Positions 1 through 64,000 of a DNA stretch of 64,000 nt are shown piece by piece. How positions within the stretch are numbered: position 1 is the first letter of the stretch; each line of letters starts with the position of its first letter. This DNA is from Anthracocystis setariae (taxonomy: Eukaryota; Basidiomycota; Ustilaginomycetes; Ustilaginales; Ustilaginaceae), in contig CAKMXJ010000028.1 in NCBI GenBank assembly GCA_928724745.1, forward strand, positions 30,153 through 94,152. The letters run 5' to 3'. The notes under the pieces are model-generated. The model did no database searches. It was not told where the DNA came from and saw only the letters and a list, made by a program, of their open reading frames with translations. Made by a program: the position numbers and the translations under genes.

Positions 1-23
1 CTTGACGAAGAGGTCCAGCTAGA

Positions 24-963
24 TTATGATGATGACGATGACAAGCCATCTTGCTGCTTCGAGAGGAGTTGCGAGATGAAGCTGTACATGTGTCGCTTCG
101 CGTCCGCCTGGCATAACGACTTGAGGCAATCCGTAATCTCTTGCAACTTGTCGAAGCCCATCTTAAGGTCTTGCCGCCGAGCGTGCTGATACTGGGTCCA
201 GCTCATCGCACTTGTGCCCTTCGCCGTTGATGCTGGAGATGTCGTCAGAGATGCTGGGTTGCGAGTTTCGGTTGGAGTCGATGTCTTGCCCGACCTGACA
301 CTGTTCGAGACGGTGGTCGTGGCCTTCGAAGCTTGCAAAATCTCGTTTTCGTGGGTGGAGAGCATGGTGAGCGTTGATGGCACGCTCGTTGTGCCAGCGT
401 TGGATCAGTCCATGGTTCTCTGCATCGGGATGGGAAGACGAAGAGGCTCCGAAAAGCTATTCCATCGGATCCCCTCGCAGAGCAAACTCTTCGACACCAT
501 CCGACATCGATGTTGTTGCTGCTGTTGGCGATCCTAGCGCCTGATCGGCTCGCGCTGACCGATAAGCGATGAGGGGGAATCGGCGACATCGGCATCGCCG
601 ATATAGGAGTCCTTGTAGGGGCCCGTGACCTGCATACACATGTTCTGGTCTGTCTCGTCCTGGGTAGAGTACACCGAATAAAACACAAGAGTTAGCTAGC
701 TACATCACTGTCCTTACCACAACCCATCTTGATCTCCTGTCCGTAGTCCGGCTCCCTAATACTAAGTGCTCTACCCGACGTTGTGCGATATCCCACCGAA
801 ACCTCAACAGCTGCCGCTTGGCAAGCAGCGCTCTGGTCATGGTTCCTAGCGCGGTCCACATCTTACACAGCTGCCTGCTGGGCGTCGCCCATCGGCTTTG
901 TCGATAAGAGAGGGGCCTGAGCAAATACGACGCGTCACAACGCCACACTTTTGCTTTGATCAC
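24..963 (-). pseudogene. Possible degraded gene, unknown function
   Basis: Several minus-strand open segments can be linked. An open stretch begins at 963. A plausible intron (GTAAGG donor near 713, CCCAG acceptor at 660) leads into a frame starting DETDQ that is the same frame as the last 119 codons ending at 24. That frame is broken by in-frame stops between about 540 and 390. The last 60 residues contain HARRQDLKMGFDKLQEIT, which faintly resembles the basic/helix-1 part of a bHLH domain, and end in a serine run. I do not recognise the gene. It may be a decayed regulator or chance open frames. Confidence 0.2.
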
Positions 964-1012
964 ACTGTCGGTTCAATCCGCTCGATTAGGATTTGACAAC
1001 AGAGCGGGCAGC

Positions 1013-1054
1013 AAGCCAGCCAGACAGCCAGACAGCCAGACAGCCAGACAGCCA
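1013..1054. repeat. Microsatellite (AGACAGCC)n
   Basis: About five perfect tandem copies of the 8-mer AGACAGCC are visible. Confidence 0.9.
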
Positions 1055-1135
1055 TCCTGGAAGCAAGTGCGCAATCACTGATCCTCCTCCCCCAAGATAT
1101 TTGGGTTCGGGCGCTCTGACAGAGGGTCACAGACC

Positions 1136-1163
1136 CGAGCCGAGCCGAGCCGAGCCGAGCCGA
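1136..1163. repeat. Microsatellite (CGAGC)n
   Basis: Five to six perfect tandem copies of the 5-mer CGAGC, just left of the copia remnant. Confidence 0.9.
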
Positions 1164-1189
1164 GTCAATTCGAACGGCTGAACGTCGTC

Positions 1190-1504
1190 GCGCTCAGTGA
1201 TGCCTTTCACAAGATTGACTGGCTGCTCGATGTGCTCTAAGGCTTGGGTATCATCAAAGGAGGCATCGTGCTTCATACTGACAATGTAGCAGCTCAGAAG
1301 GTTACAATGTCGGACGGTCCTCAACAAAACAAGGCTCTCACACTGCGCGCAGCATACGTCAAGGACGTTGTTCAGGAAGGTACGGTCAGCATCAATTGGA
1401 TTGAAAGCAAATTCCAGGTGGCTGATGGTTTGACAAAGCTGTTGAAGCTTCGAGGAAGCTTCAAGTCCCGTGATGACTTGGGAGTGAAGGAGGTTGTGGA
1501 TTGA
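1190..1504 (+). pseudogene. Ty1/copia RNase H remnant
   Basis: The translated stretch contains the C-terminal half of a copia-type RNase H: the LHTDNVAAQKV block, then a helix with LRAAYVKDVVQEG, then INWIESKFQVADGLTK, which corresponds to the conserved copia ending (D-N-x-x-A, later V-x-x-x-x-Q-x-A-D-x-x-T-K). An in-frame stop near 1240 separates this from a short upstream part. Reverse transcriptase and integrase are absent, so this is a 5'-truncated dead element. The LTR would be expected immediately to the right. Confidence 0.7.
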
Positions 1505-2092
1505 CGGGTCCTTGCCGATGGAGGAGTGCAGGATTTCTGGAGGACTAGCGTGTCAGCTCGGCCGGTGAAGCTGAGCTTCCGGCTCCCGAGACAATGCAAT
1601 GTCCACAGGCCACCTTGCTTTTACACCATACACTCTTGTCTTGCGACTGTGACCAGATACACTGTTTTTAACATCTTTATCGGAATCCCGGAACCAGTTT
1701 GCTTTATCTTCGACTTAAGCACGGCTCAACAAACAGATGCAACCCTCACTGACGTCGGGGCTTCTTCCCCCATAGAGAGACTCATGTTGAGGCCATGCGT
1801 GTGTTCTCGTTTGCATTCATAAGCATAGCGTAGAGCACATATATACTCACACACCAACCACAGTCACTTTTCCTACAACAAGAATTGCTCGACCATCAAC
1901 GTGTGTGCGCGACTGAACCAAGAAATGACGATGATAGAGTGGATCACTTCGAGCCTCATCGATGCAACGAACCGACGAGGTCTGTGTAGATCTAACATCC
2001 TTGCTAGGGTCGGGTCGATGTTTGCTTTGCTTTGCTTTGCTTACTTGCTTGCCAACTACGTTGACTACAGGGCTGCTCCAAATCCGGCATAG
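1505..2092 (+). other. Probable copia 3' LTR remnant and intergenic DNA
   Basis: There is no convincing gene here. A TGTCAGC at about 1551 follows the RNase H stop, and a TATATA lies at 1840-1845, so a copia 3' LTR of roughly 330 bp is plausible. No second copy exists in the window to fix its ends. A (GCTTT)4 microsatellite lies at about 2025-2046. Confidence 0.3.
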
Positions 2093-3766
2093 TTATGCAA
2101 CAGCTAGCCGCGAAGCTAGGTCGATTCGAGCCAAGGTGTGTTGTTGGATGGGTTTGCGTTCCACCCAAAAGGCACGTTCAAAGTCGATCAGAACGACGGC
2201 GTTGAGCTTGTTGCACCAGAGCATGTTGCCGAGGTGCAGATCGTTGTGTTGGATGCCCAACGCGTGCAAGCGCTGCTCGCACCAATGCTGCAGCTCCTTC
2301 AACGCCGTGTCGATCGTAGCTCCGCCCTTACGCTTGCGCTTGCCCTTGCTGCTCGACTGAATGCACAGCTGGCGCTCGAGCTTTTGGCGCGACTCGGGCC
2401 GAGCGAGGCTGAGCGAGTGGTACGACAGAAGCAGCCACATGTTGTACACCGGAAGGTCGTCGTTCTCATCCTCTCCAAACTGTCCTTTCAGCGGCCAGAG
2501 TGGGTAAGGAAACATGCATTCGTCTGGCTCAATGACTCCGAACGACATGGCAACGTGCACCGTTACCGATGCTCCTCGCTTGTTGATGTGGTTGTCGAGC
2601 TGGAAGCGGCCAAGGGTCGGGAACAAATTGGACTTGGTGCTGGAGCTGGAGCTGGCTGTGCTACTGGTGGTGGCGTTGGCGAGGTGTTGGTACTTGGCGT
2701 GCTCGGCATAAAGGAGGTTGGCGTCTTGCACGTGGATGCCCTTGGCAGCAAACGCGTAGCCCAACTCGACGTGGCAGAAGCGGAACAGCTGCGCCGTGAC
2801 GCCGTTGCATCCTACCATGGGTTCCATCACCTGATAGATCCACTCCTTACCCGTCTTGACCTGCATGTCGGCTCGAATGCGTTCCAGGCTGTACGGATGC
2901 TGGTGCGCCGCGTGGTCGCGACAATCAACGTTGGTGCAATGAAGCGATACGTTGGGGCAATCAGGGTCCATAGCCAAACCATACTTGAGACCGGCCAGGC
3001 ACGCGGGCGTACACCAGTGTCGAGTCACAAGCTCTGGGCATCGTAGCTCATATCTGCGAGTACCATCCCACTCGTAGTCGTCGTCGTCGTCGTCATCTGC
3101 TACAGCAGCAGCACCACGCTGAATTCGCTTTCCAGACGCTCGAGTCTTGCACTTCCCGCCCCTGACGTTGCTCGTCGGCGGCTGCTGCTGCTGCAACTGC
3201 TCGGAAACCATCGTCACCGGCTTGGTAGTCGACTTGAAGAGCTTTCCGGGTGGTACTCTACTGCGCGGCACATTCGTATCCAGCCTACCAAGGGGTCTGC
3301 GAGTGGAACCAGCTCCACCAAATCCGTCAACTGCTCCCAGACTCAAGTTGTTGTTGTTGTTGTTGTTGTTGTTCTCTTTGTTGCTTGTGCGACCCTGACC
3401 TTGGCTGCGAGACTTGGCAGCAGCAGGTGCTCTACCACCTCGTCGATCATTACGAGCAGCACGGCTGCCGCGACCACCAATAGCACCACCTCCTGCGCCC
3501 TTGTCGTCGCTTCGCTTGCGAGTGTTGCCTCCGCCAGTAGCAGCAGCAGCGGAAGCAGAAGTTTGGCCTACCTGTGTTGACGTTGATGGCTTGGACTTGG
3601 CTGGGGCTTCGCGACAAACATACGCATTGAGGTCGAGATCTGCCATCCAAGCGGAGCGCGCTTCTTCTGTGGTGGCAAAAAGGTCGTTGAGGCCGTGGAG
3701 ATGGTAACAGAGAACAGCGTCGAGAAGAGGATGCTTCTGGTGCCAGTAGCCTTTGGCGTAGTTGCG

Positions 3767-3797
<31 letters not shown>

Positions 3798-5590
3798 TTG
3801 TCATCCTCATTCTCATTCTCATTCTCATTCTGATTTTCGTCCTCGTTCGGCAGCGGGTGGTGGAAAGGATGCATGGAAACGACGTAGAAATGCAGCTGGA
3901 TTCGAGGCAGCTGGGTGCTGCTGGGTGCAAGCTCAGCTAAGCTCTTGGTGCGGGCCAAGTGATCGAAGCGGAAAAAGACGTGGGTGAGACCGATGTTGAG
4001 ATGGAGATAGGCGCAACCGTGCGCACTCATGTAGGTGAAGCACTTTCGGGTAACGTTGATCATCTCGGCATCTGCTTGCCTCTCGAGCAGCTCGATGAGG
4101 TCGACGTCAGCCTCGCCGAAAAAAGTTTGAGCCTTGCGCGAGTTTTCCTCACTAAACGCTTTGAGTTCGGCGATCATGTAGAGCAGTCTGTCACCGCATG
4201 GGTCCTCGAAGGTCGTGAAATGGTCGGTGCGGATTTTGCCATATTGGGACGAAGGTTTGGCCGAGGACCTGCTGCCAGTTGTGGCGTCACGCTTGGTGCT
4301 GCTGCTCTGTTGTTTATTGCTGCTTTTGCTTTTGCTGTTGCTGCTGCTTGAATGCTCGCTCCTTCGAGATCGAGAAAGGGGAGCGAGATCGGTTGAGGTG
4401 TGGTGTACCTCGTGCTTTTCCATATCGCTTGGAAGACGGTTGGCGCCCAGCAATAGGGATGGCATCTCAGAATTCCAGTGCGATTTATGGGCAAATTTAC
4501 CCCAAGGGACGCACGGGAACAAAGCGACGAGCTCATTGATCATCTCAGCGTAATTTCGTTGATCGGTGTTGGTATCGGTGTCGCCGTCCTTGTGCTGTGG
4601 TTTGGACGCTCGAGGAGCTCGATGCTCAGAAACTATGGCGTCCAGCACATTGAGAATGGCTTTGAGTACGGGGACAACCAAAGACATCCAGCTCATTGAG
4701 AACGAGAACTCGTACCTGTGTGGTTCTTCGCGAGCAAGCTTGGACTTTTCGTTGAGGGACGTGATGAGAAGTTCGGTAGGTCGATCTCGGATGTGCGGAT
4801 GATCGAGGATCTTGGTGAGCTTGGCGACATTGGCGAGCATGAGATCGTCGTAAATGAGCTGGTGCGGGATCAACTTGCTCTTGTTCGGTGTGGTGATGGC
4901 TCGTTGATCAGGGTTAGCTAGGGGCTTGCGATCGCTGCTCATGCTAAGCGGCCTCTGTTGCAAATCGGGAGGCTCGATGATGTCGTCGAGAAGCAGTTTG
5001 TCAAGATAGTGGCGCACTTCTTGCACCGTTGCGCAGCGCTCGGCCTGTAGTCGACGGCGTCGCTCGTCTTCCTTTTCTTTGCGCTCTTGGGCTGCTCTCA
5101 TCTCGGCTTGAGCTGCTCTGATTTCGGCCTCTTGTCGAAGTCGCATCTGCTCTGCCAACTGCCTACGGAGTTGGTCCAGCTCGGACTGGTTGTCAGCGTC
5201 GGCGACATGATCAAGGGATTGCGCGATCGGATCGGTGTTGTTGTGAGTGGGAGAAGACGATGGTTGCTGGGGTGGTGGGTGCAAGAGCAGAGCGTTGGTT
5301 TCGGCGCGGCTGCTGAAAGGCGAGGCAGATGAAACTTTGTGCAGCACAAGGCGATTGAGCTTCTCAACCACTTGGTCGACATTGCTGTCACTATCCAAGA
5401 CGGTGGTGATCGGGCCTGCGCGCGCTGGAGGCGACGAGACGATGCTCAGAGGCGTTTCCGGGTGCTGAGCAGGCGTGGTGGAGATAAAACCAGAAGAAAC
5501 GGTCGAAGCCAAGGGGGATGGCAGCGACACTGCTGGTGAAGCCAATGCTTGACCGCCGCCTTGATTGTCTTGCACTACTTCTTTCTCCAT
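2093..5590 (-). CDS. Large kinase-like protein with coiled coil and low-complexity middle
   Basis: A single open frame gives 1165 residues from the ATG at 5590. An in-frame ATG at 5887 would add 99 residues that look like translated 5' UTR, so the later start is preferred. Residues about 137-183 form a charged coiled coil. The middle is low-complexity, with polyQ near 600 and polyN near 740. The C-terminal third carries RHWCTPACLAGL and DPDCPNV cysteine motifs, then a kinase-like catalytic loop HNDLHLGNMLW (about 1113-1123) and the metal-binding equivalent IDFERA (DFE instead of DFG, about 1135). The chain ends about 30 residues later, so the kinase C-lobe is short. Fungal proteins with this cysteine motif followed by an H-x-DLH-x-x-N loop form a known kinase-like family; the substrate is unknown. 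No introns are needed. It is the best host-type gene in the left half of the window. Confidence 0.7.
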
Positions 5591-6758
5591 CGCTATACGT
5601 GGCTGGATGGTCAATACGAGGCTACGATTTGGATGGAAGATCAGATTGATTTGAAACACAGCGACGTCTGAGTGCAGAAGAGGCACAGCAAAGTGGACCA
5701 AGCTTTGGAGGGGATATGAGGTGGGCGGAATACAAAGGGAGCGAATACAGTAGTAGGCCGGCCCCATCACCAACTGAGCCCACCATGGTAGTGAGCAACT
5801 AAACAATTCATGATGCTCGTGCTTAAGCTCAAGCTCGCTCGGTCTTGGCCAGTCAAGGAGGTCCAGTCGCGGCAAAGAGAGTTGCACCTGCTGGCGTTGA
5901 CAACCAATTTGAGCTACTGCAGCACAATCTAGCTAAGCCGAGCTGCTGGAGCCTCCTCCTAAGCTTGGTACAGTATCGGCGGCGCTGAGTTTTTCCTTTC
6001 AATGCCATGATCGGTCGAGCGGATAGGGTTAGGCGGTTCAACTGCCGATTATGCAAGCTCGAGCCTCCATCAATTCAATTCAATCAATCACCGTCATTGG
6101 CATTGGCGTTGATAGCAGGCCGAGGCTGATTGGGCTGTGCTACTGTAGCAAAACATTTGACATGGCATCCGAAATGAAGAGATCAAGCGGGTGCAAGTGC
6201 ATGTGCAAGTGCAAGTGCGTGAGGACAGAAAAGGCGGCGCAAGGATTTGCCAAATGAAAGGGATGCGGCAACGCCTTGATTCGAGACTGTCAAGTGATTG
6301 TGATTCAAGCAAGGTCAAGCTGGTGGGATTCATTGGAGCGATTGATTTGCAAACCACCCAGTCCAAACAGAGCAAGTTTGAGCGAGGCAACCTAACCCAA
6401 CTAGGCTGAAACAACCAACGACCAACAACCAATGTCAACAACACCATGCCAGGCAAGACCAAGTTGTCACCATGTCGACCCGTTGCTTGACCAATCTGCC
6501 TTGCACTCACCCGGCTCCCAGGCTTGCCTTGTAGGCCAGAATTGGCGGTGAGCTTTGGTTTACGCGCTCCCCCTTTGATCTCCTTTTGTACTGTGCTCAG
6601 TCAATCCGCACCGCATGACCCTTTCGGCTCAGCACGGTGGGTGTAAAAGTGACAGAATCGCAAAAAAAAAAAAAAAAAAAAGAAAGAAGGCAACAATGGA
6701 GTGGGTTTGAATTACAGGCTTCCTTTGCCCGGTGACAGAGTGCATCAAGCGTTGCAGC
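5591..6758. other. Intergenic: 5' region of kinase-like gene and simple repeats
   Basis: No gene is supported. The stretch includes the likely 5' UTR and promoter of the minus-strand gene, a GTGCAA-type repeat at about 6190-6220, and a run of about 19 A at 6662. The open frames here lack recognisable domains. Confidence 0.5.
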
Positions 6759-6845
6759 TGTGGCTGGATGATCGATGTAGGATTCCAAGTGAGACGCAAC
6801 AAGTGAAAATCTAATTACAGGAAATTATCTGGGCCGAGAGCCACA
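6759..6845 (-). repeat. G1 3' LTR (87 bp)
   Basis: It starts TGTGGCTGG and ends GAGCCACA, with the perfect terminal inversion TGTGGCT/AGCCACA. It differs from 21442-21528 at two positions that I can see. The purine tract abuts it on the internal side. Confidence 0.8.
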
Positions 6846-6962
6846 CTCCACCTTCCCTAAATTGAACTTAGTGCTTTTTTTAAATAAATTTGGCTCCGGG
6901 CAACTTGTGTTCTGGCAAGTTTGGCAAGAAACTTCCATCATCTCACTCAAAACTTGTCAAAA

Positions 6963-7451
6963 ATGGCCTTAAAGACCACTCAATTGAAAGCTACAGACGC
7001 CCCCAGCACAACTGTGCCCGCTGTTTTGCCCTGTTATCGCTGTAAGCAGAAAAACGCCACCTGTGAACTTGCTGATGGCTCCAAGAAGTGCAAGGGCTGC
7101 CTGCCTGCCAACTCTAGGTGCAATGCCAACGGCATAGTGCCTGGCTTTCAAGAGCCAGAGTTGAAGGAGATCTACCTAGAGCAACTTCTCAAGAAAAATC
7201 CAACTTTCCACTGGGTGGCTGAAAATTTGGAACAACCTGCCAAATGCACCAAATGGGATCCACCTAGCACCAAAGTCAAGAACCCCAAGCCAAAGGGTCC
7301 CCAAATGCCCACTAATTGAGCCAAAGCTGAAAAGCTACTTGCCAAATACAAGGTAAAGATCCCAAAGATGGCCAAAGAGCTCCGAGTAGCCCGACTGGCC
7401 TACAACTACCAGCAAAACCTCTATGGTCTGACCAAGTATCCTGAATTGTAA
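6963..7451 (+). pseudogene. G1 antisense Zn2Cys6-like gene, one in-frame TGA
   Basis: The ATG at 6963 sits in a good context (CAAAAATGGCC). The frame runs to a TGA at 7317-7319 (118 residues) and continues open and sensible to a TAA at 7451 (about 162 residues if the TGA is a mutation). Residues about 25-55 contain six cysteines spaced CX2CX6CX8CX2CX6C, exactly the spacing of a fungal Zn(II)2Cys6 binuclear cluster. The gene lies between the pol stop (7504, opposite strand) and the 3' LTR, convergent with pol. Larger genes at the same site in G2 and G3 also carry cysteine clusters. The TGA is preceded by T (TTGA), which would fit a TCGA to TTGA change. Confidence 0.6.
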
Positions 7452-7503
7452 TTAGTCTGCACTTCACTATGCCAAAGGAATCCACAAGAACCCAAAGGTA
7501 ATA

Positions 7504-7759
7504 TCATTCATCCTGTGTGTGTCCAACATCTGCCAAACTTTCAGAGATGATGACAGGCTCTGTCCAAGGTTGCCATCTCGGTTGCTGACTGCGTTGAGGC
7601 TCTTGTGGTTCTGCCTGAGGCAATTCCGACTCTATCTGAGAGGGATCTTCTGCAGGTGGCAGTGCCGTAATGTCTGTGTTGTCCAACTTGGACATGGTTT
7701 GCATCTCTGTTGACTCCAAGAGAGCCAATCCCTGTGAGTTCTGAGAATGTTTGGCCTGT
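7504..7759 (-). pseudogene. G1 pol C-terminal tail, cut off by G2 insertion
   Basis: This minus-strand frame continues the G1 pol frame that runs up to the G2 insertion at 15968. Crossing out G2 and one copy of the ATGAT duplication rejoins the reading frame. The tail is acidic and rich in Pro and Gln (EPQEPQRSQQP) and ends in HTQDE at 7504. No chromodomain is present. Confidence 0.6.
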
Positions 7760-7764
7760 ATGAT

Positions 7765-8125
7765 TGTTATGCTCCTGGGGTCTTAGAACCTCGGAACGTG
7801 GCGGTGCGTCTGTGTCGAGGCCAGGGGCGTGGTACCGGGTGTTGCTCCCGGGATCGTTGCCAAGATAGCGGGGCGGGCGAGCGGGAGATCGGGAGAAGGT
7901 CTGATATTTCCACCTACTAGAGTGAGTAAGCTAAAATACAATCGACGTCCTAACGTGAGTGTGATGGGATCAGGGTGTGGGGTTATGTGGCCCTCCCGGA
8001 TACCCCCTCCGGGAGATGCCGCAGTCTCCCCCGATCACCGATCCGGGACCTCATCGGGGGAACTACCCCCGCCCATGTTAATACTAAAACCAAACACTAA
8101 CTCCCCCGATATCCCAATCATAACA
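7765..8125 (-). repeat. G2 3' LTR
   Basis: 361 bp, TGTTATG to CATAACA, matching 15602-15962. On its right a C-run (G-run on the element strand) forms the polypurine tract. Confidence 0.92.
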
Positions 8126-8145
8126 TTACCCCCCCCCCCGGGAAG
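8126..8145 (-). other. G2 polypurine tract
   Basis: On the minus strand a run of G followed by TAA directly precedes the 3' LTR. G3 has the same arrangement at 26427-26436. Confidence 0.7.
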
Positions 8146-8324
8146 GCCGACGTCCCCGTGGCCTACTTATTACTCCCGGGCCTTAAGTTCCACCCGGGAG
8201 GCTCCCGGACCCACCACGCGTGGCCCGCGCTGAGAACAAAGGGACCAGGAACGACGCTTTGTGTGCCTGGCGGGGCGTGCGCGGCGGAGCGTGCGCAGCG
8301 GGCTGAGCGCTAACTTCTCTTTTG

Positions 8325-8332
8325 TATATAAG
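8325..8332 (+). promoter_or_regulatory. TATA box of the G2 antisense gene
   Basis: TATATAAG lies about 89 bp upstream of the inferred ATG at 8414, on the plus strand and inside the element. It is opposite to the direction of gag-pol. It supports an independent promoter for the antisense gene. Confidence 0.6.
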
Positions 8333-8413
8333 ACTCGCCTCGCTCCCGTTCCTGGTTCCTTCCCTTCCCCCACAACCTCGTTCCTCAACGCCCGGAACAC
8401 TATTTCCTTCAAG

Positions 8414-10335
8414 ATGCCTGGTGAGTACCGTCCGGGACCCGGGAGACGGGTTATGATCATGTGCTGACGTTCTCTTTTTTTCCTTTTACCATAACAGCAA
8501 CAAGATCTTCCACCCGGCGAGGTGGCTCCGGCGCTGGGGTGTCGGGAGGCTCTGCCCCCGCCCCCGGCAACAACAATGACGTGGACGAGTCCCGGGGCGT
8601 GAGTGCCCCGGAGGTAGTGGACGAGTCCCGGGGCGTGAGTGCCCCGGAGGGTGTGGACGAGTCGGGCCGCTATGTGGCTCAAGAGGGAGACGTAGTCTCC
8701 CTGTATGTGGACGAGTCCCCCGTGCTCCCGCGCGGGGAAGCTGGCCCCGATTTGGTCCCGGGTGTCCAGGGCGTGGACGAGTCCCCGGCACAGGCTTTGG
8801 CCCCGTGTCGGGAAGATGGGCAGCAGGCTCCCGGGCTCCCGGGTCCAGAAGCCAGCACCGCGACGGCCCCTCCCAGTGGGGCTGTCCCCGGGCCCTCGAG
8901 CGTGGCCGCCCCGACTCCCGGGGCTGGCGTAACGATCGGGGATCCCGGGAGGCTGGCAGAACTGGTCCGGGAGGTCAGAGCACGGGGTACCCCTCCCGTC
9001 TCGGAGGGGTATGGGCACTGTTGGTCTTGCGCCAACAGTAAGAAAAAACCCCACCCCCAGTGCTCCCTGGGGTACGCGCATCGGGACGCCAGGGGTCCGG
9101 AGGACCCCCGGGACGGCCAGCATGCCGCGTGCGAGAGGTGCCATGTCGCGGGGTATCCCTGCGACTGGCAAGGGCGCGTCCCGGACATCACGGGACGTCA
9201 GGAGGGCGGCTTCCTGATGGAAGCCTATCTTGTCCTCCGGGCCCGGGGTGTCCGTCCTAACCCCGGGATGCCCTTTACGTCCTTCTCGGCGGCGGACCTG
9301 CCGGGGTATCTGGCGGCCGAGTACGCCCCCGCGCGTGCTCGGTACGAGGCTCGACGCCAGGCCAAGGTGGGGACTCGTCCCTGGGCCCCCGAGTCTCCCG
9401 CTGGGCCGTCCTCCGGTGGAGGCACCAATGTCCCGGGCTCCCGGCCTCCCCGGGGTCAACGGGGGTGGAAGCAAACCACCCTTGTCCCCGACGCTCCCCT
9501 GGCCCTGCGCCAGGTTTGTCCCTTCGACGCTCCGGGGGACCAACATATGGCCGGGGCCCGGGAGGCAGCATCCCACGCGGCGGGAGTCATCGCCGCGTTG
9601 GTGCAGGTCCTTCGCCGGACCGCTGCCGTGGGAGCGGAGAGGCGTCTCGAGTGGTCTTCTCGGGACGAGAACATCCTCCGCTACCTGGAGGGTGTGAATG
9701 GTGCTTTCGAGAGCATCACCCGGGAGCTTGGCGTCCCGCCTCCTCCCCCGCCCCCAATGGTGCCCGCGCCTGCCCCTGCCCCTGTCCCGGTTCCCGCCCC
9801 CGCCCCTGCTCGCGTGGCGGCTCCCCCGCGGCCCAATGCTGAAGCTGGGCCGTCCCGACGCTGGGGTTCCCCTCCCCCGGGATACGCTCCGGCCACCCCG
9901 GAGTTGGCGCGTGCCAAGAGGCAGCGTCCCGGGACGCCCACGCGGGAGCGAGCTCCCCGGGCCAGTGGCTCTCGGCCACAGACGGGAGGAAAGCGCCCTC
10001 CTCAGACGGGGGGTAAGCGCCTCCCGGGGAGCTTCCAAACGGGCGGGAAGCGTCTCCCGGTGGGTGGACTCCGCCCTCCCTCTCCCGAGCCGGAGAGGCG
10101 TGCCCAGCGCCGCCGTGCTCAGGCGGTGGTGCGGGACATGCGGGCCCCGATCCGTGCCCGTCGTCGGGGCAGCTCCCGGGAAGACTCCCGGGGCGAGTCC
10201 CGCGGCGAGGAGTCCTCGGGGGCGGAGGACCAGAGCCGGGAGTCCGGGGAGGGCTCTGACGAGGATGTGGTGATGGTGGACTTGGACGTATACGAGTCCC
10301 GTCCTCGCACCCCTCCGCGTCGGGGGCGTCGATAG
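8414..10335 (+). CDS. G2 antisense Cys-cluster protein, spliced
   Basis: Exon 1 is 8414-8420 (ATGCCTG), then a 77-nt intron 8421-8497 with GTGAGT donor, CTGAC branch-like site, pyrimidine tract and AACAG acceptor, then exon 2 8498-10335, giving 614 residues. The N-terminus has five VDES repeats. The centre has a cysteine cluster (HCWSC, a third Cys 10 residues on, then CERCHVAGYPCDWQGRVP), followed by LMEAYL and RPNP blocks shared with the G3 protein. The C-terminal part is Pro/Arg-rich with three QTGGKR repeats, then an acidic/RS tail ending in RRGRR. This suggests a nuclear DNA- or RNA-binding protein. The function is not known. It is convergent with pol, whose stop is 334 bp beyond. Confidence 0.75.
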
Positions 10336-10668
10336 GCCCCCGGGAGCCATGTTCTGTCGTGTGTCCGGGGTCATTAGGATCCCGGGAATAAGATTGTGTT
10401 TACCCCGAGTTCCCGCGTGTTGAGTGTGTATGTGTGTGTATGAGAGTGAGAGTGTGGGTGTGTCGGAGAGCCCTCTGTCCCCTGGGCGCGGTGGCCGAGT
10501 CGGAAAAGCAACCGGGACGGGCTGAATCCGGAGGGGCGCGTGGCTCTTGACTGCTATCCCGCCTCCCGGATCGGGGCAATCCGTCGCCCGTTCCCTTGCC
10601 GATGCTTCCCAAGGTGGCCGCGCTGGTCGCTCCCGCGCTGGCGTCCGGGGGGCGGGGAAAGCCGGGAG
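10336..10668. other. G2 spacer between antisense gene and pol stops
   Basis: A non-coding convergent spacer. It contains a GT/GA-rich simple stretch (10420-10465) and a fragment at 10488-10535 that recalls tRNA A-box and B-box sequences but does not form a complete tRNA. An AATAAG at about 10386 could serve as a poly(A) signal for the antisense gene. Confidence 0.5.
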
Positions 10669-13600
10669 TCAGCAGTCCCGGGAGTTAACCTGGCTCCCGG
10701 GCCGACGCTGATGGAAATCCTGGAGCAGTTCTTGGCTGTTTTCCAGGTGAATCGCGGGCTCCCAGGTAGGTTGGGTGTACCCCGCCCACTTCACCCGGTA
10801 CTGTAGCCCCCGACGTGTCTCCCGGGAAGCTAGGATATCTTCCACTTCGAAATCTTGTCGGTCGTCCTCCAGGCGCCGGGACGTCGGGGCGTGCTCGGAG
10901 GGCCGGGTGTCTGGGGAGTGCGGTTCCAGGAGGCTGACGTGAAAGACCGGGTGGATTTTCCAGGCAGGCGGGAGGTCCAACTTGTAAGCCCGGGAGCCTA
11001 CCGCCTGGAGGACACGAAACGGTCCCGCTAGCGGGTTCCCTAACTTCCGGGACGGTCGATCTTGTTGGAGATGCCGAGTGCGGAGTAGCACCATATCACC
11101 CCCGGAAAAAGACCGGTCCATCCTGGAACGGTTGGCATAATGTGACATAAGACTGGCAGCGTGGTCGATGTTGACTTGACAGTGCTTGAGGAGCTTCCGG
11201 AAGGACGAGTCGGAGGGCGGAGCACCATCCGGGGAGAGGGCCGGGGAGCCGGGGAGGGTTCGCGGAGTGAAGCCAAATAGGGGTAGGGTGGCCGGGAGTC
11301 CGGTAGTAGCTGACACCCTATTGTTAAGCGTAAGTTGGGCGTACGGCAGCCATGCAGCCCAGTCATCTTGCTGGTAGTTAACATAGAATCGGAGGAAAAC
11401 TTCTAAGTTCTGGTTGATACGCTCAGTTTGGCCGTCGGTTTGCGGATGATAGGCGGTTGAGAGGGCCGGGGTGGTCCCGAGGGCGGTTAATATGTCTTTC
11501 CACAAGGATGCTATGAAAGTGCGCCCCCGGTCCGAGACGATGGCGTCCGGGAGTCCAAAATAGGCGAAGACGCGGGAGAACAGTAGGTGGGCGAGGTCTT
11601 TAGCTGTATCGGACTTCCGAGCCGGGAGGAAAAGTGAGTATTTGGTGAGGCGATCGACGACAACAAGGACGGAGTCGAATGTGAGGCCACCGGCCCGGGA
11701 AGGCGGGAGACCTTCGATATGGTCCATGGTGATGGTCCCGAACGGCCGGGACGGGGCCTCGAGCGGGAGTAGCAGTCCATAAGGCTTATGCCGGGGTGCC
11801 TTAGCGCGCCTACAGGCTCCGCAGGTCCGGACGTACTCCGTAACATCATGCTTAAGGGTCGGCCAGGAATGGTGACGGCGGACTAGTTCGATGGTCGCGG
11901 CCACTCCCGGGTGTCCCGCCGTTGGGTGGTCGTGATAACGTTCTAGGATGTGTTTAACTTCGGTGGGGGACACGGGACTGGTCGGGAGAGGGTCGGGGGC
12001 CGGGACCACGTCAGATATTCGGTGCGCAGCCGGGGCCCGCTGTTCCGACAGCCCGGACTCTTGGAACAGGTAGGGGGGTAGGAGGACCGCGACGTTAGCG
12101 GGGTCATGCTGGTGATTGGTAGTGGTGGTGTTGGGATGACCATCGGAGCGCCGGGACAGAGCGTCCGGGCGGGTTGCCTGGGTCCCGGGTCGGTACGTGA
12201 TGGTGAACGTGAACTCCCCGAGAGCCATGCTCCACCGGGCCTGCCGCCTGTTAAGTTGCCGCTTTGTTTGGAAATATTGGAGGGCCTGGTGGTCGGTGAG
12301 TACCTCAAACGGCTGCTGGAGCCCGTGGAGATAATGTCTCCATTCCTGCAACGCGTCCACGATGGCTAGGAGCTCCTTATCGTGTATTTCGTAGTTGCGC
12401 TCTGCGGGCTGCATTTTCCGCGACCAATAGGCTACCGGGTGGAGCCGGTGTGTCGAGGGCCGGGGTACGGCCTCGGGGTCCGTCCCCGGGATGGCGTACC
12501 ACTGCGAGAGTACGGCGGCCACGACGTAATCACTAGCATCTGTCTCGATCACTGTGAGCCGGGAGGGGTCAAAGTGTTGTAGGATTGGGGCGGTAGTGAA
12601 GGCTTCTTTGAGACGGGTGAAAGCCTCCCGCTCCTGAGGCTCCAAGTTGATCTTACCGGCAGCCTTGTTCTTGAGCCGATCGGTGAGCGGGGCTGCCACC
12701 CGGGAGTAGTGCCGGATAAAATGACGGTAGAAATTAGCAAATCCTAGGAAAACCTGGATGTCCCGGATTGTGACCGGTTCTGGCCAGGACGTCACCGCGT
12801 CCACCTTGCCGGGATCCATACTGATCCCCCCGGGACTGACCTGGTACCCGAGGAATTCGACGGACGAGGTCCTGAAGTCGCATTTTTCCGGGGCACAGTA
12901 CAACTTGTGGTCCCGGAGGCGCCTCAACACCTCCCGGACGTGAGAGGTGTGTTCCGCGGGGTCGGCCGAGAAAATGAGGATGTCATCCAAATACACTATC
13001 ACAGTGACGTCCAAGAGGTCGTGGAGGACGTGGTTCATAAGACGCTGGAAAGTAGACGGGGCGTTACATAGCCCAAAGGGCATAACTAAGTACTCATAGC
13101 TCCCGTACCTGGTCCGGAAGGCTGTTTTCCATTCGTCGCCCTCCGCGATGCGAACAAGATTGTAGGCCCCCTTAAGATCCAATTTCGTGTAAATCTTAGC
13201 CCGGGAGAGGCAGTCCAGGTGCTCGGAGATCAGGGGAATCGGGTACTTGTCTTTGACGGTGATGCTGTTGAGGGCCCGGTAGTCGACGCAAAGGCGGAGT
13301 TTGCCATCTTTCTTCGGGACGAAGATGATAGGGGCGGCTGCCGGGCTCTTGGACGGCCGGATGAACCCTATCTCCAGCATCTTATCCAGATAGGTCTTTA
13401 GTTCCTCCATTTCTCTCCCGGAGAGGGAGTACAGCGCGCCGTGCGGGATCTGAGCTCCGGGGAGGAGGTTAATATGGTGGTCGTGGGGCCGGCGAGGCGG
13501 AAGCACGTCGGCGTTGGCCTCATCGAACACGTCCGAAAAGTCCCGGTACTCTTCCGGAAGGCCTGGGGCCCGGGATGGCTCCAAGGAGCTGGGGTGGATA

Positions 13601-14560
13601 GCGAAACAGTTCTCCCCCGGGACGGGATCCTGTCCATTGGTAAGCAGCGGGGGGCCGGTAGGTTGAACCGGGGTGGTGGCATAACCCCCTCCTCCCGGGA
13701 GCGGGAAGTGCATGGTTTGGGTTTGATAATTGAGTACCGGTTCGGTCTTCTCAATCCAATCCATTCCTAGGATGATATCATAATCGGAGATGCGGGGTGC
13801 GACGTAGAATTGATGACTCGGGGTAACCGGGACGCCCGCGAGGCTGACCGATGCCCGGATAGTGTGGGTGATATCCTCTGAGCGGGAATCGAAGGTTGCT
13901 GTACGCACCGGGGCCCGGAGGGCCTCCGGGACGCCCACCTCCCGATCCAGCATGGCCCTGTCCACAAAAGAAGCGGTGGCGCCCCCGTCGATTAGGGCCC
14001 GGGCACGGCACCCGGCCAGCGTGACCCAGCACTCGTACACCGGGATGCTGGGGTGTCGGTGTACCCGGATGGTGTCCCCGCTGATCACCGGCTCGGCGGG
14101 GGGGATGAGGGCCGCTACATGGCTCCTGAGATCCACGAGTCCCGGGTCCTGACGAAGTTGGGCGATGTTGGCCCTCACCGGGAGAGTCGGAGGGTGGTCG
14201 GTGGACTCGGGGTCCCACTCCGGATCATAGGAAAGGACGGAGCGGTCATCGGGTAGGTCATCCTCGCCGTTGGTAGGGGTGGCTTCGTCCTCACCGGACC
14301 ACCGGGTCTCCGGGACGTCCGGGACCAGGGGTTGGACCAGAAGCTCGCCGTTGGCGGGGTCCAGGATGGCCACGTTGGCCCGGAGGGGCCGAGTCTGGGC
14401 GGCCTTGGGGCAGTCCCGGACTGCGTGAGGGCCCCCGCACCCGTAGCAGAGGTTGTTTTCCCGACGGTACTTGCGGACCTCGTCGGGAAGCTCCCGGCTG
14501 GCCAGCCCGGGACGGGGCGGATCACCCCGCTTGTTGGGGGCCTCGCGACGGGGTACCGTC
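10669..14560 (-). CDS. G2 pol: protease-RT-RNase H-integrase-chromodomain
   Basis: The first ATG is at 14373, but the same frame is open upstream to about 14560 and there encodes the gag zinc knuckle CYGCGGPHAVRDC (about 14428-14462). That placement shows the normal protein is a gag-pol fusion broken by a one-base loss. Domains in order are protease with ALIDGGATASFV (DGG rather than DSG); RT with VIVYLDDILIFS (about 13000); RNase H with TDASDY; an integrase with an HHCC finger (HPTAGHPG ... CGACRRAK) and DHIEG, SDRGRTF and GQTERIN, the D,D,E triad; and a C-terminal chromodomain (YRVKWAGYTQPTWEP, about 10700-10860). It copies and inserts element DNA. The chromodomain would guide insertion to marked chromatin. 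Confidence 0.9.
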
Positions 14561-15554
14561 GGTTGGGTGAGCGACCGCCCCGAAGTTCGGGGCGGCGTTC
14601 CGGGCGACCCGGGGTGTCCGAGTGACCCGGGGTCACCAAGCCGATTTCGTACATTCGCTGCTCGGTTCGGATAGCGGTGTCAATGTACTCGTGCAGGTCG
14701 TAGGTCTCCACGTGGAGGAGCTTCTGCCGGAGGCTCTCCCGGAGGCTGAGCTGGAAAGTCGTCAGCAATTGCTGATTATCGGTAGCGTTAGCCTTAGTGG
14801 CTAGGGCCAAGAACTCGGCAGCGTGAGCGCTGACGCTTCCCGATTGACGCAGCCGCTGGAGCTTGACCCGGGCGGTATGTCCCGGGTTAGGATCCCCGTA
14901 GGTGCGGCGGAGGTCGGTGCAGAACGTGTCCCACTTGTGGAACAGGTTGATTTCCGGGCGGGCCTGGCGCAGGTTGCGGAGCCGCTCCCGGGGTACACCC
15001 GAGATATGGGCTAGGGCCCATAAGACACGGCGGGGGTCGGAGGGGAAGCGTGCCGGGTTAAGATCGAAATGGAGGGTGCATTGTTCGATGAAAGCCTCCA
15101 GCTCGTCGCGCTTACCGTCCCAGGAGGGGGCGGCAACGCTAACTTCCGGGGTCTTGACCCGGGAAGAATAGTCCTCCGTAAGGTCCCAGTTGGGAGCCAC
15201 GACGGGAGCTCCCGGGGGCACCGGCTGGGGATTGGACCCGCGCTTGCCCATAAGGCGAGTAGCGCGGGCGTACCTTTCCTCCGAGGTCTCGCGTTCCGGA
15301 GAGGGGTCTCCCAGGTGCTCCATGGGCGGGAGGCCCGGTTCTGCCGGGGTCGGGACGGCGGGGTCGGGGGCTCGGCCGCTGTTGAGCAGCCGGATCTGGT
15401 CGGCCAATCCTCCGACCAGGGCGGTTAGGCTCTGCACGGCGGCGACTAGCCCCTGGACGGGGTCGCCTCCTGAATCGGGACTTTCGGGGGTAGGGCTGCC
15501 CGAACTCGTAACTGAGTCCGGGGAGCCGGGACGATGCTGGCTACGGGTTTGCAT
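14561..15554 (-). CDS. G2 gag (frame lost at 14561)
   Basis: Starts MQTRSQHRPGSP at 15554, just inside the 5' LTR. It contains the DGKRDELEAFIEQC...HFDLNPARF block shared with G3 and G4, the capsid-like region of Gypsy gag. In G4 the same region stays in frame into the zinc knuckle. G2 lacks one base at about 14561 (GTCGGTTGGG against GTCGAATTGGG in G4, as read on the strand shown for G2), so its gag frame runs on into an unrelated frame to 14175. Confidence 0.85.
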
Positions 15555-15601
15555 GGTAGCTGGAGTCTCCGCGTTGATGGCAACGGGGAGGTCGATTGTA
15601 A

Positions 15602-15962
15602 TGTTATGCTCCTGGGGTCTTAGAACCTCGGAACGTGGCGGTGCGTCTGTGTCGAGGCCAGGGGCGTGGTACTGGGTGTTGCTCCCGGGATCGTTGCCAA
15701 GATAGCGGGGCGGGCGAGCGGGAGATCGGGAGAAGGTCTGATATTTCCACCTACTAGAGTGAGTAAGCTAAAATACAATCGACGTCCTAACGTGAGTGTG
15801 ATGGGATCAGGGTGTGGGGTTATGTGGCCCTCCCGGATACCCCCTCCGGGAGATGCCGCAGTCTCCCCCAATCACCGATCCGGGACCTCATCGGGGGAAC
15901 TACCCCCGCCCATGTTAATACTAAAACCAAACACTAACTCCCCCGATATCCCAATCATAACA
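15602..15962 (-). repeat. G2 5' LTR
   Basis: 361 bp, matching 7765-8125 apart from two substitutions seen. It is followed on the right by the ATGAT target duplication and resumed G1 pol. Confidence 0.92.
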
Positions 15963-15967
15963 ATGAT

Positions 15968-18792
15968 CTGCCAAATAGACACGTCTGGGTACTGTCCATA
16001 CTCTGTATTGACTGTCTCTTCTATATCTCTGTCCACTTCATCCAAAGATGGCGCAACTCTACCGATACCAGTATTTTCTGCGGTCTGGAACGCCTGTCGT
16101 AGCCGAGGGTTGTTCCAAAACTGCCGTACATCCGTACCTTCTCTAATATGAGCAGGTATCAGCCAATTACCATGAATGAGTGCCAAAAGCAACCGTCCTT
16201 CCACAGTTTTCAACTGATATGTGCCCAGTGTTTGCCAAGAGTGGATCTGATATGGCCCAAACCACTTTGCTTCAAACTTATATGGGTTTTTGTGTCTAAC
16301 AAGGACCCATTTGGACTCTTGAAGAGTATGCTGTTTCACCTTTTGATCTGAGATGAGCTTTGCCTGCACTGCACGGTTGTGTACAGCTTGTGCGGCACTC
16401 TGTTGTTGAGTCCAAAGTTCTGGAAGACACTGTTTGGCATCCACCACTGGTGCCTCTATTGCCCAAGGCTCCGCTTTGTCTGTTGGTAGGTGGGGATGGA
16501 CTCCAAAGGTGAGGAAGAAAGGGCTTTTTCCTGCTGTAGCATGCGTCCGTATGCATGCGGCAAACAAAGCCTGCCAAAGGTAGGTATCCCAAAGCCAAGT
16601 TGATTGTCCAACCATTAACTTGGTAAGGGTTCTACCAAGGAGGCCATTAAAGCTTTCAACCTTTCCATTAGTCCGAGGATGATAGGCCATAGAGAGCCAA
16701 TGTCTTGTCCCCATCTTCCAAAGGAGAATCGAAATGACTCTTGCAAGCAGATTCTTGCCGTTGTCGCTTAGCAATTCCCAAGGAGAGCCAAAGGTTGTGT
16801 AAATCTCATCATAGATGAAATTGGCAATCCGCCAGGCCTTGGCGTCAGGTAATGCTTTAGCAAGCAGCCAGCCAGTTGCATAATTGATGGCCGTTACAAT
16901 CCATTGGTTGCTGTCAGCTGTCTTTGGCAAAATACCAATGAGATCTATTCCCCACCGTTCAAACAGCTGTATGTCGGACTTTGCCATGACCACTGCAAGT
17001 TCCTGTTCTTGACCTGTTTGTGGCTGAGCTGATACTTGGCAGGTTGGGCATGTCCGACAGAACTTCTCCAAGTCCGTATTTATCTTTGGCCACCATGCAC
17101 GGCGGTGCACAATGCTGAGAAGCGCTTTGGCACCAAGATGTCCGTAACTTTTGTGAATTTGGGACAGGAAGTGTTGCCAATGAAGGAGTTCAATATAAGG
17201 AGCAACTGTTCCCCTGTCATCTACAACCCAAAGAAGCTGTCCATCTGCATCCAGCTTATACTGGGTAGCCTCTTCTTGTACTTTGTGTCCAAGTTCACCA
17301 GAAGGTAGGTTGTTGGTCCAAAGGTATTCCACTAAGTGTGGAATATTTTCCAGCTCTTCTGTAAGGGAGCTGAGAAAGTCTGAACGTTGTGAGATCGCAT
17401 CCGCAACCATGTTCTCTGACCCTTTTTGATACCAAATGTCAAGATCATACTTGCCGGACTCTGCCAACCAGCGCTCAAGCCTTTTTGAGGCTATCTTGGT
17501 GGTTGGTAAGCAGCTGAGACTTTGATGATTGGTAACTACGGTAATTTTATGCCCATTGACAATATAATGTTGCCATGTTTGGAGCGCATGCTTGATTGCA
17601 AGTAGCTCTTTCTCATGAACTGGGTACCAAAGTTCCGCTTTGATCATCTTTTGGCCATCAAATGCCACTGGGTGCAATTTCCCCTGCCAATCCTGGAGGA
17701 GTACACACCCTATGGCCCAATCCAAAGCGTCCATTTCAATGGTAAATGGCCAAGAGGTATCCAGTTGACGTAAAATTGGTGCCAAACACAACATATCCTT
17801 GACGTTTTCAAAAGCAAGAGTACATTGGTGGTTCCAATTGATCCAAAGGGTCTGTTTATTTCCCGTACTGTCCGTACTGGCCGGCAAATTTGCCAAACTG
17901 AGCAAGCTATATAAGGGTGCAGTGACTGCTGCAAAGCTACGGCCATAACAGCGGTAATATGAGCAAAGACCCAGAAAAGATCTCACATCATGAACCGTAC
18001 GGGGCCAAGGCCAGTCCCTAATCACCTTTAGCTTGCTGTTGAGCAGCCAAATGCAACCATCTTTGATCAGATGTCCTCAGAATTCCATCTTGGACTTCCT
18101 GAAGGCACATTTTGACGGTTTGGCATACAGTTGGTGTGTCTTGAGTACTGAGAGGACAGCCTTGATATGTTTGGTATGTTTGGCCAGCAAACTTGAATAT
18201 ATAAGGATGTCATCAAGGCAAGAATAACAAACTTGCCAATGTATTCCTGTAGTTCCTGGTTTATGATTGTCTGAAAAACCAAAGGTGCATTCTTGAGGCC
18301 AAATGGCATGACCAGGAACTCGAACTTTCCATTCTGAGTGTTGAAGGCGGTCTTTGGGATATCCAAGGGATGCATTCGGATCTGCCAATATCCCAAGGTT
18401 AGGTCAATCTTGCTGAAAACAGTTGCCAAGCCAAGCTGATCCAAGCAATCTTGAATCCGCTGCAGTGGGTAACTGTTTTGGACGGTGACAGCATTGAGTG
18501 CACAATAGTCAATGCACATTTGGTACCCTCCATCCTTCTTTGGCACAAAAAGGACAGGAAAACCCCATGGTGAGCTGCTCTCTCGGATCAAACCTTGTGA
18601 AAGGAGTGACCAAACCTGAGTTTCCTGTTCCTTCAGTTGACTGGCTGTCAACCAATATGACCAAATATTCCTTGGAGGTGCCAAGTCCGTCTGAATGATT
18701 TCCAAATGACTTTGCCTTGCGCTAGGAATGTCTCCTGGAGCTTCATTGGTGGGTATTTCCGTCCAAAATACGTCTGAGAATTCTGAGAGCAT
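15968..18792 (-). pseudogene. G1 pol: RT, RNase H, integrase (frameshifted)
   Basis: RT starts in the 18792 frame (FPVLFVPKKDGGYQMCIDY, VMPFGLKNAPLVFQ). It shifts frame near 18215, where the active site reads CLDDILIY (tyrosine replaced by cysteine), and shifts again near 18030. The 18025-15968 frame has RNase H (EMDALDWAIG, KELLAIKHALQ), an integrase HHCC finger (HKSYGHLG ... CRTCPTCQ), D,D,E motifs (WGIDLIG, LLSDNGKN, NGKVESFNG) and a GPY/F-type segment (WFGPYQIHSW). No chromodomain is seen. The frameshifts and the G2 insertion make it non-functional. It is less GC-rich and by eye poorer in CpG than G2. Confidence 0.85.
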
Positions 18793-19508
18793 CCTTTTTT
18801 TTTAAGATCTGTATCTTCCACATCCTGAAAGATCGGTGTCTTGGTGATGTTGTTGATCATTTTGGCATCTTGAACCTGCCGTATAACCACCATATAAGCT
18901 TCATCTGGCCCAGTCTTTAAGACTTTCTGTATCCACATGGCCGAGATGAGTTCTGACTGTCCATGTGGAACAAAAGGAGTTTGTTGAAGTGTGGTTTGGC
19001 ATCCAAACGGTATTCTATGATGGTCACCATTGTCCAATTGGAGAACCATTTTGTCCAAAAAGAAATCAACCGTTGCCTTGTGTTGCCGAAGCCACTCTAC
19101 CCCTAAAAATAGTTTTGCCAAAGTCATACCTATGACTGTAGCCTTGACCAAGTATTGATGTCCATCAATAGTGACGCCGAAGGTTGTCCAACCTTGGATA
19201 GTCATGGCCGAACCGTCCGGTAAGGCCGCAACTTTACTGAGTTCAGCATCTTCTTCTATCCGAAGGTTCAGTTGCTGTGCAAAATTCTTTGCAATGTAAG
19301 CCCGAGAGGCTGCCGAGTCAATCAATGCATCCGCATTGGCTCTGTTTATGGTTACCGCAATCCAAGGTAACTCAATTGGATCTTCTTGACATCCATCCTG
19401 AAGCAAAGAGAGCCAAAGTGCTAGTCCTGCAACTTCATCCTGCAAGAGTTGATTTGACTCTGTCCGAGGAATGGTACTTTGGTCGGAAACATCCTCAATT
19501 ACTGCCAA
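18648..19508 (-). pseudogene. G1 protease region
   Basis: The 286-codon frame contains ADALIDSAASRAYIA, the aspartic protease site (DSA), followed by GVEWLRQHKATVDF, the usual second protease strand. It overlaps the RT frame at its end, a sign of a frameshift. Confidence 0.75.
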
Positions 19509-21406
19509 CCGGTCCCATTTCCCCTAGACTCTTGGATAAGAGTGATTTGTCTAGGCGCGTTGGAGTCCAAAGCATTGCCCTGGGTACAAGCGCTTGCCAA
19601 GTGACCCATTTGGCCACATTTGAAGCAAGCATTGCGCCTTCGGCAATCCTGGATCCATCTCTGCCAAGCAGAAATGCGGCCGTTGCGCTGTTTGGAAGCA
19701 CCAGAAGTGTTGAAATATACAGTCACCTACTGCGTCAGCCATCGGCATGACATTACAGACGTCAGTAGGTCCATAACTAGTGCGGTAATATTCCAACATA
19801 GTTGCCAACAATAGGAATCCTTGGGACACGGCCGCAGAGACCATGCGCGTGCCAATGCCAATGCTGGCACTGTGCGTTCCCACGTGATGTTGACATGGTG
19901 CCTCATCACATTCCTGACCGGGATGTTACTCGTCGGGTCATGTTATTGTCAACATCATTGTTTATGTTGATGATCAACTGTTGTTTACACTTAGCATAGA
20001 ATCTTGTCACTAACGTTGTCGCTATGGAGTTCCCTACACCGCTACGGGCAATAACAATGTAGGGGACCAAGTGTATTTATAGGGCGCACTTCAAGCGCAC
20101 AGTTGATAGCCCCTTAATTGATTCATTACCAACTTCTCCGTATCATAACGTTTGTTACTTACAGATCCTTACCAACGTCGCTACTGTTGTATTGACATAG
20201 GTCTCTCCCCTTTGTGCCTGCTGCCTAACGTCACCGCCCACTCTTGGTCACGGATCTAACTGGTCTGACATAACAACAGAACCAGCTCTACACGCCCATC
20301 CACCAGTGTGAGGTCTGTAGCGACTTAGCTACTTGCTATAGTATCTTTGGCAGACGATAGACTCATTGTACCTGGCTGCCTACCGTCAAGGTCGCCCCTT
20401 GACGCAGTCGACTTCCAACAAGAAGAACCAGTGCTCTGCGCAATTGCCGTTGGCCTTGACAACTGATTGTTTTGATTCCAACCCTGTTCCTGGTTTGGCT
20501 GTTGCCTGCGTTTGGCTTGGTTTTCCCGCATTTGGGTGTCAATCTGATCCGCAAGTCTGACATACCCATTGAAGTTGGAAGGCTTGTTGGCCAAATAAGA
20601 CAATGCCTGCTTAAGAGATGCTGAAAGTCCACAATTGAACTTTGCCAGGATTTCAGATTCCTGAATTGGAGGATGGATGCGTTTGGCCAGCTTTGCTAAT
20701 TCTGTAGCATACTGGTTAACAGTTTGGCTACCTTGGGTGCACTGATCGTACTCCCAACGGTGCCTATTGTCCGCATTGTAGTCCTCAAACTTGGAGTTCA
20801 TCCAATTAAGGAACTGATTGCAGTCTAAATTCTGGAAGAGGTTGGTTTGGACCGCTTCATTGCTGGTCTCAGCCCAGGTCCGTTCCAAACGGTTGCGTTT
20901 GGCAGTCCAAGCCTCCTTAGCATCACCCAAGAGGTAGATGCTGCAAGGAGGATCTTCTCAGACTCCGATCGGGACCTTCCCCTGAGAGAATAGTATCCAA
21001 TGTTGTCTCAAATCTCCATGATCCAAGTCTTGACCGTATCATTGTCCCGAGAACCCAAGAACACCAAAGGTTTATTGATAGGCACACTTCCATGTGCTTC
21101 AATGTCCCAAACGGGTCCCATAGGTACAGCCGTCTGTGCCGTAAGTGCCTGAAGTCTAGCAACCTCTTGTTGAAGCTCCATAATCATGGCTGTCATTGTT
21201 GATAAGTCCATATTGGCTGCCAAGGGAGCAGGAGGGACCAGTCCAGGCCCAAGGTTGACCGTATCACCTGGCATATCCTGCCGAGTCTCCTGAGGAGCAT
21301 GCATTGAGTCCGCCACTCCTCCGAGCCTTGCCAAATTGTTGACAGAATTAACATCCATCTTGAATGATTGAGTGTATACTTTCCGTATTGTTCTGTAGTG
21401 GTCCAA
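19499..21406 (-). pseudogene. G1 gag, split by an insertion
   Basis: The N-terminal piece is 21406-21008. The capsid-like piece is 20930-20345 (TWAETSNEAV, FLNWMNSKFEDY, Q-rich end). The zinc knuckle ACFKCGQMGHLASAC (canonical CX2CX4HX4C) is at about 19610-19660. A 629-bp insertion separates capsid and knuckle, and frames differ between pieces, so gag is dead. Confidence 0.75.
19711..20339 (+). mobile_element. 629-bp insertion in G1 gag, probable solo LTR
   Basis: Gag coding resumes across it (SSAKDT to SGASKQRNG). It is flanked by imperfect 5-bp repeats AGTGT (19706-19710) and AGTAT (20340-20344). It begins TGAAATATAC and ends TTGCTAT, so the CA end is not clean. A TATTTATAGGG box at about 20085 suggests an LTR promoter in plus orientation. 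No second copy is in the window. Confidence 0.45.
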
Positions 21407-21441
21407 TGGTTTGCTAGGCTCTGTTTTCAGAAGCTACCAAT

Positions 21442-21528
21442 TGTGGCTGGATGATTGATGTAGGATTCCAAGTGAGACGCAACGAGTGAAAATCTAATTA
21501 CAGGAAATTATCTGGGCCGAGAGCCACA
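21442..21528 (-). repeat. G1 5' LTR (87 bp)
   Basis: TGTGGCTGG to GAGCCACA. On the minus strand AT then TGGTAGCTTCTGA follows, which fits a primer-binding site for an initiator-Met-like tRNA end. Confidence 0.8.
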
Positions 21529-22659
21529 CACATTCCGTGGCCTCTGTCTCACCGCACACTCATTGCTGCGCTCCTCATGTATATAGTCAAGGTCATTGCC
21601 GGAGATCTCTCTCCTCCTTGGAAGCCACTGCCTTGACTATACACACGTTGCATACAAGCTGTGATTGTGTGACAATGCAACTGCATCAGTTATCAATTGA
21701 ACTGTTGGATCGCAGCAATCAGCATTTAGTCTGTTTCAGAATCCGGCCAAAAATCCGAATTTTTTCAAAAACTCAAGTTTTTTTGTGAACTACAAAATGC
21801 AAAACTCGAAGTCCAAACATTGTGTGAAAGAATAGACGTGTGAAACTACAGCCTTGCAGCAAAGCCAGGATAAATAGTTCATTCTGACTTTTGAGCAGGA
21901 CTTACAGAAGTAGGCATTGGGCGATCAACCCCAACGTTGGGTTTTAACAAACAGCAGGTTTGTTGGAATCCCAAAAGCCTAAGGATATCCAAACATTGTC
22001 TTTGTTATTATTTCAAAGACCCACCTCGGGTTTCTTACATTCATGCCATTTTGCAGAGGTTTTGAAGCTCAAATGAAGGATACTATGAGTACTCAATGAC
22101 TACTTGACAAGTTGTCAGAGAGAAGGTATGGTAAGAGTAAATGGGGAAAGATTTGATAAATTCCAAGAGCACTAATGGGGCATGACAACACAGTGCTTAT
22201 ATACACAATTGACTAGTCTGGATACTCATATACAAGAGTACTTGATGGTCTGCTACAAGGAGCATCCCACTTGCGGTGTAATCTCCCTGTTCTGTTACCA
22301 ATGTGTGTTTTCATTGATGAGAGTATGATCTATTGGTCGGATTGTGACAATCCATTGTGAGTCTTTGTTCCATGCCCAAATGTAGTAAACCTGACCACAG
22401 GTTTGAGGTAGTGTCTTGTATCATATGTCTTGAACTGTGGGTTTCAAACGCATGTGGGAGTTTCCGGCAATTTTCCATAAATACGGTCATGTTTGTCTGG
22501 ATCCGGCTTGAATTGTGAGTCTGCATGCAGATAACAGAACCCGATGCTGGGTTCTGGGCCAAAGGGTGAAATGCTCTTAGTGTGAGACGACATAAAGAAC
22601 CCTAGGTTCTAACAGTCCCCCTTGTTGAGCACTTCACACACTTAAGGCACACACAATAC
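21529..22659. other. Non-coding, possible CACTA-1 end region
   Basis: No gene. An 11-bp inverted repeat (TATAGTCAAGG ... CCTTGACTATA) lies at about 21587-21642. AACCC/GGGTT inverted motifs at about 21930-21950, 22025-22040 and 22540-22600 resemble those near 35960-36080 on the other side of CACTA-1, so this may be its subterminal DNA. The element end was not located. Confidence 0.35.
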
Positions 22660-23557
22660 TCAATGACAAAAAGACATGGAATTACAACGGGTCCTAAGGA
22701 CCCAAGGCATTTGAACCAGAAGCGCAAACAAGCCTGTTTTGAGGACCAGGGGCCTCACATTTATCAACAAGTTCTTTGGCCTGGCCAAGAAGCTTGATGA
22801 AGTAGGAGGGGTCCCACCTCTTGGGGGTGGGGTTCCTGCTTTGTGATGCCACAATTGCATCAATACAGATCTCCTTGGCTTTGTTGAGCTTGCCTCAGAG
22901 TTTGTCAACTGTGACCATCTTCTTGGTCCCTTTCCCTTCATATCCAAGTCCCCTGCATGGTTTGGAGATCACTATGCAGTGATTGCAGGACCCGCAGTTG
23001 GTTTCTCATTTCTTGCCTGATTGAGTAACCCTGGCGCCAAATGTGCAATGGACTCTGATGAGTTGGCATCCTTGACATCCGGGGTTCACAACTACCAGGC
23101 CGGGGTGTGGAGGTTGGTCAAGCGGGATGAAGTGTTGACAAGCGCTGAGTACAACCCCCGCTGGAACCACAAAACGCTTTTGCTTAGAGAAGGGTACCCC
23201 CGGAGTAAGTGGCCCCAACCATGCCAGGTGCAAGGGAAGGCAGTAATCCAGGGATCCGCCGCCAGGCTGTGCTTGGTTGTCCTGATGATTGGCTTTGGCA
23301 TTGGCTGCGGCAGCTGCAGCAGCGCCAACAACACGGCGGCAGGGAGCGGTCATGGTTGCTTCAATGAGCTTGATCGCTCTCATGGGATTGGTTTGGCAAG
23401 CTGGGATGCTTCGCTGTTCTTGCTTGTTGTTGTCCTTGTGATCGTAACTTGGATCCACCTCAAAGTCCCCGTCGATGAGGGAATTGTTGGAGTACAGGAA
23501 GAGAGCTCTTCCCTCGGTTGGTTTGCTCTCTCCCATGGTGGATGGTGCTGGCCTCAA
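22660..23557 (-). other. Degraded minus-strand ORFs downstream of CACTA-1 transposase
   Basis: Two open segments (23557-23006 and 22947-22660) are separated by a stop. Across the gap the translation is cysteine-rich (CQGCQLIR, NCGSCNHCIV). I do not recognise it. It could be a second CACTA gene or a fragment of another element. Confidence 0.3.
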
Positions 23558-23603
23558 CGCAGGGAGAGGTCGGCTGCAGAGGCGTAAGGGACAGGCGGCC
23601 TCA

Positions 23604-23952
23604 TGTTATGCTCCTGGGGTCTTAGAACCTTGGAACGTGGTTGTGCGTCTGTGTCGAGGCCAGGGGCGTGGTACCGGGTGTTGCTCCCAGGATTGTTGCC
23701 AAGATAGCGGAGCAGGGAGTTGGGAGAGCGGGAGAAGGTCTGTGATTTCCACCTACTAGAGTGAGTAAGCTAAAATACAATCAATGTCCTGATGTGAGTT
23801 CTCTGCTCACTGGAAGTGGGAATACATTGCCCCCCGGCCTCCCCTGGGGAATACCGCAGTTGACCCTGATCTCCCAATCCAGGAGGATAATTAGGGAACA
23901 CCGCCCTTAGCTACAATCCCCAAGACTCTCCCTCCAGCACTAAGTCATAACA
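23604..23952 (-). mobile_element. Solo LTR, G2 family, diverged
   Basis: About 349 bp, from TGTTATG to CATAACA, clearly homologous to the G2 LTR but with many substitutions and short indels. The flanks CCTCA and CTTCC do not match, so the TSD has decayed or a deletion followed. Confidence 0.8.
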
Positions 23953-25989
23953 CTTCCTTGCGCAGAACAACATTGTCCATGGACCTTGATGCAGTGTGTG
24001 GCACAATGTAGCGGCCAGGAAAAGACTTGCTACCGTTGTTGAGATGCTTGAGGAACAGCCCACACGTTTTGTTGTCCATCTCCTTCTTGTTGAGCTTTGT
24101 GGGAGTCTGCAGTTTGTTGTGTTTGCTGCGACTCTTTATATGACTGAGAAGGATTTCCTTGAAGAACAAGTCACTGGACTGTGACAGCAGATGACAAAGC
24201 TCTAGCTGATGTACCATCTTGCACATCAGTGTGAGCTCAAGCTGACCTCCTTTGTGCCCAGAGGTGTTGATCTTGCCAAGAATGCTGTTGTACCGTTCAA
24301 AGGGCAAGCACAAGAAGTTCCTCAGTGCTTCAAAGCATTGGATAGCATCTGAGACGTGCTCAACAAGGTGGTTGTTGAAGGTGAGCCAGCCATTATCAAG
24401 CATTTCCCTGCCCTTGGTGTTATAGCACAGGATGTACAAGTGCAGTAGCATCACTTTGTCCTTGATGAAATTGCCTTCCAGCATGTCCATGATGCAGCAA
24501 AGCAGCATGCCCATCTCAAAAATGTCCTTGACTGACTTGCTGCCTGTGATATACGGATGCTTTTGCTTGTCTTCTTGGGGCTGAAAGGGAGTGACTCACT
24601 CCCTTTGTGAATGAGCAAGTCTCCCCAGAGATCAAGCATGACAAATGGGAGGAGGCATTGGAAGAGTGTCATCTATTCCTCAGCCGTTGGCACGCCTCCT
24701 CCTCTATCACCTATCCTGCCATCTGGTTGCTTGATGCTGCTTGGAACCATCGTACACCATATCACAGTCTGTGCTTCTCCAAGTCTTCTGTTGATGTTAT
24801 TGCATAATTTGACAAATAACTTGTGCCAGAAACAATGGCAGATTCCCAAGTGGACCGCATGCATGGGATCCAGGGGTGCATCAAGCCGGCATTCAAAGTA
24901 CTTGAGGCCTGTAAATGGAGATGGCCTGGCAACATAGATAGCAGGAGCGTCTGTCTGAGCCAGCCAGGATTCAACTGCCTTGTCTTCCCACGCCTCTTGC
25001 AAGCCAAAGTGGTTGGTATGCTTTGGGCAATTGTGGCAGATATGCCCAGTGTGTCAGTTACCCAACCATCCCATCATCTTTGCTCAAGCTGGGCTGTCTG
25101 CTACAATCATGTTCAATTGCACTCAAACTGTACATCCTGTATGAAAGCAATGTGAATGGAATCATCAGTACCACACCTTTGTGAGAGCCAGGGGGCGTTG
25201 ATCAAGGCAAATGATTCTTCTTGCAAGGAGACTGCGGAATGAGGACGTGCTACTTACCTTCTGGGTGCAGAGCAGTCTGAATAGCGTCTCCTTTCTTGTC
25301 CATCTTGCGCAGATTGTCAACAATGAGCTGCAAGCACTGCTGAAGCACCTCGGCGTGCAGCTCTTTGTCACAGGACGATGTGGGGTCCACCTTAAGGGTG
25401 GGTTATAATTAACCTCACTGACATGCATGATAGCCTCATGTTAACGTGGACGGGCATTGGGATCCATACTGACGTACGAGTGAGCAAGCGCGGGTGAGCT
25501 TGAACACACGGATAACGTACAGTGTTGGCACAGGCATTACGAGGAGCTGGTCTCCGGTAGAAGAGGAGGACTTGATGCTCGCGGCTGGGTCGAGAGGTCA
25601 GTCTTATGTAAGTACGCGTGGGCCCTTGTACACACGCCGGTCGTTATAGTAGCGAGCTTGCTCATGACGGCAACAAGGGTTGAGCCTATGTTGCTAGGCG
25701 GGTATATAGGATCACACTTGTTGACGGGTGGATGAGCTGGAGACTCATCCACTCTACCAAATCTCTTACAGTTAGTACGTTCTCCATTCAGCACGTTTGT
25801 TGTCTCGGCAAGTAGCAATCACAGTACGGTTGCTACATCTTAGTGTGATTCCGTTCGAGTCGGCAAGCACTATATAACGACAGACCCATTAGTAACACAG
25901 GCACAAGCTGTGAGCACTAGCTACACCATCTCGGTTAGAGACTCCAACAAACACCAGCATTTGCATCGACGTCTCCTACAGCAATCCCC

Positions 25990-26426
25990 TGTTAAGCGCC
26001 AAGGGTCTGACAACCTCCTGACTGTTTGGCGTGGCACGCGGTGTGCGAGGCTTGGGGCTTGAGGGCGCGTGGCGGGAGTGGTGGCCACGAGAGTCACCGA
26101 GCACGATCCTGAGGTTAACGGTTCTACCGTTGGGTCTGATATTCGCTATTACTCAAGGTAACTAAGAATACATTCGACGAGCGGACGACAGGGAGGTGGC
26201 GCGCAGCTACTCACTTATAAAGCATCACGCGTGCCGCGCGGCGCGCAACGGAACGTAGGCCGCGCGCGGTCCTGACTCGCGAGGTGGACCTTGTCATGTC
26301 ACGCGTGGCACGCCCCCTCCTGCACGGCGTACCGCGCGGCGCGCCCCAGTGGCCACACATCGCGCGGCACGCACCTGGCGGCACTCTCGTGGCGCGCTGG
26401 CTGGGGCCCCCCATCCAGCCGTAACA
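25990..26426 (-). repeat. G3 3' LTR
   Basis: 437 bp, TG...CA, apparently identical to 34034-34470. A C-run (purine tract on the element strand) follows at 26427-26437. Confidence 0.93.
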
Positions 26427-26702
26427 TTACCCCCCCGCCTCGGGGTGCGCGCACTCCGGAGCGCGCAGTCCCACTCGCGGCGGCGGGCGGGAGTGGTCCC
26501 AAAAATTTTCACTCGTGGGGCGTGGCGCGGCGCACGCGTCGATCGCTGGGCGCACAAAGCGTTGCGCAGCGGAGGGACTCAGCCTCATTTGGGTGCTGCG
26601 GCTCACAATGGCCGATCGACGGGGGCGTACACTTCTCCCTCCTTCCACCACCTGACTACATCTCGACCTCTTACGCTGGGACACCGAGTTAGCTGAACAA
26701 CG

Positions 26703-28565
26703 ATGACCACCAATAGTAAGTATGAACACGTTTGGGGTACGGCACCTGCGGCGAGGCGTTGACTGACGCGTGGCTCTGAATTTCCGGTTCCTGTGTCTGG
26801 CCAGCCGACACGCCTTCGAACGAGAAGACGCGCGCTGAAGCTGAGGCCGCGTCCACCCTTCGTGCAATCTTGGCCGTGGTCCCCGATCCTCGGGCAAGCA
26901 GCGATACCGCCGTCCCGCCCCCGGTGGTGGCTGTGGCCGGGCCCCCTCCAGCTGCACCCTCTCCAACCGACAAGGCCGGTAAGTAGCCCCTTCCCTTGGC
27001 GCTTTGATCCGGTGTACGTACTGACTCCGATCTTCCCGGTGGGGATGCGGTGTCTGACAGCACCCGTAACGCCGAGCACTCCCGTGATTGAGATCCCTTC
27101 TTCGCCGCCGCCCCAGGTTTGCGATGGTGCACCTTCCCCCAAAGTGCGCGATCCCCCTTCCCCCGAGGCTCGCGACCGAGCTCCCTCCCCCATCGACGAT
27201 CGCGCCGACCAGAGTCAATTCCGCTATCAAGTGTGGGAGATCCTGCCGTGGGGCGAGCGGAGCTGCCCTATCGTGGACTCCCTGATGCGGGAGCGCAAAG
27301 ACCAGCCCATCGGCGACGTCCCCTTCGTGGTACGTCTCATCAAGGCCGCTCTGGTGCTCAGTGATCCCGATTGCGAGGAATTCATGGCTCCCTGCTATGC
27401 ATGCGAGCATAAGGGCTGCGACGCCGCGGCATGCCACGTGGATCCCGAGCGTGGCGCCGTGACGGGCAAGCGCGACGCTGGCGCCAGGATTCCCGAAGAG
27501 ATCGCCCGAGCCTTCGAGGGCATGCCGACGCCTTGCAGCGCGTGCGGCACGAAACGTAAGTGCGACTGGCGCGGCAGGATCCCGTGGCTGGGGAATCGGC
27601 TCGAGGGCCCGTGGCTGATGGAAGCCTACCTCTGGATGCGCGTCCTGGGCCACCGTCCTAACCCCGCCCTGACCCCGTCGATGGTGCCGGTCGGCTCCCT
27701 CCCGCCCTACATGGAGACTGAGCGCGCCGCCGTCGTGCAGCGCTACGCCAGGCGCCGTTGGCCGCGTACCAGTCGCCGGACTAGGGCCGACCGAAGCGAT
27801 GACAACGAGAGCAGTGAGAGCGATGGCGAATCCGTGGAGGAGGAGCCCGAGCCCGCTACCCCCAGCCCCCGCGCGACCCGTGCTACCCGAGCCCGGGCTG
27901 CCGACCGTCCCCGTCCCCTGAGCTCGCCTAAGGCTCCTCGTCCCCGCCGCGCTGCCGCGCGTAAACCCCTCAGCGCCGCCCCGGGGGTGAGCGCTACCAT
28001 CCGCGCGACGCCGCGTAGTCGTGACGAGGAAGCTGGGGGGTCGTCGTCCCTGGGTTCCAATCCGCCGGCGCCATCGGCTTCTTACCGGAAACAGGCGGTG
28101 CATCTCCAGCGCAGCACGGAGGCCATCGAGCGCGCGCTCGACGATCTCAAGGTTACGATTCGGCAGTGCGCCGCCGCTGGCCTGCTGGAGGGTATGGACG
28201 TGCAGTCTTCCACCATGAAGCGGCACCTGATGATGCTGGAGTCTACGCCCGCCGCCCTGCGAACGACGCTGCACGAGCTTGTAGACTACTGGCGGGTGAG
28301 CGGCCCCGCGTATCTGATTGCCTCGGACTCGTCGGACTCGGACAGCGCGTCCCATGTTGCCGCTGCTCGCGAGCGTGTTGGGCGCCTTCTGGATCGCGCG
28401 CCACCGACTGGCGTCCCGCACCCGGCTGCTGACTCTCCCGTCGCTGCGGTACCCGCGCGCCGCGCGTCGCCCTCGTCCCCCTTGGCGGCGGAGGCTCCTC
28501 GCACGCCGAAGCGTCCGCGCCGGCAAGCGCTTCTTGATGGTGGAGAGGACGCGGCTCCGGCCTGA
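26703..28565 (+). CDS. G3 antisense Cys-cluster protein, two introns
   Basis: Exon 1 is 26703-26715. Intron 1 is 26716-26804 (GTAAGT...GGCCAG). Exon 2 is 26805-26978. Intron 2 is 26979-27060 (GTAAGT, CTGAC-like site, GACAG). Exon 3 is 27061-28565. Together they give 563 residues, with phases that join correctly and no stops. The N-terminus is Pro/Ala-rich and disordered. The centre has PCYACEHKGCDAAAC, then PCSACGTKRKCDWRGRIP, then GPWLMEAYLWMRVLG and HRPNP, which align with the G2 antisense protein. The C-terminal part is Arg/Ser-rich with an amphipathic stretch near residue 460. It is probably a nuclear nucleic-acid-binding protein of unknown role. It converges on gag-pol with a 432-bp spacer. 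Confidence 0.75.
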
Positions 28566-28997
28566 GTCCTCAACTGTACCGCGCGCCCCTTGCACTGTTT
28601 CCCCAACGTCTGCTGGCCGGCTCCGGTGACCCCGTGGCTGGCCGTGAAATCCAAAATGCTTCCCGTGCTGTTGTGCCTGTGTCGTAGCGTTCGTGTCTGA
28701 ATTACGGTGAGGAGTGAGCGTGGCGAGGTCCCGTGAGTGCTGTGGCGCGCGGGGTTCCAGGACCTCTGGCGTGCCGCGCGGTAGTGGGGGGCTGTGTGAG
28801 GGCAGCGGGCACGCCCGTAAGGGTGGCGAGCACGCCGTGAGTAAGCCGGCGCGAGGCGGGCTGGAAGCTCGTCCTGGGGGTGCGCGCGCCAACGACGGTG
28901 GCGAGCGCGCCATAAGCAGGACGACGCGAGGCGGGTTAGGGGTTCGCCCTGAGGGAGCGCGCGGCCTTGGGAGGTTGCCGCTAGCCCCCGGCCGCCG
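28566..28997. other. G3 convergent spacer
   Basis: A non-coding stretch between the stops of the antisense gene and gag-pol, GC-rich, with imperfect repeats of about 70 bp (GGCGAGC...GCGAGGCGGG at about 28825 and 28900). No RNA gene was recognised. Confidence 0.5.
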
Positions 28998-31900
28998 TCA
29001 GGCCTGACTCCGTCCCGTGGGCGCTCCTGGGTGCGACCTGTGGAATTCGTCCACCAGCTCTTGGCTATTGGCGAGGTGATGCGCTGGCTCCCATGTGGGC
29101 TCATCATAACCGGCCCACTTGACCTGGTACTCGAGGCCCCGTCTGCTCGTTCGTGCCTCCAGCAGTCGTTCCACCTCAAAGTCTTGGCGGTCGTCTTGGA
29201 GGTTGGTGGCTTGTGGCGCGTGCTCCGTGGGGCGCGCGCCCGCTGGGTATGGCTCGAGCAAGCTCACATGGAATACCGGGTGAACGCGGGAGCCTGCTGG
29301 CAGGTCCAACCTGTACGCGCGCTGGCCCACGGCCTCTAGAACCGTAAATGGTCCGGCGAGGGGGTTGGACAGCTTCTTGGACGGTCTGTCCTGGCGCAGG
29401 TGTCTGGTGCGCAGCAGTACTTGGTCACCCCCGGTGTAAGACCGATCCGTCCTGGATCGGTTTGCGAGGCTCGCCATGGCGCGCGCGGCACGCGCGATGT
29501 TGTCCTGGCAGGACGCGATGAGCACCTGCAGGGAAGCCGGGGAGGGTGGCGCACCATCGGGGGCGAGCGCGGGGGAACCCGGGAGCGTTTTGGGCGTAAA
29601 ACCAAAAAGGGGAAGGGTGGATGGAAGGCCGGTAGCGCCAGCGGGGCGGTTGTTGATGGCAAGCTGCGCGTGCGGGAGCCACGCGGCCCAGTCATCCTGC
29701 TGGTAGTTGACGTAGAGGCGCAAAAAGACCTCCAGGGTTTGATTGGTACGCTCGGTTTGGCCGTCAGTTTGAGGGTGATAGGCCGTGGATAGTGCCGGGC
29801 GGACCTGGAGTTGCTGTAGCACCGCTCGCCAGAGGGAGGCGATGAAAGTGCGCCCGCGGTCGGAGACAATCTGGTCAGGCAACCCAAAATAACAGAACAC
29901 ACTTGTAAAGAGCATGCGTGCGAGGTCGGGAACGGTGTCGGATTGCCGCGCTGGGATAAAAATCACAAACTTGGTGAGGCGGTCTACGACTACAAGGATG
30001 GAATCGAAGAGTGTGCCGCCCACGCGCGAGCGCGGGAGGCCCTCGATGTGATCCATGGAGATGGACCCGAACGGACGGTCGGGCGCGCCCAACGGGAGTA
30101 GCAGCCCGTAAGGTTTATGGCGCGGGGCTTTGGCGCGCTTGCAGGCAGAGCAGGTGGCGACGTAGGTGACAACATCTTGCGCGAGGGTGGGCCAGCTGTG
30201 GTGGCGGCGGACGAGCGCGGTGGTAGTAGCCACGCCGGGGTGCCCCGCGGTGGGGTGGTCATGATAGCGGGACAGAATGGCGGCGATGTCAGCCGCGCTG
30301 GAAGGGGTGGCCGGAAAGGCGGTCGCCGGGAGGAGAGCCGCGCGGCGCGCGGCCGGGGCCGGGAAGTTGACGGGGTCGGCGCCGGTTGTCTCGGGGTGGA
30401 CGAACAGGGAGGGCGGCAAGAGGGTAGCTACATTAGCGGGGTCGCCATGGCGTTGGGCGTCCGCGAGGTTTGGGTGGCCATCGGATCGGCGTGACAGAGC
30501 GTCCGGCCGCGCGGCCTCTGTACCCGGGCGGTAGGTGATGGAGAATGCGAACTCCGCCAGGGCGATGCCCCAACGGGCCTGACGGCGATTGAGCTGGCGC
30601 TTGGTTTGGAAGTACTGGAGAGCTTGGTGGTCCGTGAGGACATCAAACGGTGCGTGCAGCCCGTGTAAGTAGTGGCGCCACGCTTGAAGGGAGTCGACGA
30701 TGGCCAGGAGCTCCTTATCGTGGATCTCGTAGTTGCGCTCGGCAGGCTGCATCTTCCGTGACCAATACGCCACTGGGTGGAGACGGTGCGTGCTCGGGCG
30801 CGGCGCTGTTGTAGTGGCGGGGTTGATTGGGTACCATTGGGACAGGACGGCCGCCACGACGTAGTCACTGGCGTCGGTTTCCACTACTGTGGGCAGCGCT
30901 GGGTCAAAATGTTGCAGGATAGGAGCCGTGGTGAATGCGCGCTTGAGGGTCTCGAATGCGGCCAGCTCGGAGGGCTCTAAGGAGATGCGCCCGCTTGCTT
31001 TGCCCTTGAGGCGGTCTGTGAGCGGGCGAGCCACGCGCGAATAGTGTTTGATGAATCGTCGGTAGAAGTTGGCAAAGCCAAGGAATACCTGGATGTCACG
31101 AATGGTCGTGGGTGCGGGCCAGGTAGTTACGGCCTCGACCTTCGCCGGGTCCATGGAGATACCGGCCGGGCTGACTCGGTAGCCCAGGAACTCCACCGAG
31201 GTGACCCCAAATTCGCACTTGTCGGCAGCGCAATATAGCTGGTTATGGCGCAAACGGCGGAGCACCTCGCGCACGTGTGTGTCGTGCTCGGCGGGATCGC
31301 GGGAGAACACGAGGATGTCGTCCAGGTACACCACCACGGACACGTCGAGCAGGTCGTGCAGGATGTGGTTCATTAAGCGCTGGAACGTAGATGGCGCGTT
31401 GCACAACCCGAATGGCATTACCATGTATTCGAAACTACCGTAGCGCGTGCGGAATGCCGTTTTCCATTCGTGCCCCTCCTTGATACGGAGGAGGTTGTAC
31501 GCCCCCTTCAGGTCGAGCTTGGTGAAGACGCGCGCTTGCGCGAGGCAGTCCAAGTGTTCGGCAATGAGGGGTATGGGGTACTTGTCTTTGATGGTCACGC
31601 TGTTGAGCGCGCGGTAGTCGACGCACGGTCGGAGGCGACCGTCTTTCTTAGGTACGAAGATGATAGGGGCCGCGGCGGGGCTCTGCGATTCCCGAATGAA
31701 CCCAATAGCAAGCATCTTGTCAATGTACTTCTTGAGCTCATCGAGCTCGCGTGCGGACAGGGAGTATAGTGGCCCGTGTGGGATCTTGGCTCCCGGCAGG
31801 AGGTTGATCTCGTGGTCCTGGGGGCGCGGGCGCGGCAGGATGTCGGCGTTGGCCTCATTGAACACCTCCGCAAACTCCTGGTACGCAGCGGGGATGTCCT

Positions 31901-33995
31901 TAGTCGATGGTGCGGCGGCGAGCTCGTCCGCGTGCGCCTGGACAAGGACGCAGTGTTCGGCGGCATTGTCGGTAAACGGCAGCGGGGGGATGGCCCCGGC
32001 CGGGGGCGTCGCGGGCTCATGCTCGCCTTGCCCGGGCAGGGGAAATTGCATGGCGCGAGCCTCGTAGTCGAGGACGGGGCGCGTGGCCTCGATCCAGTCC
32101 AAGCCTAAGATGACGTCGTAGCTCGATATGCGCGGGGCCACAAAGAAGCGGTGGTGGGGGGCGACAGTGAGGCCCGCCAGCCCCACGGCTGCCCTGCAGG
32201 TATGAGTGATGGGCTCCGAGGCTGCGTCGAACGTCGCTGTCTTAACCGGAGTGGCCAACCCGTGCAGGTCGATGCCCGCGCCCTCGAGGAGATCCTTCGC
32301 CACGAAGGACGCGGTAGCGCCGCCGTCGATGAGAGCGCGCGCCCGCAGGTGGTCAATGGTGACCCAGCACTCGTAGGCCGGAATGCTGGGGTGACGACTC
32401 ACACGGATGTGGTCGCCCCGAACAGATGGCTCCGCGATGGGTTCCAGTGCGGCGACATGCGTGCGGAGTGGGAACCAGTCGGGGTGAGTCAGTAGTTGTG
32501 CCACGGCCGCGCGCGGAGGGAAAAGGGCGTCTTCAAAACCCAGGGGATCGAGGGTGGGGTCGTAGACCGCTTCGTCGTAGGCATCCCTTTCGGCCGGGGG
32601 GTCGCACTCGGTAGGCGCGTGGTCTGAAGAGGGGTCTTCTCCTTCGGGCGGCAGGAGGTAGTTGCCTGTGGTGGGCTCAACCGTAATGACATTAGCGCGC
32701 AGCGCGCGCTCCTGTGTGGCCTGTGGACAATCGCGCGCGAGGTGCTTCTCGCCACAGGTGTAGCACAGGTTGTTCTCGCGCCGGTAGCGGCGTGTGTCCT
32801 CCGTGAGCTTCTGCAAAGCCGTGTTGGCGCGGGCCGGAGCATGGAAAGTTGGGCGCGCGGCGGCCGGGGCGGCGGCGGGGCGGGCGGCGTTCAGCCCACC
32901 AGTCGGGGCTCCCGTCGGGGTCGTACCGGGCTCCGGTCGGGGGCGCTCGTCATTGCGGCCCGTCGCGCGGCCCGGAATGTGGGCGGTTCCGGCTGAGTCG
33001 AGGCCGGTTTCGAGCATCTGCTGCTCGGTGCGTACAGCAGCGTTGATGTACTCCTGCAGGTCGTGGGTCTGCACATGTAGGAGGTGACGCCGGAACGTCT
33101 CGCGGAGTCCCAGCTGGAACGTAGTGAGCAGCTGCTGCTTGTCGGTAGCGTTGGCTCGCGTGGCCAGCGCCTGAAACTCGGCAGCGAAGCGGCTGACGCT
33201 CCCGGTTTGACGCAGCTTCTGCAGCTGCATCCTGGCCGTATGTCCTGGGTGAGGATCGCCGTACGTGCGGCGTAGGGACCCGCAGTAGCGCGGCCAGTCG
33301 TGGAAGATCGGGTCGTGGGGGCTCGCCTGGCGCATGTTGCGCAGGTGGTCGCGAGGCGCGCCACCCACGTGTGCCAGGGCCCAGAGGACCCGGCGATTGT
33401 CTGTGGCAAAGCGTGCCGGGTTGAGGTCGAAGTGCAGCTCGCACTGCTCAATGTAGGCCTCCAGCTCTTCACGCTTACCGTCCCAGTCGGGGGCAGCGAT
33501 GCGGAGTTCGGGAGCTTTGTCGAGGCTCGCGTCCAGGGGAGCGATCCACGGCACCAGAGGGGGGGCCGGGAGGGAGTACCCAGGCTGCGGCTCGCGGGCG
33601 TGGTGGGGGTCCTGCTCCATCCGGCGGGTGGCTCGCTCGTAGCGCTGCTCGGATGTCTCGCGATCCGTCGCCGGGTTGGGAGCCTCTCTGGGGGGCTCCG
33701 CTTCGGCGGCCCTGGGCGAGCGCTGGGAGGGGGTAGCCGCGGGGGGTGGTTGGCCTCTTTGCTCGCGGCGCAGCGCGCGCATCTCCAGGACCAATTCCTG
33801 CAGGACGGCCATTTGCTCCTGGAGCACCGCCATCAGCGGGACGGCGGCCTCCGGGGCGGGCGCGGGGGAGTTGGTGGTGGTCGCGCTCGCCGAGGAGGGT
33901 GCGACGACCACGGGAGGATCTTCCCCGGCGGAGGACCAGTCGTCCAAGGGGTTTTGGTTAGCGACCTGGCTGCGAGTCACCGGCATGGGGAGCAT
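28998..33995 (-). CDS. G3 Gag-Pol polyprotein, intact
   Basis: One frame from the ATG at 33995 gives 1665 residues; upstream in-frame ATGs to 34148 lie in the LTR and are unlikely starts. Approximate domains are gag capsid-like 120-330, zinc knuckle CYTCGEKHLARDC 406-420 (CX2CX3HX4C, one residue shorter than canonical), protease ALIDGGATASFV 550-562, RT from 760 with VVYLDDILVFS near 888, RNase H TDASDY near 1037, integrase HHCC finger 1240-1295, D,D,E motifs DHIEG, SDRGRTF and GQTERTN about 1310-1410, and chromodomain YQVKWAGYDEPTWEP about 1600-1660. All key residues are present. It makes the particle and copies and inserts the element. Confidence 0.93.
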   Translation of the reverse strand: MLPMPVTRSQVANQNPLDDWSSAGEDPPVVVAPSSASATTTNSPAPAPEAAVPLMAVLQEQMAVLQELVLEMRALRREQRGQPPPAATPSQRSPRAAEAEPPREAPNPATDRETSEQRYERATRRMEQDPHHAREPQPGYSLPAPPLVPWIAPLDASLDKAPELRIAAPDWDGKREELEAYIEQCELHFDLNPARFATDNRRVLWALAHVGGAPRDHLRNMRQASPHDPIFHDWPRYCGSLRRTYGDPHPGHTARMQLQKLRQTGSVSRFAAEFQALATRANATDKQQLLTTFQLGLRETFRRHLLHVQTHDLQEYINAAVRTEQQMLETGLDSAGTAHIPGRATGRNDERPRPEPGTTPTGAPTGGLNAARPAAAPAAARPTFHAPARANTALQKLTEDTRRYRRENNLCYTCGEKHLARDCPQATQERALRANVITVEPTTGNYLLPPEGEDPSSDHAPTECDPPAERDAYDEAVYDPTLDPLGFEDALFPPRAAVAQLLTHPDWFPLRTHVAALEPIAEPSVRGDHIRVSRHPSIPAYECWVTIDHLRARALIDGGATASFVAKDLLEGAGIDLHGLATPVKTATFDAASEPITHTCRAAVGLAGLTVAPHHRFFVAPRISSYDVILGLDWIEATRPVLDYEARAMQFPLPGQGEHEPATPPAGAIPPLPFTDNAAEHCVLVQAHADELAAAPSTKDIPAAYQEFAEVFNEANADILPRPRPQDHEINLLPGAKIPHGPLYSLSARELDELKKYIDKMLAIGFIRESQSPAAAPIIFVPKKDGRLRPCVDYRALNSVTIKDKYPIPLIAEHLDCLAQARVFTKLDLKGAYNLLRIKEGHEWKTAFRTRYGSFEYMVMPFGLCNAPSTFQRLMNHILHDLLDVSVVVYLDDILVFSRDPAEHDTHVREVLRRLRHNQLYCAADKCEFGVTSVEFLGYRVSPAGISMDPAKVEAVTTWPAPTTIRDIQVFLGFANFYRRFIKHYSRVARPLTDRLKGKASGRISLEPSELAAFETLKRAFTTAPILQHFDPALPTVVETDASDYVVAAVLSQWYPINPATTTAPRPSTHRLHPVAYWSRKMQPAERNYEIHDKELLAIVDSLQAWRHYLHGLHAPFDVLTDHQALQYFQTKRQLNRRQARWGIALAEFAFSITYRPGTEAARPDALSRRSDGHPNLADAQRHGDPANVATLLPPSLFVHPETTGADPVNFPAPAARRAALLPATAFPATPSSAADIAAILSRYHDHPTAGHPGVATTTALVRRHHSWPTLAQDVVTYVATCSACKRAKAPRHKPYGLLLPLGAPDRPFGSISMDHIEGLPRSRVGGTLFDSILVVVDRLTKFVIFIPARQSDTVPDLARMLFTSVFCYFGLPDQIVSDRGRTFIASLWRAVLQQLQVRPALSTAYHPQTDGQTERTNQTLEVFLRLYVNYQQDDWAAWLPHAQLAINNRPAGATGLPSTLPLFGFTPKTLPGSPALAPDGAPPSPASLQVLIASCQDNIARAARAMASLANRSRTDRSYTGGDQVLLRTRHLRQDRPSKKLSNPLAGPFTVLEAVGQRAYRLDLPAGSRVHPVFHVSLLEPYPAGARPTEHAPQATNLQDDRQDFEVERLLEARTSRRGLEYQVKWAGYDEPTWEPAHHLANSQELVDEFHRSHPGAPTGRSQA

Positions 33996-34033
33996 TGTTT
34001 GAGCGTGCGGGGTGACGGGTAGGTCGAATGTAA

Positions 34034-34470
34034 TGTTAAGCGCCAAGGGTCTGACAACCTCCTGACTGTTTGGCGTGGCACGCGGTGTGCGAGGCTTGGG
34101 GCTTGAGGGCGCGTGGCGGGAGTGGTGGCCACGAGAGTCACCGAGCACGATCCTGAGGTTAACGGTTCTACCGTTGGGTCTGATATTCGCTATTACTCAA
34201 GGTAACTAAGAATACATTCGACGAGCGGACGACAGGGAGGTGGCGCGCAGCTACTCACTTATAAAGCATCACGCGTGCCGCGCGGCGCGCAACGGAACGT
34301 AGGCCGCGCGCGGTCCTGACTCGCGAGGTGGACCTTGTCATGTCACGCGTGGCACGCCCCCTCCTGCACGGCGTACCGCGCGGCGCGCCCCAGTGGCCAC
34401 ACATCGCGCGGCACGCACCTGGCGGCACTCTCGTGGCGCGCTGGCTGGGGCCCCCCATCCAGCCGTAACA
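34034..34470 (-). repeat. G3 5' LTR
   Basis: 437 bp, apparently identical to the left copy. On the element strand a TTTATAAG TATA-like box lies at about 34258-34266. Confidence 0.93.
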
Positions 34471-35700
34471 TCCCCGTGACTTGTCATCAAAAGTCACAAC
34501 GACCTCAGCAGGTAGACTTGCTCGCCCTCTACCAACTGGAGGTGTCCACCTCATTGTTGTACCGCACAACCTCTGGGTGGGGCGACAACAGCGCTCTGCC
34601 GACATCCACGTTAGAAGCGACTAACGTGGACCACCCTGAGATCTATGTTAACCGTGCATAAACGTGGATCTTGTGGTCTGGCGCCCGCGCTGACACTCTT
34701 TTGGCTCAGGAAGAAGCAAGACAAGCTGAATGCCATGGCATCTGCGGTCAAGGGTGCTGAACTTCTTGGGAAGATTGTCAATGTGCAGAAGAACAGCACC
34801 TGTGGAATGCCAGCCAGAGAAGCCACCACTGTGTGGCCCAAACCAGTCAATGTTGAGACTGACCTTGATGTTGAGCTTCAAATTGTGTATGAATGGCGTG
34901 TGACCTTGCTCACATGGGGTATTGCAGTTGATGATCAAGACTGTGGCTGGCATTGCTTGCATCCTCCAACACCGCTTCCATGACCTTGTCTTACAGAATG
35001 GTTGCCTGTATTACAGCCTTGGTTTGCGGTTTAGGACTGTGTACGACTGACATTGACTGCATTTGAGTGTTCCATGGGTAGGTAAGCTTCCATCCCAGGC
35101 ATTGAGCTTGTGGCAGCAATCGGCAGGGCAGATAAGATGCTTGACAAATTGATCTTCCATGTTGAGGCTCTTTCCAACGGCAGGCAGCAAAACAAGCTTA
35201 CAAGATGTGTTGGAAGGAACGTTCATTGCATTGTTGATGAGAGGCATGTGCCTTCCATACCCAGCTGTCGACACTCCTCTGCAGCTCATGAGAGTGATGG
35301 AGCTCTCAATGGATTCATCCCGACCAAAGATTTGGCTCACAAGACTGTGCACCCCCTCCAAGCCATCAAGTCCGCCACTCTCATTGAGAGGAGGTTCTCC
35401 ATCCAAGTCCTGCTGAAGTCATCCCTTGTTGTTGTTGCTGTCCGTGCTGCCATTGTGATTGCATGTCCACCATTCCCCTTCATCTGATTCAAATTTGGGT
35501 TCTAGCACAGGCAAATGTGTGGGCCCTTCAACACTTGTTGTATTGCTTGCTTGTTGCTCAGACCGCTTGAGAGACAAATGGAACGTGAGAAGATTGTTGA
35601 GAAGCTGCGTCAAGGTTAGTTGAGATTGGTGTTGCTGCTGCTCTGGGATTGGTTCCAGACCAAGTGCAATTGCGCTGAAACTCAAAGCAGAAGCCGCAGT

Positions 35701-36160
35701 AGCGTGTGGTTGGGCACCCTAACCAATATGTTGCGCTGCTGACAATGGGACCTTCCTTGCCAGCTTTCTTGGTACATCAACTGCAATGGCAATGCCTTTC
35801 TACCATTTTGATACCAAGACATAGGAGTATGAGATGGTACAAGAACAATACTTGGCATTGCACAATGAGGGAGCTACTTGCATGCTTACAATGCTTGTGC
35901 TTACATGATGCACAACGCCCTACACAGCCAGAAGCCAGGTATGCTGGGTTACTTGATGGCAAAAGCCTAACCCTGCCTGCGTTAACGCTGGCTTCGGGGT
36001 TCTAACACAGGCGACCTGGGTTAGCTGCGGGCTCAGAGTATCTTAGCCAACGAGCCTGGCTTAACCTTGGGTTAAGAGTGTAAGAAATTCAAGATTTTAC
36101 GATGTGACTGCTGCCATTGAGACACAAAAGCTACATTTGCTTGCTCACAATCATTCCAGA
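35701..36160. other. Non-coding flank between CACTA-1 and CACTA-2
   Basis: No gene. It has GGTTAAG/CTTAACC and AACCC/GGGTT inverted motifs (35960-36085), possibly CACTA-1 subterminal DNA. Confidence 0.35.
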
Positions 36161-36430
36161 CACTAACGCTCCCACAAGCGTTGTTCTTGGCAATATCTAT
36201 GCAATTCCCCTTGTTGCTGTGGTGTATGTGGTGTACAGGCACGCCAACCGCGTGGATGGCCCGCTATTTGAGTGAGCGTACCAGTGCCCTGCCCAAATAG
36301 CATCGTGAGCAGCCAAACCCTCCCCCAAAAAACCACCCGGGATGGATTCACTGCAAACCCACTTGGGGTGGCTCGGGGTTGGATCCCTGGTGTAACACCC
36401 CTTGCAACCACCCGGGGTGGATGTAACATT
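36161..36430 (+). repeat. CACTA-2 left inverted end
   Basis: About 270 bp, imperfectly complementary to 45105-45375. The outermost bases are CACTAACGCTC. Confidence 0.7.
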
Positions 36431-36592
36431 CTGCTGTTCGCGATGTGATTCAATTCGACCTGATTTCGATGCCCAATACCATGCATGTTTTTGCATATCA
36501 TGAATTGTTGTGAACAACAGCATTCACTTAGTGCCTCCGGATATGTTTGGCTGAGGGTATACATTTTTTGCTAAGATTTCGTTTTCCTCAAT

Positions 36593-36699
36593 GCGTAGAA
36601 GGGGAGGTTGGCGGGGCGGCTCAGGGTACGGGTTTCTCACCGCTCTGCAAGGTGAACGAGGAGAGGGATGTTCTGCAAGGGACCTGGGTTCAATCCGGC

Positions 36700-36742
<43 letters not shown>
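36593..36742 (+). mobile_element. tRNA-derived SINE-like unit with T41 tail
   Basis: The unit has an A-box-like TGGCGGGGCGG, a CACCGCTCT block, a B-box-like GGTTCAATCC followed by GGCA, then 41 T (36702-36742). A second unit at 41518-41655 shares these blocks in order. The T-run is a pol III stop or the tail. No TSD was defined. Confidence 0.5.
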
Positions 36743-36743
<1 letters not shown>

Positions 36744-37254
36744 TTTTCCCGGGGGATATTTTTGCAGTTGCAGTGAATCCATCTGAGGTGGCTCAGGGGT
36801 GGATGCCTGCTGTCACCCCCTTGGCAACCACCCGGAATGGGTCAGTGGTCGTGTTCGCGAACTCGACTTGACGTTTCTTCCGATATGACTTAATTATGAC
36901 CCACTAAATGCCGTTGTCGACAACAAATCATAAAATACAAAAACATGCATATCGGTTTAAAAAAATCCGCACCCGGAGCCATGCGGAAGGAAAAAGAGAA
37001 AAATCATGCGTTCCAAATCGAACCACGGTTTGTTATGCAGACAGACCATCATATCGGAAGAAGCGAAAAGTTGCGTCCCCGAACGCATCCACTGAACCAC
37101 CCAGGGTGGGTTCGAGGTGGGACCGCGCCGCACCAACCCAAGCAGTCCTGATGTGAAATGAAAATTATGTAGGTCGAATATATTTGTTTTGCTCTGTTTT
37201 TGATGCTCAACACCATGTCTATTAATTAGCGAGTTTCGGTTTTTCCGCTTAGTG

Positions 37255-37315
37255 GCTGGAGTGGATCCCGGCAGACTCGTCGTTCTTGTGTGAGATCTAT
37301 TTCTCTCTTTCACAT
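37255..37315 (+). repeat. SINE-tail-like repeat, copy 1
   Basis: ATCCCGGCAGACTC followed by GTTCT and GTGTGAGAT resembles 41722-41765 closely. It includes the end of a B-box-like sequence. Confidence 0.4.
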
Positions 37316-37510
37316 CGTAAAAAGCGGAAAATTGAGTCCGCGAACCCACCCACTCACCCACCCGGGGTGGTTGCTGGGGGGGTTACACCACGGAACCACC
37401 CCCGAGCCACCCCGGGTGGGTTCGCAGTGAACCCAACCTGGGTGGTTGCTTGGGGGTGGGTTCGCATCGAGCCCATCCCGGGTGGTTGCTTGGGGGTGGT
37501 TAGGGTTTGT

Positions 37511-39644
37511 TGCGGCCGGACTGAATCTCAAGTTCACACTCTCTGTGCACTGGTTCGGTCCGCACAAGGGTAAGTTTCATGAATGGCATTTGATGGGTGC
37601 GATACTACTCCGGATCGACAACCTACCCAGCCGTCTGACGACCTTTGACCGGCGCTGCCTTGGTATCCACCTTGTTGGCTTGCTACCCGGTCCAAAGGAA
37701 TTGTCGGCTGCACACCTGCAGAATTTCTTGCAGCTCATTGTCAACAAGCTGCAGGACTTTGATGGCACGGGTAAGGTGATCAAGACGGTTGGACGTCCGG
37801 ATGGCAAGCTTGTGAAGGCACAACTGCACGTGATTGTTGCCAACACACCTGCTAGGGCAAAGGTTGCCGGGTTTGCCCTGAAGTATCAAAAGGGCACAAT
37901 CTGCGCCTACTGCCCAAAGCAGGGCAAGAAGCTTGGCACGACGGACGACGACGAGGAGAGCAACAGCTTTGTTGGCAGCCAGCACCAGAGGCATCAGCAT
38001 CAGACAGCAGCAGGCTTTCAACGGGTGGCAGTTGACGAGCTGGCCTACTTCAGCTCTGTTGACAGCTGCCCACCAGACGTGATGCATGCCGTTCACCTTG
38101 GCCTATGCAAGCGCTTCTGGCACCGCTTCCTGATTGAGTCTTGCAATGAGATCGGAGGACGGCTGCCAGAAGCACAGTCTTTGATTGCTAATGCGCTGCT
38201 GCCATCAAACGTCCAGGGTCCCAACAAGTTGATTGGCAGTTGTTTGGGTGGCAATCCAACTGCGGAACAGTGGGAAACACTGTTCCGTGTGTTGCTGCCC
38301 TTTGCTTTGATGCAGCTGTGGAGCAACTCTCTGGCCGGTCACAATGATGAGGAGCTCATCTTTGCCCCTGTCAAGCCAGGAGGGCCTTGTTTGGGTGCTT
38401 TGGCACCCCAGCTTGCCTCGCATGATGCCAACACTGCGACTGCCGCCACCACCACCACTGCCGCCACCACTGCTGCCACTGCGCCTCCAGATGCCGATGT
38501 CGATGTCGACGTTGAGGAGGAGGCAGTCGCAGACAATGCTGCTGCAAGGGCTGGTGGTGATGCAAGTGGCCGTCGTTATTGACCTGGGCCTAAATGGGTG
38601 CAAAGTGTCTTCCGTTCGGCAATGCTGCTGTGTCGGATTGTTGAGCTTGTCAGCGGGGATCTTGATGATGCTGATGTGGACAAGCTGGCCGACTACATCA
38701 ACAAGTACAATTGTGGTCAGGTTAAGCTTCTGGGATCGGCATGGCTCACATTCAACAGCCACAACGTTACCCACCTCCCACAGTTCATCAGACGGTTTGG
38801 ATCCCCCCGACACTTCTTGTCGCTGCTGTTTGAGCGCTTCAATGGCCTCATGGGCACCATTCCAACCAGCGGGCACAAAGGAGGCATGCTCGAGGCCACC
38901 ATCATGCGCAACGCTGCACAGAGGCTGGAGGTACAAAGGCTGCTGGCACACAGTGGTGTGCCCTTCTTTGAGATGGGGCTTTTGCAGTCAATTGAGGGCC
39001 ATCATCCCTCCAACTTGTCCACCTTGGACACCTGGCTCAAGAAGAAGGAGCTTGATTGTAACTCTCTTTGCTTGCTGCTTGATCACCTCAATTGACAAGG
39101 TGATGTGGCCTTGCCTCTCTCTGCCAGCAGCAATTGCAGTGTCCGCCCACCACCTCAACGCAATGCTCCTTTCTGGGCCAGGGACGCCCCTGGCGGAGCT
39201 GTGCGCCTTGATTGCAGCGCCGAGTTCATTTGTACCACCACCATGAATAGAACTCTGCGCGATGTCAAGGTTGGTGGTGTTGGGCAAGGCGGGCGTGACA
39301 ATTGACGGAACTGCTGGTGCCTTGTTGCGATCAATGATGTGCTGCGGCCGGCAAAGATACTTTGGATCTTTACCAAGTCTCTTTGGCCGTCTGCAGCTGC
39401 GCTTGATGTTGTGTTGCTGACGTTCATGCACATCCGATTGCTTGTGGAAGAGCCTTTGGATGTGCTTGGTTGCCACCACCCCAGTCAAGAGCTCATCTGT
39501 GGCATGGGGATTTGGCTTGCAGTCAACAACGGCAACAAGTATGGAGAAGAGCGAGTGGTTGGCATCAAGAGCTATGCCCATCAGCTTGCCATAGTGCCTT
39601 TCATGGCCAACGGCCAAAAGCTGCTTGGGCTGAAGAGCCTCTGA
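37511..39644 (+). pseudogene. CACTA-2 Tnp2-type transposase with three in-frame TGA
   Basis: One reading frame stays open from about 37446 to 39644 apart from TGA stops at 38580, 39093 and 39303. Homology to CACTA-1 starts at LKFTLSVHWFGPH, so the N-terminal cysteine part is missing. Motifs are HLMGAILLRIDNLP, LLPGPKELS, LQLIVNKLQ, ICAYCPKQGKK, PPDVMHAVHLGLCKRFWH, a low-complexity Ala/Thr/Asp stretch, FERFNGLMG and TSGHKGGMLEATIMR (DUF4218-like), and a C-terminal domain with KILWIFTKSL and LVEEPLDVLG. All three internal stops are preceded by T. The protein would cut and join element ends, but this copy is dead. Confidence 0.8.
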
Positions 39645-40540
39645 TGCTTTCCGCACAAATAAGATTTGACACACTCTAGTTTCAATGACAAGGACCGCTT
39701 GTTTGCGGAGGAGGAGGAGGAGGAGCGTGATACGTGGAGCTCCTCGTGCTTCCGCGGCTTCACGCTTCCGCACGCTTCCGCTCCCTCTCCTCCTCCTCCT
39801 CCTCCTCCTCCTCCTCCTCCTCGTTGTTGTTGTCGTCGGCGTCGCCATAACACCCACGATCACACACACGTGTCTCTCTCCTGTGGTGTTGATTTCTGCC
39901 TCTTCGATTCCGCATCCGCAGCTCTCTTCTGCGTTTGCTTTTCTCAATGTCGGCAGCTCTCGACCAAGCAGCTCCTCTTGCTTGCTTCTCGCCTTGTCTC
40001 ATTGCTTATGCACAGAGCGTCAACATCAAGCATCAAGACGTCAACACCTGGCATCAACAGCTACACAAGAACAATGAACAGGATTGTGGCATTTCTTGCC
40101 TTTCTTGCCTACACGTCTGGGCCGAGTTCTCCTGGAGGGTTGAGCTCTCTCCCCTCACCCTCAAGCTCCTCCACAACTGGTCTGGCCTCAGCTTGGTGGC
40201 CATCGTTCACACGGCCGGCAGCGATTGCGATCTACCAACCAACAGCTCGACACGGCTGTTCTCTCACAGGTTTGAAGGCAGCGACAAAATTATCTCCTTC
40301 TTCGTTCAACGCTCAACCTGATTGGCTTGGTTTGGACGGCAAAGCAAGGTCTGAACAACAAGAACTGGATTGGCTTGGTTTGGACGGCGAGGACTGGATT
40401 GGAGGATTGTAGGACCTGATCACTGTAATCGCAATACCAGCAAGATCTGCAATCAAATATTTGAACCATTGCTGTTATTGTGTGGCTACTGTTAGACAAG
40501 TACGGGGGTGGGTTTGGGGACTCAACTTTCCGTTTTATTC
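39645..40540. other. CACTA-2 internal DNA with simple repeats
   Basis: No supported gene. A GAGGAGGAG stretch lies at about 39706-39725, a (CTC)n run at 39788-39822, and a 20-mer (GATTGGCTTGGTTTGGACGG) occurs twice at about 40321 and 40368. Confidence 0.5.
39788..39822. repeat. (CTC)n microsatellite
   Basis: About twelve CTC triplets in tandem. Confidence 0.9.
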
Positions 40541-40544
40541 GATA

Positions 40545-41490
40545 TGTTTGGACAAGTTGATCTTACCAGCAGAGGCAGTGGGCAACTAAGTTTATATACA
40601 TGAGCAGGGTGGTCCCCAGGCCTCCCTGGAGACCCTACATTCCTTCTTCTTGTACAGTGGTGATCTGCCTGGAGGCTAGCCTGCATCCCACTATGCAAGT
40701 CATGTCTTTGTGTGACTCCCAGTAGGCAACCTTTGCCCTTTTGGGAGTTCCCTGATTCAGCTCGCCCTGATAGGCTGAGCTGGCCTTTGTATCTCTTGAG
40801 TTGAACCTCAAGATCTGATTGGAGTTCCTCATTATGTCAAGCGCCAAGGGTCTGACAACCTCTTGACTGTGCGGCGCGGTGCGCAGTGTGTGAGGCTTGG
40901 GCTTGAGGGCGCGTGGCTGGAGTGGTGGCCACAAGAGTCACCAAGCACAATCCTGAGGGTAACGGTTCTACCATTGGGTTTGATATTTGCTATTACTCTA
41001 GGTAACTAAGAATACAATCAACAAGCGGACAACAGGGAAGGTGGCGCGCGGCTTGCGCCTCCTCCAGGATGCGTGTGCCACGCGTAACCACGGCTTGTGG
41101 CACATGGGGTAAGCCCCTGCGACGGGTGCTGCGCGGCGCAACCCCCATCCTCGTGAAGCAACGCACGGCACGCCTCCCCATCCACAGCGTACCGCGCGGC
41201 GCACCCATTCCCTGGCGCGGCCGCTGGGCAGTACTCCGATGGTGCGCTGGCTGGAACCTCCCGCCCGACCGTAACACATTACTCACTGGAGATACCCTAA
41301 TTCTTCCGTAGTGAGTCGGGGACTCCTGGCAGTTCAATGGTTGTCTGTTGACCTCATTGGCTGCATTGCTTACTGCGCATTGGAGATTCTTACCGTACTT
41401 GACCCTTGGTGGAAGAGTTTAACCGCCAGTTCCATCGGTCTCTGTGCAGTTACCTTTTGTACATTGCCAATCAGGAAGATGTAACCCTAA
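40545..41490 (+). repeat. Dispersed repeat copy 1 (split by solo LTR)
   Basis: 40545-40834 plus 41282-41490 match 41770-42260 block by block (GCAGAGGCAGTGGGCAACT, ACCCTACATTCCTTCTTC, CTTTGTGTGACT, GATTGGAGTT, CTCACTGGAGATACC). It includes a TTTATATACA box and has no coding. It may be an old LTR or non-autonomous element. Confidence 0.65.
40835..41276 (-). mobile_element. Solo LTR, G3 family
   Basis: About 442 bp, TGTCAAG to CCGTAACA, homologous to the G3 LTR with scattered substitutions. A perfect 5-bp duplication CATTA lies at 40830-40834 and 41277-41281. It shows an older insertion of the G3 family that was deleted by LTR recombination. Confidence 0.88.
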
Positions 41491-41517
41491 TCGCCTATAC
41501 ACTAATCATTTTTTTCC

Positions 41518-41655
41518 AACAGGAAGGGGATGTTGGCGGTTGCGGTATGGGTTCTTCACCGCTCTACAAGGAGGAGGTAAAGGGGAGGAGTTTCCTCTCC
41601 GCGAGGAAGGGGGTTTGAATCCGGCAGTCTGCAATTTTTTTTTGTTTTTTTGGGG
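41518..41655 (+). mobile_element. SINE-like unit, copy 2
   Basis: The blocks GTTGGCGG, TTCTTCACCGCTCTACAAGG and GGTTTGAATCCGGCAGT followed by T-runs match 36593-36742 in order. The B-box-like GGTTTGAATCC is clear. Confidence 0.5.
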
Positions 41656-41721
41656 GGTGGATCATATTCTTCTGGCGGGTTTTAGTCTTGCGCTATGTGG
41701 CTAGGGTGGATTCTTCAATAA

Positions 41722-41765
41722 ATCCCGGCAGACTCATTGTTCTGGTGTGAGATGTATCTCTCTGA
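41722..41765 (+). repeat. SINE-tail-like repeat, copy 2
   Basis: AATCCCGGCAGACTC, GTTCT and GTGTGAGAT match 37255-37315. Confidence 0.4.
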
Positions 41766-41769
41766 TTGG

Positions 41770-42260
41770 ACAAATTGACCTTACCGGCAGAGGCAGTGGG
41801 CAACTGATTTATATACAGGAGTTGGGTGGCCTCCAGATCTGCTTGAAGACCCTACATTCCTTCTTCCTGCATAGTGGCCATCCACCTGGAGGTTGGTCTG
41901 CAACCCACTACACAAGTCATGTCTTTGTGTGACTTCCAGTAGACAGCCTGTGTCCTTCCAGAAGTTTCCTGAGTCTGCTTGCCCTGATAGGTTGAGCTGA
42001 ACTTTGTATCTCTTGGGTTTTGAACCTTAAGATCTGATTGGAGTTTCCAGCTACTCACTGGAGATACCATAGTTCTTCTGCAGTGAGTTGGGGACTCCCA
42101 GCATCCAATGGTCATCTGTCAATCCCATTGGCTGCATCTGTTGCCAGCAGTGAGAACTCCTGTGGTGCTTGGCATTTGCTTGGGATGTTTTAAACCGCCA
42201 GGCCCATTGGCCTCCATGCAGTTAACCCCTGTGCATCGCCAATTGGGAAGGTTTGTTGAA
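41770..42260 (+). repeat. Dispersed repeat copy 2
   Basis: An intact-length partner of 40545-41490, roughly 80-85% alike by eye. Confidence 0.65.
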
Positions 42261-43048
42261 ATGTTAAAAGTTTTATTGCAAATCAAAAGGTTGGATCAGC
42301 AATGAGATTGTTGATCTGAGCACTACACCAGGTACAGGGGCACATCTGTGAGGAGGTGCAATTATTGCTGTCAAGGTGATGTGTGTTGTTTTGGTTATGT
42401 AGTTGACTACTGTTGCAGCCTCACAGCTATTATACCTGTGGCCTAGTGACGGCAAAGGTTGTCAACATACTTGTATTTAAGTATAATGCAGAGGCAGCTT
42501 GGCACCCCTGGGGGATGCAAACGGTATGACTTGGGAGATGTGATGAGGTTGATGGTGAGGTTGAGTAGCTTGCCGTCCAGGTGACTTGTGTAGATATTGG
42601 GGGAAGTGGGATTTGATTCAATGAATGGCAAACACTAACTAGGATACATCAAGTGCTACTTATACATAATGATGGAACTGCAAAATGTTCTCTAAGTGTC
42701 AATGTTTGCCATACAAGTTCCATATATGACCCACAGGGATTCAACTGTCAATGTTGTGGTCACCTTGATGTCAAGGAGCGCAACCTTGCAGGGAATCTTA
42801 AATAATTTGCTGGCGTTTACTGCAAGTTGCCATTGAGTCTGGAACCTTGCCATTGTGGTCGAGTCCAGACTCCCCCTGGAGTGCCAGACATCTAGACCCC
42901 TAGCGTTGCCAACAGGTTGAATGTTGGGACCATGGGAATCACCAAACGTGGATCTGGAACCATAGAGTGGAGGTATCAGCATTGAGGATGGCACCTTGCC
43001 AGCGAGGTGCTTTTGGTCGAAGCTGCATGCTAGACTTTCAGCTTGTTG
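42261..43048. other. CACTA-2 internal DNA, no feature seen
   Basis: Only short open frames without known motifs. Nothing is supported. Confidence 0.5.
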
Positions 43049-43050
43049 TA

Positions 43051-44393
43051 CAGTACCTGTCGGTAATTATCCGCACGATTTTATTAATTTCATTATACAC
43101 ATACGGTAACATGTTCTTGTGATCATGTATACTTGGCAATGGTATGATCATGATGCATAGAACTTGGATTGAGATGATGTTAGTGACAACGCTAAGTACA
43201 ACTGATTGTGAGAAGAGCTAAGAACTAGTACTTGAGTGGAGCTCTGTTCTTGCGCAAGATCATCCTGACCCGTTCCGGCATTGAGGAGATAACAGCATTA
43301 ATGTGATCCATGGTGATGTTGTCCCTCCAAACCTCTTGAGCGGCAATTGCTAGTTGTTCTTGGTCCATGGCATTGGTCTCCGCTCACTGAGCTTGTTCTT
43401 GAGGATAAACCAGATGTTCTCGATAGGGTTAAGATCCGGAGACATGCTAGGATGGTGTTGTGTGACAATGTGATGACGTTGGCGGCTGTTCTTTGCGATC
43501 CTGGATTTGTGTACTGGAGCGCCATCTTCAACAACCAATATGTCTTTTCCAGCAATTGCATCCTTCAGCGGTCCGTCCACAATGAGCTCAGCATACTTTC
43601 TTCCAGTTAGAGTTTTGGCTTTTGTCCATTGACCATTAATATGGTGTCTTGGCTGCAACAGAATGACAATGAGCGGTGTTTTATAGTTACAGGCAATGCC
43701 TGCCCAAACCATAATCAATTGCCGGCCACTGTGGAATGTGGGCACCATAAGCCATAACTCAGTTTGTTCACCAAGCCGGCGGGAAACCCAAGATTGGCCT
43801 GGTCTCTCTCCAACCTCAATGTCACTCTTGTCCATAAATAGAACCTTATGCCAATTTGTATTGCAATTACAGCAAGCCCAGTGTACACAATCCTGCATGT
43901 GTTTAGCTGACAGCCACGGCTTCCTTAGAGCAATACAAAGGTTTATACCATGCTTGTATGCCGTCTGCCGCAGCTGTGTCATGCTGACACCTCCTAGCGC
44001 TGCCGAGAGCTGCTTCCACAACGCATAAGGTGTTCCGAGCGCTTCTCTAACCATAATACAAACGTTCCGGTCATTCCACTTCAATTACTGGCCTGTTCTT
44101 GTTGCTGTGTTGATGTTTCCACGTGCTCTGAACTTATGGACAGTGTCATAGACCGTGCTTTTAGGAATGCTTAAAGTTTCACTAATCTTTCCCAGCAAGT
44201 AGCCTTCATTGCGCAGTACTACCACCTGGGATTGTTCAGTGATCGATAGTTCTTTGCTGCGGACCATGTTTGCTATGTTGTATCATTGTAATGTCATTAC
44301 CATATCAAGCTAGACGCTATCACACATATCGATGAGGAGGAGCAAAAATTGAATAAATTATTGGACCGTGCGGATAATTTCCGACAGGTACTG
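43051..44393 (-). mobile_element. Tc1/mariner transposon, 1,343 bp
   Basis: The inverted ends CAGTACCTGTCGG(T/A)AATTATCCGCAC are about 26 bp with one mismatch and are flanked by TA on both sides (43049-43050, 44394-44395). The single transposase gene lies on the minus strand. Size, ends and TSD are typical of the family. Confidence 0.9.
43350..44267 (-). pseudogene. Tc1/mariner transposase with one TAA stop
   Basis: The frame from the ATG at 44267 has an N-terminal helix-turn-helix (EQSQVVVLRNEGYLLGKISE, then STVYDTVHKF). It meets TAA at 44085-44087 and continues in the same frame to 43350. DDE motifs are present: LFMDKSDIEVG, VVEDGAPVHKS and SPDLNPIENIWF with 34-type spacing. About 305 residues if the stop is read through. 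The stop fits a CAA to TAA change. It cuts and pastes the element at TA sites; this copy is dead. Confidence 0.88.
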
Positions 44394-44499
44394 TACAGGA
44401 AGATGGCGGAAATCAACTTCTGATTTCCAACAGGTTTAACCCCAATCGCCGATATACAAGATTTATGATTATCCAACACAAATCTATCCCGCAGCCACT

Positions 44500-44524
44500 C
44501 ATCGCAGCCACCCCCCTTGGTGGC
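44500..44524. repeat. 10-bp stem inverted repeat
   Basis: CGCAGCCACC and GGTGGCTGCG are separated by 5-6 bases. No gene is nearby and the role is unknown. Confidence 0.6.
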
Positions 44525-45104
44525 TGCGGGCCGGATTCTTCCCTTTTTTTCGATATGAATGATAGTCTCCACACGTTCAATTCGCTCTAGGTTTGATGCC
44601 CAACGACGTAACTTGTAATGTAATGTGAGTTCACCCTCGTCACTTTGGTAATTTTGATTTGCTTCTCTGGAGTTCCTGAAAATGATGATCATATAGACGT
44701 TATTGCTAAGAAATGATTGAAACACACGGTTGTTTTAGTTGGGGGATCACCCCCGTGAGTCTCTATATATACAATGTGTGCTTCGCTATAGGCTGAGTAA
44801 CCACGTCCTTGCTGGCGGCAATGAGTGCCAACAAAGTCATGAGCGGAGTCATTGCTTGTCAAGCAAGACAACGAGAGCGCCAACATCGAGAGTTCTAAAA
44901 ATCCTTGCGTGTGAATAAATTTTGACAACCAAACTGACATTTGAACAAATTGGAATAAGTTCATGCTAGCATTGCGTGTTATTTTTCGTGTTTTAGTGTA
45001 CGCGGTGTTGCTTGGCCTGAGTACTACGTGAACAAGTCACAAATCACATTGAAAAAAGCAGAAAGTTGAGTCCGCAAACCCACTCACATCGTAAAAAAGC
45101 GGAA

Positions 45105-45375
45105 AGTTGAGTCCGGGGTGTAACCCCCCCAGCAACCACCCCGGGTGGGTGAGTGGGTGGGTTCGCATTGAACCCATCCCGGGTGGTTGCTTGGGGGTGG
45201 GGTCGCAGCAAACCTGCTCACGATGCTGGTCGGGCAGGGCGCTGCTGGTATGCTTGCTCAGGTACAGGCCTTTCCACGCAGGCACTCCAGCACAGCTTGG
45301 CGTGCCTGTACACCATAACAATGAGGGAAATTGCGTAGTATATTGCCAAGATTAACAGTTGCAAGAGCGTTAGCA
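45105..45375 (-). repeat. CACTA-2 right inverted end
   Basis: The reverse complement matches 36161-36430. The terminal bases TAGCA stand where TAGTG would be expected. Confidence 0.65.
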
Positions 45376-45542
45376 TTGGGAATCAAATGGTCATTAGCAA
45401 GCAAATGCAGGCTTTGTGTCTTGATGCGATGGCGGCAGTGTGGTTGAGCCGGATTGTGGACTGTGAGCTTCAGAAGCAAAGCAAAGGCAGCAACAGCATG
45501 TCAGTATTGTTGAGCAAAGACAAGAGACGTACCATGACGGAA

Positions 45543-46165
45543 TCAACCAACCCAAGCTTGAGCCTGTAGGAACAGAGGTTGACAACAAACGATGTTGAAT
45601 TGGAGCAAGGCGGTGATGGAGGAGACAACCTGGGCGATGAGCCTGTTGAGGTTGATGAAGCCGGATGAGGCGATGCCAAGCTTGATGCGGCAGATGTTGT
45701 AGATGGCCTCATTGTTGACCATGAAGAAACAGTCCGAGTTCTCAAGGATGGTGTGGGTGGTGAGGACCAGGTTGTAAGGCTCAACAACGGAAGAGCTCAT
45801 CTTGGGCAAAGGGTAGATGGAGAATTTGAGCTTGGCCTTCTTGCCAAAGTCCTGAGCGAGACGCTCAAGGAGGAGCAAACCAAGACCGGAACCTGTACCA
45901 CCGCCAAACGAGTGGAAGACAAAGAAGCCTTGGAGACCCAAGCAGGCATTGGCGAGCTTGCAAACACGGTCAAGGGTCTGGTCGATAAGCTCCTTGCCGA
46001 CGGTGTAGTGACCCCAAGCATAGTTGTTGGCGGCATGCTCCGTATTGGTGATGAGGGTCTTGGCGTGGAAGAACAAATGGAAGGTACAGTGCGGACTTTG
46101 TCAATAACGTTGAGCTCCAAGTTGATGTAGATGGAGCGGAGAACTTACCGGTATCACCAAAGAAC
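45543..46165 (-). pseudogene. Alpha-tubulin fragment
   Basis: The 45543-46076 frame contains the tubulin signature [20 protein letters not shown], plus [27 protein letters not shown]-like [31 protein letters not shown] and NEAIYNICR. An upstream frame (to about 46120) holds [11 protein letters not shown], so one frameshift separates them, and an intron-like GTAAGT lies at about 46165. The match starts near the FFSETGAG region and fades near 45600. Many usually invariant residues are changed. It is a decayed internal piece, not a working gene. Confidence 0.8.
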
Positions 46166-46182
46166 CTGCCACGCCATGCTTG

Positions 46183-48198
46183 TCATTGTAGGAGTCTGAC
46201 TTGGGATGTTCTTGAAATAGAGGTTGATGCCGTGGAACCTGGTGAGCTTCTCATTCTTGGCAGCCTTGTACAAGCAACGGAGCTCATTGACGGCGGTCTG
46301 AGCCTCATCGTGGTTTGTTGATGCAAAGTTGACAAAACCGAAGCCCTCGGTGATGGTGAAGAGCTTCTCAAACTCTTCGTCGGTGACCCCGGGGTTGACG
46401 TTCTTGCAGTAGACGTTGGTGAACCTGGCACGTGTCAGCGGTCGGGCGCCTGGGATATAGGCCGATCCCGGTTCGAGAGCGGTGCGGTCCTGAGGGACTG
46501 GGCCGCCGAGTTTATGTTACGCGCCTGTGCAACTGGGAGGTACGAGGTGGGTTGCGCAGTTACGTTGGCGGCCCGATGAGAGCTATTGGGCCACACACAA
46601 TTTAGCGGCGGCGGAGTGTGGGTCTCCCGACCGCGTTTGACCTTTTCCCAACTGACCGCTGTTGGCGCTCCGTTCAGAGGAAGCACAGCGTACTCGGTAT
46701 TACGGCGTGATAGCCTGGTGTCCCGCAAGCGCTCTTGACGAGACAGAAGGCTTATTAGATGGTCAGGTGAACACTGGTCGTGATCACTAAGCTGTTACGG
46801 CGACGACCAAGAGTCTGACGTCTCGGTATTAGCTTGTAGGCAGCGGTTATGTGTTGTAGTGTCGTTACAGGTACTGACGACGTCTAGCTGTTCTCCGACT
46901 TGAACGGAGGCATGCGAGGAAGCTGCAATGCTACTGTATTGCAACTTACTTTACTAGATACTGGAATGATCGTGAGGAAGACGTTAAGAAGAGATACTGA
47001 GCTGAAGACTGTGATTGTAAGAAGTAGAGTGGATGAGGAGCTCATCCACTACGAGCCAGGTGAGGAGACATTAAGTATGACAGCTCCAAGCCCCTATGGA
47101 AAGGCCGATCCAGCGCTAGCCTATTGTCTAGCTGCACGGCCTGCGTGTGCGCATGTACTGACCGTGGTACAAGCAGCTGATCACCTCCAAGCCTCTGAGA
47201 GCGCCTGAGATGGTGTCCCTCCTCTGCTGATCACCTCGAGACGGTGTTGTCGCGATCCGGCGTCTCTGCGATGTCAAACGGCCGCAATCCGACTATTATG
47301 AACAGAAGCGGTCAAAAGAGATTCTTAGAGCCGCACTCACTACAAGAGCGGCCGAGAAGCGTGTTTTCCACCGCTCCAACTTTGCCCCCGTGAGTAACGC
47401 CACTGCTAAATTTGGCGCACTGCTGGTCACATACCTCACCTCACCCGAATGCGAGGGCGGTTGCCTGCAGCCCTCTTCACCGCGTTTGAAGCAAGGGCGG
47501 CCGAGAAACCAGTTTTCCGCCGCCTCGGCTTCTCTGCCTGTGACAGCACGCAACTCCTCAATCTTGGCCTGACGCTCCTTGCAAGGGATGTGGTGACCGA
47601 CGTAGACCTTCTTGTCGTTCAAGAGCATGCCATTGACGTGCTTGATGGCGGCCTCGGCTGCTTCGGCGGTCTTGTAGTGGGACAAAACCGTAGCCAAGCG
47701 AGCCAGTCTTGTTGGTGGCGACCTTGCACAAGAGGATGTTGCCAAAGGCAGCAAAGGTGTCGTGAAGAGCCTTGTTGTCGATGCCGGCATCGAGGTTCTT
47801 GGTGAAGAAGTTGCCCTGCCGGTGCGGCGGAGAGCAGGGTCACGCTGAGACCACATGATATGGCAGGGACGGTTGCAGATGAGCGAGTAGTTGAGCTGCT
47901 CCATGGCGCGCTCACCGTCAGCAGCATTGATGAAGTTGACGTAGGCGTGTCCAAGCAAACAACGGGTGACAGCGTCATGGCAGACACGGATCGAGGCGAT
48001 GGGACCAATCATGCTGAAGATCTCAAAAAGCATGGCCTCGGTGATGGAGGGGTCGAGCTCACCAACGTAGAGCAAGGTGTTGTTAGCGATGTTGGACTTG
48101 TTGGCGGCTGACTGCTGGGCGGCGGGGGTGGGGTTGGAGGCGGGGACAGCATCGACAGGGGCGGTGGCGGGAGACTTACTGAGGCTTCTTTGAGCCAT
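46183..48198 (-). pseudogene. Poly(A)-binding protein fragment, split by solo LTR
   Basis: From the ATG at 48198 (MAQRSLSKSP) the frame holds RRM1 (LLYVGELDPSITEAMLFEIFS, GHAYVNF) and, after frameshifts near 47830 and 47700, RRM2 pieces and [12 protein letters not shown]. The next block (FTNVYCKNVNPGVTDEEFEKLF, then GFGFVNF) lies beyond the insertion at 46432-46230. The match stops inside RRM4 (INLYFKNIP) and tubulin sequence follows. PABP binds mRNA poly(A) tails. This copy is broken by frameshifts and by the LTR. Confidence 0.8.
46433..47545 (-). mobile_element. 1.1-kb solo LTR inside the PABP pseudogene
   Basis: It begins TGTCAGC and ends TGTGACA on the plus strand, with a perfect 5-bp duplication GCACG (46428-46432, 47546-47550). 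PABP homology rejoins across it (KIEELRA to RFTNVYC). It is related to the solo LTR in CACTA-1 (25366-34695) in the opposite orientation. No coding was found. Confidence 0.8.
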
Positions 48199-48781
48199 TG
48201 TTGACAAGAGCGGCAACTTACAAATTGAGAGACCATGCTTGCAGGCTATGAGTATGGATGAGCGGAAGGAGAGAGGTGGTGGGCAAGAAGAAGGAGAGAA
48301 GCGTTAGCAAAGCTGTCTTTATGTCTAAATGCGCGCCAAGCTCAAAATTTGCTTGCCGAGTGCTTGTACCTTTGACAGCTGTGGTGACTGGCTTTGCAGG
48401 GATCGAAGATGACTCACCATTTGCAGATTGCCTTGCCGTCAAGGATAGCTTGAGGTACTGTGGCAAAAAGGTGGATTGTGAGCTATGCAGGCATTGAGAC
48501 CATCAGAAGTACTTACCCGTGTCTGTCGGAGGCTTCCAATTGAAGAGCCTTGCAGTGCCCCTGCTTGCAACCCAGACTTGTTGTTGATGTGTCGTGCATG
48601 TGCTCCAGACTGCAGGCAGGCACAAGCGTAGGTTGATGTCTTCTTGCTAGTACTGTGCGTGTAAAGTACATGATAATTGATGCAAGGGCAAGGCAAGGTA
48701 GCTGTCACTGTTGGTCCATGCATTGATAATCAAAGAAAGTAAAGAAGTCCAGAGTCAGCATATGGGATCAAGCCATTCACA
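48199..48781. other. 5' region of PABP fragment and intron-like sequence
   Basis: No gene is supported. It has minus-strand splice-donor-like sites (near 48220 and 48515). Confidence 0.35.
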
Positions 48782-49462
48782 ATGGCTTTGAGGTCAACTG
48801 AGCATGAGATCTGTGATGATGCCGGAGCCCAAAGTGCTGAGGGCAAACGGTACTTACCATCACAAGTACAATCACTGTTGGCTGTTCATGATCCTTGGAG
48901 ACGTCTAACAGCAGCAATGAGACAAAGATCAACAAAGAGAAGTAATGTCAATGGTCAGCACTTGTCATCTAAACGGTTAGGGCAATCTGATTCATCCACG
49001 TTGTTGTTGTTGAGCCTGACATCCAATGACAATGGCTATGGGACCAGCAACAGCAGTGAAGAGGAAGCAATTGTTTTGATTTGTTCTCAGCCTGGTGTTG
49101 CGCGGTCAAGACAGCCATTGTTGAGGCCAAGTGCAGGTTCTGGAACCCACCCAACCAGACAGCAAGTTGCCGGACCTGAGACACACCAGACCAACATCAA
49201 CCAGCAAGCACCAAGGAAAAAGAACAACATGTCTTTGCAGCAAGACATTTGCTCGGACGTGGAACGTCTCAAGCGCAGCCACACAAGCCTACAGCAGCAA
49301 ATCAACAAACTCCGGCAACTAGTCTTGGATGCTCAACAGCATTGTAACGACATCACTACAATGCTGCATTGGCATGATGAAACTCTCCAACAACTCCATC
49401 CTAGCCAAGCGGCGATGCAACGCCGGCCCTGTCATGCCAATGGCACAGACGAGATGAGATAA
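48782..49462 (+). CDS. Hypothetical protein with C-terminal coiled coil
   Basis: 226 codons. The only structure visible is a heptad-like stretch (DVERLKRSHTSLQQQINKLRQ) near residues 155-190 and Ser/Gln-rich segments. Donor-like ACTTAC sequences (GTAAGT on the minus strand) at 48515 and 48855 suggest that the real transcript, if any, may lie on the other strand. Not recognised. Confidence 0.25.
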   Translation: MALRSTEHEICDDAGAQSAEGKRYLPSQVQSLLAVHDPWRRLTAAMRQRSTKRSNVNGQHLSSKRLGQSDSSTLLLLSLTSNDNGYGTSNSSEEEAIVLICSQPGVARSRQPLLRPSAGSGTHPTRQQVAGPETHQTNINQQAPRKKNNMSLQQDICSDVERLKRSHTSLQQQINKLRQLVLDAQQHCNDITTMLHWHDETLQQLHPSQAAMQRRPCHANGTDEMR

Positions 49463-49573
49463 TGAGCAGATGGTGGATTGATTCCAAGAGAGAGCAAGAC
49501 GGAGTGGACAAGGTAAGCTTGTCCACTTGTGCGAGAGAAATCTAACGGAACAAATAGCAAATATCGCAACATC
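49319..49573 (-). repeat. Possible G5 3' LTR
   Basis: On the minus strand a TGTTGCGATATTTG start directly follows a purine tract. The other end and a second copy are not seen. Confidence 0.3.
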
Positions 49574-50493
49574 CCCCCCTCCGGAGAGAGCCAAGGATGG
49601 TCGGATGTGAGAACAGGACAGCGACAAAACATCTATGAGGGACAGTGGAACAGGACAGGACCAGGAAGGTGACGACGAGACGGGGGATTCCATGCGGTGC
49701 AAATGCGAGGGTTGCAAGAGACGAGATGTTGAGCCCAAAGATTGTGAAGCGCAAAGACACCGGCCGAGGTGAGGGGAGAGTGACAAAGAAGCACCAACAC
49801 GGACAGATATTAACACAACTGCTGCTCTGTTCCTTCGACACGCTTCAATTGTGACAGTTCGTCTATGTTGGCGTGCAGCTTTCCTTGCTTGTACCTGAAT
49901 TCAAGATTGCCCAAGAGAGGCATCAGGTACGCGAGCAGTTGCTCTATCCTCGGCGTGTACTGACGCTGGCTGTGTGAGGGCAACCTGAGGACCGATGGCA
50001 GGGGAGCGTGGTCGGTGATCACGATGATCTTCTTGACGCCATCGAGATAATGCTGGAGGCGATGGAGAGCCCAGGCCAGACATGATATCTCAAGCTCGAT
50101 TGCCGGCATCTTTGACTCCGTTGCAGAGGTGGTAGTCGAGATGAAAGCAGTCGGGCGCTCAACCAAGTTGTTGCCCTTGGCAGGAACAGTTGAGTCGACA
50201 ACACAAGTGTGGCACTCTGGTGGTGGCGGTGTTGACACGTCTCTGAGCCGCCAGTGGTTGATGACCTCGTTGCAATGTCCCTTGGCCAGATTGTCCGCAA
50301 ATTCCCAAGTTATGCAAGGGTCGTCCTTCCACTTCACACGGTACTGAAGGTGACCGTAGCAAATGCGCTCCTTGACAATCCGCTCGACTTTGTACTCCAG
50401 TTCTGTTGTTGAGGAATGTGTTGCTACAACTGGTGTGGCATCCAGTTGTCGGCCAAAGGGGTTGTTATGAACATCAGTGCCGGGCAGGAACAT
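49570..50493 (-). pseudogene. Gypsy fragment G5: chromodomain followed by RNase H
   Basis: The 49810-50493 frame starts with a chromodomain (EYKVERIVKERICYGHLQYRVKWKD), then a spacer, then an RNase H of Gypsy type (ELEISCLAWALHRLQHYLDGV, ITDHAPLPSVLR, KQGKLHANIDELSQL). In ordinary Gypsy pol the RNase H comes before integrase and chromodomain, so this order is unusual. A purine tract (GGAGGGGGGGA on the minus strand, about 49574-49586) then TGTTGCG may mark the 3' LTR start. The 5' part is cut off by the G4 LTR. Confidence 0.6.
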
Positions 50494-50498
50494 AATTG

Positions 50499-50812
50499 TG
50501 TGACAAGCGGGAGGGGGCTTTCCCGATCCGCGTTGTGGATCGGGGTCCAGGGTGGAACTGCGGCAATCTCCGGGAGGGGCTCCTGGAAGTCATACCGAAG
50601 ATCCTCCCTGCAACTAACTCACGTTCAGACGTCGATTGTATTTTAGCTTACTCACTATAGTAGGTGGAAATATCAGACCTTCTCCCGATCTCCCGCTCAC
50701 CCGCTCCGCTATCTAGGCAACGATCCCGGGAACAACACCCGGTACCACGCCCCTGGCCTCGATACAGACGCACCGCCACGTTCCGAGGTTCCCAGACCCC
50801 AGGAGCATAACA
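50499..50812 (+). repeat. G4 5' LTR
   Basis: About 314 bp. The right two-thirds align with the G2 LTR (ACGTCGATTGTATTTTAGC, TAGGTGGAAATATCAGACC). The start TGTGACAAG is a best guess because the left part has diverged. Confidence 0.7.
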
Positions 50813-50859
50813 TTACAATCAACCTCCCCGTTGCCATCAACGCGGAGACTCCAGCTACC

Positions 50860-51252
50860 ATGCAAACCCGTAGCCAGCATCGTCCCGGCTCCCCGGACTC
50901 TGTTACGAGTTCGGGCAGCCCTACCCCCGATTCGGGAGACGACCCCGTCCAGGGACTAGTTGCCGCCGTGCAGAGCCTAACCGCCCTGGTCGGAGGACTC
51001 GCCGACCAGATCCGGCTACTCAACAGGGGCCAAGCCCCCGACCCCGGCAGGACCGGGCCTCCCGCCCAGGGAGCACCCGGGAGCCCTTTCTCCGGAACGC
51101 GAGACCTCGGAAGAAAGGTACGCCCGCGCTACTCGCCTTATGGGCAAGCGCGAGGCCAATCCCCAGCCGGTACCCCCGGGAGCTCCTGTCGTAGCTACCA
51201 ACTGGGACCCTACGGAGGACTATCCCTCCCGGGTCAAGACCCCGGAAGTTAG
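50860..51252 (+). pseudogene. G4 gag N-terminus, frameshifted
   Basis: Starts MQTRSQHRPGSPDSV like G2. It follows the G2 frame to about LLNRGQAPDP, then shifts frame near 51060-51100 and ends out of frame at 51252. The remainder of gag continues in the frame of the next entry. Confidence 0.8.
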
Positions 51253-54200
51253 CGTTGCCGCCCCCTCCTGGGACGGTAAGCGCGACGAGCTGGAGGCTTT
51301 CATCGAACAATGCACCCTCCATTTCGATCTTAACCCGGCACGTTTCCCCTCCGACCCCCGCCGGGTCTTATGGGCCCTAGCCCATATCTCGGGTGTACCC
51401 CGGGAGCGACTCCGCAACCTGCGCCAGGCCCGCCCGGAAATCAACCTATTCCACAAATGGGATACGTTCTGTGCCGATCTTCGCCGCACCTATGGGGATC
51501 CTAACCCAGGACACACCGCCCGGGTCAAGCTCCAGCGGCTGCGTCAATCGGGAAGCGTTAGCGCTCACGCTGCCGAGTTCTTGGCCCTAGCCACTAAGGC
51601 TAACGCTACCGACAATCAGCAATTGCTGACGACCTTCCAGCTTAGCCTCCGGGAGAGCCTCCGGCAGAAGCTCCTCCACGTGGAGACCTACGACCTGCAC
51701 GAGTACATTGACACCGCTATCCAAACCGAGCAGCAAATGTACAAAATCGGCTTGGTAACCCCGGGTCACTCGGACACCCCGGGTCGCCCGGAACGCCGCC
51801 CCAAACTTTGGGGCGGTCGCTCACCCAATTCGACGGTACCCCGTCGCGAGGCCCCTAACAAGCGGGGTGATCCGCCCCGCCCCGGGCTGGCCAGCCGGGA
51901 GCTTCCCGACGAGGTCCGCAAGTACCGTCGGGAAAACAACCTCTGCTACGGGTGCGGGGGCCCTCACGCAGTCCGGGACTGCCCAAAGGCCGCCCAGACT
52001 CGGCCCCTCTGGGCCAACGTGGCCATCCTGGACCCCGCCAACGGCGAGCTTTTGGTCCAACCCCTGGTCCCGGACGTCCCGGAGACCCGGTGGTCCGGTG
52101 AGGACGAAGCCACACCTATCAACGGTGAGGATGACCTACCCGATGACCGCTCCATCCTTTCCTATGACCCGGAGTGGGACCCCGAGTCCACTGACCACCC
52201 TCAGTCTCTCCCGGTGAGGGCCAACATCGCCCAACTTCGCCAGGACCCAGGACTCGTGGATCTCAGGAGCCATGTAGCGGCCCTCATCCCTCCCGCCGAG
52301 CCGGTGATCAGCGGGGACACCATCCGGGTACACCGACACCCCAGCATCCCGGTGTACGAGTGCTGGGTCACGCTGGCCGGGTGCCGCACCCGGGCCCTAA
52401 TTGACGGGGGCGCCACCGCTTCTTTCGTGGACACGGCCATGCTGGATCGGGAGGTGGGCGTCCCGGAGGCCCTCCGGGCCCCGGTGCGTACAGCAACCTT
52501 TGATTCCCGCTCGGAAGATATCACCCACACTATCCGGGCATCGGTCAGCCTTGCGGGCATCCCGGTTACCCCAAATCATCAATTCTATGTCGCACCCCGC
52601 ATCTCCGATTATGATATCATCCTGGGAATGGATTGGATGGAGAGGACCAAGCCAGTACTCAATTATCAAACCCAAACCATGCACTTCCCGCTCCCGGGAG
52701 GAGGGGGTTACGCCACCACCCCAGTTCAGCCTACCGGCCCTCCGCTGCTTACCAATAGCCAGGATCCCGTCCCGGGGGAGAACTGTTTCGCTATCCACCC
52801 CAACCCTTTGGAGCCACCCCGGGCCCCAGGCCTCCCGGAAGAGTATCGGGACTTCTCGGACGTGTTCGATGAGGTCAACGCCGACGTGCTCCCGCCTCGC
52901 CGGTCTCACGACCACCAGATTAACCTCCTTCCCGGAGCCCAGATCCCACATGGCGCACTATACTCCCTCTCCGGGAGAGAAATGGAGGAACTTAAGACCT
53001 ATCTTGATAAGATGCTTGAGATAGGGTTCATCCGGCCGTCCAAGAGCCCGGCAGCCGCCCCTATCATCTTTGTCCCGAAGAAAGATGGCAAACTCCGCCT
53101 TTGCGTCAACTACCGGGCCCTCAACAGCATCACCGTCAAAGACAAGTACCCAATTCCCCTGATCTCCGAGCACCTGGACTGCCTCTCCCGGGCTAAGATT
53201 TACACAAAATTAGATCTTAAGGGGGCCTACAATCTGGTCCGCATCGCGGAGGGCGACGAATGGAAAACAGCCTTCCGGACCAGGTACGGGAGCTACGAAT
53301 ACTTAGTTATGCCCTTTGGACTATGTAACGCTCCGTCTACCTTCCAGCGTCTTATGAACCACGTCCTCCACGATCTCTTGGATGTCACCGTAATAGTATA
53401 TTTGGACGATATCCTCATATTCTCGGTTGACCCCGCAGAACACACCTCTCACGTCCGGGAGGTGCTAAGGCGCCTCCGGGACCACAAGCTGTACTGTGCC
53501 CCGGAGAAATGCAACTTCAGGACCTCGTCTGTCGAGTTCCTTGGGTACCGGGTCAGTCCCGGGGGGATCAGCATGGACCCCGGCAAGGTAGACGCGGTGA
53601 CGTCTTGGCCAGAACCGGTCACCGTCCGGGACATCCAGGTCTTCCTAGGATTTGCCAATTTCTATCGTCGTTTCATCCGACACTACTCCCGGGTGGCGTC
53701 CCCGCTCACCGATCGGCTCAAGAACAAGGCCTCCGGTAAGATCAACTTGGAGCCTCGGGAGCGGGAGGCTTTCACCCGACTCAAAGAAGCCTTCACTACC
53801 GCTCCAATCCTACAACACTTTGACCCCTCCCGGCTTACAGTGATCGAGACAGATGCTAGCGATTACGTCGTGGCGGCCGTACTCTCACAGTGGTACGCCA
53901 TCCCGGGGACCGATCCCGGAGCCGTACCCTGGCCCTCGACCCACCGGCTCCATCCGGTAGCCTATTGGTCGCGGAAAATGCAGCCCGCAGAACGTAACTA
54001 CAAAATTCACGATAAAGAGCTGCTAGCGATCGTAGACGCGTTGCAGGAATGGAGACATTATCTCCACGGGCTCCAGGAGCCGTTTGAGGTGCTCACTGAC
54101 CACCAGGCCCTCCAATATTTCCAAACAAAACGGCAACTTAACAGGCGGCAGGCCCGGTGGAGCATGGCTCTCGGGGAGTTCACGTTTACCATAACGTACC

Positions 54201-55738
54201 GACCCGGGACCCAGGCAACCCGCCCAGACGCTCTGTCCCGGCGCTCCGACGGTCACCCCAACACCACCACTACCAATCATCAGCATGACCCCGCTAACGT
54301 CGCGACCCTACTACCTCCTTACCTGTTTCACGACCCCGAGATGGCGGAACAACAACTCCCAGCCGCTCACCGGGTATCGGACGCCGCCCCGCATCCCGAC
54401 CCTCTTCCAGCCAGTCCCGAGTCCCCCGCCGACGTGAAACGAATCCTAGAACGCTATCACAACCACCCGACGGCGGGACACCCGGGAGTGGCCGCTACCC
54501 TGGAACTGGTCCGCCGTCACCACTCCTGGCCCAATCTCAAGCACGATGTCACGGAGTACGTTCGGACCTGCGGGGCCTGTAAACGCGCTAAAGCGCCCCG
54601 GCACAAGCCTTACGGACTGCTGCTCCCGCTTGACGCCCCAACCCGGCCGTTTGGGACCATCACAATGGACCATATTGAAGGTCTCCCGGATTCCCGGATC
54701 GGTGGCCTCACGTTCGACTCCATCCTCGTCATCGTCGATCGCCTCACCAAATACTCCCTCTTCCTCCCGGCCCGGAAGTCCGATACGGCTAAAGATCTCG
54801 CCCACGTACTGTTCTCCCGCGTCTTTGCCTATTTTGGACTCCCGGACACCATCGTGTTGGACCGGGGGCGCACTTTTGTAGCGTCCCTGTGGAAGGATAT
54901 CTTAACGGCCCTCGGGACCACTCCGGCCCTCTCCACAGCCTATCATCCCCAAACAGATGGTCAAACCGAGCGTGTTAACCAGAATCTGGAAGTTTTCCTC
55001 CGCTTCTATGTCAACTACCAGCAAGACGACTGGGCTGCCTGGCTGCCGTACGCCCAACTTACGCTTAACAATCGGGTGTCAGCTACTACCGGGCTCCCGG
55101 CCACCCTACCCTTGTTTGGATTCACCCTGAAAGGATTCACCCTGAAAACCCTCCCCGGGTCACCAGCCCTTTCCCCGGATGGCATCCCGCCCTCCAATTC
55201 GGCTTTCCGGGAACTCATCCAGCACTGCCAGACCAACATTCACCACGCTGCCTCCCTAATGTCCAAATACGCAAACCGCTCCAGGATGGACCGGTCTTTT
55301 TGCGGGGGTGACATGGTGTTACTCCGTACCCAACATCTGCGTCAAGATCGACCATCCCGGAAGTTAGGGAACCCGTTAGCGGGACCGTTCCGCATCCTCC
55401 AGACAATAGGCCCCCGGGCCTACAAGCTGGACCTCCCGCCCGCCTGGAAAATTCATCCGGTATTTCACGTCAGTCTCCTGGAACCATACTCCCGGGATAC
55501 CCGGCCCTCCGAGCATGCCCCGACATCCCGGCGCCTGGAGGACGACCGACAAGATTTCAAAGTTGAAGGCATCCTAGCCTCCCAGGAGACGCGCCGGGGA
55601 CAACAGTACCGGGTGAAATGGGTCGGGTACACCCAACCTACCTGGGAGCCAGCAGTTCATCTTGAAAACAGCCAAGAATTACTGCGGGAGTTCCATGAGC
55701 AACAACCCGGGAGCCAGGAGGACCCTCCGGGCTACTGA
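51140..55738 (+). CDS. G4 gag-pol, one long frame
   Basis: 1532 codons. Gag capsid-like block DGKRDELEAFIEQ, zinc knuckle CYGCGGPHAVRDC (about 51947-51985), protease ALIDGGATASFV (52396-52430), RT with VIVYLDDILIFS (about 53398), RNase H TDASDY, HHCC finger, DHIEG, LDRGRTF, GQTERVN, and chromodomain YRVKWVGYTQPTWEP (about 55555-55720). Deviations are N in CVNYRALN (usually D) and a 15-bp tandem duplication at about 55119-55148 giving FTLKGFTLK. Gag and pol share one frame, which shows that the gag/pol break in G2 is a mutation. The 5' frameshift probably disables this copy. Confidence 0.88.
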   Translation: MGKREANPQPVPPGAPVVATNWDPTEDYPSRVKTPEVSVAAPSWDGKRDELEAFIEQCTLHFDLNPARFPSDPRRVLWALAHISGVPRERLRNLRQARPEINLFHKWDTFCADLRRTYGDPNPGHTARVKLQRLRQSGSVSAHAAEFLALATKANATDNQQLLTTFQLSLRESLRQKLLHVETYDLHEYIDTAIQTEQQMYKIGLVTPGHSDTPGRPERRPKLWGGRSPNSTVPRREAPNKRGDPPRPGLASRELPDEVRKYRRENNLCYGCGGPHAVRDCPKAAQTRPLWANVAILDPANGELLVQPLVPDVPETRWSGEDEATPINGEDDLPDDRSILSYDPEWDPESTDHPQSLPVRANIAQLRQDPGLVDLRSHVAALIPPAEPVISGDTIRVHRHPSIPVYECWVTLAGCRTRALIDGGATASFVDTAMLDREVGVPEALRAPVRTATFDSRSEDITHTIRASVSLAGIPVTPNHQFYVAPRISDYDIILGMDWMERTKPVLNYQTQTMHFPLPGGGGYATTPVQPTGPPLLTNSQDPVPGENCFAIHPNPLEPPRAPGLPEEYRDFSDVFDEVNADVLPPRRSHDHQINLLPGAQIPHGALYSLSGREMEELKTYLDKMLEIGFIRPSKSPAAAPIIFVPKKDGKLRLCVNYRALNSITVKDKYPIPLISEHLDCLSRAKIYTKLDLKGAYNLVRIAEGDEWKTAFRTRYGSYEYLVMPFGLCNAPSTFQRLMNHVLHDLLDVTVIVYLDDILIFSVDPAEHTSHVREVLRRLRDHKLYCAPEKCNFRTSSVEFLGYRVSPGGISMDPGKVDAVTSWPEPVTVRDIQVFLGFANFYRRFIRHYSRVASPLTDRLKNKASGKINLEPREREAFTRLKEAFTTAPILQHFDPSRLTVIETDASDYVVAAVLSQWYAIPGTDPGAVPWPSTHRLHPVAYWSRKMQPAERNYKIHDKELLAIVDALQEWRHYLHGLQEPFEVLTDHQALQYFQTKRQLNRRQARWSMALGEFTFTITYRPGTQATRPDALSRRSDGHPNTTTTNHQHDPANVATLLPPYLFHDPEMAEQQLPAAHRVSDAAPHPDPLPASPESPADVKRILERYHNHPTAGHPGVAATLELVRRHHSWPNLKHDVTEYVRTCGACKRAKAPRHKPYGLLLPLDAPTRPFGTITMDHIEGLPDSRIGGLTFDSILVIVDRLTKYSLFLPARKSDTAKDLAHVLFSRVFAYFGLPDTIVLDRGRTFVASLWKDILTALGTTPALSTAYHPQTDGQTERVNQNLEVFLRFYVNYQQDDWAAWLPYAQLTLNNRVSATTGLPATLPLFGFTLKGFTLKTLPGSPALSPDGIPPSNSAFRELIQHCQTNIHHAASLMSKYANRSRMDRSFCGGDMVLLRTQHLRQDRPSRKLGNPLAGPFRILQTIGPRAYKLDLPPAWKIHPVFHVSLLEPYSRDTRPSEHAPTSRRLEDDRQDFKVEGILASQETRRGQQYRVKWVGYTQPTWEPAVHLENSQELLREFHEQQPGSQEDPPGY

Positions 55739-55777
55739 CTCCCGACTGCCACCGCACAGCCCCGGATGGGCAGGCCA

Positions 55778-56460
55778 GGGGTTACAAGGGTGTCTATTTT
55801 GAACCGCTTTACAACTGCAAATCTGTACTAATGAGAGTTATAGGGGTACATATGGACTACCCACACGCCAAGTCCTGGGTTACCGTTTAACCCAGTTGCC
55901 GAGATATTGGCGGTCAAAGTTGATGGGGTCATTCACCCGGGGAGAAAAAATATTTTTTTGGATCACCTCTGATGGTGCTGACGCTTTAATGGGATGTGTA
56001 GAGGGGTGCTATACGGTGATGTTCCCAGCGTAGGAGTGCGCCATTACGTCTTGTCACGGCTCAGGAGTGGTTCAAAGTTGGTCAGTTCCTGTGTCAGACA
56101 CTTCTGATCTAACACGGCAGAATAATTCTCGCTTTTTTGCAATGTGAGATTGTGTTGACTGGCATAATCTAACAGTGTATATTAATTGCTTTATTTTAGA
56201 GCCGGAATTTTTGGCTATTTAATTGTTAGGTTTGGTTTACAAGGGTGTCTATTTTGAACCGCTTTGGGGTTAGGGTTACAAGGGTGTCTATTTTGAACCG
56301 CTTTACAACTGCAAATCTGTACTAATGAGAGTTATAGGGTTACAAGGGTGTCTATTTTGAACCGCTTTACAACTGCAAATCTGTACTAATGAGAGTTATA
56401 GGGGTACATATGGACTACCCACACGCCAAGTCCTGGGTTACCGTTTAACCCAGGGTTCTA
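55778..56460 (-). mobile_element. Telomere-associated repeat family A, four truncated copies
   Basis: Four head-to-tail copies in the same orientation start GGGTTACAAGGGTGTCTATTT-like at 55778, 56234, about 56269 and 56337. Their right ends are cut at different points (about 450, 32, 65 and 120 bp long). The next copy starts with GGTT or GGGTTAGGGTTACAAGGG. Family B copies (57731 on) share the start, the AATCTGTACTAATGA block and a hairpin. Read on the minus strand these are 3' ends with variable 5' truncation. Confidence 0.75.
55875..55895 (-). other. Conserved hairpin, family A
   Basis: CTGGGTTA, loop CCGTT, TAACCCAG: an 8-bp perfect stem, followed by GCCGAGATATT. A second family A copy has the same hairpin at about 56436-56456. 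Confidence 0.7.
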
Positions 56461-56624
56461 ATGCTTATCCCCAGCTAGGCAGCTCTGGAAGACGGTCCAT
56501 TTGAAAATTGGAAGACGCGTCTGTATTCAAATTGGAAGACGGTCCAATACAAATAAGACGGTCCAATACAAATTGGAAGACGGTCCAATACAAATTAAGA
56601 CGGTCCAATACAAATTAGACCGGA
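56461..56624. repeat. Short tandem motif AGACGGTCCAATACAAAT
   Basis: About five imperfect copies of an 18-24-bp motif (GACGGTCC...AATTGGA) between family A and the minisatellite. Confidence 0.7.
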
Positions 56625-57700
56625 CGCGTCCAAAATTCCTGCTTTTTCCGCTTGTTCAGCACGTGTCACAACACGTGCTCTAACACATCCGGACGCGTCC
56701 GAAATTCCTGCCTTTTCCGCTTAGTCAGCATGTGTCACAACACGTGTTCTAACACGTCCGGAGACGTCCGAAATTCCTGCTTTTTTCTGCTTGTTCAGTA
56801 CGTGTCACAACACGTGTTCTAACACGTCCGGAGACGTCGGAAATTCCTGCTTTTTTCTGCTTGTTCCAAACGTGTCACAACACGTGTTCTAACACGTCCG
56901 GAAGCGTCCAAAATTCCTGCTTTTTTTGCTTGTTCCGCATGTGTCACAACACGTCATCTAACACAGCCAGAGACGTCAGGAAATTCCTGCTTTTTTTGCT
57001 TGTGTCACAACACGTGTTCTAACATGTCCGGAGGCGTCCGAAATTCCTGCTTTTTTCTGCTTGTTCAGAACGTGTCACAACACGTGTTCTAACACGTCCG
57101 GAGACGTCCGAAATTCCTGCTTTTTTCTGCTTGTTCCGCATGTGTCACAACACGTGTTCTAACACAGCTGGAGGCAGCCGAAATTCCTGCTTTTTTTGCT
57201 TGTTCCGCATGTGTCACAACACGTGCTCTAACACGCCCGGAAGCGTCCCAAATTCCTGCTTTTTTTGCTTGTTCTGAACATGTCACAACACGCGATCTAA
57301 CACAGCCGAAGACGTCAGGAAATTCCTGCTTTTTTCTGCTTGTTCAGAACGTGTCACAACACGTGTTCTAACACGTCCGAAGGCGTCCGAAATTCCTGCT
57401 TTTTTCTGCTTGTTCAGTACGTGTCACAACACGCAAACTAACACGTCCGGACGCGTCCGAAATTCCTGCTTTTTTCCACAAAGAGGGAACGTGTCACAAC
57501 ACGTGTTCTAACACAGCCGGAGACGTCCGAAATTCCTGCTTTTTTCTGCTTGTTCAGTACGTGTCACAACACGCAAACTAACACGTCCGGACGCATCCAA
57601 AATTCTTGCTTTTTTCCACAAAGACGGAACGTGTCACAACACGTGTTCTAACACAGCCGGAGACGTCCGAAATTCCTGCTTTTTTTGCTTGTTCTGCATG
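56625..57700. repeat. Minisatellite, about 16 copies of a ~70-bp unit
   Basis: The unit contains GAAATTCCTGCTTTTTTCTGC, TTGTTC and the near-palindrome CGTGTCACAACACGTG, then CTAACACGTCCGGAGACGTCC. AAATTCCTGC recurs every 66-72 bp from 56632 to 57671. Copies are 80-95% alike by eye. It is typical subtelomeric satellite. Open frames here are artefacts of the repeat. Confidence 0.9.
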
Positions 57701-57701
57701 T

Positions 57702-57731
57702 GGGTTAGGGTTAGGGTTAGGGTTAGGGTTA
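57702..57731 (+). repeat. Interstitial telomere repeat (TTAGGG)4
   Basis: GGG plus four TTAGGG then TTACAAGGG. The G-rich strand runs to the right, so a terminal telomere with this polarity would be to the right. Confidence 0.95.
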
Positions 57732-58732
57732 CAAGGGCTCTCCCACGGAGGTGCTTCACACCGTGAAATCTGTACTAATGAAACTTGTAGAGGGACCCAA
57801 ACGGAGGGTGTATGCAAACTTTGGCGTTACCGATTAACGCCAATTCCGAGATATTTGATGTTGAACCTGTGGGGGCTGATCACCCGGGGAAGAAAAAAAA
57901 AGTTTTTGATCACCTCCAAATGGCTTGCTGTCTTAAGTAAACATGTAGAGGAGTGTGTAGGGAGTGTGTACATAGCGTGGCTAGCCCTGAAAGTGCGTGG
58001 TTGCGGAGATATGGCGGTTCAAAGTTGGTCTCAGCGGGGGGTTCACCTGGGGTATGTACTTGGGGTGAACCTAGGGCCAACCTAGGTTGAATCTAGGGTG
58101 AAGTGCCATTGACTGCCGGAAGTACCGTAAAGCGCGGTAAAGTACTCTCAAGGTACTTCAACCCTGGTACAACCATGGTTATGGTATGGTGTTGACGTCA
58201 GTAGACCCAAGGTCAAAGGTACCTACAACCCACATCAACTGCATGTCAAGCTTGGTCAGGTACATTTAACATGGACAAAGGTACTTCATTGTGAGGAAAA
58301 CCCCCATCTACTGGATGTAGTGGGGATGAAAAACCTCAGATGAGGTCCTGGAAACTATCTACAACTGGGGCTGAGGTATCTACAAGCGGGGTCTGTGTAC
58401 AGTTGAACTAGGGTGAAGGGGAGGGAACTGGCTGGTAAGGTACCTTGTACACCAGTTCATAGTGGTTGCCAGTGTAGTAAAGTGCATGCCACTGACCTTT
58501 ATCTGTGGTTCCATGCTCTGCCCGCACTTCAAAGTGGGTACAGTCCACATTAACTACCACCAACTTCAGTCCATAGTAGTTGACAGCAGCTGACAAGGTA
58601 GCATCATCTCCCCATGTACCTAGAGTGTACATACCTTCAAGGTACTGTGCCACAGTACAAGGTGGGTTGAAGGCATGGGGAGTACCATTGGTGGCCACAA
58701 GGAGAGCTTCTACCATGGGTTGGTGGTGTTCA
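57731..58732 (-). mobile_element. Telomere-associated unit B, copy 1 (5'-truncated)
   Basis: Starts ACAAGGGCTCTCC on the left and ends at ...GGTGGTGTTC, where it meets GGGTTAGGG. It contains the 3' non-coding region with hairpin 57821-57843 and the last 105 codons of the OTU-like gene on the minus strand. It is nearly identical to copies 2 and 3; copies are offset by exactly 1,019 bp. Confidence 0.9.
57821..57843 (-). other. Conserved hairpin, family B
   Basis: TTGGCGTTA, loop CCGAT, TAACGCCAA: a 9-bp perfect stem, followed by TTCCGAGATATT. It is repeated at 58840-58862 and 59859-59881. Compared with family A (CTGGGTTA/TAACCCAG) several stem positions differ on both sides so that pairing is kept. 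Confidence 0.75.
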
Positions 58733-58836
58733 GGGTTAGGGTTAGGGTTACAAGGGCTCTCCCACGGAGGTGCTTCACACCGTGAAATCTGTACTAATGA
58801 AACTTGTAGAGGGACCCAAACGGAGGGTGTATGCAA
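58408..58836 (-). pseudogene. Truncated OTU-like gene, copy 1, with telomere-encoded linker
   Basis: The last 105 codons equal the C-terminus of the full gene at 60446 (from EHHQPMVEALL), including GTWGDDATLSAAV and GNHYELV. The frame stays open to the right through CCCTAA repeats, which encode NPNPNP, and into the next unit's 3' region, giving an ATG at 58836 and 142 codons. The catalytic Cys is missing, so it cannot be an active OTU protease. Confidence 0.75.
58733..58750 (+). repeat. Interstitial telomere repeat (TTAGGG)2
   Basis: GGG(TTAGGG)2TTA at the junction of units 1 and 2. Confidence 0.93.
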
Positions 58837-59751
58837 ACTTTGGCGTTACCGATTAACGCCAATTCCGAGATATTTGATGTTGAACCTGTGGGGGCTGATC
58901 ACCCGGGGAGAAAAAAAAAAGTTTTTGATCACCTCCAAATGGCTTGCTGTCTTAAGTAAACATGTAGAGGAGTGTGTAGGGAGTGTGTACATAGCGTGGC
59001 TAGCCCTGAAAGTGCGTGGTTGCGGAGATATGGCGGTTCAAAGTTGGTCTCAGCGGGGGGTTCACCTGGGGTATGTACTTGGGGTGAACCTAGGGCCAAC
59101 CTAGGTTGAATCTAGGGTGAAGTGCCATTGACTGCCGGAAGTACCGTAAAGCGCGGTAAAGTACTCTCAAGGTACTTCAACCCTGGTACAACCATGGTTA
59201 TGGTATGGTGTTGACGTCAGTAGACCCAAGGTCAAAGGTACCTACAACCCACATCAACTGCATGTCAAGCTTGGTCAGGTACATTTAACATGGACAAAGG
59301 TACTTCATTGTGAGGAAAACCCCCATCTACTGGATGTAGTGGGGATGAAAAACCTCAGATGAGGTCCTGGAAACTATCTACAACTGGGGCTGAGGTATCT
59401 ACAAGCGGGGTCTGTGTACAGTTGAACTAGGGTGAAGGGGAGGGAACTGGCTGGTAAGGTACCTTGTACACCAGTTCATAGTGGTTGCCAGTGTAGTAAA
59501 GTGCATGCCACTGACCTTTATCTGTGGTTCCATGCTCTGCCCGCACTTCAAAGTGGGTACAGTCCACATTAACTACCACCAACTTCAGTCCATAGTAGTT
59601 GACAGCAGCTGACAAGGTAGCATCATCTCCCCATGTACCTAGAGTGTACATACCTTCAAGGTACTGTGCCACAGTACAAGGTGGGTTGAAGGCATGGGGA
59701 GTACCATTGGTGGCCACAAGGAGAGCTTCTACCATGGGTTGGTGGTGTTCA
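58750..59751 (-). mobile_element. Telomere-associated unit B, copy 2 (5'-truncated)
   Basis: Truncated at the same base as copy 1, with only a small difference in the A-run seen, so copies 1 and 2 probably arose by tandem duplication. Confidence 0.9.
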
Positions 59752-59855
59752 GGGTTAGGGTTAGGGTTACAAGGGCTCTCCCACGGAGGTGCTTCACACC
59801 GTGAAATCTGTACTAATGAAACTTGTAGAGGGACCCAAACGGAGGGTGTATGCAA
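59427..59855 (-). pseudogene. Truncated OTU-like gene, copy 2
   Basis: Same 142-codon frame as 58408-58836, including the NPNPNP linker and the C-terminal His motif. It lacks the catalytic Cys region. Confidence 0.75.
59752..59769 (+). repeat. Interstitial telomere repeat (TTAGGG)2
   Basis: GGG(TTAGGG)2TTA at the junction of unit 2 and the full-length copy. Confidence 0.93.
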
Positions 59856-62750
59856 ACTTTGGCGTTACCGATTAACGCCAATTCCGAGATATTTGATGTT
59901 GAACCTGTGGGGGCTGATCACCCGGGGAAGAAAAAAAAAGTTTTTGATCACCTCCAAATGGCTTGCTGTCTTAAGTAAACATGTAGAGGAGTGTGTAGGG
60001 AGTGTGTACATAGCGTGGCTAGCCCTGAAAGTGCGTGGTTGCGGAGATATGGCGGTTCAAAGTTGGTCTCAGCGGGGGGTTCACCTGGGGTATGTACTTG
60101 GGGTGAACCTAGGGCCAACCTAGGTTGAATCTAGGGTGAAGTGCCATTGACTGCCGGAAGTACCGTAAAGCGCGGTAAAGTACTCTCAAGGTACTTCAAC
60201 CCTGGTACAACCATGGTTATGGTATGGTGTTGACGTCAGTAGACCCAAGGTCAAAGGTACCTACAACCCACATCAACTGCATGTCAAGCTTGGTCAGGTA
60301 CATTTAACATGGACAAAGGTACTTCATTGTGAGGAAAACCCCCATCTACTGGATGTAGTGGGGATGAAAAACCTCAGATGAGGTCCTGGAAACTATCTAC
60401 AACTGGGGCTGAGGTATCTACAAGCGGGGTCTGTGTACAGTTGAACTAGGGTGAAGGGGAGGGAACTGGCTGGTAAGGTACCTTGTACACCAGTTCATAG
60501 TGGTTGCCAGTGTAGTAAAGTGCATGCCACTGACCTTTATCTGTGGTTCCATGCTCTGCCCGCACTTCAAAGTGGGTACAGTCCACATTAACTACCACCA
60601 ACTTCAGTCCATAGTAGTTGACAGCAGCTGACAAGGTAGCATCATCTCCCCATGTACCTAGAGTGTACATACCTTCAAGGTACTGTGCCACAGTACAAGG
60701 TGGGTTGAAGGCATGGGGAGTACCATTGGTGGCCACAAGGAGAGCTTCTACCATGGGTTGGTGGTGTTCAAGGTACTTGACCACCTCTTCACGCACCTTG
60801 CCATGGTACTTCTGGGTACCATAAACCAACTTGGCAATGGCTCTGAACTGGCAGTTCCCATCTCCTTGTATGTACCCGGCAGTTACACGGTAGTTCTTAC
60901 TTCCTTGAAGTTCAGAGAAGATCTCCAAAGGTCCAAGAACGTGGGTTGACAGGATGTTGTACTTCTCCAAGCTGGAGTCAAGGTCCCTTGACTTGGTTGA
61001 AGTAGGGAAAGGGTCATCTACAAGGTGGCAATGCTTGGTCCATTGGTACTTGTACTTGGCAAAGACCTGTTTACCCAACTCCAACTTGGATGAACTGGAC
61101 CCAAAAGGTTGGTTCCTGCCGTTTGCCCCATGTACATACGCCCTGTACTTACTTCCCCTCTTGTAGATCTTGACACACCTTAGGATCTCCTGCAGGTGAA
61201 CCTCCTCCAAGAGGGGATCCTTGAACCTGGACTGGGGGTCAACCACAGTTTCCATCACTTCATCAATGTCAACTGTACTTGGAGTCCAGTTCCACCAGGG
61301 TCCAAGGTCCTTCTCCCACCTTGAAGTACGTATACCTGAGTTCCAACCTAGGGCATTGAACAGGTCTTGCAGGATATAGGTACGTACCTTACCTGGTTTC
61401 TTGGTAGCTCTACCCTGGAAGACCCTAAGTTCCTGAGCTTTGGTGAGCAGTTGGTTGAAATTGTTGAGGTAGTCCCTACGTTTGATGAACTTGAGGCTAA
61501 GTTGGCAGTTGGCCATGTGGGGTAAAGTGGGATTCAACCACTCCTTGAGTTCCAGGAACCCACTATCATAGATCTTGAACCTAGCTTCCTGCACTGTACT
61601 GGCATGGACAGTAACTTCAACCCGGAGTCCACCAAGTTTAACTGCTGGGAACTTGGCCAACCTATCTTGACGGTTCAACAAGTTGGTTTCCTTGAGGCGG
61701 CAAGCATGGATGGACCTAGGGTTGTAGTTGTTGAACTTGCCTGAAGTGGCCTTCATGGCATGTACAAGGAGGGGGTAAACCTTGATCTTGTAGGTATCAC
61801 CCCGGTACATGGTAGTCATACTGAGGGAACCATGACCATCACCCAACCTTGTAAGCATGGGATAGGTGGTACAAGTACCTGAAGGTAGGTTGGGAGCCTT
61901 GACCAACACCACATGAACCTGGGCATAGTTCCTTCCAATGTCATAGAAGTTGGTTGCAGCTAGGGGATGCTCGGGTTCACCTAGGTTGACCAGATGTTCA
62001 ACCGGTACATCATCTAGGTTGAACTTCATTCCATAGCTTTGAACCCGGACTGAAGTACAGCCAACCGACTCCAACCTATCTACAAGGTCGTACATGGTAA
62101 CATGCTGACTACCCTCAATCATGGTTGTAGGGTAGTTTGACGCCTGCAGAGTGAGGGTGTAGTTCAGTTCCTGCAGGAGAGGTACCTTGTACCTAGGGTG
62201 GATCTTCAGTACACAGGGACCTGTACCTAGGTAGACCCAACCTTCATAGTACTTGACATCCCTGATCTGGGGTGCATGGGAGGTTAAGGTAACAATACTG
62301 TACTTGCCAAAGGTTGAAAGTAGGTTCCAGGGGTTGCAAGTGAAGCTAAACCCATCTAGATCCTCCGGTGTCTCGGGATAAGGTACCCTTATAGGGTCAG
62401 GGAAGTCGGTATCCCCTAGTTCCTGCTCCTGGTAAACCCAAGGCATGGTAGGCAAAAGGTAGGTGCAAGTTTGGTAAGGTAGGTTAAGGTAGGTTGAAGT
62501 TGGTGAAGTGGGGTGATGGATCAGAATGTGGAGGAGTGATAAATAGGAAGGAAAGGAGTAAATGGTGATAAAAGAAGGCTCAAAAAAGCGAATTTTAAAT
62601 GCAGAAGTTGACCTACGTTTGTCCCAGTATGTACGGCAGTTCAACGGCAGTTCAACGTACCATGGTACATCATTGTTGTACACAGTTGCAGTTGGCCTCA
62701 CCTCCATGTATGTTCTAGTAGGGTCAAGACTCCAACAGCCTCAGTAAACT
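59769..62750 (-). mobile_element. Telomere-associated element B, full-length copy
   Basis: The left 1,001 bp match units 1 and 2. Beyond 60770 it continues into the rest of the OTU-like gene and its 5' region. The right end is not defined. Read on the minus strand the order is 5' region, OTU-like gene, about 680 bp of 3' non-coding DNA with the hairpin, and CCCTTGTAA(CCCTAA)n. No reverse transcriptase is encoded in the visible part. Confidence 0.65.
60446..62446 (-). CDS. OTU-like cysteine protease domain protein
   Basis: The start is set at the ATG at 62446 (MPWVYQEQELGD; 666 residues). The frame is open to an ATG at 62707, but that part reads like 5' UTR. The C-terminal 160 residues have an OTU fold pattern: GDGNCQFRAIAKLVYG (Asp and catalytic Cys), H-x-x-V-R-x-x-V-V-x-Y-L, a YLEGMYTLGTWGDDATLSAAVNYYGLKLVVV block, and GNHYELV (catalytic His). 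OTU enzymes cleave ubiquitin-like tags; some mobile elements also carry them. The N-terminal 450 residues are not recognised. The gene is rich in GTAC and uses codons unlike the Gypsy genes. It is the intact copy of the gene truncated twice to its left. Confidence 0.75.
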   Translation of the reverse strand: MPWVYQEQELGDTDFPDPIRVPYPETPEDLDGFSFTCNPWNLLSTFGKYSIVTLTSHAPQIRDVKYYEGWVYLGTGPCVLKIHPRYKVPLLQELNYTLTLQASNYPTTMIEGSQHVTMYDLVDRLESVGCTSVRVQSYGMKFNLDDVPVEHLVNLGEPEHPLAATNFYDIGRNYAQVHVVLVKAPNLPSGTCTTYPMLTRLGDGHGSLSMTTMYRGDTYKIKVYPLLVHAMKATSGKFNNYNPRSIHACRLKETNLLNRQDRLAKFPAVKLGGLRVEVTVHASTVQEARFKIYDSGFLELKEWLNPTLPHMANCQLSLKFIKRRDYLNNFNQLLTKAQELRVFQGRATKKPGKVRTYILQDLFNALGWNSGIRTSRWEKDLGPWWNWTPSTVDIDEVMETVVDPQSRFKDPLLEEVHLQEILRCVKIYKRGSKYRAYVHGANGRNQPFGSSSSKLELGKQVFAKYKYQWTKHCHLVDDPFPTSTKSRDLDSSLEKYNILSTHVLGPLEIFSELQGSKNYRVTAGYIQGDGNCQFRAIAKLVYGTQKYHGKVREEVVKYLEHHQPMVEALLVATNGTPHAFNPPCTVAQYLEGMYTLGTWGDDATLSAAVNYYGLKLVVVNVDCTHFEVRAEHGTTDKGQWHALYYTGNHYELVYKVPYQPVPSPSP

Positions 62751-63957
62751 GTAGTGAAGTAGGGTTCAAGTAGGGTCAACCATTGGCTGAACACGTTGAA
62801 GTGCGGTCAAGTGGGGTCTCACATACATGAACCTATGTTGCACTCCAGTCAAGGTGTGGCAACTGTTGTTGTAGCTGCAATCAAACCTCAGTTCAAGCAG
62901 GTCAAGCCCAGGTACGCCTTGGCAGAAGGTACATCAGGCACAGGCAAGGTGGATGCTCCTAGGTTGAGCCTACGTATGAGAACGGTGCAAGTATGTTCAA
63001 CCACCTTTGACACACGTTACACTTCACCAACCTAAACTGGACTTGGCTGGAGCTTCACTAGACCTAGGTTGAACGTCCTCCAAGTGCAGGATGCAAGCAA
63101 TGAAGGTGTTCCAGTCCTGGTTGACCGTACCTTGCAAATACGGTCAACCACAGGAAGGTCCCACCAGCCTACATTGAACCTAGCTTTCAGCTCAGGAAGG
63201 TTACACAAGCCTATGTTGAACCTAGCTGTGAGCTACTTCCTTGTACTGTTTGGCAGCTCAACCCTAAGTCAAACCAACGTTGGAAAAGTTGGAATTTTGA
63301 CCATGTCAAAATGAGTTCCAATCGATCTGAAAATGGTACCATCATGTGGAGCTGAGTTGTACGGTTCAAACGCACCCCCATTTGCCCCACTTTGCTTTCC
63401 ATTTGATGCAGCCATTTCAGTTTGAAGCAGTTGCCGGGCCAAATTGGCCAAAAATAGATGTCGGATCTTCATCACGCAAACAGCGCTACTGTTTAGAGCC
63501 GTTCAATACGTTCAAAATGATACCTCATTTGCATATGATTATTATGTCAGTTACGGTGGAAAATCAATAGCAATATTCCCGATGCCCGTATCTCGGTGAA
63601 AATTACGTGTTTGAGCAAAAGAATCACATGTCAGAATTCCCTGCCTGGGGGCCTATATGAACCTACGTTTGATAAAAATGCAATTTCTTGGTGTTGAGTG
63701 AGGTTTAACACGTGCCAGGTAATAGTTCTGACCATGTCATGTGACCATGTCATGTGACCATGTCATGTGACTAACTGTAATTTCAAAAATTCCCACAGCA
63801 AGTCATGTGACTAACTGTAATTTTGAAAATTCCCACAGCCATGGATGAAAATTTTGAAAAATTTGGGGTTGAAAAAAAAGGATAAATTCTGTTTTTTTTG
63901 CACTTTGCATCTTTCTTTCCTACCACCACCATCCATCCTCTTCCAACTTCTCCAACA
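62447..63957. promoter_or_regulatory. Divergent intergenic region with repeated CCTAGGTTGAAC-like motifs
   Basis: It lies between the OTU-like gene (minus) and the gene starting at 63958 (plus). Variants of CCTA(G/C/T)(G/A)TTGAACCTA occur about seven times at 62825-63215, and similar words (CTAGGGCCAACCTAGGTTG) occur in the unit B 3' region. A 14-bp tandem CATGTGACCATGT lies at about 63733-63770, and a ~50-bp duplication (AGTCATGTGACTAACTG...CCCACAGC) at 63763-63840. No gene is seen inside. Confidence 0.45.
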
Positions 63958-64000
63958 TGCCTGCTGATCGCTCTACCACCTCTTCCAAGCCTTCTGGCAA
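63958..64000 (+). CDS. Start of a gene running off the window
   Basis: The ATG at 63958 follows a pyrimidine-rich leader (CTTTCTTTCC, CCATCCTCTTCC) typical of fungal 5' UTRs. Only MPADRSTTSSKPSG is visible. No identity can be given. Confidence 0.5.

Follow-up and report, generated by a model that had tools for sequence, protein, structure and literature searches.

What is the long open frame that runs antisense to pol between the pol stop and the 3′ LTR of a Gypsy retrotransposon in Anthracocystis setariae? The frame lies in a window of 64,000 nucleotides, the whole stretch of DNA that was analyzed (C27:30153-94152 of a 21.47-Mb assembly with 36 contigs). A preliminary description had placed a gene at this site, opposite to pol, with TATATAAG, an ATG, a 77-nt intron, 614 codons and a cysteine cluster, and all of these parts were recovered (Table 1). 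TATATAAG has four exact matches in the window, compared with a shuffle mean of 0.29. TATATAA is present in 24 of the 30 copies that were fetched, and the remaining six (L007-L012) have CATATAAG.

The host element, element A, has a pair of 361-bp LTRs with two differences and an ATGAT target site duplication (TSD) at both ends. A Pfam search of its pol revealed protease, reverse transcriptase (RT), RNase H, integrase and chromodomain, in the domain order RVT_1, RNase H, Integrase_H2C2, rve, SH3_Tf2-1 and Chromo. With the RT-RNase H-integrase order and a C-terminal chromodomain, element A is a chromovirus (chromodomain Gypsy). The C-rich run that adjoins the 3′ LTR would be the G-rich polypurine tract of the element, and of the 30 copies, 20 had a parsed LTR end, with TTACCCCCCCCCC directly after the LTR in each of these.

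Table 1 Features of elements A, B and C in the window (strand as given; positions are those of the window)
Feature	Position	Strand	Details
Short antisense ORF, element C	6963..7319	+	Opposite pol frames; CX2CX6CX8CX2CX6C
3′ LTR, element A	7765..8125	-	TGTTATG...CATAACA; TSD ATGAT at 7760-7764
C-rich run on + strand	8126..8145	-	Adjoins 3′ LTR
TATATAAG, putative promoter of antisense gene	8325..8332	+	87-90 nt upstream of ATG in eight subfamily representatives
Antisense gene, element A	8414..10335	+	Between 3′ LTR and pol stop (10669), opposite strand to pol
Exon 1	8414..8420	+	ATG CCT G
Intron	8421..8497	+	77 nt, phase 1, GTGAGT ... CTGAC ... CAG
Exon 2	8498..10335	+	Remainder of 614-residue protein; stop 10333-10335
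Six-cysteine cluster	9019..9162	+	Residues 177-224; inside most conserved stretch
Predicted helical hairpin	9535..9726	+	Residues about 349-412; overlaps second conserved block
pol open frame, element A	10669..14679	-	1336 codons; convergent with antisense gene
gag open frame, element A (Retrotrans_gag)	14175..15767	-	Stop to stop; extends into 5′ LTR
5′ LTR, element A	15602..15962	-	TSD ATGAT at 15963-15967
Second Gypsy element, family B	25990..34470	-	Identical 437-bp LTRs, TSD TCCCC
Homologous antisense gene, family B	26703..28565	+	Exons 26703-26715, 26805-26978, 27061-28565; 563 residues

The length of the frame was considered weak evidence for a gene, because the opposite strand is equally open. 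In this stretch (GC content 71 %), the plus-strand frame is open for 636 codons, longer than in any of 1000 dinucleotide shuffles (maximum 503). On the minus strand, which is non-coding according to the selection test below, the stretch has an open frame of 640 codons (832 codons in its fuller context) that likewise exceeds its shuffles (maximum 590). Thus, the shuffle control does not single out the gene. When both strands of the window were searched for the combined signature of ATG, donor, branch point and acceptor, it was observed at only two places, 8414 and 26703 (the family B gene), and 30 shuffled windows gave a mean of 0.1; as the signature was composed after both genes were known, its informative part is the absence of further matches.

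Substitution rates were compared using a plain Nei-Gojobori count, with the exon 2 codons taken from one nucleotide alignment and gapped codons dropped. The antisense frame of L001 showed ω of 0.18-0.29 against nine of the 29 other fetched copies, at most one codon being set aside for a stop, whereas the open minus-strand frame showed 1.3-1.8 against the same nine. Three further pairs gave 0.18-0.21 in the antisense frame. Across the 28 pairs of eight representatives, ω of the antisense gene was 0.13-0.26 with the exception of one near-identical pair, which had 0.85 in the antisense gene and 0.85 in pol; in the other 27 pairs, pol had 0.07-0.19. Several copies have broken frames.

The ATG, the donor GTR(A/G)GTA, the branch point CTRAC and the acceptor CAG were found in all 30 fetched copies, the acceptor via a motif that includes the first bases of exon 2. 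The branch point is located 25-37 nt upstream of the acceptor, and the weakest donor is that of L018 (GTAGGTA). While the intron bodies diverge by up to 42 % between representatives, these signals are retained. Eight intron lengths (75-82 nt) were observed, of which five, at 11 of the 30 loci, are not divisible by three. The near-identical loci L001 and L003 (77 nt) differ from L002 and L004 (78 nt) by one intron base with the downstream frame unchanged, and this fits removal of the intron. Without splicing, the first methionine of the window copy would be at residue 264, after the cysteine cluster (residue 198). This is not a general feature, because several other copies, e.g. L007, L013, L019 and L024, have an earlier ATG in the unspliced frame. 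Transcription and splicing of the antisense gene are predicted from these signals. The genomic RNA of LTR elements is the sense strand, and introns on the opposite strand stay in it; the antisense gene would therefore keep its intron through transposition. On account of the frame-specific purifying selection and of splice signals that all 30 fetched copies retain, the antisense gene is almost certainly a genuine protein-coding gene under constraint, and its earlier description as a real third gene of the element is upheld.

Genome-wide searches, in which all counts are lower bounds, gave at least 66 matches to the cysteine domain, and these merged into at least 58 places. At 51 of the 58 places found, a family A or B pol is convergent 1174-1336 bp downstream, and a same-strand pol within 3 kb was found at none of them. 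Counted from pol, the antisense gene is present at 51 of the 57 family A/B pol places found. All 30 fetched family A loci have the C-terminus of pol on the opposite strand, and 29 have an LTR match upstream (just 76 nt at L030; no match at L015). In all reasonably complete elements, the relatives lie opposite pol and adjoin an LTR.

The homologous gene of family B contains two introns, the first with the same phase as in A and likewise just past the start. The A and B proteins share mostly 34-39 % identity (E-values about 1e-12 to 1e-16). Among the 20 places behind L033-L056, pol is on the opposite strand in 17, a family B LTR match is present in 17 and the ATG-donor signature in 18. Five pairs of the family B antisense gene gave ω of 0.12-0.15, compared with 1.8-2.7 for the open minus frame.

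Element A is itself inserted in, and splits, an outer Gypsy-type element C (about 6759-21529), which has terminal repeats of about 88 bp and pol frames on the minus strand. The short antisense ORF of element C has a single other match in the genome, L032, and this copy is split by an inserted A-type LTR (L032:1141-1500) within its cysteine cluster. When A, B and C were aligned, all nine rows shared the three cysteines of the second half, followed by G and P, in addition to YL and NP columns; the L032 row is without the first half of the cluster. The alignment of C with A/B is short (20-25 % identity), and a search of this genome with the element C sequence did not find A or B. The element C ORF may be a shortened relative of the A/B gene, with a link much weaker than that between A and B.

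Two readings in which the frame is not a gene of the element were weighed against these data. Long frames could result from the 71 % GC composition, with splice sites arising by chance, and the open minus strand of the same stretch agrees with this. However, the purifying selection is specific to the frame in two families, and the splice signals persist in 30 of 30 copies despite single-base shifts in intron length; the chance of such a coding illusion is next to negligible. It is also very improbable that the gene was captured from the host and travels as passenger cargo. Seven of the 58 places have no pol, and at one of these, L044, the 1.5-kb flanks contain no LTR and no pol, as would suit a host gene. 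L044 is more likely a fragment, because it lacks the exon-1 signature and shares about 90 % identity with the element gene. The other six consist of five partial matches (two on C10, C2:1614913, C20:449737, and L046 beside an LTR) and the full match L043, which is also beside an LTR; the fetched flanks of L046 and L043 contain no pol. With L044 as described, no free-standing host-gene copy was seen among the cysteine-domain places of the genome, and the gene is under constraint in most family copies.

Constraint along the protein was analyzed in 30-residue windows of the eight representatives. The pN/pS values were 0.05-0.15 at residues 154-303 (0.05-0.13 around the cysteine domain), 0.06-0.12 at residues 334-393 and 0.09-0.16 at residues 454-543, the basic tail. 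Four of the five N-terminal windows had 0.58-0.80 and the fifth (34-63) 0.17, and the remaining windows had 0.22-0.39. Constraint therefore peaks in the cysteine domain and near the predicted helical hairpin. Basic stretches are RRAQRRR and RRGRR in A and KRPRR in B. In the structure model, the cysteine part was poor (pLDDT blocks 41-57) and the stretch following it good (78-96), and a Foldseek fold search of this model gave no match at E ≤ 0.001. A two-helix hairpin was modelled with high confidence and overlaps the second conserved block; constraint is weaker in a window that its second helix reaches into (pN/pS 0.27). Fifty PDB neighbours of the hairpin were among the matches listed, all with E ≥ 1, including the dimerisation domains of ING4 and ING5. 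The hairpin shape is common and carries no weight as evidence.

A Pfam search of the A, B and C proteins gave no family over the cut-off, and family B had a hit to SOG2 (E = 1; 9.2 bits vs. a cut-off of 26.9). Zn_clus (PF00172) had no match to A, B or C at E ≤ 1, and reached E = 4, under the cut-off, in one of the nine cysteine-domain members. Solved structures gave no match by sequence, and a profile search gave one at E = 4.8, a cytochrome. Relatives outside this genome were not found in the protein databases, collections possibly poor in fungi. The Zn(II)2Cys6 pattern is CX2CX6CX5-12CX2CX6-8C. Like Zn(II)2Cys6 proteins (PF00172), A and B contain six cysteines in two CX2C...C halves. However, their cluster is central, its spacing (C177-x2-C-x10-C-x22-C-x2-C-x6-C224 in family A, and different in B) is outside the usual pattern and the Pfam cut-off was missed. 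The spacing of element C alone fits the pattern. The conservation peaks in the cysteine domain and near the hairpin suggest that the antisense gene encodes a nuclear nucleic-acid-binding accessory protein, and we consider this probable.

The gene was compared with known systems. Zhao et al. reportedly described the antisense gene brtn of Boty-like elements in 2011. In the available portions of the sources, brtn is an antisense gene of Boty-like Gypsy elements of Botrytis cinerea (PMC8365987, PMC4227169, PMC5987419, PMC7264820). Like the element A gene, it is antisense to gag-pol and located between pol and the 3′ LTR (PMC7264820), a comparison limited to place and orientation; the Boty pol ends in a chromodomain, as does that of element A (PMC4227169). 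The preliminary description had known of no described fungal cysteine-cluster counterpart. It needs correction in that brtn, a gene of fungal Gypsy elements with antisense orientation, was already published according to the accessible text of PMC8365987, PMC7264820 and PMC4227169.

Plant Gypsy elements carry aORF-3R genes (Grande gene23, RIRE2 and Retand TRP28) with the same place and the same orientation as the element A gene, as far as the available text of PMC7264820 and PMC11963269 goes. In the same portions, a separate promoter and a product located in the nucleus are described for Grande gene23 (PMC7264820), and DNA binding is predicted for TRP28 (PMC7264820, PMC11963269). The portions available report TRP28 from flowering plants only and describe Retand as non-chromoviral (PMC7264820, PMC11963269), whereas element A is a chromodomain Gypsy and no TRP28 or other known domain was found in its antisense protein. 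The word 'intron' is absent from the main text of PMC11963269. The antisense genes of A and B agree with aORF-3R in location (opposite strand, with pol on one side and the 3′ LTR on the other), in their presence in most family copies and in their conservation as protein (ω 0.12-0.29). For the element A gene, the conserved TATA-type sequence is a putative promoter of its own. HBZ of HTLV-1 is a nuclear bZIP accessory protein with its promoter in the 3′ LTR. Both HBZ and the element A gene are antisense, whereas the element A protein has a cysteine cluster and its TATA is inside the element; no homology is claimed. HBZ is named as the antisense gene of HTLV-1 in the available parts of PMC7264820 and PMC11963269.

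The word 'antisense' does not occur in the main texts of a fungal LTR survey (PMC3248453), a smut retrotransposon paper (PMC9603552) and a Tcn1 paper (PMC2864245). Among the matches listed (titles and abstract starts, with most subscription journals outside), none described an antisense gene with a cysteine cluster or an intron in Gypsy elements of basidiomycetes. In the available part of PMC7264820, retrotransposons with antisense accessory genes are those of plants and of a single group of fungi. An antisense gene at this site thus belongs to a known class, and the protein family and the host are new as far as searched. In the present case, purifying selection acts on an antisense gene in two Gypsy families that share one compact fungal genome, and the antisense orientation accounts for the preservation of the introns. 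As no Pfam model reached the cut-off on the element A gene, such genes may be easily missed, our results suggest.

In the explanation that we favour, and hold on balance to be likely as a whole, the element would have three genes, gag and pol expressed from the LTR promoter and the third located on the opposite strand. RNA polymerase II would transcribe the third gene, starting at a separate promoter within the element, and the transcript would be spliced and translated. Its product, with a predicted zinc-binding cluster of cysteines, a helical hairpin that probably self-associates and a tail of basic residues, would return to the nucleus. There it would bind nucleic acid, and the most likely target is DNA of the element or of the chromosomes. 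The bound protein would regulate transcription of the element or aid the nuclear stage of its life cycle. The antisense intron would be left unspliced in the genomic RNA and inherited at each transposition, and the separate antisense promoter would make the output of the gene independent of the LTR. A zinc-type cluster combined with a helical block and a basic tail is in keeping with a self-associating nucleic-acid-binding nuclear protein. A regulator of its own element is the leading reading of the specific role, held with less confidence than the accessory role itself. A more specific proposal, tentative and rather unlikely, is a zinc-cluster TF-like family proper to fungal Gypsy elements, encoded antisense with conserved introns, that binds the fast-changing U3 of each subfamily and sets expression or copy number. 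If this were true, gene and U3 would co-evolve as a module exchanged between elements. The favoured explanation clearly predicts a plus-strand spliced transcript and a nuclear nucleic-acid-binding product. Together with the defined domain of the protein and the many subfamilies that occur naturally, this prediction makes the system tractable.

As the main alternative, the product might be a structural or integration helper, a nucleic-acid chaperone or pre-integration-complex factor working with gag and integrase or directing nuclear entry or target choice. The occurrence of the gene beside 51 of the 57 pol places found for families A and B, a constraint not far from that of pol, and a zinc-type cluster and basic tail suited to RNA or DNA binding all agree with a helper. 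However, a particle protein needed with gag would be expected on the sense transcript, and a separate antisense promoter and intron would better fit separately timed, low-dose expression; by these considerations, which are argument only, a helper is doubtful though conceivable. A further reading, which we regard as improbable, assigns the function to the antisense RNA: transcripts that converge across the 3′ portion of pol would give dsRNA, and RNAi would limit copy number. The gene and pol are indeed convergent with 333 bp between their stops, and the genome contains one Piwi family match and three RdRP matches, but such a mechanism leaves unexplained ω of 0.12-0.29, the block-wise conservation and the A-B protein homology. 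An RNA role could exist in addition to the protein.

Several further observations were made on the elements. Between L001 and L029, dS was 0.09 in pol and 0.50 in the antisense gene, and between L014 and L020 it was 0.13 and 0.33, respectively. Family A elements look mosaic in these sequences, with 3′ modules seemingly swapped by recombination or template switching. Among the compared pairs of LTRs from 20 family A loci, U3 diverges between subfamilies by up to 44 % and R-U5 stays within about 4 %. An apparent solo LTR related to element A is located at 23603-23950. A further family A copy in plus orientation (50617-60700, frame 50981-55738) has no match to the antisense gene. It continues into repeats of 70 bp and 1019 bp, with runs of GGGTTA near 57703, and this may be a subtelomeric boundary. 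In the A LTR, the 10 nt GTCGATTGTA are complementary to sequence immediately internal to the 5′ LTR (15602-15962 with 15572-15601), and family B has GTCGAATGTA with a matching change (34213-34222 with 34003-34032). The primer site of A and B looks self-primed, an arrangement that we take to resemble that of Tf1. This self-priming motif is kept in 18 of 20 A-family LTRs and changed in L020 and L028.
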